This document shows, in pieces, positions 1 to 64,000 of a DNA stretch of 64,000 nucleotides. Position 1 is the first letter of the stretch. Each line of letters starts with the position of its first letter. The stretch comes from Deltaproteobacteria bacterium. GTDB lineage: Bacteria > Myxococcota_A > UBA9160 > UBA4427. Location of the stretch: assembly GCA_029261855.1 (NCBI GenBank), contig JAJDAN010000026.1, forward strand, positions 62,001-126,000. The letters run 5' to 3'. The notes beneath the pieces are model-generated. The model ran no database searches and was not told where the DNA came from. It saw only the letters and a program-made list of their open reading frames with translations. The translations under genes and the position numbers were made by a program.

Positions 1-474
1 GGCGCCGGGCGCGCCGTCTACGAGGTCGTGCTCGCCGCACAGGAAGCAGCCCTCGCGTTGTGTCGTCCCGGCGCGACGCTTCCCCAGATCCACGAAGCTG
101 CCGTGCGGTCGCTGATCGAGGGCATGGTTTCCCTCCAGCTCGTCGAGGGGACGGTGGATGATGTCTTCGCGAACGAGAGCTACCGGCCGTGGTACATGCA
201 CGGCACCAGCCACTGGCTGGGACTCGACGTCCACGACGTCGGGACCTATTCGCGCGGCAAGGAGCCGCGAAAGCTCGAGCCCGGGATGGTCTTCACGGTC
301 GAGCCCGGACTCTATGTTCGCGACGACGACGAGAATGCTCCCGAATCACTGCGTGGTCTCGGTGTTCGCATCGAAGACGACGTGATCATCACCGACGATG
401 GTCACGAAAACCTGAACACCGCCATCGCGAAGCGCATCCCGGACGTCGAAGCCTGGGTGCGCGCAGGCTCCTGA
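1..474 (+). CDS. M24 metallopeptidase (Xaa-Pro aminopeptidase type), C-terminal fragment
   Basis: The frame is open from the first base, so the gene begins outside the window and only about 157 C-terminal residues are present. It matches the pita-bread catalytic domain of M24 peptidases, which remove an N-terminal residue preceding proline using two metal ions. Visible are the His block [15 protein letters not shown], the Glu-containing strand [10 protein letters not shown] and the last metal-ligand strand [11 protein letters not shown]. The fragment ends with TGA 19 bases before the acetyl-CoA synthetase start, so the two may be co-transcribed. Aminopeptidase P is the best fit, but prolidase cannot be excluded without the N-terminus. 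Confidence 0.85.
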
Positions 475-493
475 AACCGGAACCCGAGGAAAC

Positions 494-2449
494 ATGCCCG
501 ACATCGAATCCCTGTTGAAGGAAAAGCGCGTCTTCAAGCCGGCGCCGGAATTCACCCGCCAGGCGAACTGGAACAAGAAGACCATCGACGAGTACCGCAA
601 GCTCGCCGCTCGCAGCCCCGAGCGCTTCTGGGCCAAGATGGCGAAGGAGAACGTCTCCTGGTTCAGCCCCTGGAAGAAGGTGCTGGACTGGAAGCCTCCC
701 TTTGCGAAGTGGTTCGTCGGCGGCAAGCTCAACGTCGCCTACAACTGCCTCGACCGACATCTCGAGGGCGAGCACGCCTGGCGCCGCAACAAGGCCGCGA
801 TCATCTGGGAAGGCGAGCCCGGGGACTCGCGTGTGCTCACCTACGGCGAGCTGCACCGGGAAGTCTGCAAGTTCGCAAACGTACTCAAGGGTCTGGGCGT
901 CAAGAAGGGCGATCGCGTCTGCCTCTACATGCCGATGGTGCCGGAGCTCGCCATCGCCATGCTCGCCTGCGCGCGCATCGGCGCGCCCCACAGCATCGTG
1001 TTCGGAGGCTTCTCGGCCGAAGCCCTGCGCGACCGCATCAACGACGCGGAAGCAAAGGTCGTGATCACCGCCGACGGCGGCTACCGCAAGGGAGCGGGCT
1101 TCGCCCTCAAGCCGGCGGTCGATGAGGCCCTGGACGGCTGCGCCTGCGTCACCGACGTCGTCGTCGTCGAACGCATCCAGAACGGCACGCCCATGCAGAG
1201 CGGGCGCGATCACTACTGGCACGAGCTGATGAAGGACGCCAGCGCGACCTGCGCGCCCGCGAAGCTCGACGCCGAGCACCCGCTCTTCATCCTCTACACG
1301 AGTGGTACCACGGGCAACCCGAAGGGAATCCTGCACACCACCGGTGGCTACCTCACGCACGTCACGACCACCTTCAAGGCGATCTTCGACATCAAGGACG
1401 AGGACGTCTACTGGTGCACCGCCGACATCGGGTGGGTCACCGGTCACTCGTACGTCGTGTACGGACCGCTCGCGAACGGCGCCACCACGATGATGTACGA
1501 AGGCGTACCCACCCATCCGGGTCCCGACCGCTGGTGGTCGCTGATCGCGAAGTGGGGCGTCAGCATCTTCTACACGGCGCCGACGGCGATCCGTACCTTC
1601 ATCCGCCTGGGCGACGACCTGCCCAAGGCGCACGATCTGTCGTCCCTGCGGCTGCTCGGCAGCGTCGGCGAGCCGATCAACCCCGAAGCGTGGATGTGGT
1701 ACCACCGGGTCATCGGCAAGAAGAAGTGCCCCATCGTCGATACCTGGTGGCAGACGGAGACCGGCGGGATCATGATCACACCGTTGCCCGGTGCGGTTGC
1801 CACGACACCCGGGTCCGCAACGCTTCCCTTCCCGGGCATCGACGCCGCCATCTACGACGAGGAAGGCAACGAGGTTCCACCCGGCGCCGGCGGTCTGCTC
1901 GTCGTCCGCAAGCCGTGGCCCGGTATGTTGCGCGGTATCTGGGGCGACCCGGAGCGCTACAAGAAAACCTACTGGGGCACCTTCAAGAACACCTACCTGG
2001 CCGGTGACGGCGCCCATCGCGACAAGAAGGGCTACTTCTGGATCATGGGCCGGGTCGACGACGTCATGAACGTCTCGGGCCACCGCATCGGCACCATGGA
2101 GGTGGAGAGCGCACTGGTCTCGCACCCGAACGTCGCCGAGGCCGCGGTGGTCGGCCGACCGGACGACATCACCGGCACCGCCATCGTGGCCTTCGTCACG
2201 CCGACGGGGGGAACCGACGCAGGCGCGGCACTGAACCAGACCCTGCGCGGACACGTCACGAAGGAGATCGGCGCCATCGCGCGGCCGGCGGAGATCCGCT
2301 TCACCGACGCGCTGCCCAAGACACGCTCGGGCAAGATCATGCGACGCCTGCTTCGCGACATCGCGTCGGACAAGGAATCGACGGGCGACACCAGCACCCT
2401 CGAGGACTTCAGTGTCCTCGCCCAACTGCGCGAGTCCGAGGAGGACTGA
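494..2449 (+). CDS. acsA: Acetyl-CoA synthetase (AMP-forming)
   Basis: Activates acetate with ATP and CoA to acetyl-CoA through an acetyl-adenylate. The 651 residues match the usual family length of about 650. Motifs in order: the ATP loop [11 protein letters not shown] near residue 267, the acetate-pocket segment [13 protein letters not shown], the adenylate motif [10 protein letters not shown] near 415, the hinge region [17 protein letters not shown], and the C-terminal [10 protein letters not shown] containing Lys614, the position acetylated in known Acs enzymes. The ATG is preceded by GAGGAAAC, a good ribosome site. A five-base gap to the next gene suggests translation coupling. Propionyl-CoA synthetase is a less likely alternative. 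Confidence 0.95.
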
Positions 2450-2454
2450 TTCTG

Positions 2455-2898
2455 ATGGCTCCCTCACTGAAGATGACGAAGCAGGAACGCCACGACTTCC
2501 TCGCCGGCGTGCACGTGGGCGTCATCAGCATCGACGATCCCGGCCGGGCACCGCTCGCGGCTCCCGTCTGGTACGCCTACACGCCGGAGAAGGGCGTGTG
2601 GCTCGTCACCGGCAAGGGGTCGAAGAAGGGAGTGGCGCTCGAGAAGGCCGGTCGCTTCAGCCTCGTCGCCCAGCAGGAAGACATGCCGTACAAGTACGTC
2701 AGCGTCGAAGGCCCGATCGTCGAGGTGCGGAAGGCAGGGCTCGAAGAAGACCGCCGCCCCATGGCGTGGCGCTACCTCGGCGAGGAATTCGGAAACTCGT
2801 ACGTCGAGAGCGGCAGCGGTGAAGACGAGTGGGTCTACCGCATGCAGCCCGAGCGCTGGCTGACTGTCGACTACGCCAAGATGCTACCCGGCGAATAG
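2455..2898 (+). CDS. Pyridoxamine 5'-phosphate oxidase-family (split beta-barrel) protein
   Basis: A 147-residue protein of the FMN- or F420-binding split-barrel superfamily. Typical features are the start KQERHDFLAGVHVGVISI, a substrate-contact strand APVWYAYTPEKGVWLVTG, the phosphate-binding region SKKGVALEKAGRFSLV, and the strand YKYVSVEGPIVEV. Length and order match small oxidases annotated as PPOX or F420-dependent proteins. The cofactor cannot be decided from sequence reading alone. It follows acsA by five bases and converges with the regulator on the opposite strand, leaving one base between the two stop codons. No pathway can be assigned. Confidence 0.75.
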   Translation: MAPSLKMTKQERHDFLAGVHVGVISIDDPGRAPLAAPVWYAYTPEKGVWLVTGKGSKKGVALEKAGRFSLVAQQEDMPYKYVSVEGPIVEVRKAGLEEDRRPMAWRYLGEEFGNSYVESGSGEDEWVYRMQPERWLTVDYAKMLPGE

Positions 2899-2899
2899 G

Positions 2900-5800
2900 C
2901 TACAGCCGGCAGCCGGTGGCTTCTTCCAGCTCGCGGCCTTCCCGGGCCAGGGCTTCTGCGCGGGTGCGGTCCCCGCGACGCTCGAGCAGCTTCGCGAAGT
3001 CCTGCTGGATGCGGGCCTGCATCGGTCTGGCGTGCATTCGCTTGGCGCCTTCGAGTGCGTGCTCGTAGTACTGCACCGCGAGATCCGCGACGCCTAGCAC
3101 CTCCTGCAGACGAGCCAGGCAGTAGCTGACCGGGCCGCCGTACAGCACGGGGATGGGCAGGATGCCGTGCAGCTCCTCCTCGGGTCCGAGCAACTTGACG
3201 AGCCGTTCGGCACGCGGGGCGTCGTCGAGATCTGCACACAAGTGCGCGGTTTCCACGAGGGTCCCGACCCATCGGATGCCCCGGGCCACGCCCTCGAAGT
3301 CATCCTCGGCAAGGTTCTCCCAAAGCTCGCGCGCGCCGCTCTCGTTGCCGAGGCGAAGCTCGGTGCGTCCCATGACGGCGCGCGCCCAGTGGTTCGGGCC
3401 GAGCTTCGAGGAAAGCGCCCGGGAAAAGAGCGGGCGGATGGCCTCGTGGTCCTGGCGGTAGCGGTACAGAAGCATCTGCTGACCGTTGAAGCAGGCCTGG
3501 GCGTAGGGATGCGTGATGCGGCGCCCGAGCAGCAGGGAGTCGGCCATCATCTGCTCGACCTCCAAGGTGCGGCCTTCGAGCAGCGCGAGACCCGCGTCGA
3601 AGACGCTCGTGTGCCAGGCGATGCTCGGCGAGGGCAGGTCCGACGCGAGCCGACCCGTCTCCTCGCGCATGGCGAGCGCTGCGTCGTGATCGCCGACGGA
3701 CAGGTGGTCGCAGGCGATGTCGAGCAGTGCGATCACGGCCGTGTCGTGGCTGTCCGACTGACGCGCAGCCTCCACCAGCTCGCGGGCCAGGTTGCGGCGT
3801 TCTTCGAGGTGGTCCGGGCCGGCGAGTGCGTAATGCAGGACGTAGAGCGTCTCCTGCAGGGTCTCTGGATCTTCACTCTCGCGACCGAGCCTCACTGCAT
3901 CGCGCGCGATCGCCAGACAGCCGGGATGCCGGATACCCAGATAGGCCTGCCTCGCCATCAAGCTCGCCCGCAGCGCGGTCGCATCGGCGTCCAGACCGGC
4001 CAGCGCCTCGTCGACGACCGCCGTTGCCTCGGAGTCTTCCGGCGACCATTCGTTGACATCGCAGAAGCGAACGGCGGCGAGCGCGAACTCGCGGGAGCGA
4101 CCGAGGGTGCGCGCGCTCTCCATCGCCCGGCGCGAGACTTCTCGCCGCTTCTCGCGATCTCCCGCGCGACGGTGGGCCTCTCCCAGCTCGATCAACACGG
4201 CCAGGCGCCGGTCCGGATTCACGATGTCGCCATGCTCCAGGGCATCGACGGCCTGCTCATAGTGGGTCGCCGCCTGCTCGTAGGCGAAGTTGCGGGCCGC
4301 TTCGTCGGCCGCAGCGATCGCGCACTCGAAAGCGAGCTCGGGGCTGCCAACGGCGAGGCTCTGATGATGATGATGCGCCAGCTCGGCAATCACAGGGGTC
4401 GGGTCGTCCGCGTGCTGGGACTCCAGACGCTCGGCCGCCCGGCAATGCAGACGCGCCCGCCGCCCCCGCTGCAGTCCCTCGTAGGCTGCCTCCTGGAACA
4501 ACGCGTGCACGAAGCGGTAGGTCGCCGGCGTGTCGGGGACCTCTTCGAGGACGCCCGAGGCAACCGCCTCGTCCATCAGGTCGAGCGCCTCTTCGCGCGA
4601 GATGTCGGCGACCGCTGCCACGGCAGCCAGTGGCAACTCGCGTCCCAGCACTGCGCCGGCTGCCACCAGCTCCGCGCAGGGCGGCGACAGGGCTTCGAGG
4701 GAGCGACGAATCAGGTCCACGGCGTGAGCCGGCAGGGTGATGCCGCGCCGCCGGATGCGTTCGGGCTGCTTGAGATCGCCTCGCTCCGCGAGCAGACGGA
4801 CCGCTTCCCGCACGAACAGGGGGACGCCCTCGCTGCGCGCGAACAGCTCGGAGGTCAGCTCGGCGGGCGCCGGCCGCCCGATCACCTCGCCGAGCAGCTG
4901 CCCGATGTCCCCGCGCGACAGACCGGTCAGCTCGACCTGGTCGCAACAGGCGTGTTTGCGCAGCACCGAGAGGCAGCGGCTCAGCGGGTGTCCGCGTTCT
5001 CGCGGCTCGTTCCGCACGGTGCCGATCAACAGCAACCGCGAATGTTCGACTTCGAACGACAGGTGCTCGAGCAGGCGAAGCGAAGGAGACTGCGCCCACT
5101 GCAGGTCTTCGAGCACGATGGTCACGGGCCGCGCCTTGCTCGCCTGGATGACGCCGCGAGCAACCGCATCGAAGAAGCGGAAACGCTGCTCGGGGTCGGC
5201 GCTGTTGCCCGAGCGCGCGAGCAGGTGCTCCCAGTCGTCGTCCTGCTCGACGAGACCCGCCTGCGCCAGGCCGCGCAGCGCCTGGGACCACAGCCAGAAG
5301 GCGGGCACGCCCTCACCGTCGCGGCTGCGGCCGAAGACCGCGAGCCCGCCCCGGTCGCTCACTTCGCGGGCGAAGACCTCGCTGAGACGCGTCTTCCCGA
5401 TACCTGCCGCGCCGCCGACCAGAACCAGACGCCCGTCGCCGGACTGCGCACGTCGCCAGGCCTCCCGAAGCTTTGCGAGCGCGTCCTCGCGTCCCACGAA
5501 CACGTCCCCGGACGCAACCTCCCGCGCCGGCACCGCTGCCGACCCGGGCCGAAAGTCGGATGTCGCCGCGACACGGGGTTCCGCCGCACGGCCCCTAATC
5601 TCGGCTACCTCGCCCGTGAACCGGTAGCCGCGCCGGGGGATGCTGCGAAGCAATGACCCTCTGTGGGTATCGTCGACCGCGCGCCGTGCATGGGACCCGG
5701 CGCGCGTCAGCGAGCTCGAGGTCACCGCGGTCTCGGGCCACAGCGCTTCGAAGAGCTCGTCCTGGGTCACTATCCTGTCGCGCTCGCGGACCAACAGGCA

Positions 5801-5902
5801 GAGCAGCGCGAAGGGCTTCGGCTGAAGGGACACGACCTCGCCGCCACGGCGCAGCTCGCCCGCCTGTTCGTCGAGCTCGAAGGCGCCGAAGCGGTAGATC
5901 AT
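2900..5902 (-). CDS. Winged-helix transcriptional regulator with AAA-type ATPase and TPR-like region
   Basis: About 1000 residues if translation starts at the ATG at 5902; an in-frame ATG at 5956 would add 18 residues that do not resemble the domain. The N-terminal 95 residues are an OmpR/CadC-type winged helix (YRFGAFELD, PKPFALLCLLV, then the wing RGYRFTGEV). A predicted NTPase follows, with Walker A GGAAGIGKTRL near residue 160 and Walker B IVLEDLQWAQ near 262. The C-terminal 500 residues are helical and Ala/Leu-rich, as in TPR signal-sensing arms of SARP/MalT-like regulators. No receiver domain is visible. The adjacent upstream genes encode two methyltransferases, which are plausible targets. 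Their promoter carries 11-bp-spaced direct repeats of the kind OmpR-type domains bind. Confidence 0.85.
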   Translation of the reverse strand: MIYRFGAFELDEQAGELRRGGEVVSLQPKPFALLCLLVRERDRIVTQDELFEALWPETAVTSSSLTRAGSHARRAVDDTHRGSLLRSIPRRGYRFTGEVAEIRGRAAEPRVAATSDFRPGSAAVPAREVASGDVFVGREDALAKLREAWRRAQSGDGRLVLVGGAAGIGKTRLSEVFAREVSDRGGLAVFGRSRDGEGVPAFWLWSQALRGLAQAGLVEQDDDWEHLLARSGNSADPEQRFRFFDAVARGVIQASKARPVTIVLEDLQWAQSPSLRLLEHLSFEVEHSRLLLIGTVRNEPRERGHPLSRCLSVLRKHACCDQVELTGLSRGDIGQLLGEVIGRPAPAELTSELFARSEGVPLFVREAVRLLAERGDLKQPERIRRRGITLPAHAVDLIRRSLEALSPPCAELVAAGAVLGRELPLAAVAAVADISREEALDLMDEAVASGVLEEVPDTPATYRFVHALFQEAAYEGLQRGRRARLHCRAAERLESQHADDPTPVIAELAHHHHQSLAVGSPELAFECAIAAADEAARNFAYEQAATHYEQAVDALEHGDIVNPDRRLAVLIELGEAHRRAGDREKRREVSRRAMESARTLGRSREFALAAVRFCDVNEWSPEDSEATAVVDEALAGLDADATALRASLMARQAYLGIRHPGCLAIARDAVRLGRESEDPETLQETLYVLHYALAGPDHLEERRNLARELVEAARQSDSHDTAVIALLDIACDHLSVGDHDAALAMREETGRLASDLPSPSIAWHTSVFDAGLALLEGRTLEVEQMMADSLLLGRRITHPYAQACFNGQQMLLYRYRQDHEAIRPLFSRALSSKLGPNHWARAVMGRTELRLGNESGARELWENLAEDDFEGVARGIRWVGTLVETAHLCADLDDAPRAERLVKLLGPEEELHGILPIPVLYGGPVSYCLARLQEVLGVADLAVQYYEHALEGAKRMHARPMQARIQQDFAKLLERRGDRTRAEALAREGRELEEATGCRL

Positions 5903-5931
5903 CGCCGGCAGAGAGTAACAGCGACCCACGC

Positions 5932-5966
5932 AAAACGGCGCGCTGGCCCTCGCCAACGCGCCGTTT
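5932..5966 (-). terminator. Hairpin terminator candidate after the methyltransferase gene
   Basis: A perfect 10-bp inverted repeat, AAACGGCGCG and CGCGCCGTTT, with a 14-base loop lies between the methyltransferase stop and the regulator start. Read on the minus strand the second arm runs into TTTT, a short U tract. This fits an intrinsic terminator that separates the methyltransferase pair from the regulator gene, although the U tract is weak. Confidence 0.6.
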
Positions 5967-5983
5967 CCTGGTGGACCTGCGAA

Positions 5984-7054
5984 CTACTTGCGTGCCAGGT
6001 AGTAGTAGTTCATGGCGTCGTGGGGAAGCTCTCGCACGCTCACGTTCCCAAAGCCCGCGGTGGCGAGCATCGAGCAGGCGAGCTCCTTGCCCCACATGGC
6101 GCCGAGCCCCGCGCCGTCCGCGGACAACGAGACCGTCATGCAATGCATGCACGAGATCGTATACAGGAAGGGCGCCATGGCGTTGTCACGGTCCGTGTGG
6201 ACATGGCTCGAGCCCGCGATGTCCTGCATCAGGAAGAGGCCGTCGTCGCGCAGCGCGCGGGACAGCCCGCTGAGCACCACGTCCGGACGGGCCTGGTCGT
6301 GGATCGCGTCGAAGGCCGTGACGAGGTCGAAGGCAGCATCGACCTCGAGGTCCGCGACGTCGCGGAGCTCGAAGTGGACGTTGCCGAGGCCGCGGGTGGC
6401 CGCCTGGGACTTGCCCGCGGCGATGCCCTCGGACGACAGGTCGTAGCCCACGAAGCGGCTGTTGGGGAAGGCTTCGGCCATGAGGTTGAGCGCACGCCCG
6501 CTGCCGCAGCCGACATCGAGCACGTCGATGCCGCGTTCGAGCGCATTCACCACACCGGGGATACCCGGCAGGATTTCGTCGAGCAGGACCGCGACCACGG
6601 ACTGGTCGCTCTCCTCGGCCATGACCGCGTGGAAGCGGTCATAGGCCGAGTAGGGCACGCCGCCGCCGTGCTCGAAGCACGAGACGATCTGGTCCTCCAC
6701 GCCTGCCAGCACCGGGATCCACTGACAGGTGGCCGCCATGTTGTTCGGCCGCGCCTCGCGGGTCAGCGACGCCGCATGCTCCAGGGGCAGGGCGTAGCTG
6801 TCGCTCGCTTCGTCGAAGCCGACGATGCCGCTCGTCACCATGGCGCCGAGCCATTCGCGGACATACCGCTCGTCGAGGCCGGCCTCACTGGCGATGCCCT
6901 GGCTGCCCTGGGGCGCGATTCGCGCCATCACGTCGAAGAGGCCGGTTCGATGCCCCACCGAGATCATCAGGGCGCTGGCCGCGCCATTGAGGATGTCCAC
7001 CATCCTTCCGCCGAACGCCTCGGCGCGGGCCTTGTCGAAGTCTTGCGTACTCAT
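5984..7054 (-). CDS. Class I SAM-dependent methyltransferase with N-terminal winged-helix domain
   Basis: A 356-residue protein starting at the ATG at 7054. Residues 20-90 form a winged-helix dimerisation module (GLFDVMARI, then ERYVREWLGAMVTSGIV). The catalytic Rossmann domain carries the SAM motif DVLDVGCGSG near residue 176, an acidic motif FVGYDLS and the post-motif FDLVTAFDAIHDQ. This is the layout of small-molecule O-, N- or S-methyltransferases rather than of DNA or rRNA enzymes. It is encoded 68 bases downstream of an MddA-type methyltransferase on the same strand, so both probably share a promoter. A role in thiol or sulfide methylation is possible by context only. The substrate is not readable from sequence. 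Confidence 0.85.
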   Translation of the reverse strand: MSTQDFDKARAEAFGGRMVDILNGAASALMISVGHRTGLFDVMARIAPQGSQGIASEAGLDERYVREWLGAMVTSGIVGFDEASDSYALPLEHAASLTREARPNNMAATCQWIPVLAGVEDQIVSCFEHGGGVPYSAYDRFHAVMAEESDQSVVAVLLDEILPGIPGVVNALERGIDVLDVGCGSGRALNLMAEAFPNSRFVGYDLSSEGIAAGKSQAATRGLGNVHFELRDVADLEVDAAFDLVTAFDAIHDQARPDVVLSGLSRALRDDGLFLMQDIAGSSHVHTDRDNAMAPFLYTISCMHCMTVSLSADGAGLGAMWGKELACSMLATAGFGNVSVRELPHDAMNYYYLARK

Positions 7055-7122
7055 CGTCGCGTCTCCGGTATCGAGCCGTGGCCCGAGTTGCGTGAAGCTC
7101 GCAGGTGGATCGAGCGGGCGGG

Positions 7123-7887
7123 TCAGGCCGCGCCACGGACGCGAGCGGGCTGCTCGCGCCGCCCCCCGAAGCGGGGGATGAACTTGGGCGTGCGCGCGCG
7201 GTACTCGCGGTACTCGTTGCCGAGCAGGTCCCCGAGGTCGCGTTCTTCGAAGAGAATCGCGACGAGGATGTAGCCGGTGGTGCCGATGGCCAGGAGCAGG
7301 TGCCCGGCAGTCATGTCCGGCGTCGCCCAGAAGGTGACGAACCAACCGACGTAGAGCGGGTGCCGGATGTACTTGTACAGCGAAGGCGTGACGAAGCTCT
7401 TCTCGGTGTACGGCCGGCCACGGAAGTACAACACGACCTGGCGCAGCCCGAACAGGTCGAAGTGATCGATCAGGAAGGTCGAGTAGAGCACGAGTGCGGC
7501 GCCAGCCAGGAAGACGCCTGTCAAGACGGTGCGAGCGGTCTCGTCCGTCACCGAGTAGATGACCTGCGGCAGGGGCTGCCAGGCCCAGAAGAGCAGGATG
7601 AACGCCACGCTGCTCGCCAGCACATAGGTGGCGCGCTCGGCAGGCTGCGGGATGACGCGCGTGATCCAGCGCTTGAAGAAGGGGCGAGCCATCACGCTGT
7701 GCTGCAGCGCGAAGACGGTGAGCAGGAGACCGTTGACGGCGATTGCGGCCGGCCAGCCGACCCACTCGCCCGTATCGATGGACTTGGGGACGACCAGATT
7801 CCCGATGAACCCGATGGAATAGAGGAAGGTCGCGAAGAAGATCGCGTACGTGATGAATGCGTAGAGCAGGACGGCGGTGCGCTTCAT
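7123..7887 (-). CDS. mddA: Methanethiol S-methyltransferase (MddA-like integral membrane enzyme)
   Basis: A 254-residue polytopic membrane protein with about five hydrophobic segments, related to isoprenylcysteine carboxyl methyltransferases. MddA enzymes methylate methanethiol to dimethyl sulfide using SAM. The C-terminal signature is present: YKYIRHPLYVGW near residue 170, FWATPDMTAGHLL, GYILVAILFEERDLGDLLG, and YREYRARTPKFIP. The N-terminal ALQHSVMARPFFKRW is also typical. The MddA subgroup is more specific than the generic ICMT or NnrU label because of the FWATPDMT and EERDL blocks. The ATG at 7887 follows GGAGAAAACGCC. The gene heads a probable operon with the class I methyltransferase. 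Confidence 0.75.
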   Translation of the reverse strand: MKRTAVLLYAFITYAIFFATFLYSIGFIGNLVVPKSIDTGEWVGWPAAIAVNGLLLTVFALQHSVMARPFFKRWITRVIPQPAERATYVLASSVAFILLFWAWQPLPQVIYSVTDETARTVLTGVFLAGAALVLYSTFLIDHFDLFGLRQVVLYFRGRPYTEKSFVTPSLYKYIRHPLYVGWFVTFWATPDMTAGHLLLAIGTTGYILVAILFEERDLGDLLGNEYREYRARTPKFIPRFGGRREQPARVRGAA

Positions 7888-7980
7888 GGCGTTTTCTCCG
7901 ATCTCGAATCCCCGGGTGCTGACCCGGGGGTTGCGGTGGAAGGAACGCCGGGAACATCGCCAGATCCGGCAGACCGCGCG

Positions 7981-8008
7981 TTACCGCGGCCTTACCGTTT
8001 CCGTACCG
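7981..8008. promoter_or_regulatory. Three direct repeats with 11-bp period upstream of mddA
   Basis: TTACCG at 7981 and 7992 is followed by GTACCG at 8003, giving exact 11-bp spacing between equivalent bases. Direct repeats of about one helical turn are the usual target of OmpR/PhoB-type winged-helix domains. The large regulator encoded just beyond the methyltransferase pair has exactly such a domain, so this is a reasonable binding site. The assignment is inferred. Confidence 0.5.
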
Positions 8009-8016
8009 TCGCCGAG

Positions 8017-8022
8017 ATCATA
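8017..8022 (-). promoter_or_regulatory. Possible -10 box (TATGAT) for mddA
   Basis: On the minus strand TATGAT lies in a locally A/T-rich patch about 130 bases before the mddA start. No good -35 box sits 16-18 bases upstream. If this is the promoter, the direct repeats at 7981-8008 lie just downstream of it, a repressor-like position. Weak evidence. Confidence 0.25.
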
Positions 8023-8044
8023 AAACGCTTGTATTTGCGGTTAG

Positions 8045-8671
8045 TTACAGATCGGCAGGGAGAAGGGCAGGGGTCGGGTCGCTGCTGGTGCGGACGACTC
8101 CCCAGCGGCCGGACGACCGCCGGGTCAGCTGGACGATGCACCCGAGCGCTGGGACGCCGTCGGGCAGCTCGGCGCCGAGCACCCGGCGCGCGATGGCCCG
8201 GATGACGCCCTTGTGGACCACCACGAGCACCGACGAGACGCCGCTCGCGAACAGGACGTCCACCGCCCGGTCGACCCGGACCTGGAGGTCCGCTCGCCGC
8301 TCGCCACCCGGGAAATCGAAACCGGGACGCTGCTGCTGCCAGTCCTCGTAGCGAACGGGGTCCCGCGCCCGGATCTCGTCCGCCGTGAGCCCCTCCCAGT
8401 CGCCGAAGTCGATCTCGCGCAGCTCGTCGAGCAGCCGAGCCGGCGCCTGGGGGAAGACGATTCGTGCCGATTCCCAGGCGCGGGAGAGCGGGCTCGTCAC
8501 CAGCAAGGGAAAGCCATCGCCTGGCAGCGCGAACCTCGCCTGGCGCATCTGCTCGCGCCCCAGGTCAGAAAGCGGCACGTCGGTGGCCCCGTAGTAGCGG
8601 ATACTCGATTCCCCCACGGTTTCACCATGGCGAACCAGGACGATGCGATTGAGCGGGCTGCCGTCGAGCAT
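8045..8671 (-). CDS. Histidine phosphatase family protein (phosphoglycerate mutase superfamily)
   Basis: A 208-residue protein with the phosphohistidine motif VLVRHGET near the N-terminus, the spacing PLSDLGREQ, the strand LVTSPLSRAWESA, the Glu-bearing LREIDFGDWEG and the second His in VLVVVHKGVIRAI. All four residues needed for phosphoryl transfer (Arg-His, Arg, Glu, His) are present. The best match is the CobC/broad-specificity phosphatase group rather than glycolytic mutases, given the short length and DFGDWEG. No cobalamin genes are nearby, so alpha-ribazole phosphatase activity is unsupported. It is divergent from the M23 peptidase gene. Confidence 0.85.
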   Translation of the reverse strand: MLDGSPLNRIVLVRHGETVGESSIRYYGATDVPLSDLGREQMRQARFALPGDGFPLLVTSPLSRAWESARIVFPQAPARLLDELREIDFGDWEGLTADEIRARDPVRYEDWQQQRPGFDFPGGERRADLQVRVDRAVDVLFASGVSSVLVVVHKGVIRAIARRVLGAELPDGVPALGCIVQLTRRSSGRWGVVRTSSDPTPALLPADL

Positions 8672-8762
8672 CGCGCGGGAGGATCCGTGAGCCGCAGGGC
8701 CACGTCAACGCGCCGCGCATGCGTTGCTATCGTGCCCGACTCGCCCCCCGGCGGAGAACCCA

Positions 8763-10127
8763 TTGACCTTCCGATTCTGGCTCCTGATCCTGCTGCTCGT
8801 CGCGATCGTGGCGGCGCTCGTCGTCATCGTTCCGCGTCTCGAGGGCGAGGAGCCGACGATCGCCGAGACCGCGCCTGCGGTACTGGGCCCCGACGCCACG
8901 ACCCTGGTGGTCGAGATATCCGACGAGGATTCTGGGCTGCGCTCGGTTCAGGTGCGGCTCGTCTCGAACGGCGAGAGCCAGACCCTCGTCGAGCGCCACC
9001 ATCCGGGCACTTTCATGACGGGTGGCGCGACGGGGATCGAGACGATCGAAGTACCGCTGGATGCAGAGGCGCTCGGGCTCAGCGACGGCAAGGCGACGAT
9101 CGTCGTGACGGCGCGCGACTGGTCTCTGCGGGACGGGCTCGCCGGCAACCTCGCCGAGCGCGAGATCGAGCTGACCGTGGATACCTCCCCCCCGAAGCTC
9201 GACGTGGGGAGCGGTCTCACCTACATCCAGCGAGGCGGCTCGGGTGCAGCCGTCTACCGGGTCGGCGAGCCAACGGCGAGCGACGGTGTCCGGGTCGCAG
9301 ACTTCTTCTTTCAGGGACACCCCATCAGTCAGGCAGCCGACGCCGACCCGTTGCTGCGTGTTGCCATCTTCGCGATCCCCGTCGAGGCGCCCGCGGACCC
9401 CCAGGTCCGGGTGGTGGCGCGCGACGCGGCCGGCAACGAGAGCGAAGGCAGCTTCCCGGTGCGCATTTCCGACCGGGACTTCGACGACAGCACCATCCGC
9501 CTGGGCCAGCGCTTTCTCGACGACAAGGTCCGCCCGCTGGCCGAAAAGAACGGACTCGCCGGGCGCACGGACGCGGAATCGTTCCAGGGCGTGAACGAGA
9601 CCCTACGCGCGCGCAACGAGGAACGCATCCGCGCGGTGATCGAGAACGCGACTTCGACCAAGCACTGGCAGGGCAGTTTCGCGCAGATGGCGAACTCGAA
9701 GGTCACGAGCCGCTTCGCAGAGCGCCGCACCTATCTCTGGCAGGACCGGCCCATCTCGAAAGCCATCCACTACGGCTTCGATCTCGCCAGCACCAGTGGC
9801 GCACCGGTGACCGCCTCGAACGCCGGGGTCGTCGTCTTCGCCGACGATCTCGGCATCTACGGGCAATGCGTGATCGTCGATCACGGTCTCGGCGTGCACT
9901 CCCTCTACGCGCACCTCCGCAGCATGGACGTGGCAGCCGGGGACGAGGTCGCGCGTGGGCAGACCCTCGGACGTTCCGGCGCGACGGGCCTCGCCGGCGG
10001 CGATCACCTGCACTTCGCCATCCTGGTAGGCGGACAGTACGTCGACCCCCTCGAATGGTGGGACGCGAAATGGGTGCGCTCCCACGTGGAGTGGCGCCTC
10101 GACCCCGACGCCGCGCCTGGAGGATGA
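8763..10127 (+). CDS. Membrane-anchored M23 (LytM) family metallopeptidase
   Basis: The preferred start is TTG at 8763, seven bases after GGAG; a TTG at 8724 in the same frame lacks a ribosome site. Residues 4-24 form one transmembrane anchor. Two Ig-like regions follow (residues 40-135 and 140-235), and the C-terminal 110 residues are the LytM domain: HYGFDLAS near 335, SLYAHL, and the final HLHFAI near 415. All Zn ligands (HxxxD and HxH) are present, so it is probably an active endopeptidase acting on peptidoglycan cross-links in the periplasm. Its stop overlaps sfsA by an ATGA junction. This is the first gene of a four-gene overlapping run. Confidence 0.85.
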   Translation: MTFRFWLLILLLVAIVAALVVIVPRLEGEEPTIAETAPAVLGPDATTLVVEISDEDSGLRSVQVRLVSNGESQTLVERHHPGTFMTGGATGIETIEVPLDAEALGLSDGKATIVVTARDWSLRDGLAGNLAEREIELTVDTSPPKLDVGSGLTYIQRGGSGAAVYRVGEPTASDGVRVADFFFQGHPISQAADADPLLRVAIFAIPVEAPADPQVRVVARDAAGNESEGSFPVRISDRDFDDSTIRLGQRFLDDKVRPLAEKNGLAGRTDAESFQGVNETLRARNEERIRAVIENATSTKHWQGSFAQMANSKVTSRFAERRTYLWQDRPISKAIHYGFDLASTSGAPVTASNAGVVVFADDLGIYGQCVIVDHGLGVHSLYAHLRSMDVAAGDEVARGQTLGRSGATGLAGGDHLHFAILVGGQYVDPLEWWDAKWVRSHVEWRLDPDAAPGG

Positions 10128-10855
10128 AGCGCGGAACGGGCATTCCCATCGGCGCCGACATGAAGGGGCGTCTGGTCAAGCGGTACAAGCGCTTCCTCGC
10201 CGATGTCGAAAAGCCCTGCGGCGAGGTCGTCACCGTCCACTGCCCGAATCCGGGCTCGATGAAGGGGCTGCAGACACCCGGATCCTCGGTGCGATGCACC
10301 ACGAGCGACGACCCCAAGCGCAAGCTGCGTCACACCCTCGAGATGATCCGGGTCGGGCGCGTGTGGGTGGGGCTTCACACCCTGCGCGCCAACCAGCTGG
10401 CAGCGAAGGTCCTGGCTTCCGGCGTCGTGCCCGGCCTCGACGGCTACCGGGAGATCCAGAACGAAGTCGCCGTGGGCGGCGGCTCGCGCCTCGACTTCCT
10501 GCTTTCGGGCCACGACGACGACGAGCGCCCGGCGTACGTCGAAGTCAAGAGCGTCACCTTGCGCGGGGAGGGCGACGCCAGCGAACGCGGCCTCTTCCCG
10601 GACGCCGTGACCACACGCGGCCAGCGCCACATGCACACCCTTGCGCGCCTTCGCAAGGAAGGCGCGCGTGCCGCGGTGCTCTTCATCGTCCAGCGCGCCG
10701 ACGTGAACGAGGTGCGACCCGCCGACGAGATCGACCCGGCCTACGGAGAAGCCCTGCGCGCCGCCGCGAACGATGGGGTCGAGGTTTTCGCCCTGCAGGC
10801 CCGTGTGACCGCGAATCGCATCGCAGCCGAACGCATGCTGCCGGTGAAGCTGTGA
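10124..10855 (+). CDS. sfsA: SfsA family DNA/RNA nuclease
   Basis: A 243-residue protein matching the family length of about 235. Typical SfsA blocks occur in order: KGRLVKRYKRFLAD, VHCPNPGSMKGL, RKLRHTLEMIRVG, EVAVGGGSRLDFLL, PAYVEVKSVTL, FPDAVTTRGQRHMHTL and VLFIVQRADV. The Asp and the E-x-K in RLDFLL and VEVKSVTL form a PD-(D/E)xK-like nuclease core. The historical name, sugar fermentation stimulation protein, reflects an indirect phenotype. The start overlaps the M23 stop (ATGA) and the end overlaps the mutY start (GTGA). Confidence 0.93.
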   Translation: MKRGTGIPIGADMKGRLVKRYKRFLADVEKPCGEVVTVHCPNPGSMKGLQTPGSSVRCTTSDDPKRKLRHTLEMIRVGRVWVGLHTLRANQLAAKVLASGVVPGLDGYREIQNEVAVGGGSRLDFLLSGHDDDERPAYVEVKSVTLRGEGDASERGLFPDAVTTRGQRHMHTLARLRKEGARAAVLFIVQRADVNEVRPADEIDPAYGEALRAAANDGVEVFALQARVTANRIAAERMLPVKL

Positions 10856-11937
10856 GCCCGCCGCTCAGCCGCTCCCGGGCGAAGCGCCTGCGCGAGCGCT
10901 TCCTCGCGTGGTACGACGAACATCGCCGGGATCTGCCCTGGCGTCACAGCCGAGACCCGTACGCGATCTGGATCTCCGAGACGATGCTGCAGCAGACGCG
11001 TGTCGAGACCGTGATCCCCTACTACGAACGCTTCCTCACGCGCTTCCCGGACGTACAGACCCTCGCCGACGCCAGCCAGGACGACGTCTACGCCCACTGG
11101 GCGGGGCTCGGCTACTACTCGCGCGCCCGGAACCTGCACGCGGCGGCGCGCAACATCGTCGACGACTTCGACGGAAGTCTGCCGGACGAGACGGACGCGC
11201 TGCAGACCCTACCCGGGGTTGGGCGCTACACGGCGGGCGCGGTCGCCTCCATCGCCTTCGATCGACCGGCGGCCATCGTCGATGGCAACGTGAAGCGCGT
11301 GCTCGCGCGGCTGCTCGGCATCCGCGAAGACGTCGGCGACAAGCAGGTGGCGGCGCGCATCTGGGAAGAGGCCGGACGCCTGGCGGACGGCCAGCGCCCC
11401 GGCGACCTCAACCAGGCCCTGATGGAGCTGGGCGCGACGGTCTGTACCCCTCGCGCACCGAAGTGCATGGCCTGCCCCTTCTTCAAGACCTGCGACGCAC
11501 GCCGCGCCGGGGATGCCGAAGCGCTTCCGAAGAAGGAGGCGAAGACCCGGGTGCAAGCTGTACGAGGCGTCGCCGTGTGGCTCTCGCGACGCGGACGCGT
11601 GCTCGCCGTCAAGCGCGAAGCAGGCGGCTTGCTCGGAGGGCTGTGGGAGCTCCCGGGCGGCGATCTCGACCCGGGAGAGAAGCCCGAGGACGGCGCCCAG
11701 CGCCTACTCGCCGAACGTCTCTCTCTCGAAGTCTCCGGGCTGCGACGCGCGGGCACCGTGAAGCACGTCTTCACCCACCGCGAACTGAGCCTCCACGTGC
11801 TCTGCGCGGAAGCCGAGCCCGGACGCGTGCGCCGGTTCGGTCTCGCCGCCCACCGCTGGCTGTCACCCGCCGGCTTGCGCGCTCTTCCCACCGCGACGGT
11901 CACCCGCAAGGCCCTGGCGGTGGTCCCGCAACCGTGA
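10852..11937 (+). CDS. mutY: A/G-specific adenine DNA glycosylase
   Basis: Removes adenine mispaired with 8-oxoguanine. The protein is 361 residues from the GTG at 10852, which overlaps the sfsA stop. Catalytic Glu43 lies in SETMLQQTRVE, the helix-hairpin-helix is LPGVGRYTAGAV, and catalytic Asp144 is in IVDGNVKR. The four iron-sulfur cysteines are spaced C-x6-C-x2-C-x5-C (198, 205, 208, 214). The C-terminal third is a Nudix-like domain (LWELPGGDLDPGE) that reads 8-oxoG. The domain set is complete. The neighbours sfsA and smr are also nucleic-acid proteins. Confidence 0.95.
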   Translation: MSPPLSRSRAKRLRERFLAWYDEHRRDLPWRHSRDPYAIWISETMLQQTRVETVIPYYERFLTRFPDVQTLADASQDDVYAHWAGLGYYSRARNLHAAARNIVDDFDGSLPDETDALQTLPGVGRYTAGAVASIAFDRPAAIVDGNVKRVLARLLGIREDVGDKQVAARIWEEAGRLADGQRPGDLNQALMELGATVCTPRAPKCMACPFFKTCDARRAGDAEALPKKEAKTRVQAVRGVAVWLSRRGRVLAVKREAGGLLGGLWELPGGDLDPGEKPEDGAQRLLAERLSLEVSGLRRAGTVKHVFTHRELSLHVLCAEAEPGRVRRFGLAAHRWLSPAGLRALPTATVTRKALAVVPQP

Positions 11938-12476
11938 ACGGTCGCGGCGGCAGCAAGGGCGGCGGCACGGACAGCGACAGGGACACGGATGAATCGTTTG
12001 CCGACGCCTTCGGCGACGATGTCTCTCCGTTGCGCGGACGCGACGACCGGGTCGCGGACGCACCCGCCGCGCGTCCCGGATACGACCGACGGGAAGCCGC
12101 CGTATTCATCCATCCCGACCCCGACGAGCCTGGCCTCGGCTTCGCAGACGGCATCAGCGACGCCCAACGCCGACGCCTCGAGCGGGGACGGATCCCTTGC
12201 GAGCGCCGGGTCGACCTGCACGGAATGCGCGCCGAGGAGGCGCGGCGGCACTGCCTGGACGAGCTGTCGGAAGCCATCGACGCAGGCGAGCGCTGCGTGC
12301 TGGTCGTCCACGGCCGCGGCAAGAACTCGAAGCAAGCGCCGGTCCTGCGCCAGGCGCTGCCGGGCTGGCTCGCAGAACCGCGCCTGGCAGGGCGGGTCCT
12401 GGCCTTCGCGCCCGCCCAGCCCGCCGACGGTGGCAACGGCGCGACCTACGTGCTCCTGCGTCGGACGCGCGGCTGA
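11934..12476 (+). CDS. Smr domain protein
   Basis: A 180-residue protein starting at the GTG that overlaps the mutY stop. The N-terminal 85 residues are acidic and low-complexity, probably disordered. The C-terminal Smr domain has VDLHGMRAEEAR, VLVVHGRGKNS and GNGATYVLLRR, the three conserved blocks. Stand-alone bacterial Smr proteins of this size act as nickases or as endonucleases on stalled-ribosome mRNA. The DLHG and HGRG motifs suggest an active domain. It closes the overlapping run M23, sfsA, mutY, smr. Confidence 0.88.
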   Translation: MNGRGGSKGGGTDSDRDTDESFADAFGDDVSPLRGRDDRVADAPAARPGYDRREAAVFIHPDPDEPGLGFADGISDAQRRRLERGRIPCERRVDLHGMRAEEARRHCLDELSEAIDAGERCVLVVHGRGKNSKQAPVLRQALPGWLAEPRLAGRVLAFAPAQPADGGNGATYVLLRRTRG

Positions 12477-12555
12477 AGCTGTCCCAGGCGCGCACACCAC
12501 TGCGGGTCAAATTGTCTGATTGCCCGGCGTGTTCTGCCTGCGAGACACTCGCGCC

Positions 12556-13002
12556 ATGCCTTGCTGGAACCGGGACGGACACATCGTCGACACCGCGCCG
12601 GAACGGCTCGACCGGGCGCTGGTCCGCGACTTCCTCGCGACTTCCTACTGGGCCGAAGGAATTCCGCAGGAAGTCGTCGACGCGGCCTGCGACGGGTCGG
12701 TCTGCTTCGGGTTGTACGAAGAGCCGAGGGGCGACCAGATCGGGTTCGCACGGGTGGTGACCGACAGCGCGAGCTTCGCCTATCTGTGCGATGTCTTCGT
12801 CCTGCCCACGCATCGCGGGCGCGGCCTTTCGAAGTGGCTCGTCGCCTGCGTCCTCGAACACCCCGACCTGCAAGGGCTGCGGCGCTGGATGCTCGCCACA
12901 CGCGACGCGCACGGGCTCTACACGCGCTTTGGCTTCGCGCCTCTCGACGACCCGCAGAAGTTCATGCAGATCGCGCGTCCGGGTCTGTACCGGGCGGGCT
13001 GA
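12556..13002 (+). CDS. GNAT family N-acetyltransferase
   Basis: A 148-residue protein from the ATG at 12556; a TTG at 12520 in frame is less likely. The acetyl-CoA loop is VFVLPTHRGRGLSKWLV, the Q/RxxGxG/A signature of GNAT enzymes, followed by LRRWMLATRDAHGLYTRFGF, the usual last helix and strand. The arrangement resembles small GNATs often annotated as arginine- or amine-acetyltransferases, but the acceptor is unknown. It faces a second unrelated GNAT gene convergently. Confidence 0.85.
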   Translation: MPCWNRDGHIVDTAPERLDRALVRDFLATSYWAEGIPQEVVDAACDGSVCFGLYEEPRGDQIGFARVVTDSASFAYLCDVFVLPTHRGRGLSKWLVACVLEHPDLQGLRRWMLATRDAHGLYTRFGFAPLDDPQKFMQIARPGLYRAG

Positions 13003-13030
13003 CGCAGGCGAAGCCGGATCGAGTGTGAGA

Positions 13031-13570
13031 TCAGGTCTCGTCGAAGGCGGGGTCGTATTCGACCTCGCCCGAGTAGCCGGCAAGCGCACCGGCTTCGAGA
13101 ACGGCCACGAAGAACGCCGGCGCGAAGTGCTCGTTCTTGTAGTAGAGGCCGTGGGCCGACGCGGGCTCGAAACCGAAGCGAGGGTAATACTCGGGATGAC
13201 CCAACACGAAGACCACCGGATGACCCAGCGCGCGGCACTCTTCGAGCCCGCGTCGGCAGAGCTCGGATCCGATGCTCTGCTTCTGGCAGACGGGGTCCAC
13301 GGCGACCGGTCCGAGGGCCATCGCTAGCTTTCGGCTCGCGCCGACCCGAACCGGCGAGAAGTAGATGTGCCCGACGATCTCGTCGCCCGCCTCTTCCGCA
13401 GTGAGGGCCACGAGAGAGACTTCCGGCGACACCCTGCCGCGCAGCCGGTCGACGAGCCTCGCCTCGGCTTCCTGCCCGAACGCCGCAGTCTCGATGGCGC
13501 GAACACGGTCATGGTCACCGGGTTCCTCGGGACGGACCCGGATCGGGATCGCCTGGTTCGGCTCAGTCAA
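13031..13570 (-). CDS. GNAT family N-acetyltransferase (YhbS-like)
   Basis: A 179-residue acetyltransferase. Typical YhbS-group blocks are RPEEPGDHDRVRAIETAAFG at the start, GHIYFSPVRV, LGPVAVDPVCQKQSIGSELC (acetyl-CoA loop) and VFVLGHPEYYPRFGFEPA. The loop reads CQKQSIG in place of the more usual xRxxGIG. The gene begins inside the last eight bases of the lipoprotein gene upstream, so YkgJ protein, lipoprotein and acetyltransferase are probably one transcript. The substrate is unknown. Confidence 0.85.
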   Translation of the reverse strand: MTEPNQAIPIRVRPEEPGDHDRVRAIETAAFGQEAEARLVDRLRGRVSPEVSLVALTAEEAGDEIVGHIYFSPVRVGASRKLAMALGPVAVDPVCQKQSIGSELCRRGLEECRALGHPVVFVLGHPEYYPRFGFEPASAHGLYYKNEHFAPAFFVAVLEAGALAGYSGEVEYDPAFDET

Positions 13571-14165
13571 GCTCGACTTCCTCCGTTGACGGGGCGATGA
13601 GCTGCAGGGAAAGCACCAGCCGCTCGAGTTCGTCCTGGCGACCGGGCTCCGGGTCGCGAACCCGGACCTGGCCGACGAGCGCGTAGCTGACCTCCGCCTG
13701 CTGCGCGGCCAGCAAGACGAAGCAGTTGTCCCGGGACCGCAGCTCGCGGTCGAAGCTTCCGCAGTAGACCCCCAGGCGGGCCGGAAGCTCGCCGGCTGGC
13801 GACGGCACGACGACGTCCCGTTCGTTCCGGGAAACAGTGAGCATGAGGGCGTCCACCTCGGCGCGCGCCCGGGCGAGGGCCAGTTCGGCTGTCGCGAAGC
13901 GACCGCGCAGCACCGAAACGTTCAGCCAGGCGTCGCCTTCCTGGTGGGCCAGCGCCCAGTCGATGGTCTCTGCAGTCTCGTTCCATTCGGCGCGCACCCA
14001 GTGCTCGCTCGGGGGTGTCAGCGCGTAGCCGCCGTCCGGACCGGCGACGGCCTGCCCAGCCGGGTACGGGTCCTGGGACGCCAGCCGGATGCTGGTGCAG
14101 GAAACGCACACCAGAGCAGCGACGACCGCCGCGAAGCGGAACGGCGTTCGCAATCGCTGCCTCAT
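13563..14165 (-). CDS. Putative lipoprotein of unknown function
   Basis: A 200-residue protein with a basic start, a hydrophobic stretch FAAVVAALVCV and a Cys in VSCTS that could be a lipidation site, although the residue at -3 is not the usual Leu. The mature part has the segments GGYALTPPSEHWVRAEW, EGDAWLNVSVL and RSRDNCFVLLA, which do not match a family I recognise. Its ATG overlaps the stop of the YkgJ gene. The pattern of short beta-rich segments suggests an envelope protein tested for fit in the outer or inner membrane. Confidence 0.7.
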   Translation of the reverse strand: MRQRLRTPFRFAAVVAALVCVSCTSIRLASQDPYPAGQAVAGPDGGYALTPPSEHWVRAEWNETAETIDWALAHQEGDAWLNVSVLRGRFATAELALARARAEVDALMLTVSRNERDVVVPSPAGELPARLGVYCGSFDRELRSRDNCFVLLAAQQAEVSYALVGQVRVRDPEPGRQDELERLVLSLQLIAPSTEEVELD

Positions 14166-14695
14166 GTTTTCTTCTCTATGCGCAGACGCGTTCTTCCGGC
14201 CGGAATGCCGTCGTCTGCGGCGACCTCGGTGATCGCTGACGCCAGGTGCAGCGGGCCTTCGCCGATTCCGGGACACGCCTTGCCTTCGGCGAGCCAATTG
14301 TCCTCGGAATGAACGATCCCTGCCCAGAACGGGTAGGTACGGCATTGGCGCGGGCGATCCTCGTATACCGAGCAGCCCGCCTTCGCGTCCCAGAACACGC
14401 AGTCCTGGTTGCGCTTCTGTTTCAGGCTCACGCCTCGGCGACCGGCGCGCCGCGTGTAGTCGTCGCGGAACTCCTCTTCGCAGATCTCGAGTCGCGCGGA
14501 CAGTGCGCTGATCTCGTCGTCGTTCACCCAGACGTTGCCCGCACCCCGGCAACAGCGACCGCAGCGCGTGCACTCGAAGCGAAGGCCTTCGCGATACCAG
14601 GGATCCTGCTCTCGACTCACTCCCGGAAGGTAACCCGGCTCGCTGACGGAGCCCCCTGGGCTCCGCTTTGCCAGCCCGAATTCTTCGTGCTCCAT
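14162..14695 (-). CDS. YkgJ family cysteine-cluster protein
   Basis: About 177 residues from the ATG at 14695. An upstream extension in frame would run into the start of the divergent HAD gene and looks non-coding. The family signature is present: FECTRCGRCCRG, then CVFWDAKAGCSVYEDRPRQC and TYPFW, with a later Cys in KACPGIG. These cysteines are presumed to bind Zn or an iron-sulfur centre. The biochemical role is not established for this family. It is the first gene of a three-gene overlapping group and lies divergent to the HAD phosphatase. Confidence 0.85.
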   Translation of the reverse strand: MEHEEFGLAKRSPGGSVSEPGYLPGVSREQDPWYREGLRFECTRCGRCCRGAGNVWVNDDEISALSARLEICEEEFRDDYTRRAGRRGVSLKQKRNQDCVFWDAKAGCSVYEDRPRQCRTYPFWAGIVHSEDNWLAEGKACPGIGEGPLHLASAITEVAADDGIPAGRTRLRIEKKT

Positions 14696-14729
14696 GTCGC
14701 GAGAACGATCCGGGCTAGAGTCAGCCCGC

Positions 14730-15572
14730 GTGACACCCGCCTCGGACATCCGATTGATCGCCCTCGACGTCGACGGCACCCTCGCGGCCCGGGGTGACGA
14801 GGTCACGCCCGCCACCCGCGAAGCCCTGCATCGGGCCAGCCAGGCGGGCGTCCACGTCGCCATCGCCACGGGCCGTCGCTACCGGACGACCCTTCGGGTC
14901 GTGAAGTCCTTGGGCCTGCCCGTCGACACGGTGTGTCTCGGCGGCGCGCTCGTGAAGGACGGCCAACAGCGAACCGTGCACGCGAACCACTTCGATCCGG
15001 ACGACTTCGTCATCATCCACGCTCTGGCCCGGGAACACGGCCACGCGATCATCTGCCATCGCGACTCGGCGGAGCGGGGCGGCGCAGACTTCATCATCGA
15101 CGCGGACGTCGAGTGGAACGAGCACACGCGGCAGTACGTCGAGAACAACGAGGCCTGGGCGGGACGCGGCACCGACTTCGGCCCGGACGGCTGCCCCGAC
15201 GCGATGGTGATCGGCGCCTTCGGGCCCGAAGCCACCCTTCGTTCCTGGCACGCAGCCATCGAGGAGCGCCATCCCGAACGTTTCGCCCCGAGCGTGGTGC
15301 CTTCCGGTGACCACTACTATCTCGAGCTGACTCCCCGAGACGTATCGAAGTGGACGGGACTCTGCGCGCTGGCGACGCGGCACGGCATTCCCACCGAGTC
15401 GATCTGCGCCGTGGGCGACCAGGTCAACGACCTGCCGATGCTGCGCGAAGCCGGGATGGCGGTGGCCATGGGCAACGCCGCGAGCGTCGTGAAGGAAGCG
15501 TGCCACTGGGTGACGGGAGCCTGCGACGAGGACGGGATCGTCGCCGTGGTGGAGCGCGTGCTGGCGCGCTAG
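14730..15572 (+). CDS. HAD-superfamily Cof-type phosphatase
   Basis: About 280 residues from GTG at 14730; an ATG at 14694 is possible but shares bases with the opposite-strand ATG. Motif I is IALDVDGTLAARG with both catalytic Asp residues, motif II is IATGRR, motif III includes Lys in VSKWTGL, and motif IV is GDQVNDLPML. The C2-type cap between motifs II and III is typical of Cof-like sugar or nucleotide phosphatases. The substrate is not predictable. A 46-base gap separates it from the ABC exporter genes. Confidence 0.9.
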   Translation: MTPASDIRLIALDVDGTLAARGDEVTPATREALHRASQAGVHVAIATGRRYRTTLRVVKSLGLPVDTVCLGGALVKDGQQRTVHANHFDPDDFVIIHALAREHGHAIICHRDSAERGGADFIIDADVEWNEHTRQYVENNEAWAGRGTDFGPDGCPDAMVIGAFGPEATLRSWHAAIEERHPERFAPSVVPSGDHYYLELTPRDVSKWTGLCALATRHGIPTESICAVGDQVNDLPMLREAGMAVAMGNAASVVKEACHWVTGACDEDGIVAVVERVLAR

Positions 15573-15618
15573 CGGCCGGCGACTCCGGGTTCACGGCGCT
15601 ATCGTCGCGCACCCACCC

Positions 15619-17415
15619 ATGCAGTCCCTGCGCCGCCTTTTCCCCTACCTGTCCCGGTACGCGGCCCCCTTCTGGATCGGCAACGGCGGGCTGCTGCTCG
15701 CCCGGGTGTTCGAAGCGTTCATCCCGCTGCTGCTGAAGATCGGGATCGACGACATCGCTGCCGGAAGGAGCGCGCTCTTCTGGCCGGTGGTCGGGATCCT
15801 CGCGTGCGTCCTCGGTCGCTTCGTCGCCATCGTGTTCAGCCGTCGCATCATCCGCCGCATCGGCATGGCCGTGTCCTACGACCTGCGGAAGCGCGTCTAC
15901 CGGCATCTACAGGCTCAGGGTTCGCGTTTCTTCTCCCAGCATCCGACCGGCGATCTGATGGCTCGCGCCATCAACGACATCTCGCTGGTTCGTCAGCTGG
16001 TGGGGCAGGGCACGCGAACGATCATCGTGCTGTTCTTCTCCGCGGCCGTCGGCTTCACGTTCATGCTGGTGCAGTCGCCGTCGCTCACCCTGCTGCTGCT
16101 GCCACCGCTTCCGATCATCACCGTCGTCGCGTACCTGCTTGCGCGGCGGGTCTACCAGGATTCGACCGCGGTGCAGGAGGGCTTCTCGGACCTGTCGGAC
16201 CGGGTCCAGGAGAACATGAACGGCATCCGCACCATCCAGGCCCTGGGCCAGGAAGACGCAGAGAGCCGCCGCTTCGGCGTCGTCAACACGGACTACGCGG
16301 ACCGCTACTACCGCCTGATGCGCACCAACTCGATCATCGCCGCCGTCATGCCCGTGCTCGGTGCCAGCGCCACCCTCATCATCCTGGGCGTCGGAGGCAA
16401 CCAGGTCCTTTCGGGGGAGATCAGCATCGGCACCTTCACCAGCTTCTTCTGGTATGTGGGCATGGTGCTGTGGCCCGTACGCGAGGCCGGCAACATGGTG
16501 AACCTGGTGCAACGGGGCGCCTCGGCGACGACCCGGTTGTTCGAGATCCTGGACCACGAGCCGGAGATCGCCGACCGGCCCAGCGTCGACGCTCCGGAAC
16601 GACTGCAGGGCGCGATCCGCCTTCGTGATCTGAGCTTCCGCTACCCGGACGCAAAGCAACTCGCGCTCGACGGCATCGACCTGGAAATCCCTGCCGGGGA
16701 GACGCTCGCGATCATCGGCCGCATCGGGTCCGGAAAGTCGACCCTGTTGAAGTTGCTCGTGCGGCTACTCGACCCGCCCCCCGGAAGCGTGCTGCTCGAC
16801 GGCTGCGAGGTGCGCGACCTGCCGCTCGCGCGGTTGCGACAACAGGTGGCCCTGGTTCCCCAGGACACCTTCCTGTTCGCGCTCCCCCTGGGAGAGAACG
16901 TCACCTACGACGACCCGCGCCGTTCCGACGAAGCGGTCTGGGATGCCGCGGAGGCGGCGGACCTGCGTGAGACCGTCGAACGCTTCCCGGATCGCCTCGA
17001 CACCATCATCGGCGAGCGCGGCGTCAATCTTTCCGGCGGACAGAAGCAGCGCGCCACCCTCGCGCGCGGCTTCATCCGGAGCGCACCGGTGTTGCTGCTC
17101 GACGACTGCTTCTCGAGCGTCGACACCGAAACCGAAGAGCACATCCTGCGGCGCCTGCGAGAGCTGCGGACCGGACTGACCACCGTGCTCGTATCCCACC
17201 GCGTCTCGACCGTTCGTCGCGCAGACCGCATCGCCGTGCTGGAAGAGGGGCGCATCGTCGAACTCGGAAGCCACGACGAACTCGTCGCGAAGGGTGGCAT
17301 CTACGCGGGGCTCGAGCGGGCGCAACAGAGGCGGGAGGACCTGACCCACGCACTCGACGAGCTGGACCCCGAAGACGCGAGCGCGCCTGGGGAATCCGAC
17401 CCGGTGGTGACATGA
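15619..17415 (+). CDS. ABC exporter half-transporter, subunit 1 (degenerate ATPase site)
   Basis: A 598-residue half-transporter with an N-terminal six-helix transmembrane domain (residues 1-310) and a nucleotide-binding domain. Walker A is GRIGSGKST near 367, the signature is canonical LSGGQ near 471, and Walker B is VLLLDDC: the catalytic Glu is replaced by Asp. The partner gene overlaps by four bases (ATGA). The pair matches heterodimeric type IV exporters of the TM287/288 or MdlAB kind, in which one ATP site is weak. The likely cargo is a lipid or drug. No adjacent biosynthesis gene identifies the substrate. Confidence 0.92.
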   Translation: MQSLRRLFPYLSRYAAPFWIGNGGLLLARVFEAFIPLLLKIGIDDIAAGRSALFWPVVGILACVLGRFVAIVFSRRIIRRIGMAVSYDLRKRVYRHLQAQGSRFFSQHPTGDLMARAINDISLVRQLVGQGTRTIIVLFFSAAVGFTFMLVQSPSLTLLLLPPLPIITVVAYLLARRVYQDSTAVQEGFSDLSDRVQENMNGIRTIQALGQEDAESRRFGVVNTDYADRYYRLMRTNSIIAAVMPVLGASATLIILGVGGNQVLSGEISIGTFTSFFWYVGMVLWPVREAGNMVNLVQRGASATTRLFEILDHEPEIADRPSVDAPERLQGAIRLRDLSFRYPDAKQLALDGIDLEIPAGETLAIIGRIGSGKSTLLKLLVRLLDPPPGSVLLDGCEVRDLPLARLRQQVALVPQDTFLFALPLGENVTYDDPRRSDEAVWDAAEAADLRETVERFPDRLDTIIGERGVNLSGGQKQRATLARGFIRSAPVLLLDDCFSSVDTETEEHILRRLRELRTGLTTVLVSHRVSTVRRADRIAVLEEGRIVELGSHDELVAKGGIYAGLERAQQRREDLTHALDELDPEDASAPGESDPVVT

Positions 17416-19283
17416 GCGCGACCACTCCGAAGCTGAAGCGCCGCTACGAAGTCTTCGACGCCGAGCTGTCCGGGCAGACCTTCAGCTTCCAGCTGCTGCG
17501 ACGGCTGCTCGGCTGGCTGCGACCCCACCGCGGGCGAGCGGCGGCGAGCGGCATCTTCGTCGTCGCCGCGTCCGTGCTGGCCGTACTGGCGCCCGTGATT
17601 CTCTCGCGGGTGGTGATCGACGGCATCCTGATTCCAGAGAGCGGCTTCACGACGCCGATGTTCGGCATGGACACGGCCGCCGCCTGGATGCAGGCAGTCA
17701 CGGGTTTCTCACCTCTGGGGTCCGCGTGCGCGCTCTACGCCGCCATGGTGATCGCCTGGGCGGGCTGTCTCTACGTCCACCGGATCCTGCTGTCGCGCGC
17801 GGTGCTGTCGGCCCTGCGCGACCTGCGCCAGGACCTGTTCTGGCACCTCGAACACCGACCCTCGTCGTTCTTCGACAACGTGGCGGTCGGCCGCGTGATG
17901 ACGCGCATCAGCAACGACGTCGAAGTGCTGTTCCAGCTGCTCGCGGGACTCGGGCTGCTCCTGGGCGAGCTGGTTCCCTTCTTCGTCGCCCTCGTGCTCA
18001 TGTTCGGCATCGCGCCCAAGCTCACCTGGATCCTGCTGGCGTCGATTCCGGTCGTCGCGTTCGCGACCTGGGCGTTCCGCCAGTCCACACGGCGGATCTA
18101 CCGCGAGATCCGCAACAGCGTGTCGACCCTGAACCAGAACCTGCAGGAGAACCTGTCGGGTATTCAGGTCGTGCAGCTGCACGGCCGCCAGGACCGCAAC
18201 CTCGACGCCTACTCGCAGATCAACCGCTACAACCGGGACCAGGAAAACCGCGCGATCCGGCTCGAGACCCTCTACAACCCGTTCGTTCAGAGCCTCGCAT
18301 CCGCCGGCCTCGGCGCCGTACTCTGGTTCGGCGGACGCGATGCCCTGGAAGGCGTCATCAGCCTCGGCAGCGTGGTGCTCTTCGCGCAGTTCATCGACAT
18401 GTTGTTCCGGCCCATCGTCGCCGTCGGCGAGCAGTACAACGTTCTGTACCGCGCCATGGCGAGCTGCGAGCGCATCTTCCAGGCGCTCGACTGGGACGAG
18501 TCGCTGCCCGAACCGGAGGTCCCCGCAGTGCTCCCGGAACGGCTGCGGGGCGAGGTCGAGTTCCGCAACCTGTCCTTCGGCTATCGCCCGGGCGAGCCGG
18601 TGCTGCACGATGTGTCGTTCACCATCGCGCCAGGCGAGCGCATCGCCATCGTGGGACCGACCGGCTCGGGCAAGACGACCCTCATCCGCCTGCTCGGCCA
18701 TTTCTACGACTTCCCGCGCGGGCACATCTTCCTCGACGGCATCGACCTGCGCGACATCACCGCCCAGGACATGCGCAAGCGCATCGGCGTGGTCCTCCAG
18801 GACTTCCACATCTTCGCCGGCAGCGTACGCGAAAACATCGGCCTCGGGGTTCCGGGCCTGTCGGACGAGGACATCGAGGCCGCCGCAAAGCTCGTGCACG
18901 CGGACGGCTTCATCCGGACCCTGCCCCAGGGCTACGACACGCCTCTCCTCGAGCGCGGCGCCAACCTGTCCCATGGCCAGCGGCAGCTGCTCGCCTTCGC
19001 CCGGGTGCTGGCCGCCGACCCCGAGATCCTCGTGCTCGACGAGGCCACTGCCAGCATCGACACCGAGACCGAGCGACTGATCCAGGACGCCCTCGCGAAG
19101 GTCACGGCAGGACGCACCTCCATCCTGATCGCCCACCGGCTGCAGACCATCCGCGAGGCGGACCGGATCGTGGTACTGCAGCACGGCCGAGTGCGGGAAG
19201 TCGGCAATCACGACGAGCTGATCGCCCTGCGCGGCGTCTACCACACCCTCTACGAGCTGCAGTTCCAGGACGCGCCGCAATGA
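17412..19283 (+). CDS. ABC exporter half-transporter, subunit 2 (catalytic ATPase site)
   Basis: A 623-residue half-transporter with transmembrane segments in residues 35-330 and a nucleotide-binding domain: Walker A GPTGSGKTT near 414, Q-loop VVLQDFHIF, signature LSHGQRQL and Walker B ILVLDEATAS with the catalytic Glu intact. The signature has His in place of the second Gly. Together with the Asp in subunit 1 this places the degenerate site between Walker A/B of subunit 1 and LSHGQ of subunit 2, while the other site is canonical. The start overlaps subunit 1 by four bases. Confidence 0.92.
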   Translation: MSATTPKLKRRYEVFDAELSGQTFSFQLLRRLLGWLRPHRGRAAASGIFVVAASVLAVLAPVILSRVVIDGILIPESGFTTPMFGMDTAAAWMQAVTGFSPLGSACALYAAMVIAWAGCLYVHRILLSRAVLSALRDLRQDLFWHLEHRPSSFFDNVAVGRVMTRISNDVEVLFQLLAGLGLLLGELVPFFVALVLMFGIAPKLTWILLASIPVVAFATWAFRQSTRRIYREIRNSVSTLNQNLQENLSGIQVVQLHGRQDRNLDAYSQINRYNRDQENRAIRLETLYNPFVQSLASAGLGAVLWFGGRDALEGVISLGSVVLFAQFIDMLFRPIVAVGEQYNVLYRAMASCERIFQALDWDESLPEPEVPAVLPERLRGEVEFRNLSFGYRPGEPVLHDVSFTIAPGERIAIVGPTGSGKTTLIRLLGHFYDFPRGHIFLDGIDLRDITAQDMRKRIGVVLQDFHIFAGSVRENIGLGVPGLSDEDIEAAAKLVHADGFIRTLPQGYDTPLLERGANLSHGQRQLLAFARVLAADPEILVLDEATASIDTETERLIQDALAKVTAGRTSILIAHRLQTIREADRIVVLQHGRVREVGNHDELIALRGVYHTLYELQFQDAPQ

Positions 19284-19298
19284 TAGAATCAGCGCCTC

Positions 19299-19574
19299 AT
19301 GGAAGAGCTGCGCCAGCAAGTCCTGATCCTCTATCTCGCGAGCTCGGCCCTCGACACGCCGGTGGTGGGTTGGTCGGTGTACGACGGCACCGGTCGCACT
19401 GAACCGATGTCGGCGGACGCCGACGAGCCGCCCTACAAGACCGGCGTGGCGGCGATGCGCGACGGCTGGCGGCTCATCCAGCTCTCACAGCTCATCCCGC
19501 CCTATCCGGGCGAAGAGTTCACGACCTCGTACCAGCGCTACGAGTGCGTGTTCGAGAAGCTGGTGCCCCGATGA
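19299..19574 (+). CDS. Small hypothetical protein
   Basis: A 91-residue acidic protein that follows the ABC exporter by 15 bases and overlaps the dioxygenase gene by ATGA. It starts MEELRQQVLILYLASS and contains PVVGWSVYDGTG, GVAAMRDGWRLIQLSQL and YQRYECVFEKL. No signal peptide or membrane segment is seen. The DGWRL...YECVFEK layout looks like a compact alpha/beta fold that I cannot name. Position and overlap suggest it is made with the exporter or the dioxygenase. Confidence 0.7.
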   Translation: MEELRQQVLILYLASSALDTPVVGWSVYDGTGRTEPMSADADEPPYKTGVAAMRDGWRLIQLSQLIPPYPGEEFTTSYQRYECVFEKLVPR

Positions 19575-20443
19575 CGGATCGTTCGAAGTTGCTCACCACC
19601 CGCCAGATGGCGCTGTTCACGGCGCGCGGCTTCCTACGCTTCGACGAGCTCGTGCCGCGCGAGCTGTGCGAACGCTTCGTCGACGCCTATCCGAACTCCT
19701 CTTCCGGGGCCCAGGGCATCCCCCTGGTCGCGGCGGGAACCCCCCTCGACGATGCCACCACCCCGGGCACGCCCCTCCACGACTACTTCGCGCTGCCGCA
19801 GATTCGGGGGATCATCGAGAGCCTGGTGGGACCGGGCAGCCGGCTCGACCACCACTTCCTTCACTGGCGCGAGCCCGACGGCGCCCCTGCACAGCACATG
19901 CACCAGGACTCGACCATCGACCCGCGCACTCCCTTCGACGTGCAGCTGATGTTCTTTCCCCAGAAGGTGACGCGGGAGATGGGGGGCACCTACTTCCTGC
20001 CGGGTAGTCACTTCCGCAAGGTCAATGAAGCGTCGATCACCCGCTACCAGAACATCGTGGGGACGAAGCACGTAGTCTGCGAGCCCGGCACCCTGCTCGC
20101 CATGCACATGGGCATCTGGCACGGCGGCGGTTGCAACCGCAGCGAGAAGCGGCGCGTCATGTACAAGATCCGCCTGAATCCGACGGTGCGGCAGCGAAGA
20201 CTGTGGAACGACGACGACGTCGACGAGAAGATGAACGCGCCTCAGCCAATCTTCGCCCCGACCCATCCCTACGACCCGAACGACGTTCAGACCATCCTGT
20301 GCCGCCCGGAGCGCTGGTTCGAGGCGGACGCCGCGCGCCTCGAGTACCTGAACCGCATCAAGCTCTGGCGGCACCTGCTGGGCGACGATTCCTTCGACGC
20401 GCACTACTGGATGACCCGGCTCGAGAACGAGCCCGCCGACTGA
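19571..20443 (+). CDS. Phytanoyl-CoA dioxygenase (PhyH) family Fe(II)/2-oxoglutarate oxygenase
   Basis: A 290-residue non-haem iron oxygenase. The iron ligands are seen in HMHQDSTID (HxD) and in the distal IWHGGG, and a 2-oxoglutarate-binding Arg probably lies in EKRRVMYKIRL. FLPGSH is a family hallmark. PhyH-like enzymes hydroxylate fatty acyl-CoAs, small natural products or ectoine. There is no ectoine gene here. The start is ATG 19571, overlapping the small upstream gene. The C-terminal 60 residues (YDPNDVQTILCRPERWF) are outside the core and may set substrate choice. Confidence 0.85.
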   Translation: MTDRSKLLTTRQMALFTARGFLRFDELVPRELCERFVDAYPNSSSGAQGIPLVAAGTPLDDATTPGTPLHDYFALPQIRGIIESLVGPGSRLDHHFLHWREPDGAPAQHMHQDSTIDPRTPFDVQLMFFPQKVTREMGGTYFLPGSHFRKVNEASITRYQNIVGTKHVVCEPGTLLAMHMGIWHGGGCNRSEKRRVMYKIRLNPTVRQRRLWNDDDVDEKMNAPQPIFAPTHPYDPNDVQTILCRPERWFEADAARLEYLNRIKLWRHLLGDDSFDAHYWMTRLENEPAD

Positions 20444-20545
20444 TCGCTCGGGGTTACACTGTTTCCAGCTTCCATCCCGGGTCGTTTCCCGCTTCGGGCC
20501 GCCACCCGTTCCAACCCCAGACGAGCGAGGCGAGAGGTATCGGCA

Positions 20546-21433
20546 ATGCAGGAATTCCAGGGTCGCGTAGCAGTGGTGACCGGCGGTGCGAGCGGCATCG
20601 GACTGGCCATGGCGAAGGCCTTCCTCGCAGAGGGCATGAAGGTCGTGATCGCCGATGTCGAAGAGCCCGCCTTGAAGGCCGCGTGCGAAGATCTCGCGGG
20701 CCAAACGGGCGGAGAGGTCAGCGGGGTCGTCACCGACGTCTCCGATCCAGCGTCGGTCCAGGCCCTGGCAGACCAGGTCTTCGACACCCACGGTGCTTGT
20801 CACCTGCTCTGCAACAACGCCGGCGTGGCCGCGCCGAACCTCGACCTGTGGGAAACCGAGCCGAGCGACTTCCAATGGGTGCACGGCGTGAACGTCGGTG
20901 GCGTCGCGCACGGTGTCCAGGCCTTCGTGCCGCGCATGATCGCGTCGGGCGAAGAGGGCTATGTGGTCAATACGTCGTCGGGGGACGGCGGCATCTCGCC
21001 GCTCGCCCAGCAGGTCGTCTATGCGTCCAGCAAGGCGGCGGTCTCGATCATGACCGAATGCCTCGCCGCGCAGCTCATCGGCCGCGGCACGAAGCTGCGC
21101 GCGTCCATCTTCTATCCGTCCGGCGGCATGCTGCGCACGGGCATCTGGACGACGAAGCGGAACCGCCCGAAGGACCTCGCGCGCAAGGTCGACGTCGACG
21201 CCGGACAAGAGACCACCTTCGACGACTTCCTCGAGGGCGCCAAGAAGGCCGGCTTCGACCTGCCCGTCCAGGACCTTGACGAACTCGCCCAGTTCCTCGT
21301 TCAGGGCATCCGCAACGAGGACTTCGTGATCATGATCGATCGCGAATCCATGGAAGCGACCCTCAACGAACGAGCCGCCAAGCTGGCGCGAGGCGACTGC
21401 CCCATCGAGCTGCAGCACATGGGGCTGAGCTGA
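20546..21433 (+). CDS. SDR family NAD(P)-dependent oxidoreductase
   Basis: A 295-residue short-chain dehydrogenase. The cofactor motif is TGGASGIG at residues 12-19, followed by DVEEP, where the Asp suggests NAD, then CNNAGVA, catalytic Ser in NTSSGDGG and YASSK. The C-terminal 90 residues extend beyond the classical 250-residue SDR (DDFLEGAKKAGFDLPV, IRNEDFVIMIDRES), as in divergent SDRs annotated in aromatic or steroid catabolism. The amidohydrolase gene starts two bases after its stop, and the following genes run in the same direction. Confidence 0.9.
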   Translation: MQEFQGRVAVVTGGASGIGLAMAKAFLAEGMKVVIADVEEPALKAACEDLAGQTGGEVSGVVTDVSDPASVQALADQVFDTHGACHLLCNNAGVAAPNLDLWETEPSDFQWVHGVNVGGVAHGVQAFVPRMIASGEEGYVVNTSSGDGGISPLAQQVVYASSKAAVSIMTECLAAQLIGRGTKLRASIFYPSGGMLRTGIWTTKRNRPKDLARKVDVDAGQETTFDDFLEGAKKAGFDLPVQDLDELAQFLVQGIRNEDFVIMIDRESMEATLNERAAKLARGDCPIELQHMGLS

Positions 21434-21435
21434 CC

Positions 21436-22677
21436 GTGTCGCGGGTGTTGATGATCAGCTCCGACTGCCACGCAGGCGCGCTGCCCGGCACCTACGTGGA
21501 CTACCTGCCCAAGCAGTACCACGAAGCCGCACGCGGCTGGTGGGTGTCCTTCGCGCGCGAGATGATGGCGCGCGCCGGCACCTTCTTCGACCAAGAAGCC
21601 GTCGACGCCTACAACGAAGAAGGCGGCAGCCGCGGGCTGATGGGCAAACAGTCCGTCGACAGCCAGGCCCTCGGCGACGCCGATCTGATGGCCATGCTCA
21701 GTGACGAGACCAGCCCCTTCGCGCCGCGGCGCGGCGAGTTCGACGCCGCGCAGCGCATTGCCGACCTCGACGCGGACGGCGTCGCCGCCGAAGTGGTGTT
21801 CCCGCAGATGGTGACCTTCGGCGGCGGCCTCATGCAGTACCGCGACGAGATCCTGCCGGAGCACAACCTCGAGGGCATTCGCGCCTACAACCGCTGGCTT
21901 GCGGACTTCTGCGACACCAACCCCGGTCGTCACGCCGGCGTCGCCCTCGTCAACGTCGACGACATCGACGTCACCGTGAAGGAGATCCGGAACGCCAAGG
22001 AGATGGGGCTCTGGGGCGGCGTGCTGCTCCCGACACACACCGGCGAGCATCCCTTCTACCATCACCCGCGCTACGAGCCTCTGTGGACCGTGTGCGAAGA
22101 GCTGGACATGCCGATGCACGCCCATTCCGGCTGGTCGCCCGACTATGGCGACGTCGAATCTGCCACGGCCATGTACATCAGCGAGGTCGACATGTGGCCG
22201 CACCGCGCTTTCCCCGCGCTGTTGTGGTCGGGCGCCTTCGAGCGGCATCCCAAGCTGAAGCTCGTCTTCACCGAAACGGGCTGCGGTTGGATCCTGGAAG
22301 CCCTGCGCATGCTCGAGTTCAAGGCCGCCAACCCGATCTTCAAGTACTTCACCAAGGGCCTGTCTCTCAGCCCGACCGAGTACTTCGCGCGCAACTGCTA
22401 CATCGGCGCATCGTTCATGCCGGTACACGAAGGCGCCATGCGCCACCAGATCGGCCTCGACCGCTTGATGTACGGCACCGACTACCCGCACCTCGAGGGC
22501 ACCTGGCCCAACACCCTGCCCGCCTTGCAGGAGACCTTCCGCGGCTATCCCGAGGACGAGACCCGCGCGATCCTCGGCATCAACGCGACTCAGGTCTACC
22601 CCTTCGACCGCCCGAGACTCGAAGAGATCGCAGGCAGGATCGGGCCCAGCCTGTCGACCATCCTCGGCGAGGCGTAG
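21436..22677 (+). CDS. Amidohydrolase-superfamily protein (ACMSD-like metal-dependent hydrolase or decarboxylase)
   Basis: A 413-residue TIM-barrel protein from a GTG two bases after the SDR stop. The N-terminal metal motif is SSDCHAGA, in which the usual DxHxH is reduced to a single His, as in many members of the ACMSD group. The central HAHSGWSPDYG, the LWSGAFERHPKLKLVFTE block and the C-terminal Asp motif MYGTDYPHLEGTW are present. Such enzymes hydrolyse or decarboxylate cyclic carbonyl acids. Context with SDR, CoA-transferase and a dehydrogenase suggests carboxylic acid catabolism. Metal count and substrate are unknown. Confidence 0.85.
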   Translation: MSRVLMISSDCHAGALPGTYVDYLPKQYHEAARGWWVSFAREMMARAGTFFDQEAVDAYNEEGGSRGLMGKQSVDSQALGDADLMAMLSDETSPFAPRRGEFDAAQRIADLDADGVAAEVVFPQMVTFGGGLMQYRDEILPEHNLEGIRAYNRWLADFCDTNPGRHAGVALVNVDDIDVTVKEIRNAKEMGLWGGVLLPTHTGEHPFYHHPRYEPLWTVCEELDMPMHAHSGWSPDYGDVESATAMYISEVDMWPHRAFPALLWSGAFERHPKLKLVFTETGCGWILEALRMLEFKAANPIFKYFTKGLSLSPTEYFARNCYIGASFMPVHEGAMRHQIGLDRLMYGTDYPHLEGTWPNTLPALQETFRGYPEDETRAILGINATQVYPFDRPRLEEIAGRIGPSLSTILGEA

Positions 22678-22723
22678 GGGCGTCCCGCTCGCGTTTACCG
22701 GATCGGCCGGCATCTTGTCGTCG

Positions 22724-22729
22724 TATACT
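22724..22729 (+). promoter_or_regulatory. Possible -10 box (TATACT) before the CoA-transferase gene
   Basis: TATACT is a strong -10 match in otherwise G/C-rich sequence, 64 bases before the GTG start. No good -35 is found at 16-18 bases. It could give the CoA-transferase and dehydrogenase genes a promoter separate from the SDR-amidohydrolase pair. Confidence 0.3.
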
Positions 22730-22751
22730 GGCGGCCTGCGTCGCCTCGGGT

Positions 22752-22782
22752 CAGCAGGCCGAGCAGCAGGCCGAGCAGCAGA
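22752..22782 (+). repeat. 12-bp tandem repeat in the 5' leader
   Basis: CAGCAGGCCGAG occurs twice in tandem (22752-22763 and 22764-22775), followed by a partial third copy. It lies just upstream of the ribosome site GGAG for the CoA-transferase. Copy-number change here could affect the leader but not the protein if translation begins at 22793. Confidence 0.6.
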
Positions 22783-22792
22783 AGGAGCGGAC

Positions 22793-25264
22793 GTGCCCGA
22801 AGACTCGCTTACCCCCGGCGGCGCCTTGGCCGGAATCCGTGTCATCGATCTCGCGACACCCCTGGCCGAGGCAGCCGGGCGGGTGCTCGCCGATCTCGGC
22901 GCCGAAGTCATCAAGATCGAGCCGCCCGCTGGCTGCGCGTCGCGCTTCACCGCTCCGTTCGTGGACGGGCAGGCGGGCGACCCGGATGGTTCGCTCTACT
23001 GGCGCTCGTATGGAATGGGGAAGCGCAGCGTCGTGCTCGACATCGAGCAGTCGGCCGACCGCGAGCGGCTCCGCGAGCTGGTGCGGGGCGCCGACATCCT
23101 GATCGAGTCCGAGGTGCCGGGCGCTCTCGCAGACAAAGGTCTCGACTACGAGACGCTCCACGCCCTGAACCCGTCACTGCTCTACGTCTCGGTCACACCC
23201 TTCGGCCAGGCCGGCCCGGAAGCCACGAGCCCCGCCTGCGACCTCACCCTCAGCGCCGCCGGCGGGTTGCTCAACCTGCAAGGCGACGGAGACCGACCGC
23301 CGCTACCCGTCGGGCATCCCGAAGCCAGCCACCACGGCGCCGTGCAAGCCGCGGCCGACGCGATCCTCGCCCTCTACGCACGCAACAGGGACGGCTGCGG
23401 ACAGCACCTGGACGTGTCCTGCCAGGCCGCTCTCGTCTGGACGCTGCTCTTCGCGGACGGCTACCCGGTTCTGACGGGCGCCAACCAGCCCGGCTCGGGG
23501 GAAGAACGCGCCGAGGTGCGCGAGCTGCTGCCCGGCGTCGTCGTCCCGGATCGCGCCCGCTGCAAGGACGGCTTCGTCGTCATGACCCTGGTGCTCGGTG
23601 ACGTCGGCGCCCGCAGCTTCGGCTCGATGATGGAATGGGCCAAGGAACACGACGCCCTCGAGGCGGACATCGCGGAGCACGACTGGACGCAGATGATCCC
23701 GCTGCTGATGCAGGGCAAGCTGGCGCCGCCCGACATGCAGCGCGGCTTCGACCAGTTCATCGCCTTCCTGGGAACCCAGACGAAGGCCGAGGTCCAGCAG
23801 GGCGCGACCGAGGGTCGCTGGTTGCTCGGCCCCGTGTGGACGACTGCCGACCTCCTGGGTGACCCCCAGCTGGCCGCCCGCGACTACTGGGTCGACGTGG
23901 ACGCGACCACACACCCCGGGCCCTTCGCGAAGCTCTCCCGCACCCCCATCCGCTACCGCCGCGCGGCGCCGAAGCTCGGCCAGGACCAGGAACTCGTGAC
24001 GCGCGGCGAAGAGCGGACGCCCGCCGTGCCGGCGCGTGTCTCGACGGAGCCGCGCCGCCAGATCTTCGAAGGTCTGAAGGTCGCCGATTTCGCCTGGGTG
24101 GCGGCGCTGCCCCTCGCATCCAAGGACCTCGCGAATCTCGGCGCGACCGTCATCGAGATCGAGTCCGAGAAGTTCGTCGACCCGCTTCGCATGCTGCCAC
24201 CCTGGAAGGACAGCGTTCCCGACGTCAGCGGCAGCTACTGCACGGCGAACTACAACCAGTCGAAGCTGGGTCTCGGCCTCGACCTGTCCTCGCCCGAAGG
24301 ACGCGAAGCCGCACTGCGGATCGTCGACTGGGCGGACGTCGTCACGGAATCGTTCACGACTGGCTCGGCGGCGAAGCTCGGGCTCGACTGGGAGAGCCTG
24401 CGCAAGCGAAAGCCGGGCCTGATCATGATCTCGTCCTGCATGCGCGGGCAGACCGGGCCCGAGGCGGCGTACACCGGCTTCGGCCTGCAGGGCGCGGGGC
24501 TGGCGGGCTTCGTCTCGATGACGGGCTGGCCGGACCGGATCCCGTCGGGTCCCTGGGGTGCCTACACGGACTTCATCGCGCCTCGTTGCTCCCTCGCGGC
24601 GCTGGGTGCCGCGCTGCATCACCGGGACCGCACCGGCGAAGGCCAGTACATCGACTTCTCGCAGATCGAGGCCGCCATGCAGTTCATCGCGCCGGCGGTG
24701 CTCGACTACACGGTGAACGGCCGCATCTGCGAGCGGCCGGGCCTGGATTCACAGCGAGCTTGCCCGCACGGTGTCTTCGCGACCGAAGGCAAGGAACGCT
24801 ACGTCGCCATTGCATGCGAGAACGCCGCCCAGTGGCGCGCCTTGTGCGGGCAGATCCCCGGCATGAAGGCGTTCGCCACACCCGAGCTCGAAGAGCTGTC
24901 TTCTCGGATCGCCCGCAAGGTCGAAATCGAGCTTCCCCTCGCCGCGGCCTGCCGCGAGCGCGAGCCGTTCGCCCTGGCGAAGTCCCTGCGCCAGGCGGGC
25001 GTTCCGGCCTACGTGGTCATGCGCGCGACGGATCTCCACGAAGACCCGCAGCTGTTGGCGCGCGACTTCTTCGTGGACCTCGACCACCCGCACATCGGAC
25101 GCGCCCGCTTCTGCGGCGCGGTGACGGCCTTCTCGGGGACGCCATCGGCGCCGACCCATGCGGGTCCCACTATCGGCCAGCACAGCTTCGACGTCCTGAC
25201 ACAGGTTCTCGGCTACAGCGACGAAGAAGCCGCCGAGCTCGCCATGTCCGGCGCGCTCACCTGA
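22793..25264 (+). CDS. Two-domain family III CoA-transferase (CaiB/BaiF fused to CaiB/BaiF)
   Basis: An 823-residue fusion from the GTG at 22793, seven bases after GGAG. Each half begins with the family pattern: IRVIDLATPLAEAAGRVLADLGAEVIK and, near residue 425, LKVADFAWVAALP. Class III enzymes move CoA between carboxylates via an Asp-bound thioester. In half 2 an Asp sits in AYTDFIAPRC, before HHRDRTGEGQYID. In half 1 the equivalent region (VGHPEASHHG) has no Asp, so that half may be structural. The protein probably forms the interlocked dimer as a single chain. Neighbours suggest a role in acid activation. Confidence 0.88.
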   Translation: MPEDSLTPGGALAGIRVIDLATPLAEAAGRVLADLGAEVIKIEPPAGCASRFTAPFVDGQAGDPDGSLYWRSYGMGKRSVVLDIEQSADRERLRELVRGADILIESEVPGALADKGLDYETLHALNPSLLYVSVTPFGQAGPEATSPACDLTLSAAGGLLNLQGDGDRPPLPVGHPEASHHGAVQAAADAILALYARNRDGCGQHLDVSCQAALVWTLLFADGYPVLTGANQPGSGEERAEVRELLPGVVVPDRARCKDGFVVMTLVLGDVGARSFGSMMEWAKEHDALEADIAEHDWTQMIPLLMQGKLAPPDMQRGFDQFIAFLGTQTKAEVQQGATEGRWLLGPVWTTADLLGDPQLAARDYWVDVDATTHPGPFAKLSRTPIRYRRAAPKLGQDQELVTRGEERTPAVPARVSTEPRRQIFEGLKVADFAWVAALPLASKDLANLGATVIEIESEKFVDPLRMLPPWKDSVPDVSGSYCTANYNQSKLGLGLDLSSPEGREAALRIVDWADVVTESFTTGSAAKLGLDWESLRKRKPGLIMISSCMRGQTGPEAAYTGFGLQGAGLAGFVSMTGWPDRIPSGPWGAYTDFIAPRCSLAALGAALHHRDRTGEGQYIDFSQIEAAMQFIAPAVLDYTVNGRICERPGLDSQRACPHGVFATEGKERYVAIACENAAQWRALCGQIPGMKAFATPELEELSSRIARKVEIELPLAAACREREPFALAKSLRQAGVPAYVVMRATDLHEDPQLLARDFFVDLDHPHIGRARFCGAVTAFSGTPSAPTHAGPTIGQHSFDVLTQVLGYSDEEAAELAMSGALT

Positions 25265-25272
25265 GGCGTGCC

Positions 25273-26340
25273 ATGACGCGAACCATCGCCGTCATCGAGG
25301 GAGACGACGCTTCGCCCGAGGCCATGCGCCCCTGCGTCGAGCTGATCGACGGACTCGGGCTCGACATTTCCTGGACCTACCCGCCGGTGGGACCAACCGC
25401 GCGCGAGCAGCACGGGTCTCTGTTCCCGGACCGTGCCCGGGAGATGATCGATTCGGCAGACACCACCTACTTCGGATCGACCAGCGGAGGCGCCACCCAG
25501 GCGCTCTTCTACTTGCGCTGGGGCAAGCAGACCTACGCGAACGTGCGCCCCGCACGCTACTTCCCGGGTGCGCGCTCGCCCCTCGCCGAGCCCGAGGGCA
25601 TCGACTTCGTGATCGTGCGCGAGAACCTCGAAGACATGTACCTGGGCATCGAGGGCGATCTCGCGGATCTCGCCCCGCTGGGTCTCGTGAGCCGCACGTC
25701 GCGCCGCGCCGTCGCCGACCTTGGCGAGGGCCGCTACGCGATGAAGGCCATCACCCGAGAAGGCAGCGAACGGGTCGTCCGCTTTTCTTTCGAGCTGGCA
25801 CGCAAGCGCGCGGCCTCGCTTGGCCGACCCGGGAAGGTGACCTGCACCTCCAAGTACAACATGCTGCCCGAGTCGGACGGGTACTTCCGAGACATCGCGC
25901 GCGAGATCGCGAACGAGTACGACGACGTCGCCTTCGAGACCTTCATCGTCGACGACTTCGCCTGCCGCCTGGTCACGCAACCCCATCATTTCGACGTGGT
26001 CGTCATGCCGAACCTGTACGGGGACATCTTGTCGGACGCCGCAGCCGGGCTCATCGGCGGACTCGGCCTCGCGGCCAGCGGCTGCTACGGCGACGACTAC
26101 GCATACTTCGAGTCTGCCCACGGGACCGCGCCGGACATCGCGGGCCAGAACAGCATCAACCCGACAGCGACCCTGCTCTCGGGCTGCATGATGCTCGACC
26201 ACCTGGGCTTCGCCGCAGAATCCGCGCGCATCGAACGCGCCATCGCGGAGATCTACGCCGAGGGCAAGACCCTCACCCCGGACCAGGGCGGCAGCGCCAG
26301 CACCAGCGCCTTCTGTGACGCGGTCCGGGGACGGCTGTAG
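25273..26340 (+). CDS. Isocitrate/isopropylmalate dehydrogenase family protein
   Basis: A 355-residue beta-decarboxylating dehydrogenase starting at ATG 25273, eight bases after the CoA-transferase. Seen are a divergent substrate loop VIVRENLEDMYLGIEGD, a Lys in TCTSKYNMLPESDG, the metal Asp residues in FDVVVMPNLYGDILSD, and HGTAPDIAGQN for NAD binding. The usual ENTEGEYSG is changed to ENLEDMYLG, so the substrate is probably neither isocitrate nor 3-isopropylmalate; tartrate/malate-type or a larger 2-hydroxyacid is possible. It probably ends the SDR to dehydrogenase cluster. Confidence 0.88.
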   Translation: MTRTIAVIEGDDASPEAMRPCVELIDGLGLDISWTYPPVGPTAREQHGSLFPDRAREMIDSADTTYFGSTSGGATQALFYLRWGKQTYANVRPARYFPGARSPLAEPEGIDFVIVRENLEDMYLGIEGDLADLAPLGLVSRTSRRAVADLGEGRYAMKAITREGSERVVRFSFELARKRAASLGRPGKVTCTSKYNMLPESDGYFRDIAREIANEYDDVAFETFIVDDFACRLVTQPHHFDVVVMPNLYGDILSDAAAGLIGGLGLAASGCYGDDYAYFESAHGTAPDIAGQNSINPTATLLSGCMMLDHLGFAAESARIERAIAEIYAEGKTLTPDQGGSASTSAFCDAVRGRL

Positions 26341-26615
26341 CACGAGCTTGCTCTTCGCCGGGGTAGCGATCGGCTACGGCCGACGACTCCTCGACCTGAC
26401 GGCGGTGACCGGCACGAGCGAGCCGGGCGACGTGGGAAGGGTCGTAGGCGTACGAACGCGACGCAATCGACCCCCTTTGCGTAGCGCTTCGGGGGGATCC
26501 CACCTTCTCCACCACTCAGTCTGCGCGTGCGGAGACCGCCCGCCGATAGGCCGCCACCGCCTTGGAAGCCTCCGCGATTCCGCAGGGGGGCTTGGCAGAT
26601 CGGTCGGTTCGCCCT

Positions 26616-27260
26616 TCAAGATCCCCGCACTTCCTCGAGAAGCCGCTCGAAGATCGGTCGAATCGTCTGTGCGGCCCGCGAGAGCGGGAGTTCGGGCGTA
26701 GTCTCGATCCAACGCGTTGCCGTCATGGTGACGGAGCCAATGAGTGTCGTAGAGACGCCGCGCGGGTCGAGGCCACCGAGCCGGCCCGCCCGCCCCGCAG
26801 TCTCCGCGAGTTCGGCCAGCCAGTCGCCGAACTCTTGGAAGACCTCGAACGACTCGTCACCGAGTTCCTCACGGATGCGGAACGGGATGCCATGCGTGCC
26901 GCGTGCGTAGATGCGCAGGAGATCCTGGTTGGCTTCGAAGCACGCGAACAGCGCATCAACCACCCCGAGCAGCCGCTCCGCAGGATCCTGGATGGCTTCC
27001 ACCTGGCTGCGGACGAGATCTCGCACGTGTCTGGCTGTAGTGCCGATTACATCCACGTAGAGTTCGTCCTTCCCCTTGAACAACCCATACAGCGTGGCCC
27101 GTGACAGCTCGGCGCGGGCAGCGATCTCGCTCATCTGGGCGGCGTGAAAGCCCTTCTCGGCGAACACGGCGGCGGCCGCAGCGATGGCGTCCCCCCGCCG
27201 GCGGGTCTGGTCGTCGATACGGCGACGTTCCTTGGGCGAAGAGTTCGTGCCGGTGGACAT
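26616..27260 (-). CDS. TetR family transcriptional regulator (TetR-1)
   Basis: A 214-residue repressor. The N-terminal helix-turn-helix is AAAVFAEKGFHAAQMSEIA to LSRATLYGLFKGKDELY. The ligand domain has DPAERLLGVVDALFACFE and DLLRIYARGTHGIPFRIR, shared almost word for word with the regulator at 31365. It is divergent from the DUF1329 gene, and the 110-base space between them holds a perfect palindromic operator, so autoregulation and control of DUF1329 are likely. The inducer is unknown; the hydrophobic pocket and neighbouring P450s suggest a lipid-like ligand. Confidence 0.92.
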   Translation of the reverse strand: MSTGTNSSPKERRRIDDQTRRRGDAIAAAAAVFAEKGFHAAQMSEIAARAELSRATLYGLFKGKDELYVDVIGTTARHVRDLVRSQVEAIQDPAERLLGVVDALFACFEANQDLLRIYARGTHGIPFRIREELGDESFEVFQEFGDWLAELAETAGRAGRLGGLDPRGVSTTLIGSVTMTATRWIETTPELPLSRAAQTIRPIFERLLEEVRGS

Positions 27261-27280
27261 CGTGTCAGCTCCGAAGTAGA

Positions 27281-27309
27281 CTCATGAGTCTGAATACCAG
27301 ACTCATGAG
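27281..27309. promoter_or_regulatory. Palindromic operator between TetR-1 and DUF1329 genes
   Basis: Perfect inverted arms CTCATGAGTCTG and CAGACTCATGAG are separated by AATAC, 29 bases in all. The left arm itself sits inside a smaller palindrome AGACTCATGAGTCT. This is the size and symmetry expected for a TetR dimer pair. Read on the minus strand the core GTCTGGTATTCAGA recurs at 31327-31340, ahead of the paralogous TetR gene. Confidence 0.75.
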
Positions 27310-27370
27310 GTTTCATATGAGTACTCGCGGGTCCGATTTCTCCCAGGCGTCCAAAGGAGAGGAGCACCCG

Positions 27371-28696
27371 ATGATCCGATCCCGATTGACCTGGATCGTA
27401 GCGTTCAGCGCCGCGGTGCTGCTGCTGTCCGGGATGCCGGCCGTCTCCCAGGAGGATGCAGGCGGAGCAGGCCCGACCTTCCAGGAAGGCGACGTGATCA
27501 CTTTCGAGAAGATCGACGCGCTGCGCCGGTACCTGCCGGAGGAGTTCTGGAACAACCGCGACTTCTTCTTCTACGAGGGGATGCAACTCGAGATCGGGCC
27601 CTTCTTCCGGGATTACGGCGAACCGGATGTCTACAAAGCCGCAACCAAGAAGAACTCTGGCACCGCGCGCATCGGGCCCGACGGCAGTCTGGAGAACTAC
27701 GTCTCGGGTCAACCCTTCCCGATCGAATCGATCGATTGCCTCGGCGACCCCCAGGCGGGCACCAAGATCATGTGGAACTTCGACTATGCCTGGGGGGGCG
27801 CGGGAGGTCAGGCGAGCTTCTACTACTCCTACTGGGACCGCGGCGAGGAGCTCCCCCTGTACTACGAGGGCACCTCCAAGACGGTGATGCTCTCGCACAG
27901 GGTGGAGCCTCAGTATGAGGCCACCCGTGGCGATGTCTTTCGCGGCGAGAAGCGGAAGGGAGCCTTCGGGATCGACGTAACTGCGCCTTTCGACGCCCGA
28001 GGCATCATGCTCATGAGCTACCGCTACAAGTCGGCCGACATGCCCCGAGCCGATGCCAAGAACGACGACACGTGGGTGTATGTCCCGACACTGCGTCGGG
28101 TGCGGCGGATATCGTCCGCACAGCGGACCGACTCGATCTCGGGCACAGACTTCACTTTCGACGACCTCCGGTCCTTCGCCGGCATCGTTCCCCAATACGA
28201 GTGGGAGTGCCTGGGCGAGATGGACCTGCTCGCGCCTTCCAACACCCGGGTGAAGGGCTACCCATACGACCGGGACCACAATTTCGGGCCCTACGGACTC
28301 TCCTTCGCCGACGACCGCTGGGAGATGCGCCATGTCATCAAGGTCCGCTTCCACCCGAAGAACGCGGATCATCCCTACAGCCGCAAGGATATCTACATCG
28401 ACAAGGAGGCCATGAACGCGCTCTACTCCTTCGCCTACGACCAGAAGTCAGAGCTCTGGAAGATCATCTGGCACAACAAGCGCTGGAGTGAGGAGGAGCT
28501 AACGGCGGACTACTACCCGGGATGGCAGGGCGTTCCAGAGCCGCGAGACCTGCGCATCGTGTCCGATATCATCACGAACGTTCAGACCGGAACCGGAAAC
28601 CGGATCGAGTTCTGGGACAACTACGGGACGCCGCTCAAGAGCAAGGGCAAGACCCGGCGATACATCGACGTGGGCCGCCTCACCAAGGGCCGCTGA
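27371..28696 (+). CDS. DUF1329 domain envelope protein
   Basis: A 441-residue protein with a signal peptide (basic start, WIVAFSAAVLLLSGMP, cleavage near AVSQE). DUF1329 proteins resemble LolA/LolB barrels and are often encoded beside DUF1302 proteins and RND/MMPL pumps in steroid or hydrocarbon clusters. Matching segments are DYGEPDVYKAATKKNSGTA, GTKIMWNFDYAW, DDTWVYVPTLRRVRRIS and FAYDQKSELWKIIWHNKRW. ATG 27371 follows GGAGAGGAGC. It is probably a periplasmic or outer-membrane carrier for a hydrophobic compound. It is divergent to TetR-1 and shares its operator. Confidence 0.88.
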   Translation: MIRSRLTWIVAFSAAVLLLSGMPAVSQEDAGGAGPTFQEGDVITFEKIDALRRYLPEEFWNNRDFFFYEGMQLEIGPFFRDYGEPDVYKAATKKNSGTARIGPDGSLENYVSGQPFPIESIDCLGDPQAGTKIMWNFDYAWGGAGGQASFYYSYWDRGEELPLYYEGTSKTVMLSHRVEPQYEATRGDVFRGEKRKGAFGIDVTAPFDARGIMLMSYRYKSADMPRADAKNDDTWVYVPTLRRVRRISSAQRTDSISGTDFTFDDLRSFAGIVPQYEWECLGEMDLLAPSNTRVKGYPYDRDHNFGPYGLSFADDRWEMRHVIKVRFHPKNADHPYSRKDIYIDKEAMNALYSFAYDQKSELWKIIWHNKRWSEEELTADYYPGWQGVPEPRDLRIVSDIITNVQTGTGNRIEFWDNYGTPLKSKGKTRRYIDVGRLTKGR

Positions 28697-28836
28697 CCGC
28701 TTGATAGCTGGTCGGAGCTCCGCACTGGGCCCATGAATCGGCACAGCAAACCAGTACTGGCTCGATCGAGCATGGGCGCGTTCAGCGGCGCCAGAGGCCC
28801 AGACGCGGCGAACCCTCGCCGGGCTCAGACGCTAGG

Positions 28837-29223
28837 CTGCTGACGGGTCTGCTTCTCACGGGTCCGGCGGCCGCGGAACCGCCTGCAGAGATCAGCTTCA
28901 CGCCAATTGGCGGAGTCGTGCCGGCGGTGCGCGAGTTGATGTTCGAGAACGACTCTACATCTCCGGCCCATGTCGAGCTCCTCGATTCTGTGCCGGAGCT
29001 CGTGTGGTGCACCGATCTGGCCGGCGTGACGGGCTACCGGCGCACGTTCCCGATGCCTCCTTGGGGCACACTCTATCGTCTGCTCGAGCCCGGCCTCTAC
29101 CGGATCGCGATCCACCAGAAGCTTGCCGAGGGAGGAGGTGACTCCTGGACGGCGCGCGTAGAAACCGTCGATGTGAGTAGGCGATGCGAGACAGCTAGGA
29201 CACGCGCTCGGCTGAGAGCATGA
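28837..29223 (+). CDS. Hypothetical secreted protein lacking a clear start codon (possibly frameshifted)
   Basis: The frame is open through 28837-29223 and encodes a secretion-signal-like LLTGLLLTGPAAAEPPAE followed by ISFTPIGGVVPAVREL, PELVWCTDLAG, TLYRLLEPGLYRIA and WTARVETVDV. No ATG, GTG or TTG precedes the signal in this frame; the first is the GTG at 28918, which would drop the signal. An ATG at 28733 opens the neighbouring frame and stops at 28841, so one frameshift would supply an N-terminus. Either a CTG start, a frameshift or decay explains this. The compact beta-rich C-terminal part is not recognised. Confidence 0.45.
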   Translation: MLTGLLLTGPAAAEPPAEISFTPIGGVVPAVRELMFENDSTSPAHVELLDSVPELVWCTDLAGVTGYRRTFPMPPWGTLYRLLEPGLYRIAIHQKLAEGGGDSWTARVETVDVSRRCETARTRARLRA

Positions 29224-30484
29224 GGCTCCGGGCACCTCTCAGCAGGAAGGAGTCTACGTACTCGACCTCCGACTCCAGTCGGTGCAGCCCGGAGACGCGT
29301 TTGAAGAGCTCCTCGAAGCCGACGCGTGCCTCCAGCCTTGCAAGCGACGCCCCGAGGCAGAAGTGGATGCCGAGACCGAATGCCACGTGGCCGCGTGTGT
29401 CGCGGTCGATGTCGAAGCGGTCGGCGTTCCGGAACTGGGCCTCGTCGCGATTGGCGGAGGCGAAGATCGGCAGCACGACCGCGCCCGCCGGAATCTTCGT
29501 TCCTGCCAGCTCGACGTCCTGGGTCGTCTCGCGAAATAGCATCTGCACGGGCCCGTCGTAGCGCAGCGACTCTTCGACGAAGGCGGGCACGAGCTTTGGA
29601 TCGGCCTGGACACGGGCGAACTGCTCGGGCTCAGCGAGCAGCGCCAGCATGCCGTTGCCCATCAGGTTGGTCGTCGTTTCGTTGCCGGCCACAAGGAGAA
29701 GAACCGCGAACATCAGCGTCTCCATTGGCGTCAGCGCAACCTCTCCCTCCTCGGCCGCGACCAACTGGCTGATCAGATCGTCCTTCGGGTCGCGCCTGCG
29801 ACGCTCGATCTGCTCCATGAAGTAGGCGTTGAATTCCTTGAAGGCCATCAGGAGCGCTGCGGGTTGCGTGCCGGATGCAGACCCCGTCGTGCCCTGGATG
29901 AGGGTGTCGGACCAACGCTTGAAGTCCTCGAATCGATCCGACTCGACACCCAGAAGCTCGGCAATCACCATGACGGGCAGCGGAATCGTGAAGTCTGCGA
30001 CCAGGTCGAACTCGTCCTTCTGGAGCATTCGATCGAGCGCCGCATTCGCGATCTCGCGAACCCGTGGTTCGAGCGCCGCGATGCGACGGGGCGTGAAGCC
30101 TCGGTTCACGATGTTGCGCAGTCGGCTGTGGTTCGGGGGGTCCGACGCGATGACCGATGGCGTCGTCATCATTTCGACAGGGTTGAAGCCGAGACCATCT
30201 GCCAGCTGGGCCAGTCCCTCCATGGCGCTGGCGTCGAGGGCCCTACCCGGGTCCATGTTCTGGATGCCGACGCTCATTCCCGACATCATCATTCGCTGCA
30301 TCGCTCGAGAAGAGAAGATCTCGGGCTGCTTGACGACTTGCTGGACATCTTCGTACCGCGACACGAGATGGAAACCCGGACCCTCGAGTCGGTAGACCGG
30401 CGCGTTCTCGCGCAGCTCTGCGTAGTGCGCATAGGGGTCGGATCGGGTCTCTGCCGAGAAGGGGTTGTACTGTACGGCGGTCAC
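29195..30484 (-). CDS. Cytochrome P450 (P450-1)
   Basis: A 429-residue soluble bacterial P450 starting at a GTG at 30484 preceded by GGAGG. The I-helix is LLLVAGNETTTN, the K-helix ExxR is VEESLR and the haem loop is FGLGIHFCLGASLAR with the Cys near residue 375. It resembles P450-2 at 33334 throughout (DPPNHSRLRNIVNRGFTPRRIA, PKDDLISQL). Such class I enzymes need a ferredoxin and reductase, neither of which is in the window. It follows TetR-2 by 16 bases on the same strand, so the two are probably co-transcribed. Confidence 0.95.
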   Translation of the reverse strand: MTAVQYNPFSAETRSDPYAHYAELRENAPVYRLEGPGFHLVSRYEDVQQVVKQPEIFSSRAMQRMMMSGMSVGIQNMDPGRALDASAMEGLAQLADGLGFNPVEMMTTPSVIASDPPNHSRLRNIVNRGFTPRRIAALEPRVREIANAALDRMLQKDEFDLVADFTIPLPVMVIAELLGVESDRFEDFKRWSDTLIQGTTGSASGTQPAALLMAFKEFNAYFMEQIERRRRDPKDDLISQLVAAEEGEVALTPMETLMFAVLLLVAGNETTTNLMGNGMLALLAEPEQFARVQADPKLVPAFVEESLRYDGPVQMLFRETTQDVELAGTKIPAGAVVLPIFASANRDEAQFRNADRFDIDRDTRGHVAFGLGIHFCLGASLARLEARVGFEELFKRVSGLHRLESEVEYVDSFLLRGARSLMLSAERVS

Positions 30485-30500
30485 GTTGCCTCCATTCGAT

Positions 30501-31163
30501 CTAGCTGATGTGGTCGACGACGGGTCGCGGACCACGGATCCCGAGCAACCGTCGGGTGATGTCCAGGACGTCGCGCTTGTGCGCCTCGAGCTGCTCCTGG
30601 CAGAGCAGGTCGTAGGGCAGCTCGCGGACGAAGGTTGGCAGGGCTGCGACGTAGAAGAGTGTCGAACCGGCTACCGTGCTCACGAAGTGAAGCGAGTCGG
30701 AGCGCAGCGGACGAAACACGCCAGAGCGCTCGCCCTCTTCGAAGATCATGTCGAGTAGGGTCAGGAAGGGCTGGGACTGAGCCTGGATCTCGTCGCGGAT
30801 CTTCGCGTCGGAACTGAGCGACTCGCGCAACGCAAGCCGTGCGGCGGTCGGGTGTCGCCCCATGTAGTCGACGAAGGCGCTCACGGCGGCTTCCACCCGA
30901 TCTGCCAGCGTCCCCTCTCGAATCAGGGGGGAGCGAAGCACCGCGAGCAGGCCGCCAAACAACTCGTCCAGGACCGACCGGTACAGCTGCCGCTTGTCCG
31001 TGAAGTGGTAGAGCACTGCGGAGCGCCCGATACCCACGTCCCGCCCCACATCATCGAGGCGGGTCGCATCGTACCCCCACTCGGCGAACCGGCGCGCCGC
31101 AGCTTTCAGGACCAGGCTGCGGGTTCGCTCGGCCCGGCCCTGGCGTCCTTCGATAGCAGGCAT
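30501..31163 (-). CDS. TetR family transcriptional regulator (TetR-2)
   Basis: A 220-residue regulator. The DNA-binding part is FAEWGYDATRLDDVGRDVG to GRSAVLYHFTDKRQLY. The ligand domain is unlike TetR-1 and TetR-3: GRHPTAARLALRESL, FLTLLDMIFEEGERSGVFRP. It is transcribed with P450-1 and divergent from TetR-3. The promoter region contains half-sites ATGAGTC that resemble the TetR-1 operator. It could be an oxidised-substrate sensor for the P450-1 gene. Confidence 0.9.
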   Translation of the reverse strand: MPAIEGRQGRAERTRSLVLKAAARRFAEWGYDATRLDDVGRDVGIGRSAVLYHFTDKRQLYRSVLDELFGGLLAVLRSPLIREGTLADRVEAAVSAFVDYMGRHPTAARLALRESLSSDAKIRDEIQAQSQPFLTLLDMIFEEGERSGVFRPLRSDSLHFVSTVAGSTLFYVAALPTFVRELPYDLLCQEQLEAHKRDVLDITRRLLGIRGPRPVVDHIS

Positions 31164-31170
31164 TGTGTTC

Positions 31171-31199
31171 AGTTAGCCTCTCACTGTCTTATGAGTCAA
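31171..31199 (-). promoter_or_regulatory. Candidate promoter for TetR-2/P450-1 operon
   Basis: On the minus strand TTGACT (31199-31194) and CTAACT (31176-31171) are spaced by 17 bases, a good -35 with a moderate -10. The predicted transcript start would fall within one or two bases of the ATG at 31163, so a leaderless mRNA is possible. The spacer contains ATAAGACAGTGAG, and the -35 overlaps ATGAGTC in the other direction. Confidence 0.4.
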
Positions 31200-31326
31200 C
31201 TGAGGCCGATCGCCGAACCGATTAAACGCGGAGACTATGGAGGAATATACAATGATTTCGAAAATCTATGAGATCTTCGACCGAGTCCGCAATCGCTGAC
31301 TTGAGAGACAGCAACGGAAATGTCTG

Positions 31327-31341
31327 GTCTGGTATTCAGAA
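31327..31341. promoter_or_regulatory. Operator core upstream of TetR-3, shared with the TetR-1 promoter
   Basis: GTCTGGTATTCAGAA matches 14 of 15 bases of the reverse complement of 27288-27302, including the asymmetric five-base centre. The outer arms are not conserved. It lies 24 bases before the TetR-3 ATG, a position where a bound repressor would block transcription or translation start. Confidence 0.65.
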
Positions 31342-31364
31342 CAACAATTCTGTATGGAAGAACA

Positions 31365-31994
31365 ATGGAATCTTTCCGAGCGCAGCGACGCCAACTCGAA
31401 CAGGACCAGCGGCGAGCGGACATCGTCCGCGTCGCCTCGACCATCTTCGGCGAGAAGGGCTACGACGGTGCACAGATCGCGGAGATCGCCAGCGCCGCCG
31501 AGGTCTCGTTGGCATCGGTGTACTCGCTCTTCCGGGGGAAGGAAGAGATCTACGAGGCCGCCATAAAGGGTGCGGCCGAATCGATCCGCGAGACCGTATT
31601 CGACAAGATCGAGCCGGTGCCGGATCCCGGCGAGCGGCTGCTCACGCTCGTGGACTCGCTGTTCGACTGCTTCGAGCAGAACCGCGACCTGCTGCGCATC
31701 TACACGCGCAGCACCGGCGGTCTCCCATGGCGGATGCGTAGCAGCATGGGCGACTCATCCGTCGCCATCTTCCAACACTTCACCGACTGGGTGACCGATC
31801 TCGCGCACGACGCGCAGAAGGCAGGCTACCTGAAGGGGCTCGACCTGGAGACCTTCGCGCTCACCGTGATCGGGGCAGTCACCACGACGGCCGCGTTCGC
31901 CATCGAGCGGGCGCCGGAGCGACCATTGACCGATGCTGCCCCCGCGGTGCGTGCGATCTGCAAACGAGCCCTGCTCGGCGAGGAGCGCGGATGA
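31365..31994 (+). CDS. TetR family transcriptional regulator (TetR-3, paralogue of TetR-1)
   Basis: A 209-residue regulator from ATG 31365; an in-frame ATG at 31320 would put the operator core inside the gene. The helix-turn-helix is IFGEKGYDGAQIAEIA to LASVYSLFRGKEEIY. The ligand-domain blocks DPGERLLTLVDSLFDCFE and DLLRIYTRSTGGLPWRMR correspond to TetR-1. It heads a six-gene plus-strand run ending with the RND pump, and its stop overlaps the hydrolase start (ATGA). Autoregulation through the core at 31327 is likely. Confidence 0.92.
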   Translation: MESFRAQRRQLEQDQRRADIVRVASTIFGEKGYDGAQIAEIASAAEVSLASVYSLFRGKEEIYEAAIKGAAESIRETVFDKIEPVPDPGERLLTLVDSLFDCFEQNRDLLRIYTRSTGGLPWRMRSSMGDSSVAIFQHFTDWVTDLAHDAQKAGYLKGLDLETFALTVIGAVTTTAAFAIERAPERPLTDAAPAVRAICKRALLGEERG

Positions 31995-33337
31995 TCGAGT
32001 GGGCCGAAGTTGCAGCGGGTCGTGATGGGCTGCGGATCCACCGCGTCGATGCCGAGGCCGGCGGAATTCCCGGATCCGCGTCTGGAGGCCTGCAGCTGCA
32101 GAACCCGCTGGAGCTGATTCTGGCTCGCTTCGACACACCGACCGTAAGGTGGCTTCGCGACGACTTTACGGGGACCGGTTCCGCGGTTGGCCTGAGTTCC
32201 TTCTCCGTTGCCTGCCATGTCATCTCGCTCCCGGACGCCCTGGTCGTCGTGGACTCCACGTATCGGACGACGGCGGGAGAGATCTTCCCTCGTGTCCTGG
32301 AGGAGATCTCGAGCCATGAAGGCCGGCAGCTCGCGGACCGACCGATCCAGGTCATCTACACCCACGCGCATTTCGACCACGCGGGCGGACAGGCTGCCGT
32401 CGAGGCGCTAGGCGAGTCGGTCGAGATCCTCGCTCATCCCTTCACCGCGAAGCTCGCGCCGCTGGTGAGTGCGCGAGAGTCCTTTCTTCGAACCCGTGCG
32501 CACTTCCTCCGCGACTGTGGCATCCACGCCGATCTCGACGAGCTGACCGACGGGATCCGTGCCCACTTTCTTCAACTGGCTGAGAAGGCCGGAGTGAGTC
32601 TCGCGAAAGCGCCATGGGGCAGCCTCGACGATGGTCCACCCCGGGTCGACCGCGCAGTCGAACCGGGTCGGGGTGCGATCCCGGTTGCCGACGGTCGCAT
32701 CGAGGTCCTCGAGTTCGCAGGCCACATCCCGGGACATCTCTGCGTTCGCGTCGACCAGCGGCACTTCGTGACCGGGGACATGTGGCTGCCGGCAACGACG
32801 TCGCTCGTGACCCCGGGAACGACCGCCGAGGCGGCGGGGATCGCAGCCGATGAGTGTGGCGTGCTGCGGTACCTGGAATCGAGCGAGCGTCTGCTCGAGC
32901 TCGATGTCGACGAGGACATCGCGTACCCGAGCCACGAGATCATCTACCGCAATCCGAAACGCATGGCGCTCCGGGACATCGAGCTACTGGCGGAGCGCAT
33001 CCCGCTCATCGAGGGAGTGCTCGACCAGCATCGCCAGGAACCGATGCGTGTCGTGGACCTCGCCTGGGGCGGGCGCGACCAGCTGCCGGTCTGGAAGGTC
33101 GAGGGAAGTGTCATGCGACTGGTGATCGCCCACGACGAAGCCGCGGCCTGGGTGCAGGATCTCGTGATCCTCGGCGACTTGCGCGAGGTCGAGCCCGAGC
33201 GGTTCGTCGCGACTGGCAGCCGAACGCTCTTCGCCCGCATCGAATCGGCGCTCGAACTGACCCGCGAGCGCCATGGAAATCTGGAATTTCGCAGCCGCGG
33301 GCGAGCCCAGCCCGAACTGGAAGGAGAATCGGCATGA
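31991..33337 (+). CDS. Metallo-beta-lactamase-fold hydrolase
   Basis: A 448-residue protein with the metal motif THAHFDHAGG near residue 123 (HxHxDH), a further His in GHIPGHLCVRV and an Asp in FVTGDMWLP, so both metal sites are likely occupied. The C-terminal third (EDIAYPSHEIIYRNPKRM) resembles the dimerisation region of larger esterase- or sulfatase-like members. It lies between TetR-3 and P450-2 with overlaps at both ends. Likely chemistry is hydrolysis of an ester, lactone or sulfate made from the P450 substrate; the bond is not known. Confidence 0.85.
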   Translation: MIEWAEVAAGRDGLRIHRVDAEAGGIPGSASGGLQLQNPLELILARFDTPTVRWLRDDFTGTGSAVGLSSFSVACHVISLPDALVVVDSTYRTTAGEIFPRVLEEISSHEGRQLADRPIQVIYTHAHFDHAGGQAAVEALGESVEILAHPFTAKLAPLVSARESFLRTRAHFLRDCGIHADLDELTDGIRAHFLQLAEKAGVSLAKAPWGSLDDGPPRVDRAVEPGRGAIPVADGRIEVLEFAGHIPGHLCVRVDQRHFVTGDMWLPATTSLVTPGTTAEAAGIAADECGVLRYLESSERLLELDVDEDIAYPSHEIIYRNPKRMALRDIELLAERIPLIEGVLDQHRQEPMRVVDLAWGGRDQLPVWKVEGSVMRLVIAHDEAAAWVQDLVILGDLREVEPERFVATGSRTLFARIESALELTRERHGNLEFRSRGRAQPELEGESA

Positions 33338-34605
33338 CCGTATCAGTAGATCAAGCGACCAATGTCAGGACAGGGCCGCCCAGTGCCGCCGATTTCAACC
33401 TGCTCTCACCGGAGTTTCGAGAGAACCCCTACCCGTTCTACGCCGCGATGCGGCGAGAGTCTCCGATCCACCCGCTGGCTCCAGGCGCCCCGCTCTACGC
33501 GATCACCCGCTATGCCGACGTGATCCACATTCTTCACCACCCGGAGCTCTTCTCGTCTCGTGCGCTGCAGGTGGCGCTACAGGGTGGCGGAATCGGCATC
33601 GGGCCGAACAGCGGTGCGCTCGCCGGACACCGACTTCTCAGCTCGCCGATGATGATTGCGACCGATCCGCCGGACCACGGCCGCCTGCGGCGCCTGGTCA
33701 ATCGAGGCTTCACGCCACGTCGCATTGCGAGCCTCGAGCCGCGCATCCGGGAGATCGCGAATCAATGCCTCGACGACGCGATCGAGGGCGGGGAGCTCGA
33801 GCTCGTGCGCGGGCTCTCGATCCCGCTGCCGGTGAAGGTGATCGCCGAGATGCTCGGCGTCGAGCGTGATCAGGTCGACCAATTCAAGGCGTGGTCCGAC
33901 GCGTTCGTCGTGGGTCTCTCCGGAGCGACGGGCCAATACGAACCGGAGGACGTGCGCAAGGCAGCGGACGAGATGGCGGACTACTTCGAAGGCTTCGCTG
34001 CGGAGCGACGCGCCAATCCGAAGGACGATCTGATCAGCGTGCTCACCCAGGCTGAGGAGGGCGATGCGCTCTCCACCGGCGAGCTGATGTCCTTCATCGC
34101 GCTCCTCCTGATTGCCGGGAACGAAACGACCACGAATCTGATCGGAAATGGAGTCAAGGCGCTGCTTGCCCACCCGGATCAGCTCGGGCGCGTTCTCGCA
34201 GACCCGAGTCTCGTTCCAGCGCTGGTGGAAGAGGTCCTGCGCTACGACTCGCCGATCCAGGCGCTGCCGCGCTCGAACACGAATGCAGTCGAGTTGCCCA
34301 GCGGAATCGTCCCCGAGAATTCTACCCTGCTGGTGTTCTACGCCGCGGCGAACCACGACGAGGAGAAGTTCCCCGACGCGGAGAGCTTCGACATCGACCG
34401 CGCGACCGGCGACCACGTCGCGTTCAGTCACGGCATCCATTTCTGTCTGGGTGCTTCGCTCTCGCGACTCGAGGCCCGCGTTGCGTTCGAGACGCTCTTC
34501 TCGCGCTGCCGAGAGCTGGAGCTGGCCGCGGATTCCATTCCCATGGTCGACTCGGCGGTGTTGAGGGGTCCCAAGTCCCTGCCGCTGCGAATCGGAGCCG
34601 CATGA
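33334..34605 (+). CDS. Cytochrome P450 (P450-2)
   Basis: A 423-residue class I P450, paralogous to P450-1. Features are the I-helix LLLIAGNETTTN, K-helix VEEVLRYDSPIQ and the haem loop FSHGIHFCLGASLSR with Cys near residue 371; the first haem-loop Gly is replaced by His (FSHG). The ribosome site AAGGAGAA precedes ATG 33334. It overlaps the hydrolase upstream and the transglutaminase-like gene downstream by four bases each. No redox partner gene is in the window. Confidence 0.95.
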   Translation: MTVSVDQATNVRTGPPSAADFNLLSPEFRENPYPFYAAMRRESPIHPLAPGAPLYAITRYADVIHILHHPELFSSRALQVALQGGGIGIGPNSGALAGHRLLSSPMMIATDPPDHGRLRRLVNRGFTPRRIASLEPRIREIANQCLDDAIEGGELELVRGLSIPLPVKVIAEMLGVERDQVDQFKAWSDAFVVGLSGATGQYEPEDVRKAADEMADYFEGFAAERRANPKDDLISVLTQAEEGDALSTGELMSFIALLLIAGNETTTNLIGNGVKALLAHPDQLGRVLADPSLVPALVEEVLRYDSPIQALPRSNTNAVELPSGIVPENSTLLVFYAAANHDEEKFPDAESFDIDRATGDHVAFSHGIHFCLGASLSRLEARVAFETLFSRCRELELAADSIPMVDSAVLRGPKSLPLRIGAA

Positions 34606-35315
34606 GCGCGGTAGACAACCACCCTCGAACGCCGACTTTTCTGGAACCCGGCGAGCACGTAGACGCGGATCACCCCGATGTAGTCGCGTTTGCGAAGGCG
34701 CAGACCCGCGATGCAAGCGGTGAGCGCGAGACAGCAGTGCGGCTCTACTACGCAGTTCGAGACGCGATCCGCTACGATCCGTACCTGGCCGGTTCGTCAT
34801 CCGAGGCGCTCCGAGCATCGGAGGTCCTTCGCGCGAAACGCGGATGGTGTGTGAGCAAGGCCGTGCTGCTGGCTGCTTGCTGCCGCGCGCTGGGGATCGG
34901 CGCGCGACTCGGGTTCGCCGACGTTTGCAACCACCTTTCCACCGCACGCATGCGCGAGTTCATGGGAACGGATGTCTTCTACTACCACGGGTACGCCCAG
35001 CTTCTGATCGACGGCCGATGGCTGAAGGCGACGCCTGCATTCAACATCGAGCTCTGCGAGACGATGGGCCTGTTGCCACTCGAGTTCGACGGGATGAACG
35101 ACTCCCTCTACCACCCCTTCGACCGCGAGGGCAGGCAACACATGGAGTACATCCGAGACCACGGTGTCTCCGATGCCGTGCCCGTCGAGGAGATGGTCGC
35201 GACCTGGCGCCGCCACTACCCGCAGACGGGCCTCGGCCGCGATGCTGCCAGCGGCTTCGCTTCGGATCCTGCCAGCTTCGAGACCGAGGTCGAAGCCGAG
35301 CTCAGGGGCCGGTGA
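34602..35315 (+). CDS. Transglutaminase-like (Cys-His-Asp) superfamily protein
   Basis: A 237-residue cytoplasmic-looking protein of the transglutaminase/protease-like fold. The nucleophile is Cys83 in KRGWCVSKAVLLAA, His is in YYHGYAQLL, and Asp in LIDGRWLKATPAFN; the triad order Cys-His-Asp is intact. There is no signal peptide. The fold also covers peptide N-glycanases and cysteine hydrolases of natural-product pathways. Why it is translationally coupled to a P450 and an efflux pump is unclear. It may hydrolyse or condense an amide of the compound handled by this locus. Confidence 0.85.
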   Translation: MSAVDNHPRTPTFLEPGEHVDADHPDVVAFAKAQTRDASGERETAVRLYYAVRDAIRYDPYLAGSSSEALRASEVLRAKRGWCVSKAVLLAACCRALGIGARLGFADVCNHLSTARMREFMGTDVFYYHGYAQLLIDGRWLKATPAFNIELCETMGLLPLEFDGMNDSLYHPFDREGRQHMEYIRDHGVSDAVPVEEMVATWRRHYPQTGLGRDAASGFASDPASFETEVEAELRGR

Positions 35316-35316
35316 C

Positions 35317-36438
35317 ATGACCAACGGAGCGCGCAACCCGCTCGTGCGGCAACTCCTATGCATGCTCGCGTTCGCCGCTACGACGATCGGTTGTGGGGCT
35401 ACGGAGACATCAGAGCCGACCGCGTCCGCACCTGCGGCAATCGACGTTCGACGCGTGCAGGTGGTCGAGACGGAGCTCGTCGTGCCTGTATTCGGAACCG
35501 GCACGATCGCCGCACACAAGACGACTCAAATCGGCCCACGTGTCGACGGCATCATCGAGGAGATCTTCGTCAAAGTAGGGGATCGCGTCGAGTCTGGAGC
35601 GCCGCTCTTTCGGACTCGGCGGGCCCACTATCAGATTCGTGTCGACGAGGCGTATCAGGCGCTGGAGCTGGCCGAGGCCGAGCTGCAGCACGCGAAGCGC
35701 GAGCGGTCTCGCATCGCGAGCCTGCACACCAGCAGCGTTGCGTCCGAAGATCACCTCGACGATACCGAGACGGCACACGACATGGCGAAAGCGCGACGTG
35801 GAAAGGCACGAGCGGCCCACGCCCGCGCGCTCCAGGACCTCGAAGACACGACGGTTCGAGCACCCTACCCGGGTGCCATCACGCGCCGCTATGTGGATGA
35901 AGGCGCGATGATGCGAACCATGCTGAGCGCGAACTCGCCCGTCATCCAGATCATGAAGATGGACATCGTTGCCGCAATCGTCCAGATCCCAGAGGTTCAC
36001 CTGTCGCAGGCGCACGTCGGAACGCCCGCACGGGTCAAGGTGGACGGGATCGACCGCGTGTTCGAGAGCGAGGTCTACATCCTGAACGATCTCGTCGACC
36101 CCGTGTCGCGAGCGTTCGAGGTCCGGCTGCCACTTCCGAATGAAGACCTGGCGATCAAACCTGGGCTCTTCGCCCGGGCCGAGCTTCTGCCAGAGCCTCG
36201 CTCGGTGACGGTGATCGACCGCGGAGCCGTCCTCGGGGTGGAAGGTAGCCGCTACGTATTCCTCGACGAAGGCGGGACCGCCGCTCGGCGGGCGATCAAG
36301 GCGCGGGATCTCGATGCGATGCGACTCGAGGTGCTCGAAGGGCTTTCAGCCGGCGACTACGTCCTGAGCGGGCCGAATCTCGGGCGCCTCTCGCCCGGAA
36401 CACCGGTCGCCATTCAAGCCGATCATGCGAATCGCTGA
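35317..36438 (+). CDS. RND efflux periplasmic adaptor lipoprotein (HlyD/AcrA family)
   Basis: A 373-residue membrane-fusion protein with a lipobox TIGC at Cys26. The order is typical: beta-barrel and lipoyl half VFGTGTIAAHKTTQIGPRVDG, coiled-coil hairpin ELAEAELQHAKRERSRIA to KARAAHARALQDLEDT, lipoyl half VRAPYPGAITRRYVDEG, then the barrel with KPGLFARAEL. It links the RND permease to an outer-membrane channel. No TolC-like gene is in the window. Its end overlaps the permease by 14 bases. Confidence 0.92.
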   Translation: MTNGARNPLVRQLLCMLAFAATTIGCGATETSEPTASAPAAIDVRRVQVVETELVVPVFGTGTIAAHKTTQIGPRVDGIIEEIFVKVGDRVESGAPLFRTRRAHYQIRVDEAYQALELAEAELQHAKRERSRIASLHTSSVASEDHLDDTETAHDMAKARRGKARAAHARALQDLEDTTVRAPYPGAITRRYVDEGAMMRTMLSANSPVIQIMKMDIVAAIVQIPEVHLSQAHVGTPARVKVDGIDRVFESEVYILNDLVDPVSRAFEVRLPLPNEDLAIKPGLFARAELLPEPRSVTVIDRGAVLGVEGSRYVFLDEGGTAARRAIKARDLDAMRLEVLEGLSAGDYVLSGPNLGRLSPGTPVAIQADHANR

Positions 36439-39400
36439 CATATCCATCCGCAGGCCCGTCTTCGCGGTCATGTTGATCGGTTCTTTGGTGACGCTCGGCT
36501 GGATCTCGCTCGGCCGTCTGGGTGTCGACCTCTTTCCCAAGGTGGAGTTCCCGTACGTCGCCGTCACCACCAGTCTGCCTGGAGCTTCCCCGGACGCGAT
36601 CGAGACCGAAGTCAGCGACGTCCTCGAGGAGTACGTCAACCGGATCTCGGGGATCAAAGAGCTGCGCTCCGTCAGCTCGGAGGGCCTCTCTCAGGTCTTC
36701 ATACAGTTCGAGCTCGAGGAGAACGTCGACATCAAGGCGCAGGACGTGCGCGACAAGGTTTCGCTCGCGCAGCGCGATCTGCCTCAGGAGGCCGAGGCAC
36801 CGATCATCGAGAAGATCGACCCCGCTTCTGCACCGATCCTCTCGGTCCTGATTGGCGGAGATCTCCCGGTCCGCGACCTCACCGAGTTCGCCGAGGATGT
36901 CGTCAAGGAGCGACTCCAGCGCCTGGTGGGAGTCGGCTCGGTCTCCCGGGTGGGCGGACGCGAACGTGAGATTCGCATCTGGCTCAACACCGATGCGCTT
37001 CGCAGCTATGAGCTCACAGCCACTGACGTGATGGCGGCCCTGCGGGCCGAGCATGTCAAGATTCCCGGCGGCCAGCTGGAAACGAGAGGGGCCGTCGCGG
37101 AGTTCTCGGTGAACACGATGGGCGAGGTCGAGAGCGTCGAAGACTTCGGCAGTATCGTCGTGGCCTATCGAGAGGGCGTCCCGACCTTCATTCGAGATGT
37201 CGCCCGCGTCGAAGATGGCCTCGAAGACGAGAGGACCTACGCCGAGCTCAATGGTACTCCCGGCGTTTCCTTGGAGGTTCGCAGGCAGTCTGGCCGCAAT
37301 ACCGTCGCGGTCGCTCGAGCCGTCACGAAGGAAGTCGAACTCCTACGTGCCAGCGCGCCACCCGGTGTGAAGCTCACCCTTGCTCGCGATATCTCGAAGT
37401 TCATCGAATCGTCGGCGCATGATGTCAGTGTCGACATGGTTGTCGGCGGGGTTCTCGCCATTCTCGTCACGCTGGTCTTCCTGCGTAACGTGCGAACCAC
37501 GTTGATCGTCTCGACTGCGATCCCGGCGTCGGTCGTGGCGACCTTCTTCCTCTTCTACGTCATGGGCTTCACTCTCAACCTCCTGACACTCATGGCCCTC
37601 TCGGTTTCGATCGGCCTGCTGATCGACGACGCAATCGTCGTACTGGAGAACATTCACCGGCACATCGAAGAGGGCGTGCCGCCCCTTAGCGCTGCTTCAC
37701 GCGGGACCGCTGAAGTCGGCCCTGCGGTCATCGCCGGCACACTCTCCGTCCTGGCCGTTTTCTTGCCGATCGCCTTCATGCAGGGACTGATTGGCCGCTT
37801 CTTCTTCGAGTACGGGCTGGTGATCTCCTTCTCCGTCGCCATCTCGTTGCTTGTCGCGCTCACGCTCACTCCGATGCTCTGCGCGTACACACTTCGCGCG
37901 GGTGGCTCCAAGGGTCGCCTCTACCAGATCATGGAAGCCCTGTACTCGGGGCTCGACCGCGCATACGGCGGGCTGCTCGCCCGTGTTCTCCGCCATCGCC
38001 TCCTGGTGATAGGCCTCGCAGCGGCGGCCATCTATCTCGGGATCAGCGTGGCTGGCAGTATCCCCCTGGAGTTCTCGTCGAAGGCCGACCGCTCCGAGTT
38101 CGAAGCCGTCGTCGAGCTTCCGCAGGGAGCCGGGATCGAAACGACGAAGGCGATCGGCAGCCGAGTCGCCGAGGCCGTCGGCAGTGTCGAGCACGTCGAT
38201 AGCGTCTTCATGACTGTTGGTGGAGGCGCGCGGGGCGAGATCAACGTCGCAAGCATCTACGGAACGCTGACCCCCAAACAACAGCGGGAGACGACGCAGG
38301 AACAGATCATCGCGAACATCCGGGATGTCTTGCGGCACACGGCGCCCGAGGCCAAGCGAGTCGGGGTCAACGAAATCCCTTGGATCTCTGGTGGGGGATT
38401 TACCGCTTACAACCTGGAATACGGCCTTCAGGGTGATGACCTACGAGTCCTGGAAAGCACGGCCGAGCGCATCGCCGCTGAAATGAAGGCGTCACCACTC
38501 TATGTCGATACTGCCCTCAGCTTCGAGCCGGGGAAGCCGGAGATCCAGGTCCGGATCGACCGGAAGCGAAGCGCGGACCTTGGCGTGCCGCTTCGCCCGC
38601 TGGCGTCGACGATTCGAGCGCTCATCGGAGGGCTGGAGGTCGCGCAGTTCGAGGAATCGGGCAAACGATACGGTGTCCGTGTGCGACTCGAAGCCGACCA
38701 GCGTGACGAGCTTCACGAGATGGAGCGAATCCAGGTTCGCTCCGTCAACGGAAGGCTCGTCGAGCTGACCAGCGTCGGTGAGCTGAGCGTCGCGAGCGCG
38801 TCCGCACGCATCGACCGTCGCGATCGTGCGCGTAGCGTGACGATCTTCGCGAATACTACGCAGGGAGTCGCCCTTGGAACCGCGGCGGCGCGCCTCGACG
38901 AGATCGTGCAGCAAGTGGGCCTGCCAGCTGGCTATCAGGGGACGCACGAGGGAACGGCGAAGCGAATGAAGGACACCGCGTCCGCGGTGGTATTCGCCTT
39001 CCTGCTCGCGCTCCTTGCGCTGTACATGATCCTGGCAAGCCAGTTCAACAGCTTCGTCCAGCCTGCGGTCATCATGCTCTCTGCACCGCTTTCCTTCGTT
39101 GGCGCCTTCGCTGCGCTCTCGTGGTCGGGCATGCCGCTGAGCATCTGGGCACAGATCGGTCTCATCGCGCTGATGGGGCTCGTCATGAAGAACGGGATCC
39201 TACTCGTCGACTACGCGAACCAACTCTGCGAAGAAGGTGCGGATGCGCACACGGCGATGCTGCGGGCGGGCCCGGTGCGGCTGCGCCCGGTCCTGATGAC
39301 GGCGTTCTCGACGATTTTCGGGATGATCCCGGTGGCTCTGGCAAGCAGCGACGCTGCCGAGTTTCGAAATCCAATGGGTGTACTCGTCATCGGTGGGCTG

Positions 39401-39544
39401 GGCTCGTCGACACTGCTTACGCTGCTGGTCGTCCCGGTCGCCTATACGCTTCTCGCAGACCTGCGCGCCGCCATGGTTCGACTCTCGAGCTGGGTACGGA
39501 CACACTTCGTTCGCGGAGCGACACAGGATTCGGCGCCGCATTGA
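36425..39544 (+). CDS. RND multidrug/hydrophobe efflux permease
   Basis: A 1039-residue inner-membrane proton antiporter of the AcrB/MdtB type. It has the expected twelve-helix layout with two large periplasmic loops. The proton-relay pair Asp401-Asp402 is in LLIDDAIVVLENIHRH, and SIRRPVFAVMLIG begins TM1. It forms a trimer with the upstream adaptor. The gene ends at position 39544 with a TTGA overlap into the decayed flavin monooxygenase. Given the P450s and hydrolase upstream, the pump may export the compound or its oxidised products. Confidence 0.93.
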   Translation: MRIADISIRRPVFAVMLIGSLVTLGWISLGRLGVDLFPKVEFPYVAVTTSLPGASPDAIETEVSDVLEEYVNRISGIKELRSVSSEGLSQVFIQFELEENVDIKAQDVRDKVSLAQRDLPQEAEAPIIEKIDPASAPILSVLIGGDLPVRDLTEFAEDVVKERLQRLVGVGSVSRVGGREREIRIWLNTDALRSYELTATDVMAALRAEHVKIPGGQLETRGAVAEFSVNTMGEVESVEDFGSIVVAYREGVPTFIRDVARVEDGLEDERTYAELNGTPGVSLEVRRQSGRNTVAVARAVTKEVELLRASAPPGVKLTLARDISKFIESSAHDVSVDMVVGGVLAILVTLVFLRNVRTTLIVSTAIPASVVATFFLFYVMGFTLNLLTLMALSVSIGLLIDDAIVVLENIHRHIEEGVPPLSAASRGTAEVGPAVIAGTLSVLAVFLPIAFMQGLIGRFFFEYGLVISFSVAISLLVALTLTPMLCAYTLRAGGSKGRLYQIMEALYSGLDRAYGGLLARVLRHRLLVIGLAAAAIYLGISVAGSIPLEFSSKADRSEFEAVVELPQGAGIETTKAIGSRVAEAVGSVEHVDSVFMTVGGGARGEINVASIYGTLTPKQQRETTQEQIIANIRDVLRHTAPEAKRVGVNEIPWISGGGFTAYNLEYGLQGDDLRVLESTAERIAAEMKASPLYVDTALSFEPGKPEIQVRIDRKRSADLGVPLRPLASTIRALIGGLEVAQFEESGKRYGVRVRLEADQRDELHEMERIQVRSVNGRLVELTSVGELSVASASARIDRRDRARSVTIFANTTQGVALGTAAARLDEIVQQVGLPAGYQGTHEGTAKRMKDTASAVVFAFLLALLALYMILASQFNSFVQPAVIMLSAPLSFVGAFAALSWSGMPLSIWAQIGLIALMGLVMKNGILLVDYANQLCEEGADAHTAMLRAGPVRLRPVLMTAFSTIFGMIPVALASSDAAEFRNPMGVLVIGGLGSSTLLTLLVVPVAYTLLADLRAAMVRLSSWVRTHFVRGATQDSAPH

Positions 39545-41100
39545 CGCTGGGGCTCTCGGTTCGAGTCTTCGAGACCGGCACGGACGTGGGGGGAACCTGG
39601 TACTGGAACCGCTACCCCGGAGCGCGCTTCGACTCCGAGAGCTACAGCTACGGCTACTCCTTCTCGAAAGAGCTGCTGGAGGAGTGGAACTGGAGCGAGC
39701 ATTTCTCCGGCCAGCCGGAAACCTTGCGCTACCTGAACTACGTCGCTGACAAGTTCGATCTCCGCAAAGACATCCAGTTCAGCAGCCGGATCGCTTCCGC
39801 GGCATTCGACGAGGTCGAAGGTTCGTGGGAGGTCGTCACCGACGAGGGTACGAGATCACGAGCTCGCTTTCTGATCACGGCGGTCGGGCCGCTGTCCGCG
39901 CATACGCTGCCCAAGATAGAGGGGCGCGACAGCTTCGAAGGGTTCGCGTGTCACACCGCGCGGTGGCCTCATGAACCCGTCGACTTCACCGGCAAGCGCG
40001 TGGGTGTGATCGGGACAGGCGCCACCGGCGTTCAGGTCATTCACGAAGTTGCGAAGACCGCCGGGCGTCTCACAGTCTTCCAGCTGCAGCCGAACTTCTG
40101 TGCGCCCCTCCACAACAGCGTCATCGACGAGAGGACCCAGCGCGAGATCCACGCGAGCTACCCGGAGATCTTCGACAAGTGTCGCGCGTCACACGGCGCC
40201 TTCATTCATCAGGCAGACCCCCGCTCGGCGCTCGAGGTGTCTGCCGAAGAGCGAGAAGCCCTCTGGGAGAAGCTCTACTCGGAGCCTGGCTTCGGGATCT
40301 GGATGGGAAACTTCAACGACATCTTCGTCAACGAAGAGTCCAACGCGCTGATGACCGAGTTCATCATCCGGAAGATCCGCGAGCGGGTGAGCGATCTCGA
40401 AATCGCAGAGAAACTGGTGCCCAAGGACCATGGCTTCGGCACTCGACGCGTGCCTCTCGAGACCCAATACTACGAGGTCTACAACCAGGACAACGTCGAG
40501 CTGGTCGACCTCAATGAGAATCCCATCGACCGGATCGCGCCGAGGGGCATCAGGACTCGCCTCGCCGAGTACGAGCTCGACATCATCATCTACGCGACCG
40601 GCTTCGATGCGATCACCGGGGCATTCGACCGGATCGAAATCCGCGGAGAAGAGGGGACGACGCTCAAAGAAAAATGGGCGAACGGCCCCCGGACCTACCT
40701 GGGCCTCCAGTCCGCAGGCTTCCCGAACCTGCTCACTCTCGTCGGCCCGCACAACGCCGCGACGTTCTGCAACATCCCCCGCTGCATAGAGCAGAACGTG
40801 GAGTGGGTGACGGACCTGGTCCGCTACATGCGCGACAAGAACTACACGCGCGTCGCGGCGACCCTCGAGGCCGAGGACGAGTGGACAGGGCACGTCTACG
40901 ACATCGCATCGCTCACGCTCCTGTCCAAGACTGCCTCCTGGTTCACGGGTGTGAATCTGAATCTCCCCAAAAAAGGGCCTCGCAGCCGGAACCTCCCGGA
41001 TACCCCGAATACTCGTCTCCCGCCCACGCTCAGCGGGGGATGCGATGGCTCCGTCGCCCCGGGGTTGGAGAGCGGTTTGGTGTGCTGGGATTTCCTTACT
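39541..41100 (+). pseudogene. Flavin-containing monooxygenase (Baeyer-Villiger type), truncated at both ends
   Basis: The open frame begins inside the protein family: it reads TLGLSVRVFETGTDVGGTW, so the first 24 residues with the FAD-binding GxGxxG are absent, as seen by comparison with the intact copy at 49583. The internal motifs FEGFACHTARWP (Baeyer-Villiger fingerprint) and GVIGTGATGVQ (NADPH) remain. The C-terminus is disordered: after NLPKK, at a CCCC-AAAAAA run at 40965-40974, the expected PGYPEYSS is in another frame, and CDGSVAPGLESGL reappears in the first. A TTG at 39541 overlaps the RND stop and could still start translation, but FAD binding would be lost. Confidence 0.7.
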
Positions 41101-41300
41101 CGTCGAAACGAGTTCCCTGTTCCAAGATCACAGGGACTGCCTCCACCGCCATCTAGTCCGCGGGTGCGGCGACTGCCGCGGCGCGGCCTGCAAGAGCCCG
41201 CCGTGAGCTCTCGTTCGCCCCTGCGACGTTGACGTCTGGGCGTGCGACAAGAAGCCCCCACGAGCACGACGGCACTCGCGAAGCTGGATCGGCCGGCGGA

Positions 41301-42938
41301 CTAGACTGGGCTTCCCCGAGACGGGGCCCGGCGAGAACGTCGAGCCAGGCTGGCCAATGTGCCGAGTGCCGCCAGTGCGCCCAGCGAGGCCGATGCTTCT
41401 GGCACCGGGATCAGGAAGAAGCCGTTGCTGTCATCCGTAAAGATGAGCCTAACCAGCAGCTCGCCGTCGTCATCGAATGGAGCCATCCCGACTGTCTGGT
41501 TCGGGATGAGATTGGCGGAAAAGGACTCGACGACGCGCGTGTCGCCGGGCTCGATCTCGACTGCATCCCCAGTGCGAATCACGACGGCGGGTGCAGTGAA
41601 CGCATCCGCATAGAAGAGGGCGCGGTTGTTCGAGGCGTCGACACCCGGGCCAGACAGCAGGAGATGCTCCGTAACGATTCCGCCCAGGGGCGTGAGGCCG
41701 GGGCCCGACGGCTGACCGTAGGTGACCCCAGGCGGCAGGCCAGAGACGGGCTCGCCTCTCTGCATCAGTTTCGTCAGTTCGCCCGAGACGCCGGGTCCGA
41801 ACGCTGCATCGCGGTTCGATAGATCGAAGCCGGGACCTTCGACGAATCCGGTAAATGCGACGTCTCCGGCTTCATTGAAGGCGCAGCAGAACGCACCCCC
41901 CAAGGTGACTCCGGACTCGGCCCCCGGGGCCTGGGAGCCCTTGCGTGCCAGGAGTTCGAGCGTCCCCGATCGATCGAGACCCAAGATGGCGAAGAGATTC
42001 GACGTGTCGACCGAGAAGCCCGCCAGAGTCACCCGGAAGGCCGAGAAGCCGCTCGAGTTGGTCAAGGGGAGACCGAGGCTCGCATAGCCAGTGCCTCCGG
42101 GCAGAATCGGAACCTGGTCGCCCTCTCGCATGAGGAGGCCAAGCTCACCAAAGCCGTCGTTTCCCCACTTCGACGAATCGTTGCTGCTGTTGATCCCAGC
42201 ACCGCGAAGGGTCGAGAGGAACTCCAAGACGCCCTCCGAATCGAAGCGCGGCTGGATGAAGCTCTTGAAGAAGACGTTCGCGGGCAGATTGGGATGGGTA
42301 TCGCCACCGCGTATCTGGAGCTCCAGGACGCCAGCGAGATTCGTGGCCCAGACGCCGCTCTCGTTGTCCTGGTCGACGCCAGGCCCCTCGAGACGAGCCG
42401 TGAAGACGACCTGGCCGAGCTCACTGATCGTGAAGTCGCCGAGAGAAGCGAAGGTCAGGCCCGCCTGGACGCCCGGGGCCGGGTCTCCCTCGCGCGCGAG
42501 GAGGGTGGGAACGCCGCCGGGGCCGGGGCCCCAGATCCCGGAATCGAAGACGTCCCCCGGACTCCGGACAAACGCCTCGAATGCAACCTCGCCGCTCCGA
42601 CTGAAGCGGGCGAGGGGCGCAGCGAAGAGGGTCGTTCCAGCAGGCATGCCGGGAGTCGTATCGCCTGTCCGCACCACGAGCTCGAAGTCGCCCTGTTCGT
42701 TCTCAGTGTAGATCCCGATCTCTGACCCAGTATCGATGTTCATGACGGCGAGGAGGCGTCCATCCGGGGTCAGTGCTGCTTCCCTCGCGAAGGTGAAAGT
42801 GCTCGCGTTGGGAGCCGGATCGCCAGAGAGAACGATCGGAATCACAGGCGGCCGCGCGGCGGCCTCTGAAGCGCAGAGTCCGAGCGCCATCAGCGCGACG
42901 ACGATGGCGGCTCGCAGCGGCGGGAGCGTGATCGACAT
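41301..42938 (-). CDS. Secreted beta-repeat protein with PEP-CTERM-like sorting tail
   Basis: A 545-residue protein with a signal peptide (VVALMALGLCASEAAA). The body contains several repeats of about 60 residues with the pattern LLAREGDPAPGV...LGDF...GQVVFTARLEGPGV, then LLARKGSQAPGA...GDVAFTGFVEGPG, like DUF7453-type proteins. The tail is VPEASASLGALAALG, hydrophobic, then RRSRR: a PEP-CTERM-type signal that exosortase would cleave. The usual VPEP is changed to VPEA. No exosortase gene is in the window. It is probably a surface or matrix protein and stands alone between the decayed monooxygenase and the kinase. Confidence 0.8.
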   Translation of the reverse strand: MSITLPPLRAAIVVALMALGLCASEAAARPPVIPIVLSGDPAPNASTFTFAREAALTPDGRLLAVMNIDTGSEIGIYTENEQGDFELVVRTGDTTPGMPAGTTLFAAPLARFSRSGEVAFEAFVRSPGDVFDSGIWGPGPGGVPTLLAREGDPAPGVQAGLTFASLGDFTISELGQVVFTARLEGPGVDQDNESGVWATNLAGVLELQIRGGDTHPNLPANVFFKSFIQPRFDSEGVLEFLSTLRGAGINSSNDSSKWGNDGFGELGLLMREGDQVPILPGGTGYASLGLPLTNSSGFSAFRVTLAGFSVDTSNLFAILGLDRSGTLELLARKGSQAPGAESGVTLGGAFCCAFNEAGDVAFTGFVEGPGFDLSNRDAAFGPGVSGELTKLMQRGEPVSGLPPGVTYGQPSGPGLTPLGGIVTEHLLLSGPGVDASNNRALFYADAFTAPAVVIRTGDAVEIEPGDTRVVESFSANLIPNQTVGMAPFDDDGELLVRLIFTDDSNGFFLIPVPEASASLGALAALGTLASLARRSRRAPSRGSPV

Positions 42939-43171
42939 GATGTGTCTCCGTTTCGGCTCCCATTTTCCCCGCGCTTCATGGGCGGTGGTGCCATGGGGCT
43001 CGAGGGCGAATCTACGCGGCCGCAGGCCGCGCTGAATCGGCTGGCTGGACTAGTTCGCCGGGTTCGCGAGCGGCTGGGCGTACGACCAAGGGACTAGATC
43101 GGTCGGCCCAGCTCCCCGGGGCGAGGGAGGCGTATGCTCCGGGACTGGCCACAAAGGGGGCCCGAGACCGC

Positions 43172-46039
43172 ATGCGCCGCCTCGAGAAGACCGACAAGCT
43201 GCTGCTCGCGACGTTGCTCCCGCTGCTGGCGGTCTGCTTCACACTCCACGTTCGAGAGATCGTCAGGACGGGCATCGCAGCCGCCCCGGTCTTCGTGGTT
43301 CCGGGGCCCGATGGCTACCCGCTCGTCGGAGGCCTGCGGCTCGAGCGGAAGATCACCTGGAACGGGCTCGAGCCCGGCGACCGGTTGATCGAGCTGGGGG
43401 ACGCGGACCTACGCGGCGTCGGATACCTGCAATTCGATGGCGTCGCTTCGGAGCAGGCACGGGGTAGCGACCTGACCACCGCCCTCGTCTTCGAGCGCGA
43501 CGGAGAACGCCGCACCACCGAGCTCCAGCTCCACCCCTACCGGGTGCCATGGTTCCGCGTACCACTGATCCTCAGCTGGGTCGGCGTGGCGACGCTGATC
43601 CTCTTGAGCAGTCCGGGCACTCTGCAGACGCGGCTACTCTTCGCGTCCTTCGCCTCGTTCTCCGTGCTGATGGCCTCGTTCATCGGTGGATCGCGGGTTC
43701 AATCGGTCGCCCACCAACTGGTCTTCCTGACGATGGGGCCGGTGTCCGTCGCACTGCTGGTGCGCTGGATCATCTCGTTCCCCGCGGAGGTCGCAGACCG
43801 CGACCGTCCGTCCGTGTGGTGGTGCGCCGTCGCGTTGCTGCATCCGCTGGTGCGTGTCAGCTATGTGTTTGGCGGCCCGCTCCCTCCAGAATCGGTGCCG
43901 CCGCTGGCCATTGCCGTCGACGTGCTGATCTGTGCGGTCGTCACCGGGCTCCTGACCGCGAACTACCTGCGCGCGACTCCGATCGGGCGGCGCCGCGTGA
44001 AGTGGCTGCTCTACGCGCTCTATCTGTGCCTCGCTGTGTTCGTCGCCAGCGCGGCCCTGCCGGCACTCGGCCTGCCGATCCCGGCGACCGACTACCCGAG
44101 CCTGTTGACGTTCACCTTTCTGGCAGGGGTGCTCGTGCCGGCGGGCCTATATATCTCGACTCGCCGCTACGACTTGTTCGACATTGATCGCGCAATCGCA
44201 ATCACTGGAGGCCACACCCTCGCACTGCTCGCCGCGGTCGCGCTGGCGGTCGTGATGCGTCCCGCGTTGACACCGGCGTTCGTGTGGGCCGGGGCGAGTG
44301 AATCGGCGGCGCAGCTCGCCGCACCGCTGCTCTTTCTCGTATTCGTCCCGCCGCTAGGCAACCGGCTCACCCGAGCTTTCCGTGCGGTCTTCTACCCGGA
44401 GCGCACGCGCATCGAGCGAGATCTGGGCCTGCTGGTCTCGGACGTCGCGGAGTGTCGCGATACGCGCGATCTGCTCGAGCTGCTCGGACGTCGCCTGACC
44501 GCGATCCTACGGCCGGATGGCGCCTGGCTCTACACATCAGACGGAGAGCGTTGGGTCCCGCGAGTCTTCGAGGGCGATCCGCTGGGCCGACCGTTCAGGG
44601 CGGATTCCACCCTGGCACTCGTGCTCGAGCGCAACCCCGAACCGCTGCGGATCGGCACGCAGGCGGCTCGGGAGCGAATCGATCTGCCCTCCGCAGAAGA
44701 GGAAGCGCTGCGCATGCTGGGCGCCGACCTGGTGCTTCCCATTCGGCAGGGAAAGGACCTCGCGGCCTTCTGCGTGCTCGGCCCGAAGCGGTCGGGAGAC
44801 ATCTACACGGCAGGGGAGAGGGAGTTACTCGGTCGCGCCGCGGCTGTCGGCAGCGCCGAGCTCCGCCGCCTGGCAGATGTCGAGACGCTCGAGTACGAGC
44901 GAGGGCGCACGCAGCGGCTCGAAGGCGAGAAGCGCGAGGCCGAAGAGGAAAACCTCGAGAAGACCCGCTTCCTCGCGGCCGCCAGCCACGATCTGCGCCA
45001 GCCACTTCATGCACTCGGTCTCTACGTCAAGATGCTCGACGAGCGCGTGGGCGAGCCGGAGGCCCGAGCGCTGCTGGCGAAGCTCGAAACCTCGGCCGAC
45101 GCGCTTTCCGAAATGATGACCGAGCTGCTCGACCTTTCGCGTCTCGACGCCGGTGAGGTGCGCCCCGAGATCTCCGAATTCGATCTGGCACCCATGGTCC
45201 AGCGGCTCGTCGCCGACTTCGAGCCACAAGCCGTAGCGCGCGGCCTCGAGCTGCACGTAGAGATCATGAACGAACGCGTGCGCAGTGACCCGATGCTGCT
45301 CGCGCGCGTGGTCGGCAACTTGCTCGGCAATGCGGTGCGGTATACAGCCACTGGCTCGGTCCGTCTGTCGGTTCGTCGCAGTGGCGATCGGGTGGCGATC
45401 GAAGTCGCCGACACCGGGCCGGGCATCGCTGTCGAAGAGCAGCGGCGCATCTTCGACGCGTTCGTTCGCCTCGGCGACCGCAAGGCGGACGACGGGCTCG
45501 GTCTCGGGTTGTCGATCGTCGAGCGGTTGTGTCGACTGCTCGACCACGAGCTCGAGCTGCGCTCCGAGCCAGCCCGGGGGTCGGTGTTCCGCGTCGAGTT
45601 GCCCCGGGCCGAGGCGGCTGCAGGTTGGCTCGAGCCTGTGCGCAAGGAGCCCGGCGGCAACCTGACTGGACGCTTCGTTCTCGCGATCGACGACGACCTC
45701 GCGGTGCTCGAGGCGATGCAGGGGGTCCTGCAGGACTGGGGCTGCGACGTGCTTCCGGCCACGTGCGTGGACGATGCACTCGAAGGAATCGACGCGCGAG
45801 GTCTCGTGCCGGAGCTCGTCGTGGCGGACTACCGGCTCGGCGGCGGTGAAACGGGGGTGAACGCGATCGCGGCGGTTCGCGCGCATGTGGGAAGCGACGT
45901 ACCGGCGGTGATCGTGACTGGAGAGAGCGCGCCAGACACGCGCGAGCACATCCGCGCATCGGGCCATCTCTTCCTGACGAAGCCGATTGCGCCTCACCGC
46001 CTGCGTGCCGCCCTGGTCGAGCTGCTGCGCGACCGCTGA
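43172..46039 (+). CDS. Hybrid sensor histidine kinase with PDZ-like, multi-TM, GAF and receiver domains
   Basis: A 955-residue kinase. An N-terminal TM is followed by a PDZ-like region (GGLRLERKITWNGLEPGDRL) and about eight further membrane helices to residue 415. Residues 420-570 resemble a GAF domain. The H-box AAASHDLRQPLHALGLY carries His606, then the N-box LLGNAVRYTATG, G1 VADTGPGIA and G2 GLGLGLSIV. A C-terminal receiver has IDDD, the phospho-acceptor Asp886 in VADYRLGGGE and LTKPI. The extracytoplasmic PDZ suggests sensing of a protein terminus. The partner response regulator follows after 46 bases. Confidence 0.9.
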   Translation: MRRLEKTDKLLLATLLPLLAVCFTLHVREIVRTGIAAAPVFVVPGPDGYPLVGGLRLERKITWNGLEPGDRLIELGDADLRGVGYLQFDGVASEQARGSDLTTALVFERDGERRTTELQLHPYRVPWFRVPLILSWVGVATLILLSSPGTLQTRLLFASFASFSVLMASFIGGSRVQSVAHQLVFLTMGPVSVALLVRWIISFPAEVADRDRPSVWWCAVALLHPLVRVSYVFGGPLPPESVPPLAIAVDVLICAVVTGLLTANYLRATPIGRRRVKWLLYALYLCLAVFVASAALPALGLPIPATDYPSLLTFTFLAGVLVPAGLYISTRRYDLFDIDRAIAITGGHTLALLAAVALAVVMRPALTPAFVWAGASESAAQLAAPLLFLVFVPPLGNRLTRAFRAVFYPERTRIERDLGLLVSDVAECRDTRDLLELLGRRLTAILRPDGAWLYTSDGERWVPRVFEGDPLGRPFRADSTLALVLERNPEPLRIGTQAARERIDLPSAEEEALRMLGADLVLPIRQGKDLAAFCVLGPKRSGDIYTAGERELLGRAAAVGSAELRRLADVETLEYERGRTQRLEGEKREAEEENLEKTRFLAAASHDLRQPLHALGLYVKMLDERVGEPEARALLAKLETSADALSEMMTELLDLSRLDAGEVRPEISEFDLAPMVQRLVADFEPQAVARGLELHVEIMNERVRSDPMLLARVVGNLLGNAVRYTATGSVRLSVRRSGDRVAIEVADTGPGIAVEEQRRIFDAFVRLGDRKADDGLGLGLSIVERLCRLLDHELELRSEPARGSVFRVELPRAEAAAGWLEPVRKEPGGNLTGRFVLAIDDDLAVLEAMQGVLQDWGCDVLPATCVDDALEGIDARGLVPELVVADYRLGGGETGVNAIAAVRAHVGSDVPAVIVTGESAPDTREHIRASGHLFLTKPIAPHRLRAALVELLRDR

Positions 46040-46085
46040 AAGAACGGCTCCGAGGGGCAGGCTGCGCAGGTGGTAGACTAGGCGT

Positions 46086-46739
46086 ATGCGATTGCTTCTG
46101 TGCGACGACCACGCGATCTTCCGCGAGGGTCTGAAGACAATCCTGGCCGAGCTCCAGGCGGAGCTCCACGAGTCGAGCTCGACCGACGAGCTGCTGGCTG
46201 CGCTCGAGCAGGACGCGGATGTCGACGTCGTGCTGCTCGACCTGCGCATGCCCGGAACCGACGGCTTTGCCGCATTGCGCGAGCTGCGTTCCACCTACCC
46301 CACCGTGCCTGTGGTGATCGTGTCCGCATCGGAAGACCCGGTCGAGGTGCGCCGGGCCATGGACGAAGGCGCTTCAGGCTTTATCCCGAAGTCGAGCGCA
46401 CCCGACATCTTCCGCACGGCGCTGCAGCTGGTCCTGCAGGGGAGCGTCTATCTGCCGCCAGCGCTGCTTGCCAGCAGCGGCAGCGACGCAGCGAAGGCGC
46501 CCGCAGAGCTGCCGCGCCCGGGCCGCCGCTCCCCCGACGACGTTCTCACTCCGCGGCAGCGCGAGATCCTCGTCCTGATGTCGCGCGGTCTCACCAACGC
46601 CGAAATCGGAAGCGCGCTCAGCATCGCTGAGCCCACTGTGAAGACCCACATCAGTGCCATCCTACAGGGGCTGAACGTCAGCAACCGCACCGAGGCTGCG
46701 CTGGTCATGCGCGAGCTGGGGCTCGACTCGGAGTCCTAG
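46086..46739 (+). CDS. NarL/FixJ-family response regulator
   Basis: A 217-residue regulator with a receiver domain (acidic CDDH, phospho-acceptor Asp52 in LLDLRMPG, Lys in FIPKSS) and a LuxR-type DNA-binding domain (LTPRQREILVLMSRGLTNAEIG, PTVKTHISAIL). It lies 46 bases after the hybrid kinase and is its likely partner: phosphate could pass directly from the kinase or via the receiver of the hybrid. Its target genes are not visible. The last 35 bases overlap the convergent dienelactone hydrolase gene. Confidence 0.95.
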   Translation: MRLLLCDDHAIFREGLKTILAELQAELHESSSTDELLAALEQDADVDVVLLDLRMPGTDGFAALRELRSTYPTVPVVIVSASEDPVEVRRAMDEGASGFIPKSSAPDIFRTALQLVLQGSVYLPPALLASSGSDAAKAPAELPRPGRRSPDDVLTPRQREILVLMSRGLTNAEIGSALSIAEPTVKTHISAILQGLNVSNRTEAALVMRELGLDSES

Positions 46740-47415
46740 CCGCCGCGAGACCCGCCAGCAGATCGCGTGTCGCGTCGATCCCCATGCGCGCGGCGTCTGC
46801 GTCGAAGGCCGGGCCCTCGTGGCTGAAGCCGTGCAAGAGGCCCGGATGCACGACGAAGTCGGCGTCGGCGTGGTCGGCGAACGCCGCGCGGATCTTTTCG
46901 ATGGCTTCCGGCGGCGTGATCGGGTCGGCTTCTCCGAAGTGGAAGCGAAGCGGACACGCGATTTCCTTCGCCCGCTCGAGGAAGCCTTCCATGCGGCTGC
47001 CGTGCCACGTGACGACGCCGTCGAGCGCGCCTGCGCCCGCGGCGTGCAGCACCACCGGTCCCCCGAAGCAGATGCCGAGGCCCACCACCCGGCCGTTGCA
47101 TCCGGCTCGCGTCCAATCGATGGCCGCACGCATCTCCGCGAAGCAGCGATCGCGTTCGAAGCCGCGCAAACGGTCGATGGCCGCGTCGTGGTCCGAATAC
47201 GGGACGACGCCGCCGCCCTCATGCCAGAAGGGGTCGGGCACGACGACCCGTGCGGCGTCCGCCAGGGTCGACAGGTCCCGGAGCAGGTCCGGGGCGGGCC
47301 CGAAGATCGAGGGGATGACGACGAGGCCCGGGAAGGCGCGCGCGTCCTCGGGTTCGAGCACGTGGACGGGGAGGGTGCCGTCGGCGACGGGCACCGCATC
47401 GATTCGCTGCTGCAT
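46705..47415 (-). CDS. Dienelactone hydrolase family protein
   Basis: A 236-residue alpha/beta hydrolase. The triad is Cys116 in GLGICFGG, Asp164 in GEADPITPP and His195 in GLLHGF, with the oxyanion region PSIFGPAP. Cys at the nucleophile position is the mark of dienelactone hydrolases, which open (chloro)muconolactone-type dienelactones. Similar enzymes also cleave esters in secondary pathways. It converges with the response regulator. The Fic gene on the same strand ends 84 bases upstream of its start. Confidence 0.9.
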   Translation of the reverse strand: MQQRIDAVPVADGTLPVHVLEPEDARAFPGLVVIPSIFGPAPDLLRDLSTLADAARVVVPDPFWHEGGGVVPYSDHDAAIDRLRGFERDRCFAEMRAAIDWTRAGCNGRVVGLGICFGGPVVLHAAGAGALDGVVTWHGSRMEGFLERAKEIACPLRFHFGEADPITPPEAIEKIRAAFADHADADFVVHPGLLHGFSHEGPAFDADAARMGIDATRDLLAGLAAARTPSRAPARA

Positions 47416-47498
47416 GCTGCGAGCCTAGCCCCGGCTCGAGCGTACGACCTCCCACTCTTCCGGGATCAGCCCCACCTCGATCTGCCTGTATCCCGGTC

Positions 47499-48680
47499 TC
47501 ACAGCGGCTCGCCGCCTTCGTTCAGGATGTCGAGATAGGCCCCGTACACGAACACGCGGTTTCGTCGCTGGCCCGTCAGCTCGCGTGCGATTCCCAGGTC
47601 CATCAAGGCCTGCATCGCCTTCGAGGCCGTTGGGAAGCTCATCCCCGTCTGCTCGCTGAGCCCTCCCAGGTTGCCGACGGGCCGTTCGCGCAGCGCCGCC
47701 AACAGACGGAGCGCGCTCGTCGCGCCCCTGCCCGCGGACCGCGTGCGCTGGGTGTCGGTCTCGAACAGCGCCGCCAGCCGCTGCGCGGTATCGACGGCGC
47801 CCTGTGCGGTCTGCTCGACACCTTCGAGGAAGAACTCGATCCAGGCCTCCCAGTCGCCGCGGCTCCGGACGCCGTCGAGGCGATCGTAGTAGACGCTTCG
47901 GTGTTGCTTCAGGTAGAGGCTCAGGTAGAGGAGCGGCTGATGGAGGATGCCGCCTTCGTGCAGCAGTAGCGCGATCAGTAGCCGTCCGAGGCGACCGTTG
48001 CCGTCCAGGAAGGGGTGGATCGTCTCGAACTGCACATGAGCGAGCGCGGCCTGGATGAGGGTCGGCATCTGCTCGAGGGCGCCGCCTTGCGGGGACTTGC
48101 CGTGCAGGAACGCCTCGAGCGCGGCCATGCAGGGCTCGACCTCGGCGGGGGGCGGCGGGACGAAGTGTGCGTTGCCGGGGCGGGTGCCGCCGATCCAGTT
48201 CTGGGTGGTGCGGAACTCGCCCGGCGATTTCTGACTGCCGCGCGCGCCGGCCAGCAACCGGGCGTGCATCTCGCGAAGCAGGCGGTTGCTGAGGGGGAAA
48301 CCGCCGCGAAGGCGAGCCATGCCGTGGTCGAGGGCGGCCACGTAGTTCGAGACTTCCACCACGTCGTCGACTGGAACGCCGGGCAGCTCGTCCAGCTCGA
48401 AGAGCAGCAGGTCGGAGAGGGACGACTGGGTGCCCTCGATCTGGGACGACAGCACGGCTTCGCGGCGCACGTAGGCGTAGAGGAAGAGCTGGGGATCCGG
48501 CAGCAGCATCCCGACGCTGTCCAGCCGGCCTACCGCCACGGTCGCGCGCTCGAGGAGCGCTTGCCGGCCGCCTCCGAGATCGAGCGGCGGGGCTGGCGGG
48601 AGCGGGGCCGGCACGAAGGCCCGGACGACCTCGCCTGCGACCTCGAACTTCCCGTACTCGCCGGTCCGGTCACGATCCAT
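47499..48680 (-). CDS. Fic domain protein with N-terminal inhibitory motif and C-terminal winged helix
   Basis: A 393-residue protein likely to AMPylate a target. The catalytic loop HPFLDGNGRLGR near residue 218 is complete. The inhibitory helix motif S78-SQI-E82-G83 near the N-terminus fits class II Fic proteins, in which Glu82 blocks ATP. The N-terminal part also has the Fic_N domain (residues 25-100). The C-terminus (NLGGLSEQTGMSFPTASKAMQAL) is a winged helix, suggesting DNA binding and autoregulation; the inverted repeats upstream are candidate sites. A separate antitoxin is not seen, so a toxin role is unlikely. Confidence 0.9.
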   Translation of the reverse strand: MDRDRTGEYGKFEVAGEVVRAFVPAPLPPAPPLDLGGGRQALLERATVAVGRLDSVGMLLPDPQLFLYAYVRREAVLSSQIEGTQSSLSDLLLFELDELPGVPVDDVVEVSNYVAALDHGMARLRGGFPLSNRLLREMHARLLAGARGSQKSPGEFRTTQNWIGGTRPGNAHFVPPPPAEVEPCMAALEAFLHGKSPQGGALEQMPTLIQAALAHVQFETIHPFLDGNGRLGRLLIALLLHEGGILHQPLLYLSLYLKQHRSVYYDRLDGVRSRGDWEAWIEFFLEGVEQTAQGAVDTAQRLAALFETDTQRTRSAGRGATSALRLLAALRERPVGNLGGLSEQTGMSFPTASKAMQALMDLGIARELTGQRRNRVFVYGAYLDILNEGGEPL

Positions 48681-48693
48681 TCGGAGAGACCTT

Positions 48694-48721
48694 TGAACGA
48701 GAGATCGTTGAACGAGAGATC
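48694..48721. repeat. 15-bp tandem repeat upstream of the Fic gene
   Basis: TGAACGAGAGATC occurs at 48694-48706 and 48709-48721 with a 15-bp period. A third, degraded unit starts TTTGAATAG at 48722. It begins 14 bases from the Fic start codon, where a DNA-binding protein would control transcription. Confidence 0.7.
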
Positions 48722-48748
48722 TTTGAATAGGGACGGGGACTATTAAAG
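48722..48748. repeat. REP-like hairpin (AATAG, GGACGGGGA loop, CTATT)
   Basis: A short palindrome: AATAG at 48726-48730 pairs with CTATT at 48740-48744 around a G-rich nine-base loop. The stem extends with a mismatch through TTT/AAA. This shape resembles REP elements mobilised by RAYT (IS200-like) transposases. No transposase is nearby. Its place in the Fic promoter may be accidental. Confidence 0.5.
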
Positions 48749-48760
48749 AGACTGGCCGCT

Positions 48761-48775
48761 ATCTTTAACAAAGAT
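48761..48775. promoter_or_regulatory. Inverted repeat ATCTTT-AAC-AAAGAT
   Basis: A six-base perfect inverted repeat around AAC. It follows the REP-like hairpin by 12 bases and shares the element AAAGATC with the sequence at 48716-48724 read in the other direction (GATCTTT). It may be a binding site for the Fic protein's winged helix or for a dimeric regulator. Confidence 0.4.
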
Positions 48776-48926
48776 CGCCACGAAGCGCCCGCATCGGATC
48801 GCGCCACTTGTGGTCGACGACGATTTCTGGAGGGCCATGCCGGGGTCGCCCCCGATCGAAGAGAACTACGGCGCTCTCTTCCGCGGCTCCGCCTGTACCG
48901 CGGCGATGGCCGATGCGGGGCTGGCT

Positions 48927-49454
48927 TCAGGCTGCAGCCAGGCGCTCGCGCCACGGTCGCGAGATGTCCGCCAGGACATTCGGATGATCGAGGATCGCGT
49001 CCCAGGTCGGCGCGCATCCGACACGGGTCGCAGCCGTCTCACGTGCCGAGACGACGGCCTCCGCGAGATCCGCGCAGGCATCGGATGCGATGCCGAGCTC
49101 GTCGACGAGGAAGCCGCGGAAGCGCAGGGGGATCTGCCGCAGTTCGGGCAGCGCCGACATCAGTGCGCCGGAACGCCGGGTCGCCGCAGTGAAGTCGACG
49201 TCCCCGTTCGCGTCGATGATCTCGTCGAGCAGTCGCACCGCCCGACCGTCGACGCCGACGGACGCGAAGAGCCGCTGCATCGCCGCGCCCGGCGACGGGA
49301 AGCGCTCGTCCATGCAGACCTCGATGAAGCGGTGGACGCGGCGCGGGCACAGTCCGTCCGGCAGGCACAGCTTGCCGCCCTCGTCGATCTCCACCCCCGA
49401 GCCGACGAAGGACCCCATCACCCGGTTCGTGATCGTTCGAAGCAGTCGATTCAT
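48927..49454 (-). CDS. Hypothetical protein
   Basis: A 175-residue protein that I do not recognise. It starts MNRLLRTITNRVMGSFVGSG; no signal peptide is evident. Later blocks are GGKLCLPDGLCPRRVHRFIE, DERFPSPGAAMQRLFA, VRLLDEIIDANGDVDF and LPLRFRGFLVDELGIAS (the last with one residue difference). The C-terminal part is helical. It faces away from the flavin monooxygenase gene at 49583, from which it is separated by 128 bases, so the two genes are divergent. Codon use resembles neighbouring genes, so it is probably real. Confidence 0.6.
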   Translation of the reverse strand: MNRLLRTITNRVMGSFVGSGVEIDEGGKLCLPDGLCPRRVHRFIEVCMDERFPSPGAAMQRLFASVGVDGRAVRLLDEIIDANGDVDFTAATRRSGALMSALPELRQIPLRFRGFLVDELGIASDACADLAEAVVSARETAATRVGCAPTWDAILDHPNVLADISRPWRERLAAA

Positions 49455-49582
49455 GGCGGCAGAGCCTACCCCGGGCGCGGCGCCGCCCCGGCGGAAAGCG
49501 CCAGACCCGCTCGCTGCGCGAGTCTGATCCCCGCCGGGGGATCCGGAATGGGCTACCCAGTAGGCCGACCTCGAGGCCCTGG

Positions 49583-51217
49583 ATGAGTTCGTACGACGTC
49601 GTCATCGTTGGCGCCGGCTTCGCCGGCATGTACTCCCTCCATCGTCTACGCGAGCAGGGCCTTCGGGTGCGTGTGCTCGAAGCCGGCAACGACGTGGGCG
49701 GCACCTGGTACTGGAATCGCTATCCCGGTGCGCGCTGCGACGTCGCGAGCATCGAGTATTCCTACAGCTTCTCGCGCGAGCTCGAGCAGGACTGGGACTG
49801 GACCGAGGTCACTGCCGCCCAGCCCGAGATCCTGCGCTACGCGAACCACGTCGCCGACCGCTTCGACCTGCGGCGCGACATCCAGTTCGACACGCGCGTT
49901 TCCTCAGCCCACTACGTGGGCGGCAGCGACGTGGACGACGGCGAAGACGACGAGAGCCCGTACTGGAAGCTGACCACCGACACGGGAGAGGTGATCGATG
50001 CGCGCTTCTGCATCATGGCCACCGGCTGCCTCTCGACTCCGAACACACCGCCCATCGCGGGCGCCGAGGACTTCGCGGGCGACGTCTATCACACGGGCCA
50101 ATGGCCCCACGAAGGTGTCGACTTTTCCGGGATTCGCGTCGGCATCATCGGGACGGGCTCGTCGGGCATCCAGGCGATTCCGGTGATCGCCGCGCAGGCG
50201 CAACACCTCACGGTCTTCCAGCGCACCCCCAACTACACCATGCCGGCCCACAACCGACCGCTTTGCGACGAGGACCGCCGCAAGGCGAAGGCCGGCTACG
50301 AAGGCATCCGCCGTCTCCAGCGCGAATCGATACCGGGCTTCGTGTTCGGCTTCGGCGGGTCCGGCTTCATCATTCCCACACAGGCGATCCTCGAGAGCAC
50401 GCCGGAAGAACGCGAGGCCGCCCTGGAAGACGAGGGCTTCGTCGCGATCCGCCGCTACTTCGACGTCCAGTCGGACCCGACCGCCAACGAGCTGGCGTGC
50501 GACATGTATCGCGAGCTCGTCTCCCGCATCGTCCACGACCCGGACACCGCCGAAGGCCTGATGCCCCGGGGCTACCCGATGGGCTGCAAGCGACCCGTCG
50601 TGGACATCGGATACTTCGAGACCTTCAACCGCGACAACGTGACCCTGGTGGACCTTCGCCGCGGGGGCATCGAGCGGATCACGGCCGGGGGCGTCGAGAC
50701 CGCCCAGGGCGAGTTCGCCCTCGACGCCTTGATCTACGCCACGGGCTTCGACGCCATGACGGGTACGCTGCTGCGCATCGACATCCGGGGACGCGAAGGA
50801 GTCCCGCTTTCGGAACGCTGGGAAGCCGGGCCGCGCAGCTACCTGGGACTGCAGGTGCACGGCTTCCCGAACCTGTTCACGATCACCGGGCCCGGCAGCC
50901 CGTCGGTGCTCAGCAACATGCTCGTGTCCATCGAGCAGCACGTGGACTGGATCGCGGACTGCATCGCGCACCTGGATGCCAACGATCTCGCGAGCATCGA
51001 AGCGACGGCAGCCGCCGAAGACGCGTGGATCGCGCACGTCAACGAAGTCGCCGACGGAACGATGCTGACGGCCCCGTCGTGCAATTCCTGGTACCTGGGC
51101 GCGAACATCCCCGGCAAGCCGCGCATCTTCATGCCCTACGTCGGGGGCGTCGCGGAGTACCGGCGCCGCTGTGACGAGATCGTGGCCGCAGGCTACGAAG
51201 GCTTCAGCCTCCAATGA
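49583..51217 (+). CDS. Flavin-containing monooxygenase (Baeyer-Villiger type)
   Basis: A 544-residue type I Baeyer-Villiger monooxygenase; these insert oxygen next to a ketone to make an ester or lactone, using FAD and NADPH. Motifs: FAD GAGFAG at residues 10-15, DVGGTWYWNRYPGARCD, the fingerprint FAGDVYHTGQWPH near 170, and NADPH GTGSSG near 195. Length and motifs match cyclohexanone- or steroid-type enzymes. It is the intact counterpart of the remnant at 39541. Followed by a CoA-transferase after 16 bases, it may act in ketone or side-chain catabolism. Confidence 0.93.
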   Translation: MSSYDVVIVGAGFAGMYSLHRLREQGLRVRVLEAGNDVGGTWYWNRYPGARCDVASIEYSYSFSRELEQDWDWTEVTAAQPEILRYANHVADRFDLRRDIQFDTRVSSAHYVGGSDVDDGEDDESPYWKLTTDTGEVIDARFCIMATGCLSTPNTPPIAGAEDFAGDVYHTGQWPHEGVDFSGIRVGIIGTGSSGIQAIPVIAAQAQHLTVFQRTPNYTMPAHNRPLCDEDRRKAKAGYEGIRRLQRESIPGFVFGFGGSGFIIPTQAILESTPEEREAALEDEGFVAIRRYFDVQSDPTANELACDMYRELVSRIVHDPDTAEGLMPRGYPMGCKRPVVDIGYFETFNRDNVTLVDLRRGGIERITAGGVETAQGEFALDALIYATGFDAMTGTLLRIDIRGREGVPLSERWEAGPRSYLGLQVHGFPNLFTITGPGSPSVLSNMLVSIEQHVDWIADCIAHLDANDLASIEATAAAEDAWIAHVNEVADGTMLTAPSCNSWYLGANIPGKPRIFMPYVGGVAEYRRRCDEIVAAGYEGFSLQ

Positions 51218-51233
51218 CCCCGCGATGCGCGCG

Positions 51234-52433
51234 ATGAGCGGACCGCTCTCGGGCATCCGCGTGGTGGACTTCTCTGCGGTGGTCTCCGGGCCCCTGGCGA
51301 CGATGATCCTCGCCGATCAGGGAGCGGACGTCATCAAGGTGGAGGCGCCGGAACGCGCGGACCTGCTGCGCCGCGAGTGGTACTCGCGCGGCGGCTTGAC
51401 GTCGCTGTTCGCGAACGTCAACCGGGGCAAGCGCAGCATCGTACTCGATCTCCGCACCGACTCGGGGCTCGAAGCCGCGCACGCGCTCTGCCGGCGAGCC
51501 GACGTCGTCGTCGAGAATTTTCGCCCGGGCGTCGCCGAGCGCCTCGAGATCGGGCCCGACGACCTGCACGCCATCAACCCGAAGCTCGTCTACTGCCGTG
51601 TCAGCGGCTACGGCCAGACCGGGCCGTGGTCCGGCCGAAGGGCCTACGACCCCGTCGCCCAGGCGTTGACCGGCTATGTCGCGATCCAGAAGAACCCCGA
51701 GGTGCCGATCCCGGACCTGGTGCGCAACATCGTGGTCGACAAGGCCGCGTCGTACACCGCCGCCCAGGCCATCACCGCAGCCCTGCTGGCGCGGGAACTC
51801 GGGCGAGGCGGAGAGGCCGGCAAGGGCCAGACCATCTCCGTCTCCCTGCTGGACGCCGGACTCGCGTTCTTCTGGCCCGACGGCATGATGAAGCACACCT
51901 TTCTCGGCGACGGAATCCGCGAGGGACCGGCGCTCTACGACCGCTATCGCCTCACCGAGACCCAGGACGGGCACATCGTGATGTGGGCGGGCGGCGACAA
52001 CGAATGGCACGCGGTCTTCGAGGCGCTCGACCGTCCCGAGCTGTGCCAGGACGAACGATTCGCAACGGGTCGGGCGCGCGCGGACCACGGCGAAGAGCTG
52101 GGACTCATCCTCTACAACGAATTCCGGAAGTGGACGACGGACGAGATCGTCAAGCGCATGGAAGCCGCGGAAGCGCCTTGCGCGCCCGTGCTCGGCCTGG
52201 ACGAGATCCCCGACAACCCCCAGCTGCAGCACAACGAGACGATCTACGAGGTCGAGCACCAAAGTGCCGGTCGCATGTTGCAGTGCCGACCCGCCCCGCG
52301 CTTTTCCCGCAGCCGGGCCGAAACAGGAGCGATCGCTCCGCTCGTCGGAGAGCACACCGACGAGGTCCTGGCCGAGATCGGCTTCTCCCCCGAGCAGATC
52401 GCGGCGATGCGGGAGCAGGGCGCGACCCGGTGA
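51234..52433 (+). CDS. Family III CoA-transferase (CaiB/BaiF), copy A
   Basis: About 399 residues from ATG 51234; ATG 51225 in frame is also possible. It begins LSGIRVVDFSAVVSGPLATM and contains NRGKRSIVLDL, an Asp in VVDKAASYTAAQAI at the catalytic position and GQTISVSLLDAGLAFF. It is paralogous to copy B at 53512 over its length. It forms an acyl-CoA by transfer from another CoA thioester. It lies between the monooxygenase and an LLM oxidoreductase whose GTG overlaps its stop. Confidence 0.92.
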   Translation: MSGPLSGIRVVDFSAVVSGPLATMILADQGADVIKVEAPERADLLRREWYSRGGLTSLFANVNRGKRSIVLDLRTDSGLEAAHALCRRADVVVENFRPGVAERLEIGPDDLHAINPKLVYCRVSGYGQTGPWSGRRAYDPVAQALTGYVAIQKNPEVPIPDLVRNIVVDKAASYTAAQAITAALLARELGRGGEAGKGQTISVSLLDAGLAFFWPDGMMKHTFLGDGIREGPALYDRYRLTETQDGHIVMWAGGDNEWHAVFEALDRPELCQDERFATGRARADHGEELGLILYNEFRKWTTDEIVKRMEAAEAPCAPVLGLDEIPDNPQLQHNETIYEVEHQSAGRMLQCRPAPRFSRSRAETGAIAPLVGEHTDEVLAEIGFSPEQIAAMREQGATR

Positions 52434-53449
52434 AGATCGACGCGTTCGTGCCCGCGGACATGCGGCGCATCGCCTTCGAGGCGAAACGTCTCGAGGCCCT
52501 CGGCTACGACGGCGTGCGACTCGCCGAGCTGAACCACGACCCCTTCATGCCACTGGCGATCGCCGCCGAGCACACCGAACGGGTCGAGCTCGTCACCTCC
52601 GTCGCCGTCGCGTTCTCGCGCAATCCCATGTCGATGGCCCTCCAGGCCCACGACCTGAACGCATTCTCGAACGGCCGTCTGGTGCTGGGGCTCGGGTCCC
52701 AGGTCAAGCCCCACATCGAGCGACGCTTCAGCATGCCGTGGCACAAGGCCGCGCGACAGATGCGCGAGTTCATCGAGGCGATGAAGGCGATCTTCGACTG
52801 CTGGTACGACGGCGAGCACCTGCACTTCGTTGGCGAGTACTACCAGCACACCCTCATGCCGGCGACCTTCCAGCCCGAGAACACCCGCGGACCACGCCCC
52901 CGCGTCGTGCTTTCGGCGACAGGCCCCCTCATGACGAAGGTCGCCGCGGAAGTCGCCGACGGCATGATCATGCATCCGTTCTCGTCGGAGACCTACATGC
53001 GAGAGGTCACGATCCCGGCCATCGAAGAAGGAATGCGCGCCAGCGGCCGGACCCTCGACGACCCATCCCTCGACTTCTCCATCGACTATGCGCCGATGAT
53101 CGCGACAGGAACGAACGACGAGGCGCTCGCCGCCGCGATCGAGACCGTGCGCGGACGCATTGCCTTCTATGGCTGCACCGTTGCCTATCGACCCGTGCTC
53201 GAGATTCACGGCTGGGGCGAGCTGCAGGACGAGCTGATCGCCTTGAATCGCAGACACGACACCGCTGCGATGGCCGCGTGCATCAGCGACGAGATGGTCG
53301 ACACCATCGCTGTCGTCGGTGGCCCCGAGGAGGTCGTCGACAAGATGAAGGCCCGTTTCGGCGGCTTGATCCATCGCACGGGGTTCGGGGTTTCAGGCCT
53401 GCCCGACGACGATCTGGGGACCCTGCTCGAGCGGCTGCGCGCGGCCTGA
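52430..53449 (+). CDS. LLM-class (probable F420-dependent) oxidoreductase
   Basis: A 339-residue luciferase-like barrel from a GTG that overlaps the CoA-transferase stop. Segments include FVPADMRRIAFEAKRLEALGYDGV, VELVTSVAVAFSRNPMSMA, GRLVLGLGSQVKPHIERRF and the late VVGGPEEVVDKMKARF, typical of the TIGR03617-like subgroup. These enzymes usually use F420 instead of FMN. No F420 biosynthesis gene is in the window, so this cofactor is inferred. It may oxidise the CoA ester or its precursor between the two transferase steps. Confidence 0.88.
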   Translation: MKIDAFVPADMRRIAFEAKRLEALGYDGVRLAELNHDPFMPLAIAAEHTERVELVTSVAVAFSRNPMSMALQAHDLNAFSNGRLVLGLGSQVKPHIERRFSMPWHKAARQMREFIEAMKAIFDCWYDGEHLHFVGEYYQHTLMPATFQPENTRGPRPRVVLSATGPLMTKVAAEVADGMIMHPFSSETYMREVTIPAIEEGMRASGRTLDDPSLDFSIDYAPMIATGTNDEALAAAIETVRGRIAFYGCTVAYRPVLEIHGWGELQDELIALNRRHDTAAMAACISDEMVDTIAVVGGPEEVVDKMKARFGGLIHRTGFGVSGLPDDDLGTLLERLRAA

Positions 53450-53511
53450 GCGACCGGGTACCCTCTCGCGACGATCCGGCGATTCGCCGAACCCAGCCAG
53501 GAGGACTCGTC

Positions 53512-54705
53512 GTGCCCGGACCCCTCGATGGAATCAAGGTCGTCGACGCTTCCGCAGTCGTGTCCGGCCCGCTCTGCACGATGATGCTGGCAGACCAGGG
53601 CGCGGACGTCGTCAAGATCGAGCCGCACGGGATGGGTGACACCTTGCGGCTGCCGCTCTTCTCCCGCGGTGGCTTGTCGTCCTTCTTCGCCAATTCCAAT
53701 CGCGGGAAGCGATCGATCGTCCTCGACCTGTCGCAAGCAGAGGGGCGGGAGATCGTCCACAAGCTCGTCCGGGACGCCGACATCTTCGTCCAGAACTGGC
53801 GACCCGGAGCGGCGGATCGCCTCGGCCTGGGCGAGCCCGCGCTCCGCGCCATCAACGAAGACCTCATCTATTGCTCGATCTCGGGCTACGGGCCGACGGG
53901 TCCCTACGCGAACCGCCGGGTCTATGACCCCATCATCCAGGGTCTCTCGGGCCACACGGGCGTGCAGCTGAACCCCGAGTTCCCCATGCGCGACCTGGTT
54001 CGCAACATCGTTGCCGACAAGTCGAGCTCCTACACCGCCGCGCAGGCGATCACCGCGGCGCTCTTCGCGCGGGAACGCGGCGCCGGCGGGCAGCACATCG
54101 AAGTACCGATGCTGGATTCATCCCTCGCGTTCTTCTGGCCGGACGGCATGATGGGCCACACCTTCCACGGCGACGATCCGCCCCCCGGCCGCGCCCTGTA
54201 CGAGATCTACCGGCTGTCCGAGACCGCCGACGGACACCTCATCTACTTCGCCGCCACGGACTCCGAATTTCACGGGCTCTTCCGAGCCGTGGGCCATCCG
54301 GAATGGATCGACGACCCGCGCTTCGCCACCGGCGCCGGACGCGTGGGCGAGAGCCTCGTCGTGCTCGGCGAGCTGATGGCGAACGCGATCCGCGCCCTCC
54401 CCACGAAGGAGCTGATCGACCGGATGGTGGCGGAAGACGTCCCGGTCGGACCGGTGCTGTCCCTGGAGGAGTTGTTCGACGACCCGCAGATCGCACACAA
54501 CCAGGCGATCCTCGACTTCGAACACCCGACCGCCGGCCCCTACCGTCAGGCACGGCCGGCAGCGCGCTTCGACAAGACACCGCAGGATCCGCGCCGTCGA
54601 CCGCCGCCGCTGCATGGCGAGCACACCGACGAGGTGTTGCGCGAGCTCGGCTATGCAGAAACCGATCTCGACCGCATGCGCACGGCGGGACTGATCCCCG
54701 AGTGA
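53512..54705 (+). CDS. Family III CoA-transferase (CaiB/BaiF), copy B
   Basis: A 397-residue enzyme from GTG 53512, preceded by the strong site AGGAGGA. It starts LDGIKVVDASAVVSGPLCTM and has NRGKRSIVLDLSQ, a catalytic-position Asp in VADKSSSYTAAQAI and SSLAFFWPDGMM. These track copy A closely, so the pair arose by duplication. A separate ribosome site suggests it is translated independently of the LLM gene. Its substrate is probably related to, but different from, that of copy A. Confidence 0.92.
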   Translation: MPGPLDGIKVVDASAVVSGPLCTMMLADQGADVVKIEPHGMGDTLRLPLFSRGGLSSFFANSNRGKRSIVLDLSQAEGREIVHKLVRDADIFVQNWRPGAADRLGLGEPALRAINEDLIYCSISGYGPTGPYANRRVYDPIIQGLSGHTGVQLNPEFPMRDLVRNIVADKSSSYTAAQAITAALFARERGAGGQHIEVPMLDSSLAFFWPDGMMGHTFHGDDPPPGRALYEIYRLSETADGHLIYFAATDSEFHGLFRAVGHPEWIDDPRFATGAGRVGESLVVLGELMANAIRALPTKELIDRMVAEDVPVGPVLSLEELFDDPQIAHNQAILDFEHPTAGPYRQARPAARFDKTPQDPRRRPPPLHGEHTDEVLRELGYAETDLDRMRTAGLIPE

Positions 54706-54763
54706 TCCTCCAGGCGGACTGCGCAGTGATGGCGGACTGAAGGAAGAAGCAGGCCCGGCCGGG

Positions 54764-55228
54764 TCAGCTGGGACCGCGCGACTCGAGACGGAAGACTGCC
54801 GCTCCCGCGCTTTGCTCGGGCTCGGGCTCGAAGTCGTACTTGCGCTTCAGGGCGACCATGCAGGCCTCGATCTCGGCGTCGTCCTGGACGCGCACCGCGC
54901 GCAGATCGTAGATCGCGTCGCCGACCTTGAGCCGCACGTCCGGGTCCTGAGCGATGTTTCTGGCCCACTGGCTCGACGCGACTTCGCCGGCAGCGACGTA
55001 GAAGCGGTCGCCCACGCCGACTCCCCAGATGTTCACCGAGTAGGGATCACTCGGCAGGGTCTCGAGCTGCACGATGTCGACGGTGTCCGAGAACGCCCAG
55101 TCGTCGGGCGCGGGCCGGGTGCTGCCCGACAGCGAACCCCCGGGCAACATCCAGACGGGACCGCAGCCCATCGCGAACGATGCGATCACCAGCGGAGCGA
55201 CTCGCAGGAACAGGGTCGGGCCGCGCAT
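54764..55228 (-). CDS. Putative lipoprotein with split-barrel-like domain
   Basis: A 154-residue protein with a lipobox FAMGC (Cys22). The mature part has SVNIWGVGVGDRFYVAAGE, SSQWARNIAQDPDVRLKVGD and YDLRAVRVQDD, which resemble the pattern of Ddn/PPOX-type split barrels (a strand, a W...N-x-x-x-DPDV loop and a strand). Such proteins bind F420 or flavin in the cytoplasm, so a lipoprotein version is unusual. The match is by pattern only. It faces the CoA-transferase convergently and is divergent from the second monooxygenase. Confidence 0.6.
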   Translation of the reverse strand: MRGPTLFLRVAPLVIASFAMGCGPVWMLPGGSLSGSTRPAPDDWAFSDTVDIVQLETLPSDPYSVNIWGVGVGDRFYVAAGEVASSQWARNIAQDPDVRLKVGDAIYDLRAVRVQDDAEIEACMVALKRKYDFEPEPEQSAGAAVFRLESRGPS

Positions 55229-55373
55229 GGGATCACCTCCAGGGTACGAGCCGGAAGTCTACCGCGAACGACGGCGGCTGATCCCAGTTCAGGCACGGAC
55301 CTCTGGCTCGCCGCCGTCTACCCAGTGAGCTGATAGAGTCTGCGACCCTCTTCCGCGCCGGAGTCCGATCGCC

Positions 55374-56840
55374 GTGAACCAGACTGAGAGCCACAGCGCC
55401 CTGCGCATCGCCGTCATCGGTGCGGGCCCCTCGGGCCTGGCCGTCGGTCACGACCTGCTCGAGCAGGGCTTCACGAACTTCACGCTCTACGAGGCGACCG
55501 ATGCTGTCGGCGGCACCTGGCACATCCACAGCTACCCGGGTCTGGCCTGCGACGTGTGGGCGCACTCGTACACCTTCTCGTATCGCCCGAACCCCGACTG
55601 GACGGCGAGCTTCGCCCTGCAGCCCGAGATCGAAGCCTACCTGCAGCGCTGCGCGAAAGAATTCGGCCTCGAGCCGCACATCCGACTGAACACACGGATC
55701 GAGCGGATGGAGTACCAGGACGACGGCAGCTGGGCGCTCACCAGCGAAGCGGGTGAGTCCTTCGAGGCCGACGTCGTCATCAATGCCATGGGCAACCAGC
55801 ACACGCCTCTCTACCCCGATGTACCGGGGATGGACGACTTCGCGGGCGGCTCCTTCCACGCCACGCGCTGGGACCACGACGTGCCCCTCGAAGGCAAGCG
55901 GATCGCAATCGTCGGGTCGGCGGCGTCGGCCGTGCAGGTGGTTCCCGAGATCGCGAAGATCGCCGGGCAGCTCACGGTGCTACAGCGCACGGCGAACTGG
56001 ATCATGCCCCGGGGTCGCAAGCCGTACTCGGAATCCCAGCGCAAGTGGTTCCGGCGCATCCCCGCCCTGATGCGCCTGACCCAGCGCTTCCAGCGCTTCC
56101 TGATGAGCTTCGTCCACCAGGCGGCGACCCTCGGCCACAAGCGCCAGGACGACTTCGAGAAGCGCGCCAAGGGTTTCATCGACAAGGCGATCCCGGACCC
56201 GGCGCTGCGGGAGATGCTCACCCCGGACAGCCGCTACGCGTGCAAACGCGGGCTGGTTTCCGACGACTTCTATCCCGCGCTGCTGCGCGACAACGTCGAA
56301 CTCGTGCCCGAAGGCCTGGCCAGCGTCCGGCCCGAGGGAATCACGACCGCCAGCGGCCGTGAGATCGACGTCGACGTGATCGTCTACTGCACGGGCTATC
56401 GCATCCTCGACTTCGACCGCATCGCGGTGGTAGGCCAGGACGGGCAATCACTGGCAGGCGTGATGGAGAAGGCGCCCGAAGCCTTCAAGGGCATCGCGAC
56501 TCCGGGCTTCCCCAACTACTTCTTCGCCGTCGGACCGAACGGGCTGGTCCTGAACGTCCCCTACTTCATCAGCGTAGAGAAGAACGTCGAGACGATCGTC
56601 CGCCTGCTGGTCGCCAAGCAGGCTGCGGGTGCCCGCACCCTGTCGGTGAAGCCCGAGCTGCACCGCGCCTACAACGACTGGATGGGCACCCAGTTCCCCC
56701 TCTATTCCTGGGGCCACGAGTCCTGCACCAGCTACTACCGGACGAAGACCGGGCGCGCGCCCTTCCTGTTTCCCGGCGACTTCGCCGCCTACGCCAAGCT
56801 GCACGCCGAGGCGGGCATCCACGAGTTCGATCTCGGCTGA
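55374..56840 (+). CDS. Flavin-containing monooxygenase (second Baeyer-Villiger-like)
   Basis: A 488-residue flavoprotein with FAD motif GAGPSG at residues 16-21, VGGTWHIHSYPGLACD, and the fingerprint FAGGSFHATRWDH near residue 160. The NADPH motif reads VGSAASA, with Ala at the last Gly of GxGxxG, so cofactor choice may differ. It is shorter than the enzyme at 49583 and is not its close paralogue. The stop overlaps nothing but abuts the VOC gene stop on the opposite strand. Context suggests the same catabolic region. Confidence 0.9.
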   Translation: MNQTESHSALRIAVIGAGPSGLAVGHDLLEQGFTNFTLYEATDAVGGTWHIHSYPGLACDVWAHSYTFSYRPNPDWTASFALQPEIEAYLQRCAKEFGLEPHIRLNTRIERMEYQDDGSWALTSEAGESFEADVVINAMGNQHTPLYPDVPGMDDFAGGSFHATRWDHDVPLEGKRIAIVGSAASAVQVVPEIAKIAGQLTVLQRTANWIMPRGRKPYSESQRKWFRRIPALMRLTQRFQRFLMSFVHQAATLGHKRQDDFEKRAKGFIDKAIPDPALREMLTPDSRYACKRGLVSDDFYPALLRDNVELVPEGLASVRPEGITTASGREIDVDVIVYCTGYRILDFDRIAVVGQDGQSLAGVMEKAPEAFKGIATPGFPNYFFAVGPNGLVLNVPYFISVEKNVETIVRLLVAKQAAGARTLSVKPELHRAYNDWMGTQFPLYSWGHESCTSYYRTKTGRAPFLFPGDFAAYAKLHAEAGIHEFDLG

Positions 56841-57305
56841 TCAGCCTCGGGAACCCGCCTCGAATCGGGGGCGCGGGTCGGCTCCCTGCGTCTGGACGCG
56901 CCGCCAATAGCCCCAGGCGAAGTGCACGTACTCGAGCTTCATCCCGTCCGGGTCCTCGAAGAAGACCGCGTAGTAGCCATCGCCGTATTCCGGGTACTCC
57001 GCGGGCGGGTCGAGCACGCGAGTTCCCTCGGCTTCGAGAAACGCGAAGAGCCCGTCGACGTCGGCGCGGGTCGCCGCGCGAAGCGCCAGGTGATGGAGCC
57101 CCGGCCGATAGCGATCGACGGGCGCCCGCGCGCCGCTCGTCGCTTCGCGGAGCCCGATTGCCAGGTGACCGTTCGACCAGGCCAGATAGGTCGGATGCTC
57201 GACCCGTCGAAAGCCCAGTGCCGGCAGCAGCCGGTCGTAGAAGGCGCGCGAAGCTTCGAGATTCGAGACCGACAGGTCGATGTGCTCGACGCCGAGGACC
57301 TGCAC
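56841..57305 (-). CDS. VOC family protein (glyoxalase/bleomycin-resistance fold)
   Basis: A 154-residue single-chain VOC protein with two beta-alpha-beta-beta-beta modules. Metal ligands are probable His8 in VEHIDLSV, a His in LHHLAL and a Glu in GMKLEYVHF, so it likely binds Zn, Fe or Mn. The family covers glyoxalases, dioxygenases and epimerases such as methylmalonyl-CoA epimerase. Nothing here decides among them. It shares the stop region with the monooxygenase through the palindrome GGCTGATCAGCC. It lies just downstream of a small lipoprotein gene on the same strand. Confidence 0.85.
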   Translation of the reverse strand: MQVLGVEHIDLSVSNLEASRAFYDRLLPALGFRRVEHPTYLAWSNGHLAIGLREATSGARAPVDRYRPGLHHLALRAATRADVDGLFAFLEAEGTRVLDPPAEYPEYGDGYYAVFFEDPDGMKLEYVHFAWGYWRRVQTQGADPRPRFEAGSRG

Positions 57306-57310
57306 GGCGA

Positions 57311-57670
57311 TCAGCTCGGGTCTTCGTAGAAGATGTAGGACGTCGAGAAGTCCGAGAACTCGAAGTACACCTTCTTGGCGTTGGCATCGGCGACACCGTC
57401 GAGATTCTCGTCGAGGACGCCGTACCCGAAGCGGTACGCGCGCGGCGCGTCATCGTTGGTTCCGGTCGCGGTCGACAGCTTGTCGATCTTCATGAACCGC
57501 TTCACCAGCTTGTCACCTGCGTAGACCTCGAGGATGCCGTCCGTGCCCGTCCAGTTCTGCACGGCGCGTCCGAATCGGTTCTGGGTCTCCTGGGTGCAGG
57601 CACCGAGCGCGACGGCCATGGTCAGCGCCGCGGCGATGAGCAGGGATGCGATGAGAGTACGAGGCATCAT
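57311..57670 (-). CDS. Small lipoprotein of unknown function
   Basis: A 119-residue protein with a signal peptide and lipobox VALGAC. The mature part includes GRAVQNWTGTDGILEVYAG, KIDKLSTATG, YRFGYGVLDENLDG and VYFEFSDFSTSYIF; the DENLDG segment could bind calcium. I do not recognise the family. It is upstream of the VOC gene on the same strand with a five-base gap, so the two are probably expressed together. Localisation is probably the outer membrane. Confidence 0.75.
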   Translation of the reverse strand: MMPRTLIASLLIAAALTMAVALGACTQETQNRFGRAVQNWTGTDGILEVYAGDKLVKRFMKIDKLSTATGTNDDAPRAYRFGYGVLDENLDGVADANAKKVYFEFSDFSTSYIFYEDPS

Positions 57671-57787
57671 GACGGGTCCTCCGGACAGGGTGTAAGGGCA
57701 CGGATGATGCCACCCCCGGTGCTACTCTGCAGCGCGTCATCGACGCTGCACCAGGAGGCAAGCCGTGCCGGGACTGACGGCGACGAG

Positions 57788-59173
57788 TCAGCCGATGCCC
57801 CGCGTCGTGTAGCGGGAGACCTGGATGCGGCTCGACCAGTGGTCGACGCGCAAGCCCGCCTTCTGCTTCAGGTGGGCGAGGAACTCGCGCGGTTCGGGAA
57901 GCGATTCCCAGACGTCGGGAAGGAAGGTCGCGTACGCGGCGCCCTCCCGGACGATCAGACCGTCCACGCCCGGGCGAAGCTGCCGGAGCAGGTCGGCCTC
58001 GGACTCGAAGGACATGGACGCGGCGGGGCTGAGCACCGAAACGTGAAGCGTCAGGTCGTCCCGCTCGGCGGCATCGACGGGAGCGAAGCGGGGATCGCGG
58101 TAGGCGGCTCGCCACGCGTTGCGAGCGACGTCCTGCACCAGGGGCAAACTCGCTTCGAGCGAGCCGATACAGCCGCGCAGCGCAGTGTTCTTTCGCAGGG
58201 TCACGAAGCTCGACAGGACGGCGCGCAGCGGGGCAGGGTAGGCGGCAGGGTCCACTTCAGCGTTGCTGGAAGCGCCGCCGCGCGCGATCGAGCGGCGCGC
58301 CACGTCGAGCAGGATCTCGTCGAAGCCCGCCTCCCAGTCGGACGCGGCGTCGAGTTCGGACGAGCCCCCGCGAAAGACCCACGAGCCATATCCGACGACC
58401 CGGTCTCGCGGTCCCGCCGTATCGCCCGAGTTGCGCACGTCGACGGTCTCGGCCTCGAGCCCGTGGCGCCCGGCGGCGACGAGCAGTCCACGAACCGGTA
58501 CCCGCCCGCAAGCCGACTCCTCATCCAACCCCGTTGCATCGAGCGCCTCGATGGCGCGACTCGTGGCCGCGTCGAGACGTCTAGCCGTGTCGTAGTCGTA
58601 GTAGTGACTCAGGTCCGAGCTCACGACGATCAGCGTCTCGGAACCGCCCCACAACAGCTCGAGCACCTCGGCGACCTGTTCCGCCGTGGCCGCGCCCACG
58701 GCGAACGGCACCACACCGAAGTCCGACAGGACGCGCTGCAGGAAGGGCAGGTGCACCTCCAGGCTGTGCTCCTCGGCGTGCGCTTCGTCGTCCACGACGA
58801 CCTGCGGTAGCTGCAGGGCCCGCTCGACTCCCTCGCGATCGATTCGCACCGGGCCGAGGGGCGTCTCGAAAGCCGTAGCGCTCGTCGTCGCGAGCCCGCG
58901 CACCGCAACCCGGTGACAGGGGCCGAGCAGCACGACACGGCGAACGCGATCGCGCGCGGAGCGCAGGGTCGTGTACGCGGACGCCGCTACGGCTCCCGAG
59001 TAGACGTAGCCGGCGTGAGGAGCCACGATGGCCTTGGGAACTTCACCGGCTTCCTGTCTGGACGCCGCGTCGCGCAGGTAACCATCGACGACCTGCGCGA
59101 GCTGGCTGTGCGCACCCGGGTAGAAGGTCCCGGCGACGGCGGGCGGACGGGTGAGGGAGATCGAGGCAGCCAC
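57788..59173 (-). CDS. Fused Memo (AmmB) and AMMECR1 (AmmA) protein of the AmmeMemoRadiSam system
   Basis: A 461-residue fusion. Residues 5-270 are a Memo domain: AIVAPHAGYVYSG, LLGPCHR, VSSDLSHYYDYDT and the late GHGL-type His region (GRHGLEAET), an LigB-like fold with metal-binding His residues. Residues 285-450 are an AMMECR1 domain with TLRKNTALRGCIGSLE and GLIVREGAAYATFLP. These two proteins are usually encoded as separate genes beside a radical SAM enzyme (AmmS). The third member is not in the window. Their joint function is unknown, perhaps in small-molecule or RNA modification. Confidence 0.88.
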   Translation of the reverse strand: MAASISLTRPPAVAGTFYPGAHSQLAQVVDGYLRDAASRQEAGEVPKAIVAPHAGYVYSGAVAASAYTTLRSARDRVRRVVLLGPCHRVAVRGLATTSATAFETPLGPVRIDREGVERALQLPQVVVDDEAHAEEHSLEVHLPFLQRVLSDFGVVPFAVGAATAEQVAEVLELLWGGSETLIVVSSDLSHYYDYDTARRLDAATSRAIEALDATGLDEESACGRVPVRGLLVAAGRHGLEAETVDVRNSGDTAGPRDRVVGYGSWVFRGGSSELDAASDWEAGFDEILLDVARRSIARGGASSNAEVDPAAYPAPLRAVLSSFVTLRKNTALRGCIGSLEASLPLVQDVARNAWRAAYRDPRFAPVDAAERDDLTLHVSVLSPAASMSFESEADLLRQLRPGVDGLIVREGAAYATFLPDVWESLPEPREFLAHLKQKAGLRVDHWSSRIQVSRYTTRGIG

Positions 59174-59223
59174 TACATTCCCCGACTCGTTGAGGAGCCG
59201 ATCGGCGTCATGGTATCGAATCG

Positions 59224-60912
59224 ATGAGCACGCGGATTCGCACCGCAGATTGGCCGCTGCCTCTGCTGGGATACACGCTGCTGACGGCTGCCTTTTTCGC
59301 GCCCCTGGGCACCCGGTTGCTGGACGAGCAGATCGGAGGCGGGGACAGCCTCGAGAGCCTGTGGAACGCCTGGTGGGTCGGACAGTCCCTGCTGCGACTG
59401 GAGAACCCTTGGTTCACAGAGCTGTTGTTCGCGCCCGAGGGCACGCCCCTGGTCTGGCACAGCCTGGCGCCCGTAACGTCGGCAGCCGTCACGATGCTGT
59501 CCTGGGGTCTGCCCGTCGTCGTCGCCTACAACGTCCTCGTCCTCGCGGCCCTGCCGCTGGCGGGCATGTCGGCCTGGGCACTGTGCCGCCATCTGACCGG
59601 CGACGTGGCGGCCAGCTTCGTCGGGGGCCTCGCCTTCATGCTCTCACCCTTCTTGACGAGCAAGACCCTCGGACACCTCGACCTGCTCTACGGCGGACTC
59701 CTTCCCCTCTTCTATCTGGCGCTGCTGCGCGCCGTCGACGCAGGGGACGCGGGTCGCGCGCGCGCGTGGCAGCTCGCGGGCGCGTCGCTGCTGATCCTGT
59801 TCAGCTGCAATCCGAGCGTCACGGTCTTCGCTGCGAACCTGACCTTCTTCCTGCTGTGCTGGCACGTCTGGCGCGAAGGGATCGGAACAGCCAGCGCGCG
59901 CTTCACCCAGGCCTTCGCGCCGACCTTCGCGCTCTGCCTGCCCTACGTCGTGCTCGTCGTCGCGTACTCGATTGCCTGGGACTACCCGCCGCGCATCCAC
60001 TCGGACCTCGACTACGACCCGGAGATCGTCTCGTACCTGTTGCCGTTGACGAAGACCTCATGGTGGAGCGGATGGTGGACGGGATGGTTGAGCGGATGGA
60101 CGGGCTCGCTCGACTTCGTCCGAGGACCGGGCCCCGGACTCGACGAGGTCGAACCCGCCGTGTATCTGGGAATCGCCGTCCTGCCCCTCGCCGCATACGG
60201 ACTGTGGATGCGGCGGGACGACCTGCGGATCGCGCATCTCGCGCTCGTCGGGCTCGTCTTCCTGACCTTCTCGCTGGGCGCCAAGCTCCAGTGGCAGCGC
60301 GAGGTGGTGGAGATCGCAGGCGTTTCCCTGTACTTGCCCTTCGGGCTCTGGCGCTGGGTCCCGGTGCTCGGCACCGTCGGACAGGCTGGACGCTACGCGC
60401 TCATCACATACATGGTGATGGGCGTCGGAGTCGCGTGCGCGGTCGCCAGCTTGCGCGAGCGGGTACCACCGGCCGCCATGCTGCTCGTCACCCTCGGCGT
60501 GTCAGGAATCGTCGCCTTCGACTTCGGCTTCGCGCCCATCGCGTCGCCGCTGCCCGCCCCGATCGATCTCACAGGCGCCGCTCCAGGTCGCTCCCGCCTG
60601 CTCGACCCGCGCCTCGGTAGCCCGGAGACCATGTACCAGCAGACTCTGCACGGGAAACCGCTCATCGGCGGCTACGTGTCGCGGACGCCTCCGGGTGTGC
60701 TCGAACGCTACGAGACGGACCCGGTGCTCGGGTGGTTCTTCCGCCGCGACGCCGGGCCCGCTCCCAGCCGAACCGCCATGATCGGGAGGCTCGACGCCCT
60801 GGCCGTCGGGGCGGTGCTGCTTTCGCCGGGCGACCCACGCGGCGAGGTGCTGGCCGACTACGGCTTCACGCAGCGCGTCACGAACCCCTACACGGCGGTG
60901 TGGACCCGCTGA
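59224..60912 (+). CDS. Polytopic membrane protein (glycosyltransferase GT-C-like) with Trp-rich repeat
   Basis: A 562-residue protein with about ten transmembrane segments and a long periplasmic C-terminal region. The start LGYTLLTAAFFAPLGTRL, GGGDSLESLWNAWWVG and WHSLAPVTSAAVT match membrane proteins annotated as YfhO- or PMT-like. Acidic first-loop residues (GGGDS) resemble the catalytic Asp of GT-C enzymes. Residues 280-295 are four tetrads WWSG, WWTG, WLSG, WTGS. The stop falls inside a hairpin at 60911. A role in glycosylating surface lipid or protein is an inference. Confidence 0.8.
   Translation: MSTRIRTADWPLPLLGYTLLTAAFFAPLGTRLLDEQIGGGDSLESLWNAWWVGQSLLRLENPWFTELLFAPEGTPLVWHSLAPVTSAAVTMLSWGLPVVVAYNVLVLAALPLAGMSAWALCRHLTGDVAASFVGGLAFMLSPFLTSKTLGHLDLLYGGLLPLFYLALLRAVDAGDAGRARAWQLAGASLLILFSCNPSVTVFAANLTFFLLCWHVWREGIGTASARFTQAFAPTFALCLPYVVLVVAYSIAWDYPPRIHSDLDYDPEIVSYLLPLTKTSWWSGWWTGWLSGWTGSLDFVRGPGPGLDEVEPAVYLGIAVLPLAAYGLWMRRDDLRIAHLALVGLVFLTFSLGAKLQWQREVVEIAGVSLYLPFGLWRWVPVLGTVGQAGRYALITYMVMGVGVACAVASLRERVPPAAMLLVTLGVSGIVAFDFGFAPIASPLPAPIDLTGAAPGRSRLLDPRLGSPETMYQQTLHGKPLIGGYVSRTPPGVLERYETDPVLGWFFRRDAGPAPSRTAMIGRLDALAVGAVLLSPGDPRGEVLADYGFTQRVTNPYTAVWTR
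60061..60108 (+). repeat. 12-bp coding repeat, four units
   Basis: Four units of 12 bp (TGGTGGAGCGGA, TGGTGGACGGGA, TGGTTGAGCGGA, TGGACGGGCTCG) give the in-frame peptide series WWSG, WWTG, WLSG, WTGS. The repeat lies between membrane helices of the polytopic protein. A period of four codons keeps the frame when copies change. Confidence 0.75.
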
Positions 60913-60929
60913 ATCGCGTCTCGCGATTC
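60911..60929 (+). terminator. Perfect 8-bp hairpin at the stop of the membrane protein gene
   Basis: GAATCGCG and CGCGATTC pair around TCT; the arm begins on the second base of the TGA stop. No T tract follows, so it could be a Rho-independent-like or mRNA-stabilising hairpin. Confidence 0.45.
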
Positions 60930-60965
60930 TCCGCGACCCCGGGCGTCGCGGTCGGTGTAGATTTC

Positions 60966-60983
60966 GGGGCCGATTTCGGCCCC
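60966..60983 (+). promoter_or_regulatory. Leader hairpin before the DUF72 gene
   Basis: GGGGCCGA and TCGGCCCC pair around TT, ending six bases before the ribosome site GGAGG (60989-60993) of the GTG-start DUF72 gene. It could act as a translation control hairpin or as a second terminator for the upstream gene. Confidence 0.4.
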
Positions 60984-61000
60984 TCGGTGGAGGACCCGTC

Positions 61001-61819
61001 GTGACCACACGCAACGTCACACACCCCAGTGCCAGCGCCCGCTTCGGCGCGGCCGGCCGTCTCCATGCGGGCACGAGCGGCTACTCGTACAAGGAATGGA
61101 AGGGCCCCTTCTACCCGGAAAAGATGAAGCCGTCGGACATGCTCGGCTTCTACGCCGAAAAACTGTCGGCGGTCGAAATCAACAACACCTTCTACCGAAT
61201 GCCCAAGAAGAGCGTTCTCGAGACCTGGGCCGATCAGGTGAGCGAAGACTTCCGCTTCGCCATCAAGGCATCCCGGCGCATCACCCACTTCAAGCGCTTG
61301 AAGGACGCAGGTGAGCCCCTGGGCTTCCTGCTCGAGAACGTCGAAGTGCTCGGGGATCGCCTGGGGGTGGTGCTCTTCCAGCTGCCGCCCAACATGAAGT
61401 GCGATCTCGAACGACTCGACACCTTCTGCAAGCTGCTCCCCGAAGACCTGCCCGCCGCCTTCGAGTTCCGCCACGAGTCCTGGCAGGACGAAGCAGTCCA
61501 CGACCGGCTGCGCGCCCGCAACTTCGCCACGGTGATCGTCGACAGCGAGGAGGAAGACCCCCCCGAACTGGTGAAGACCGCGGACTGGGGCTACCTGCGC
61601 CTGCGCCGGCCCGACTACGACCGCGCGGCCCTGGCCAACTGGGCACTCGACATCGCACGCCAGGAATGGCAGCGAAGCTTCGTCTTCTTCAAGCACGAAG
61701 ACGACGGAGCCGGCCCCCGAATGGCCGCCGAGTTCCTAGAAGTCGCCGCCGAAACAAGAGCCCCGAGAAGAGTCACCAAAGCAAGACCCGCCAAGACACA
61801 AGAAAGAGAAGCAGGCTGA
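61001..61819 (+). CDS. DUF72 domain protein
   Basis: A 272-residue TIM-barrel protein from the GTG at 61001 with GGAGG upstream. Family blocks are AGTSGYSYKEWKGPFYP, YAEKLSAVEINNTFYRMP, FRFAIKASRRITHFKRL, GVVLFQLPPNMK, AAFEFRHESWQDE and ADWGYLRLRRPDY, all well conserved. The function is not established; the fold and conserved acidic residues hint at an enzyme of nucleic acid or sugar metabolism. The Lys/Arg-rich tail after residue 250 may be disordered. It is followed by the structured repeat at 61830. Confidence 0.92.
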   Translation: MTTRNVTHPSASARFGAAGRLHAGTSGYSYKEWKGPFYPEKMKPSDMLGFYAEKLSAVEINNTFYRMPKKSVLETWADQVSEDFRFAIKASRRITHFKRLKDAGEPLGFLLENVEVLGDRLGVVLFQLPPNMKCDLERLDTFCKLLPEDLPAAFEFRHESWQDEAVHDRLRARNFATVIVDSEEEDPPELVKTADWGYLRLRRPDYDRAALANWALDIARQEWQRSFVFFKHEDDGAGPRMAAEFLEVAAETRAPRRVTKARPAKTQEREAG

Positions 61820-61829
61820 CACCCGAACC

Positions 61830-61974
61830 GGCCTGGGCCCCCGAGAGTGCCGTAGATTCGCGGCCCTCGGAGCAGAGGGCGACGAAGGCGTAGTCCCCTA
61901 CGCCAGAAGCCCGGAGCGAGAAGGTCGCGAAGATGCGGTGCTATCGGGGGCCCAGGTGCTATCGGGGGCCGAGG
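61830..61974. repeat. Structured intergenic element with terminal inverted repeats, hairpins and a tandem 18-bp unit
   Basis: The 13-bp arm CCTGGGCCCCCGA at 61832-61844 is perfectly inverted at 61944-61956. Inside are two hairpins: GCCCTC...GAGGGC (61863-61880) and GGCGTAG-TCCC-CTACGCC (61887-61904). The right end holds two copies of GGTGCTATCGGGGGCC (61937-61952 and 61955-61970), 18 bp apart, and the second covers the stop of the SDR gene. This compact multi-hairpin layout resembles a MITE- or REP-like element; no transposase is nearby. Confidence 0.6.
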
Positions 61975-62753
61975 CCCATCATTTCTGCAATCCCGACGGC
62001 GTGACCCGCTGTGAAGCCACCGTCCACGGGTAGCGCCACGCCGGTCACGAACGACGAGTCGTCCGAGGCCAGGAAGAACGCGGCTCCGGCGATTTCCTCG
62101 GGCTTGCCGAAGCGTCCGAGCTTGTGCTGGTAGCGGATCTGCTCCCGGCGTTCCGCCATGGCGTCGAGGTTGAGCACCGAATCGAACATGGGGGTTTCGA
62201 TGAAGCCCGGGCAGATTGCGTTGGCGCGAATGCCGATGCGGCCGTAGTCGAGCGCGAGATTCTTCGTCAGGATGACGACGCCACCCTTGGAAGCGTTGTA
62301 GGTGCTCGCACCCTCGCCCCCCTCGAGCCCTTCGACGCTGGCGATCGTGATGATGCTCCCCGATCCCTGTTCCATCATCGTCGGGAGAACCGCCTTTGCG
62401 GACAGGAAGGTCCCGGTGAGGTTGATGTCCTGCACCCGTTGCCACTCTTCCAGGCTGATCAGGTGAACGGGCCCGCCGCCGGCGGTTCCCGCGGCGGTCA
62501 CGATGGCGTCGATGCGACCGAATTCCGCCACCGCCGCCGCAGCCATCGCCTTCAGGGCGTCTTCGTCGCGCACGTCGACGACGTGGAACTGGTTGCCCTT
62601 CGCAGCGGCTGCCACGGGCTCCCAGCCGCTCGACTCGGTGATGTCGCAGCCGACGACCGCTGCTCCTTCTTCGGCGAAGCGCGTAGCGCACGCGAGGCCA
62701 ATACCCGATGCCGCTCCGGTGACGACCGTGACCTTGCCTTCGAGACGACCCAT
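61959..62753 (-). CDS. SDR family oxidoreductase
   Basis: A 264-residue classical short-chain dehydrogenase: TGAASGIG, DITES, TAAGTAGG in place of NNAG, catalytic Ser in IASVEG, YNASKGG, and the proline motif CPGFIETPMF. The C-terminus extends by AVGIAEMMGLGPR. DIT at the second strand suggests NAD. It resembles 3-oxoacyl-ACP reductase-like or glucose dehydrogenase-like members. It is divergent to the second SDR at 62849. Its stop codon lies within the repeated element at 61830-61974. Confidence 0.9.
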   Translation of the reverse strand: MGRLEGKVTVVTGAASGIGLACATRFAEEGAAVVGCDITESSGWEPVAAAAKGNQFHVVDVRDEDALKAMAAAAVAEFGRIDAIVTAAGTAGGGPVHLISLEEWQRVQDINLTGTFLSAKAVLPTMMEQGSGSIITIASVEGLEGGEGASTYNASKGGVVILTKNLALDYGRIGIRANAICPGFIETPMFDSVLNLDAMAERREQIRYQHKLGRFGKPEEIAGAAFFLASDDSSFVTGVALPVDGGFTAGHAVGIAEMMGLGPR

Positions 62754-62848
62754 GGCGCTCTCCTCTGCTCCCTCTTCTCTCGATGTTCGACCGCACTGCG
62801 TGGACGGCCGGACGATACCACCCGACTCGCCCGCGCTACTCTCGCGCG

Positions 62849-63607
62849 ATGCCGGACTCGAGAAGCCAACGCATGCAGGGCGATGTCGCCGTCGTCACCG
62901 CCGCCGCCCAGGGCATCGGGCGCGCCATCGCCCTCGCAATGGCCGCCGAAGGCGCCCGTGTCATCGCCGCTGATCTGAACGCGGACGGGCTCGCCGAACT
63001 GCCGGACGACATCGACAAGCACACCCTCGACGTCACGGACGCCGGCGCGGTCGCGCGCTTCGCCGCGCAGGTGGCGTCCGAGGTGGGTACTCCCAGCGTG
63101 CTCGTCAACGCGGTGGGATGGGTGCACCACGGAAGCGTCCTCGATTGCGACGAGGACGCCTGGCAGCGGAGCTTCGACATCAACGTCACGACTCTCTACC
63201 GAACCCTTCGCGCCTTCCTGCCGGCCATGCGCGACGCGGGCTACGGGTCCATCGTCAACATCGCCTCGGTGGCGTCGAGCGTCAGTGGCGTCGTGAACCG
63301 CTTCGCCTACGGCACGACGAAGGCCGCCATCATCGGCCTGACGAAATCCGTGGCGGCGGACACCGTGGGCTTCGGTGTTCGCTGCAACGCGATCTGCCCG
63401 GGCACGGTGCAGAGCCCTTCCCTCGACCAGCGCATCGCCGCCTTCGACGATCCGGTCGCCGCACGCCGCGACTTCATCGCGCGCCAGCCCATGGGACGTC
63501 TGGGCGAGCCCGAAGAGATCGCCGCACTGGCGGTGCACCTTGGAGCCCGCGAGTCCGCCTACACCACCGGCAGCATCTACGTGATCGACGGCGGTATGAC
63601 CCTCTAA
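62849..63607 (+). CDS. SDR family oxidoreductase similar to BDH2/DHRS6-type 3-hydroxybutyrate dehydrogenases
   Basis: A 252-residue SDR from ATG 62849. The cofactor motif is TAAAQGIG, with Ala for the first Gly of the classical TGxxxGIG, as in human BDH2. Further matches to that enzyme are VHHGSVLDC, SVASSVSGVVNR, YGTTKAAIIGLTKSVAAD and CPGTVQSPSLDQRI. BDH2-like enzymes oxidise 3-hydroxybutyrate or act in siderophore and 2-keto-3-deoxy-fuconate metabolism; bacterial homologues vary. The stop overlaps the stop of the AlkB-type gene. No related pathway genes are adjacent. Confidence 0.88.
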   Translation: MPDSRSQRMQGDVAVVTAAAQGIGRAIALAMAAEGARVIAADLNADGLAELPDDIDKHTLDVTDAGAVARFAAQVASEVGTPSVLVNAVGWVHHGSVLDCDEDAWQRSFDINVTTLYRTLRAFLPAMRDAGYGSIVNIASVASSVSGVVNRFAYGTTKAAIIGLTKSVAADTVGFGVRCNAICPGTVQSPSLDQRIAAFDDPVAARRDFIARQPMGRLGEPEEIAALAVHLGARESAYTTGSIYVIDGGMTL

Positions 63608-64000
63608 CTCGGACTCGGGCTCGGGCTACATGCGCGCACCTTTCGGAAGGTCAGATTCACGCGCTCCGCGTGACAACGCGTGGTCTTCGGCAGGCTGTGG
63701 CGCCAGTGGCGCTGGGTATCTCCCTGCATCACCAGCAGCGAGCCGTGCTCGAGGGGTAGGTCGAGAGTCTCGAGGTCCTTGCGGCTGCGGTGACGCAGCA
63801 GGAAACGGCGCTGCGCGCCCAGACTGAGGGACGCGATCACCGGGCGCCGCCCCAGCTCGCGCTCGTCGTCGCTGTGCCATCCCATGCTGTCTCGACCATC
63901 GCGGTAGCGGTTCGCGAGAACGGCGTTGAAGCGAACCCCCAACGCGGCAGCCAGGCGATCGCGCAACGCCGCGATCGGAGCCGGCCATCCCGCTGCCACG
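63604..64000 (-). CDS. AlkB-type Fe(II)/2-oxoglutarate dioxygenase, C-terminal fragment
   Basis: The frame is open to the window edge, and 131 residues of an AlkB-family dioxygenase are visible. The iron ligands are in MGWHSDDE (HxD) and the distal HWRHSLPKT, and the 2-oxoglutarate-binding Arg in RVNLTFR. It resembles the ALKBH2/3 group that repairs methylated bases in DNA or RNA by oxidative demethylation. The N-terminus lies outside the window; a GTG at 63999 is in frame but unlikely to be the true start. It converges with the SDR gene. Confidence 0.9.
   Translation of the reverse strand, partial: VAAGWPAPIAALRDRLAAALGVRFNAVLANRYRDGRDSMGWHSDDERELGRRPVIASLSLGAQRRFLLRHRSRKDLETLDLPLEHGSLLVMQGDTQRHWRHSLPKTTRCHAERVNLTFRKVRACSPSPSPS

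Follow-up and report, generated by a model that had tools for sequence, protein, structure and literature searches.

In a 64,000-nucleotide stretch of DNA from a deltaproteobacterium (the whole stretch analysed, called the window below), a gene for an MddA-type methyltransferase is followed by one for an Rv2258c-type methyltransferase (the partner) and one for a large regulator, in this order of transcription and all on the minus strand. New here is the control region in front of them, which consists of three 11-bp direct repeats and a -10-like hexamer at a fixed distance. On balance, with modest confidence, we read the locus as a dedicated, switchable operon for the methylation and detoxification of thiols or chalcogenides. 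We found no report of an mddA operon with a regulator in the open-licence PubMed Central literature. MddA is described as membrane-bound (PMC5607357). MddA and MddH are reported to S-methylate H2S and methanethiol, earlier work found transcription of mddA and mddH raised by H2S and/or methanethiol, and detoxification has been proposed as their role (PMC12904073).

The three genes and their products

Table 1. Features of the locus (positions in the window).
Feature	Position	Strand	Description
Putative operator	7979..8008	(-)	CGGTACGGAAA CGGTAAGGCCG CGGTAACG; three direct repeats, 11-bp period (CGGTAAG plus 4 bp), upstream of mddA
Putative -10-like hexamer	7953..7958	(-)	GATGTT; fixed distance from third repeat
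mddA	7123..7887	(-)	254 aa; by family a membrane S-methyltransferase, methanethiol to dimethyl sulfide (predicted)
mddA/methyltransferase gap	7055..7122	(-)	68 bp
Rv2258c-type class I methyltransferase, N-terminal winged-helix domain	5984..7054	(-)	356 aa; PF21320 and Methyltransf_31
Methyltransferase/regulator gap	5903..5983	(-)	81 bp
Regulator: OmpR-type winged-helix DNA-binding domain, AAA_16 ATPase, TPR-like C-terminal part	2900..5902	(-)	1000 aa; Pfam and orthologues in relatives

A GGAG ribosome-site-like stretch precedes the ATG of both mddA and the methyltransferase gene, and these two and the regulator gene all have coding-like GC content by codon position. The earlier note had placed two methyltransferase genes within 5984-8022; both are real and lie there on the minus strand. 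The 657-aa open reading frame listed at 5984-7957 extends the methyltransferase frame beyond its own start codon (ATG at 7054) into upstream sequence. The regulator gene begins on the same strand 81 bp downstream of the methyltransferase gene; operator and terminator scans detected neither a second operator nor a terminator-like site in this gap or in that between the two methyltransferase genes.

The product of mddA matches the NCBIfam equivalog NF045656 from position 1 to 238 of 238, with 332.2 bits against a cut-off of 270, which bears out its naming as an MddA-type enzyme. That this family makes dimethyl sulfide from methanethiol is sound, and the same function is predicted for the window's MddA. 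It is the single NF045656 match in its own genome and also matches the NnrU family in the Pfam scan (32.6 against 24.7). Hydrophobic segments are found in its sequence, and its structural model is helical (pLDDT 89.2). The best structural matches of this model, with Z 11.3 to a sterol reductase (4quv) and Z 10.0 to Ma-ICMT (4a2n, rmsd 2.2 over 121 residues), are no higher than chance can produce among helical models. The full-length equivalog match is common to known MddA and to this protein, whereas here a second methyltransferase and a dedicated regulator stand alongside.

The earlier note rightly took this second enzyme, the partner, for a class I methyltransferase that has a winged-helix module and is encoded in the same orientation: a Rv2258c-like winged-helix domain (PF21320) and Methyltransf_31 are matched over the full length, by Pfam and by structure. 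Its AlphaFold model (pLDDT 94.0) fits best the complex of Rv2258c with SAH (5f8e; Z 46.8, rmsd 1.2, 51% identity over 348 residues), and the layout of a winged helix plus a Rossmann part is common to the partner and Rv2258c of Mycobacterium tuberculosis (PDB 5f8c/5f8e/5f8f). Rv2258c has, to our knowledge, no assigned substrate. The next solved homologue is TnmJ (Z 41.2), an enzyme of enediyne biosynthesis. Further matches at Z 25-27 are plant-type O-methyltransferases, DsyB (7wdq, Z 25.9) and the 'Holomycin methyltransferase DtpM' (8rdm, Z 25.0), the latter two of which methylate sulfur. This fold group is made up mostly of O-methyltransferases and includes O-, N- and C-methyltransferases of bulky substrates; sharing the fold does not give the substrate.

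Among 25 aligned partner sequences, H252, H304 and the SAM-site residues are invariant, and either histidine could, judging from the alignment, serve as base. A conserved cysteine as thiol ligand was considered and dropped because C302 and C305 vary in the same 25 rows. Its fold, matched to Rv2258c and plant-type O-methyltransferases, and the biology of that fold point to dimerisation or capping of the substrate, and not to DNA reading, as the most likely role of the winged-helix module. Like the partner, MddH, MddM1, MddM2 and TMT1A/B are SAM-dependent class I enzymes (PMC12904073). MddM1 and MddM2 measure 210 and 204 aa (PMC12904073) and are not known to have a winged-helix domain, in contrast to the 356 aa and winged-helix domain of the partner, which thus falls outside the small class I type of about 204-210 aa.

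The large regulator, named as a third element in the earlier note, has its place confirmed by orthologues that lie beside mddA and/or the methyltransferase gene in relatives. Pfam assigns it a Trans_reg_C domain (41.9 against 26.2) and an AAA_16 domain (89.4 against 32.6), while TPR_12 scores just under its cut-off (29.9 against 30.1 bits) and the Pfam scan found no BTA domain at E 0.001. An OmpR-type domain and a nucleotide-binding part are common to this regulator and to the SARP-LAL/AfsR regulators PimR and AfsR, and AfsR also has a TPR part. These regulators target antibiotic clusters, whereas the present one goes with a methyltransferase operon and has no BTA domain match; since no BTA domain is recognisable, we call it SARP-like in layout and operator and do not file it as a SARP member. 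In AfsR, which has nucleotide-binding and TPR parts and binds 11-bp repeats overlapping the -35 element, the C-terminal parts inhibit the protein and ATP relieves the inhibition (PMC10936776).

Conservation of the gene set

The search covered 96 related genomes and the one that contains the window, 97 in all. Of these, 27 have an MddA over the cut-off, and 20 have matches to the methyltransferase, 22 matches altogether. Twelve methyltransferase copies, the window's included, had at least 57% identity, and eleven of these lie beside an mddA over the cut-off and an orthologous regulator, the exception being that of genome G008. Not one of the ten matches at 52% identity or less lies beside an MddA over the cut-off. 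The pairing of mddA with this methyltransferase is not due to chance. In a sample of 377 genomes of the phylum, matches to the methyltransferase reach E 1e-95 or better in 16.

Seen from mddA, the comparison covered 34 loci, the window and 33 fetched stretches (L111-L143), 30 over the NF045656 cut-off and four under it (L140-L143). An orthologous regulator is alongside in twelve (window, L114, L117, L119, L121, L122, L124, L125, L127, L132, L137 and L142); contig ends truncate it in L119 and L122. The methyltransferase is present as well in eleven of the twelve, all except L142, and in none of the 22 mddA loci lacking the regulator, some of which end soon after mddA (L118 and L135, for example, are cut at contig ends). 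Eight loci have the regulator gene downstream on the same strand; L142 has it upstream, also on that strand, and L114, L127 and L132 have it upstream in divergent orientation; the gene set is kept while its order changes. Families f1, f4, f5, f6, f7 and f12 all contain the set. Three rows (L116, L128 and L136) were left out of the MddA alignment; L116 and L128 contain a stop in the stretch used.

The locus L142 has the regulator and the operator before an mddA-like gene under the NF045656 cut-off (227.5 against 270) and no methyltransferase gene. Directly downstream of this mddA-like gene, in the methyltransferase's place, lies a gene for a luciferase-like oxidoreductase (8763-9650, plus strand), whose best NCBIfam match is an F420-type family, under the cut-off; its score as dimethylsulfone monooxygenase SfnG was far under the cut-off, and this assignment was rejected. 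Some neighbourhoods hold further genes. In three genomes of one family, an additional class I methyltransferase gene, which encodes 204-207 aa, lies between mddA and the partner gene (L121 5483-6106, L122 1594-2205, L125 797-1411); compared by size alone, MddM1 and MddM2 are nearer to this extra enzyme. L111, L118 and L126 have mddA without this regulator and, divergently alongside, a different Trans_reg_C-type winged-helix gene, which in L118 encodes a 516-aa protein with TPR repeats. In L128, an AAA protein 36% alike to the middle part of the regulator is encoded about 2.2 kb from mddA; it has no winged-helix domain and was not counted as a regulator. Inspection by eye of the neighbour clusters with at least four loci showed no recurrent sulfur gene.

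Rv2258c-type methyltransferases are known in mycobacteria. We looked at the best 80 of 452 relatives of the partner, which lie on contigs titled as many bacterial phyla and as ammonia-oxidising archaea. An mddA-like gene is near six of these 80, at four loci of Myxococcota/Deltaproteobacteria, at L009 and at L051; none is near the other 74, some of whose stretches are cut by contig ends. L009 has the methyltransferase gene followed by the mddA-like gene (49% identity). In L051 the mddA-like gene lies about 5.2 kb upstream, and a more distant winged-helix/AAA regulator is encoded just downstream. Two Acidobacteria loci (L013 and L063) have a divergent OmpR-type winged-helix gene alongside their Rv2258c-type genes. 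Linkage to mddA needs three changes on a tree with 92 rows, against a mean of 12.4 after shuffling; of the 89 inner branches of this tree, 20 are starred and 33 open. Most of the linked rows, 11 out of 13, group in a single part of it.

At L042 (187-5618), the G008 exception, two Rv2258c-like methyltransferase genes follow the operator and the gene of an orthologous regulator with 42% identity. The first, P0006, encodes 372 aa with a weak, over-cut-off match to PF21320; the second is a copy of the window's type that seems to belong to another branch of the family. This copy groups with Chloroflexota, Marinobacter, Actinomycetota and Thermomicrobiota, not with Myxococcota, at a support of 85-90, under the starred level. 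No mddA is found at L042, nor any over the cut-off in the genome G008. Regulator and operator thus stand before methyltransferases without mddA, which makes the partner part of the regulon in its own right.

The control region

Over 14 aligned loci, in which the row of L115 is possibly set one repeat off, the triplet reads roughly GGTAAGGAAT CGGTAAGG.. CGGTAA.G. At a constant distance follows the -10-like hexamer, with A at its second position (column 51) in 13 of 14 loci and T at its last (column 55) in all 14. The loci for a leave-one-out test were first picked by eye and by a consensus scan, so that their choice was not blind; near kin (window and L119, L121 and L122) were removed together, and L125, with no upstream DNA, and L185 did not enter. 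All 13 sites, those of twelve operons with the regulator alongside and of L176 without it, scored above all of 300 shuffles (18.0-38.3). The window's operator scored 35.9, which no shuffle reached; the weaker sites, at 18.0-19.9, are those of L114, L124, L132 and L142. Among 20 control mddA promoters without a regulator alongside, 19 scored 6.0 or less, the marginal ones being L111 (6.0, reached by 2 of 200 shuffles) and L139 (5.5, by 5 of 200). The remaining control, L115, scored 14.7, reached by 0 of 200 shuffles; part of a regulator is encoded on a different contig of its genome.

In genome G054, two mddA copies are apparently broken (L176 4859-5319, L185 1-721), where sequencing error is possible; at L176 the operator still stands before the broken gene and no regulator lies in the 10 kb covered. 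In L127 a 152-aa open reading frame without Pfam or NCBIfam match (8761-9219, minus strand) lies between the operator and mddA.

A pattern search for the operator in the window's own genome returned the window site (two overlapping matches) and two matches with one mismatch, against 7 and 8 for the controls. A longer pattern gave 11 matches in the 97 genomes, six of them at mddA, against 12 for its reversed control; the pattern alone is therefore not specific and stands at chance level away from mddA. A clean copy in genome G040 precedes an unrelated secreted-protein gene, and related regulators may thus share the motif. The G040 stretch (L175, minus strand) has operator-like triplets at 5193 and 8252, before the secreted-protein gene and before another unrelated gene.

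No second operator was found before the methyltransferase or the regulator gene in the window, and neither a canonical sigma-70 promoter nor a terminator-like site in 2500-8800 (shuffles give 0.4 and 2.1); this fits a single activator-dependent unit and proves nothing. The main operator of PimR, a SARP-LAL activator, consists of three CGGCAAG heptamers with 4-bp spacers (PMC5930380). Sites of SARP, AfsR and PimR activators and the present operator have the same layout, direct repeats of 11-bp period near the -10/-35 region, and by this analogy the operon likely has one activator-dependent promoter, of which the regulator is the likely activator. The idea of one promoter in the earlier note is upheld to the extent that a single conserved control region lies in front of the operon, as the leave-one-out test and the lack of a second operator in the window indicate.

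Proposed mechanism, rival readings and meaning

From the gene families, the conserved set and the conserved operator and hexamer we infer binding, activation, co-transcription, an inducer and a substrate of the partner as follows. The AAA/TPR-like part of the regulator would sense a stress or a small molecule, for which sulfide, methanethiol and other thiols or chalcogenides are candidates. Its winged-helix domain would then occupy the three 11-bp repeats adjoining the -35 region, recruiting RNA polymerase to a promoter that has no good -35 box, with joint transcription of mddA, the methyltransferase gene and probably the regulator gene itself. In the membrane, MddA would S-methylate methanethiol (and H2S) to dimethyl sulfide, which would diffuse off, and the soluble Rv2258c-type enzyme would methylate another nucleophile that comes with this stress. 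A thiol or a similar small molecule, which need not be sulfide, is the likeliest candidate. A bolder proposal takes Rv2258c-type methyltransferases as sulfide/thiol (or selenide) S-methyltransferases, joined here with MddA and a STAND-like activator in the first dedicated inducible sulfur-gas methylation operon; we judge this unlikely.

The earlier note had suggested a two-step route in which the partner methylates H2S to methanethiol, from which MddA then makes dimethyl sulfide. The conserved pair behind one operator, the mddA linkage at three places on the tree and the presence of DsyB and DtpM in the fold group speak for this route. Moreover, no methionine gamma-lyase over the cut-off was found in the 98.6% complete genome (best score 388.9 against 549.7), so that another source of methanethiol would be useful. 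However, MddA is reported to take both H2S and methanethiol (PMC12904073), and a second enzyme is then not needed; the partner is unlike MddM1 and MddM2 in size and domains, 74 of the best 80 of its 452 relatives show no mddA nearby, some in stretches cut by contig ends, and fold matches at 17-18% identity give no substrate. A supply of methanethiol from sulfide by the partner is therefore unsupported, and the route as a whole unlikely. The substrate may be a toxic thiol or phenol of larger size, such as an antibiotic-like compound or a xenobiotic, though we would not count on it; the operon would then be a general methylation defence with MddA for the volatile part. The bulky substrates within the fold group, the homology to TnmJ and the two such methyltransferases at L042 without mddA agree with such a defence, but no biosynthetic or resistance-looking gene was seen by eye among the neighbour clusters of four or more loci.

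Two further readings concern the company the genes keep. That they are neighbours by descent, with no shared chemistry, would suit the concentration of most linked rows (11 of 13) in a single part of the tree; we hold it to be quite improbable, as six families retain the set and the operator although the gene order differs, the regulator being either downstream or divergent, and as two further linkages exist at L009 and L051 (the latter at about 5.2 kb). A mainly regulatory partner, whose winged helix, named as such in Pfam, binds DNA while its methyltransferase half senses SAM, is very improbable indeed: L142 retains regulator and operator without it, H252, H304 and the SAM-site residues do not vary, and its best structural match is an SAH complex.

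For the thiol or chalcogenide methylation operon that we favour, the conserved regulator with its readable operator makes the inducer of mddA testable, and the control of mddA is little described, in the literature consulted, beyond induction by H2S and/or methanethiol (PMC12904073). The neighbourhood of the gene pair suggests a hint on a widespread, unexplained enzyme family: the partner family is broadly distributed, and its company with MddA offers a concrete assay. Should the partner methylate thiols, its family would have to be counted in when biological dimethyl sulfide production and sulfide detoxification are estimated.

Follow-up and report, generated by a model that had tools for sequence, protein, structure and literature searches.

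Several described systems resemble parts of the locus analysed here. The camphor genes of the Pseudomonas putida CAM plasmid (camRDCAB, with OTEMO encoded by camG; PMC6027186) include a TetR-type repressor adjoining a P450 operon, and a type I BVMO acts later in the breakdown of the cyclic terpene. CYP109Q5 of Chondromyces apiculatus is reported to oxidise terpenes, steroids and drugs, and CamA/CamB supported this P450 (PMC6389848). HAE1-type RND tripartite pumps of the MdtABC/Mex type have overlapping permease and RND_mfp adaptor genes in a TetR-headed operon; DUF1329 genes occur in hydrocarbon and steroid clusters (cited in the original prediction for this locus); and in Gordonia and Tsukamurella a transglutaminase-like gene overlaps a P450 electron-transfer operon.

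The locus lies in a window (the whole stretch of DNA that was analysed, 64,000 nucleotides) on contig C26 of a 6.96-Mb, 91-contig genome (G000) of an uncultured lineage. Like the camphor system it has a TetR-type regulator adjoining a P450 operon, but it departs from that system: the locus contains no recognised gene for a ferredoxin, a ferredoxin reductase or an alcohol dehydrogenase, and carries instead CYP109-like P450s, a metallo-beta-lactamase (MBL)-fold hydrolase, a dedicated RND pump and a broken BVMO. It differs from the MdtABC/Mex-type operons by also encoding P450, MBL and transglutaminase-like proteins and by the absence of an outer-membrane factor gene. We favour, with moderate confidence, the interpretation that this is a TetR-controlled, probably horizontally moving cluster for the oxidation and efflux of a hydrophobic cyclic compound (terpenoid-like or steroid-like). 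All its enzyme types are known; their combination with the narrow MBL marker was not found described, and no equivalent of the gene set was found in the open-access literature searched, a search that cannot prove absence.

Gene content and organisation of the locus

Gene identities were checked with Pfam and NCBIfam profiles, and the family models recovered every gene named in the original prediction:

26616-27260, minus strand: TetR1 regulator (Pfam TetR_N, 1.4e-14)
27278-27312, no strand assigned: candidate TetR operator pair, AGACTCATGAGTCT and AGACTCATGAGGTT, between TetR1 and DUF1329
27317-28696, plus strand: DUF1329/LolA-like protein (Pfam, 1.9e-45)
29195-30484, minus strand: P450A, CYP109-like (Pfam, 5e-30, scored on the longer open reading frame 29195-30535)
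30501-31163, minus strand: TetR2 regulator, upstream of P450A (Pfam/NCBIfam)
31365-31994, plus strand: TetR3 regulator, heading the coupled operon (alternative upstream ATG possible at 31320)
31991-33337, plus strand: MBL-fold metallohydrolase (Pfam Lactamase_B, 1e-6)
33334-34605, plus strand: P450B (Pfam), 50% identical to P450A
34602-35315, plus strand: transglutaminase-like protein (Pfam Transglut_core, 2.8e-16)
35317-36438, plus strand: HlyD/MFP periplasmic adaptor (TIGR01730, 180.7 bits, cut-off 94.9)
36425-39544, plus strand: HAE1-type RND permease (ACR_tran, 4e-278, residues 4-1010)
39541 to about 40990/41000, plus strand: truncated type I BVMO pseudogene (alignment A2 with relatives)

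The operon headed by TetR3 is coupled as described, except that three ATGA overlaps (at 31991, 33334 and 34602) were counted where four had been claimed; a single base separates the transglutaminase-like gene from the MFP gene (TGA-C-ATG), and the MFP and RND genes overlap by 14 bases. P450A and TetR2 form a divergent transcription unit. A DUF1329 gene lies beside the cluster, a likeness to the hydrocarbon and steroid clusters; here, instead, it is divergent from its own regulator (TetR1), and the pair is a separate unit outside the conserved core. A DUF1329 paralog, 84% identical, adjoins a YCF48/BNR gene on another contig of the genome, away from the cluster.

The cluster also differs from its flanks in nucleotide composition: GC3 is 0.75-0.85 in the cluster genes versus 0.82-0.91 (mostly 0.86-0.91) in the flanking genes, and GC 62-66% versus 66-70%, and the shift is moderate and extends past the cluster as far as about 42.9 kb, taking in a DUF7453 gene. 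Scanning the whole window for tRNAs and Rfam families gave no matches.

Conservation of the cluster in other genomes

Among the 61 genomes searched, the two best non-window MBL matches (62% and 59%) lie on contigs G041:C163 and G055:C107, and the two best non-window RND matches (64% each) lie on those same contigs, a few kb away. The core genes (MBL, P450A type, TetR3, MFP and RND) stand together in four genomes (G041, G055, G200 and G256; loci L106, L107, L119 and L118, respectively) from two families of the order (f6 and f4) other than that of the window, with identities to the window of 57-62% (MBL), 54-63% (CYP109-like P450) and 63-68% (RND). MBL orthologs occur in 7 of 379 genomes of the phylum, the window's genome counted, and a matching RND gene lies within 10 kb of the MBL gene in four of the six others, for which random placement gives P of about 3e-9 (a rough value that ignores common descent). 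The four clusters also carry a second P450 type, P450C, absent from the window locus, and an intact BVMO accompanies the set in two of them (G055 and G256) and in G024.

The core is real and its gene order is fluid. The arrangements were: in G041, TetR3-MFP-RND followed on the opposite strand by P450C-P450A-P450B-MBL-TetR4; in G055, P450C-P450A-MBL-TetR4 divergent from TetR3-MFP-RND-alpha/beta hydrolase-BVMO; in G256, TetR4-MBL-P450A-P450C-P450D-BVMO-TetR3-MFP-RND, all in one direction; in G200, RND-MFP-TetR3 divergent from TetR4-MBL-P450A-P450C, with P450D nearby; and in G024, from the window's own family, P450C, P450B, alpha/beta hydrolase, P450A, RND, MFP, TetR3 and BVMO, with no MBL. Three further genomes hold fragments of the set: G022 has RND-P450A-hydrolase on a 4-kb contig, G188 pairs an MBL gene with nothing but a TetR3-like gene, and G004 has, on a 9-kb contig that contains none of the partners, a more distant MBL (49%). 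The window locus is arranged in its own way: TetR3 heads the MBL operon and P450A is paired with another regulator, TetR2; the locus lacks P450C, P450D, TetR4 and the alpha/beta hydrolase, and P450C-like and P450D-like genes are found on contig C89 of the same genome.

The adjacency proposed as a check was therefore largely found in other genomes (TetR, P450, MBL, MFP and RND, with BVMO in some), but not for the transglutaminase-like gene or DUF1329/TetR1, and the loss of adjacency in relatives, which had been named as grounds for giving the idea up, did not occur for the core genes. The claim of one system holds for the core set and fails for a single 14.5-kb unit, since the transglutaminase-like gene and DUF1329/TetR1 fall outside the core and P450A/TetR2 is divergent.

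Enzymes encoded in the cluster

The P450s are paralogs, as predicted, and their duplication is old, since each has closer relatives of its own in other genomes (those of P450B, at 60-61% identity, are in G041 and G024). Both contain the heme-ligand motif FxxGxHxCxG (FGLGIHFCLG in P450A, FSHGIHFCLG in P450B), and the I-helix motif AGxET is present as AGNET. CYP109Q5 (PDB 6GMF) is the nearest solved structure of both; P450A is identical to it at 187 of 376 aligned residues (about 50%) in two aligned stretches. Membership in CYP109 is assigned by a nomenclature rule of more than 40% identity to a member. P450A exceeds this value, and "CYP109-like" is used here on the basis of identity and is not a formal name. 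Beyond about residue 70, the P450A-type proteins of the cluster contain an additional methionine-rich segment, variable in length, that CYP109Q5 does not have. Among the genes identified in 26.6-41 kb, none was recognised as coding for a ferredoxin or a ferredoxin reductase.

The metal ligands of the MBL-fold hydrolase are intact (HxHxDH, H245/H249, D263 and H315) and invariant in an alignment of 6 orthologs (A1). Its best PDB profile match is weak and glyoxalase II-like, and no specific lactonase was matched, so that lactone opening by this enzyme is a guess. A structure model predicted from the single sequence, without alignment, was too poor for use (pLDDT 33.6).

The remnant flavin monooxygenase is, more exactly, a type I BVMO that has lost both ends. 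Over the remaining body it shares 70-75% identity with the intact enzymes encoded in G055, G256 and G024, and like these relatives it has the fingerprint FxGxxxHxxxWP (FEGFACHTARWP in the remnant). The first 40 or so residues are missing, including the FAD-binding GxGxxG (present as GAGxAG in the BVMOs of L107, L118 and L109), as is the C terminus, which could not be aligned to relatives. The loss looks recent, as the remaining 480 or so codons contain no stop. The frame of the remnant runs straight on from where the RND gene ends. The order RND-hydrolase-BVMO in G055 suggests that a deletion took the hydrolase and the start of the BVMO in the window. The BVMOs of the relatives are nearest to OTEMO (best PDB match), the enzyme of the camphor pathway, and to phenylacetone monooxygenase (PAMO). 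Other BVMO-like genes exist in the genome, and an intact one lies in the window at 49583-51217.

The transglutaminase-like gene is translationally coupled between P450B and MFP, and the catalytic pair Cys83 and His129 is invariant in 20 sequences (alignment A3). The structure model (pLDDT 84.7) gave weak fold matches (TM about 0.35-0.48) to 3isr (transglutaminase-like proteases) and arylamine N-acetyltransferases. The gene is missing from the conserved clusters and looks recruited in the window's locus. As a marker of the cluster it was rejected: its 28 relatives and the order-level ones mostly have no MBL, P450A or RND neighbours, and no MBL was found in 22 genomes carrying such relatives (a search run without a positive control). 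Its association with P450 systems recurs: homologs with 46-47% identity in Gordonia and Tsukamurella (L023-L028) overlap the gene for a ferredoxin reductase located behind a P450; in a Moraxellaceae MAG the gene lies within 7 kb together with a flavin monooxygenase, a ferredoxin reductase and a P450. Unlike the window locus, the Gordonia and Tsukamurella operons have an AraC-type regulator, another P450, a ferredoxin reductase and a BtrH-type acyltransferase, and no MBL or RND relatives were found near them.

The MFP-RND pump

The RND protein has the length of an AcrB-type permease (about 1000 residues); its best NCBIfam model is NF033617 (903 bits, below the cut-off of 1250). The MFP, above its TIGR01730 cut-off and overlapping the permease gene, is a cognate adaptor. 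The original prediction left export or import open; with an HAE1-type RND and a periplasmic adaptor, export is expected and import is not. No outer-membrane factor gene was recognised among the genes of 26.6-43 kb, which does not exclude pump function, since many such RND pumps rely on a distant TolC.

Regulators and predicted operators

TetR1 and TetR3 (48% identity) belong to one group, and the TetR2-P450A pair is also found at a contig end in G328 (L177; 76% and 66% identity). The operator sites reported here are predictions only. The candidate sites AGACTCATGAGTCT and AGACTCATGAGGTT are near-identical and 21 bases apart; a scan of the window allowing up to 3 mismatches gave 2 sites versus 1.9 expected by chance, both of them in this one 35-base promoter gap. 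GACTCATGAGTC occurs exactly once in the genome, in which one-mismatch sites number eight, versus two matches of the reversed control. Within 3 mismatches no AGACTCATGAGTCT-like site was found before the TetR3-RND operon, the site preceding DUF1329 only; in G031 (L108), AGACTCTTGAGTCT precedes the homologous TetR-MFP-RND unit. A different palindrome, like AAAGTCAACA-n4-TGTTGACTTT, precedes the TetR4-MBL operon in four relatives. A weaker match noticed by eye, TGACTCATAAGACA (minus strand, near 31190, before TetR2-P450A), is below the threshold of the scan.

Proposed function and alternative explanations

The enzyme families present (P450, BVMO, MBL, HAE1 pump and TetR) suggest a scheme of hydroxylation, Baeyer-Villiger insertion, hydrolytic opening and export. 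The compound would release the TetR repressors; the CYP109-like P450s would hydroxylate it; an enzyme encoded outside the operon would convert the hydroxyl to the ketone needed by the BVMO; the latter would insert oxygen, giving an ester or lactone that the MBL-fold hydrolase may open; and the MFP-RND pump would expel the substrate or toxic products. In the window's version the transglutaminase-like protein is a possible extra acyl-transfer or hydrolysis enzyme. With the BVMO of the cluster broken, another one (for example that at 49583-51217) would take this step, or the pathway would end at hydroxylation and efflux. Oxidation coupled to efflux is supported by the co-location of the core, the kinship with CYP109Q5, the OTEMO/PAMO-like BVMOs, the intact MBL ligands and the palindrome of the relatives; the broken BVMO in this genome, the failure to recognise P450 electron-transfer genes or an outer-membrane factor in the locus, and the restriction of the AGACTCATGAGTCT site to the DUF1329 promoter count against it.

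The same genes might serve detoxification and not catabolism, the P450s, MBL and pump protecting against a hydrophobic toxin (e.g. a plant or microbial terpenoid) with no use of its carbon. The exporter type of the pump (HAE1-type RND with MFP) fits such a role, genes for beta-oxidation or a CoA ligase were not recognised within the operon, and the BVMO has decayed in the window while the pump and P450 frames stay open. We nevertheless judge it somewhat unlikely: the several kinds of oxygenases and the hydrolases of the relatives look degradative, the clusters of L119 and L109 have a thiolase-like gene nearby, and the flanks of the window contain genes for CoA-transferases, a BVMO, an FMO and a dienelactone hydrolase. 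Biosynthetic tailoring, in which the P450s and BVMO would decorate a self-made natural product secreted by the RND pump, is distinctly improbable, as the genes scanned in 26.6-41 kb and those beside the clusters of the relatives included no recognisable terpene cyclase, PKS, NRPS or prenyl synthase; P450s and BVMOs are known in terpenoid lactone biosynthesis of the pentalenolactone type, and both P450s are matched, at scores far under the cut-off, by the pentalenolactone synthase NCBIfam profile. That unrelated catabolic fragments came to lie side by side by chance, in a gene-rich oxidation region, accords with the differing order and orientation among genomes and with the transglutaminase-like gene, DUF1329 and BVMO fragment, which look like additions or remnants, but the recurrence of the core in four genomes, from two other families, is strong evidence against chance where the core is concerned, and the genes overlap translationally in the window. 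We regard this explanation as highly improbable, although it may hold for the transglutaminase-like gene and DUF1329.

The preferred reading, oxidation with efflux, can be extended, tentatively, to a mobile cassette for degradation and efflux that uncultured bacteria would carry and that would be new to the literature. Its P450s, BVMO, narrow-family MBL and dedicated RND would form one regulated pathway for a specific terpenoid-like or steroid-like compound, with modules (TetR2-P450A, the transglutaminase-like gene, BVMO) swapped in and out. Genes that had been plausible neighbours become a module that stays linked in different families of an uncultured order, with a narrow MBL hydrolase family as its marker. 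Were the pathway confirmed, it would supply an inducer and a class of substrates, add new enzymes of the CYP109-like and BVMO types, and account for the way in which these bacteria deal with bulky hydrophobic molecules.

Possible mobility of the cluster

At the thresholds applied, orthologs of MBL and P450A are missing from G001, a congener, and from most members of the family; the nearest RND found belongs to another family (68%, versus 55% for G024 of the window's own family). In L106 and L118 the cluster has a relaxase gene (MobA/VirD2-DUF3363) no more than about 5 kb away; these genes may be unrelated neighbours. The patchy distribution, the kinship of the RND, the shifted composition (lower GC3) and the nearby relaxases suggest horizontal movement, and transfer is the simplest reading; gene loss in the relatives is a possible alternative. 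On the left flank, CaiB and isocitrate-dehydrogenase-like homologs exist in the relatives, not beside the cluster, and the synteny comparison of this flank revealed no clean empty site. No boundary of a mobile element was found. The plasmid search gave no match for the MBL; the best plasmid match of the RND (49.5%) is on a Blastomonas plasmid, where no P450 is listed nearby and an alpha/beta hydrolase and a thioesterase are present.

Oxidation genes flanking the main cluster

Upstream of the main cluster, the genes between 19571 and 26340 all lie on the + strand (PhyH dioxygenase, SDR, amidohydrolase, double-length CoA-transferase III and isocitrate/isopropylmalate dehydrogenase-like genes), and perhaps constitute another catabolic operon. 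Downstream, window positions 46705-56840 make up a second oxidation region:

46705-47415, - strand, dienelactone hydrolase
49583-51217, BVMO, intact
51225-52433, first CoA-transferase III-like gene
53512-54705, second CoA-transferase III-like gene
55374-56840, flavin monooxygenase

Window positions 47499-48680 encode a Fic/DOC family protein whose C terminus has an IclR-like helix-turn-helix match.

Paralogs and related loci

P450A-type proteins (window copy 29195-30484) have a variable, partly methionine-rich insertion past approximately residue 70, which CYP109Q5, the nearest solved structure, lacks; the insertion of P450B, the second P450, is shorter. The DUF1329 paralog at L095 (G000:C68, 1658-2983; contig of 10.7 kb), 84-86% identical to the window's DUF1329, adjoins a YCF48/BNR gene and is perhaps a recent duplicate.

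Two relatives' genomes, from different families, encode a relaxase (MobA/VirD2 with DUF3363) close to the cluster:

L106, 15551-17167
L118, 1465-3066

A palindrome like AAAGTCAACA-n4-TGTTGACTTT lies upstream of TetR4, preceding the TetR-MBL operon, in four relatives (L106, L107, L118, L119). The Gordonia and Tsukamurella operon (L023-L028: AraC-type regulator, P450, ferredoxin reductase, transglutaminase-like protein, BtrH-type acyltransferase) shows identical gene spacing in both genera, is found mostly on short contigs and is possibly plasmid-borne.
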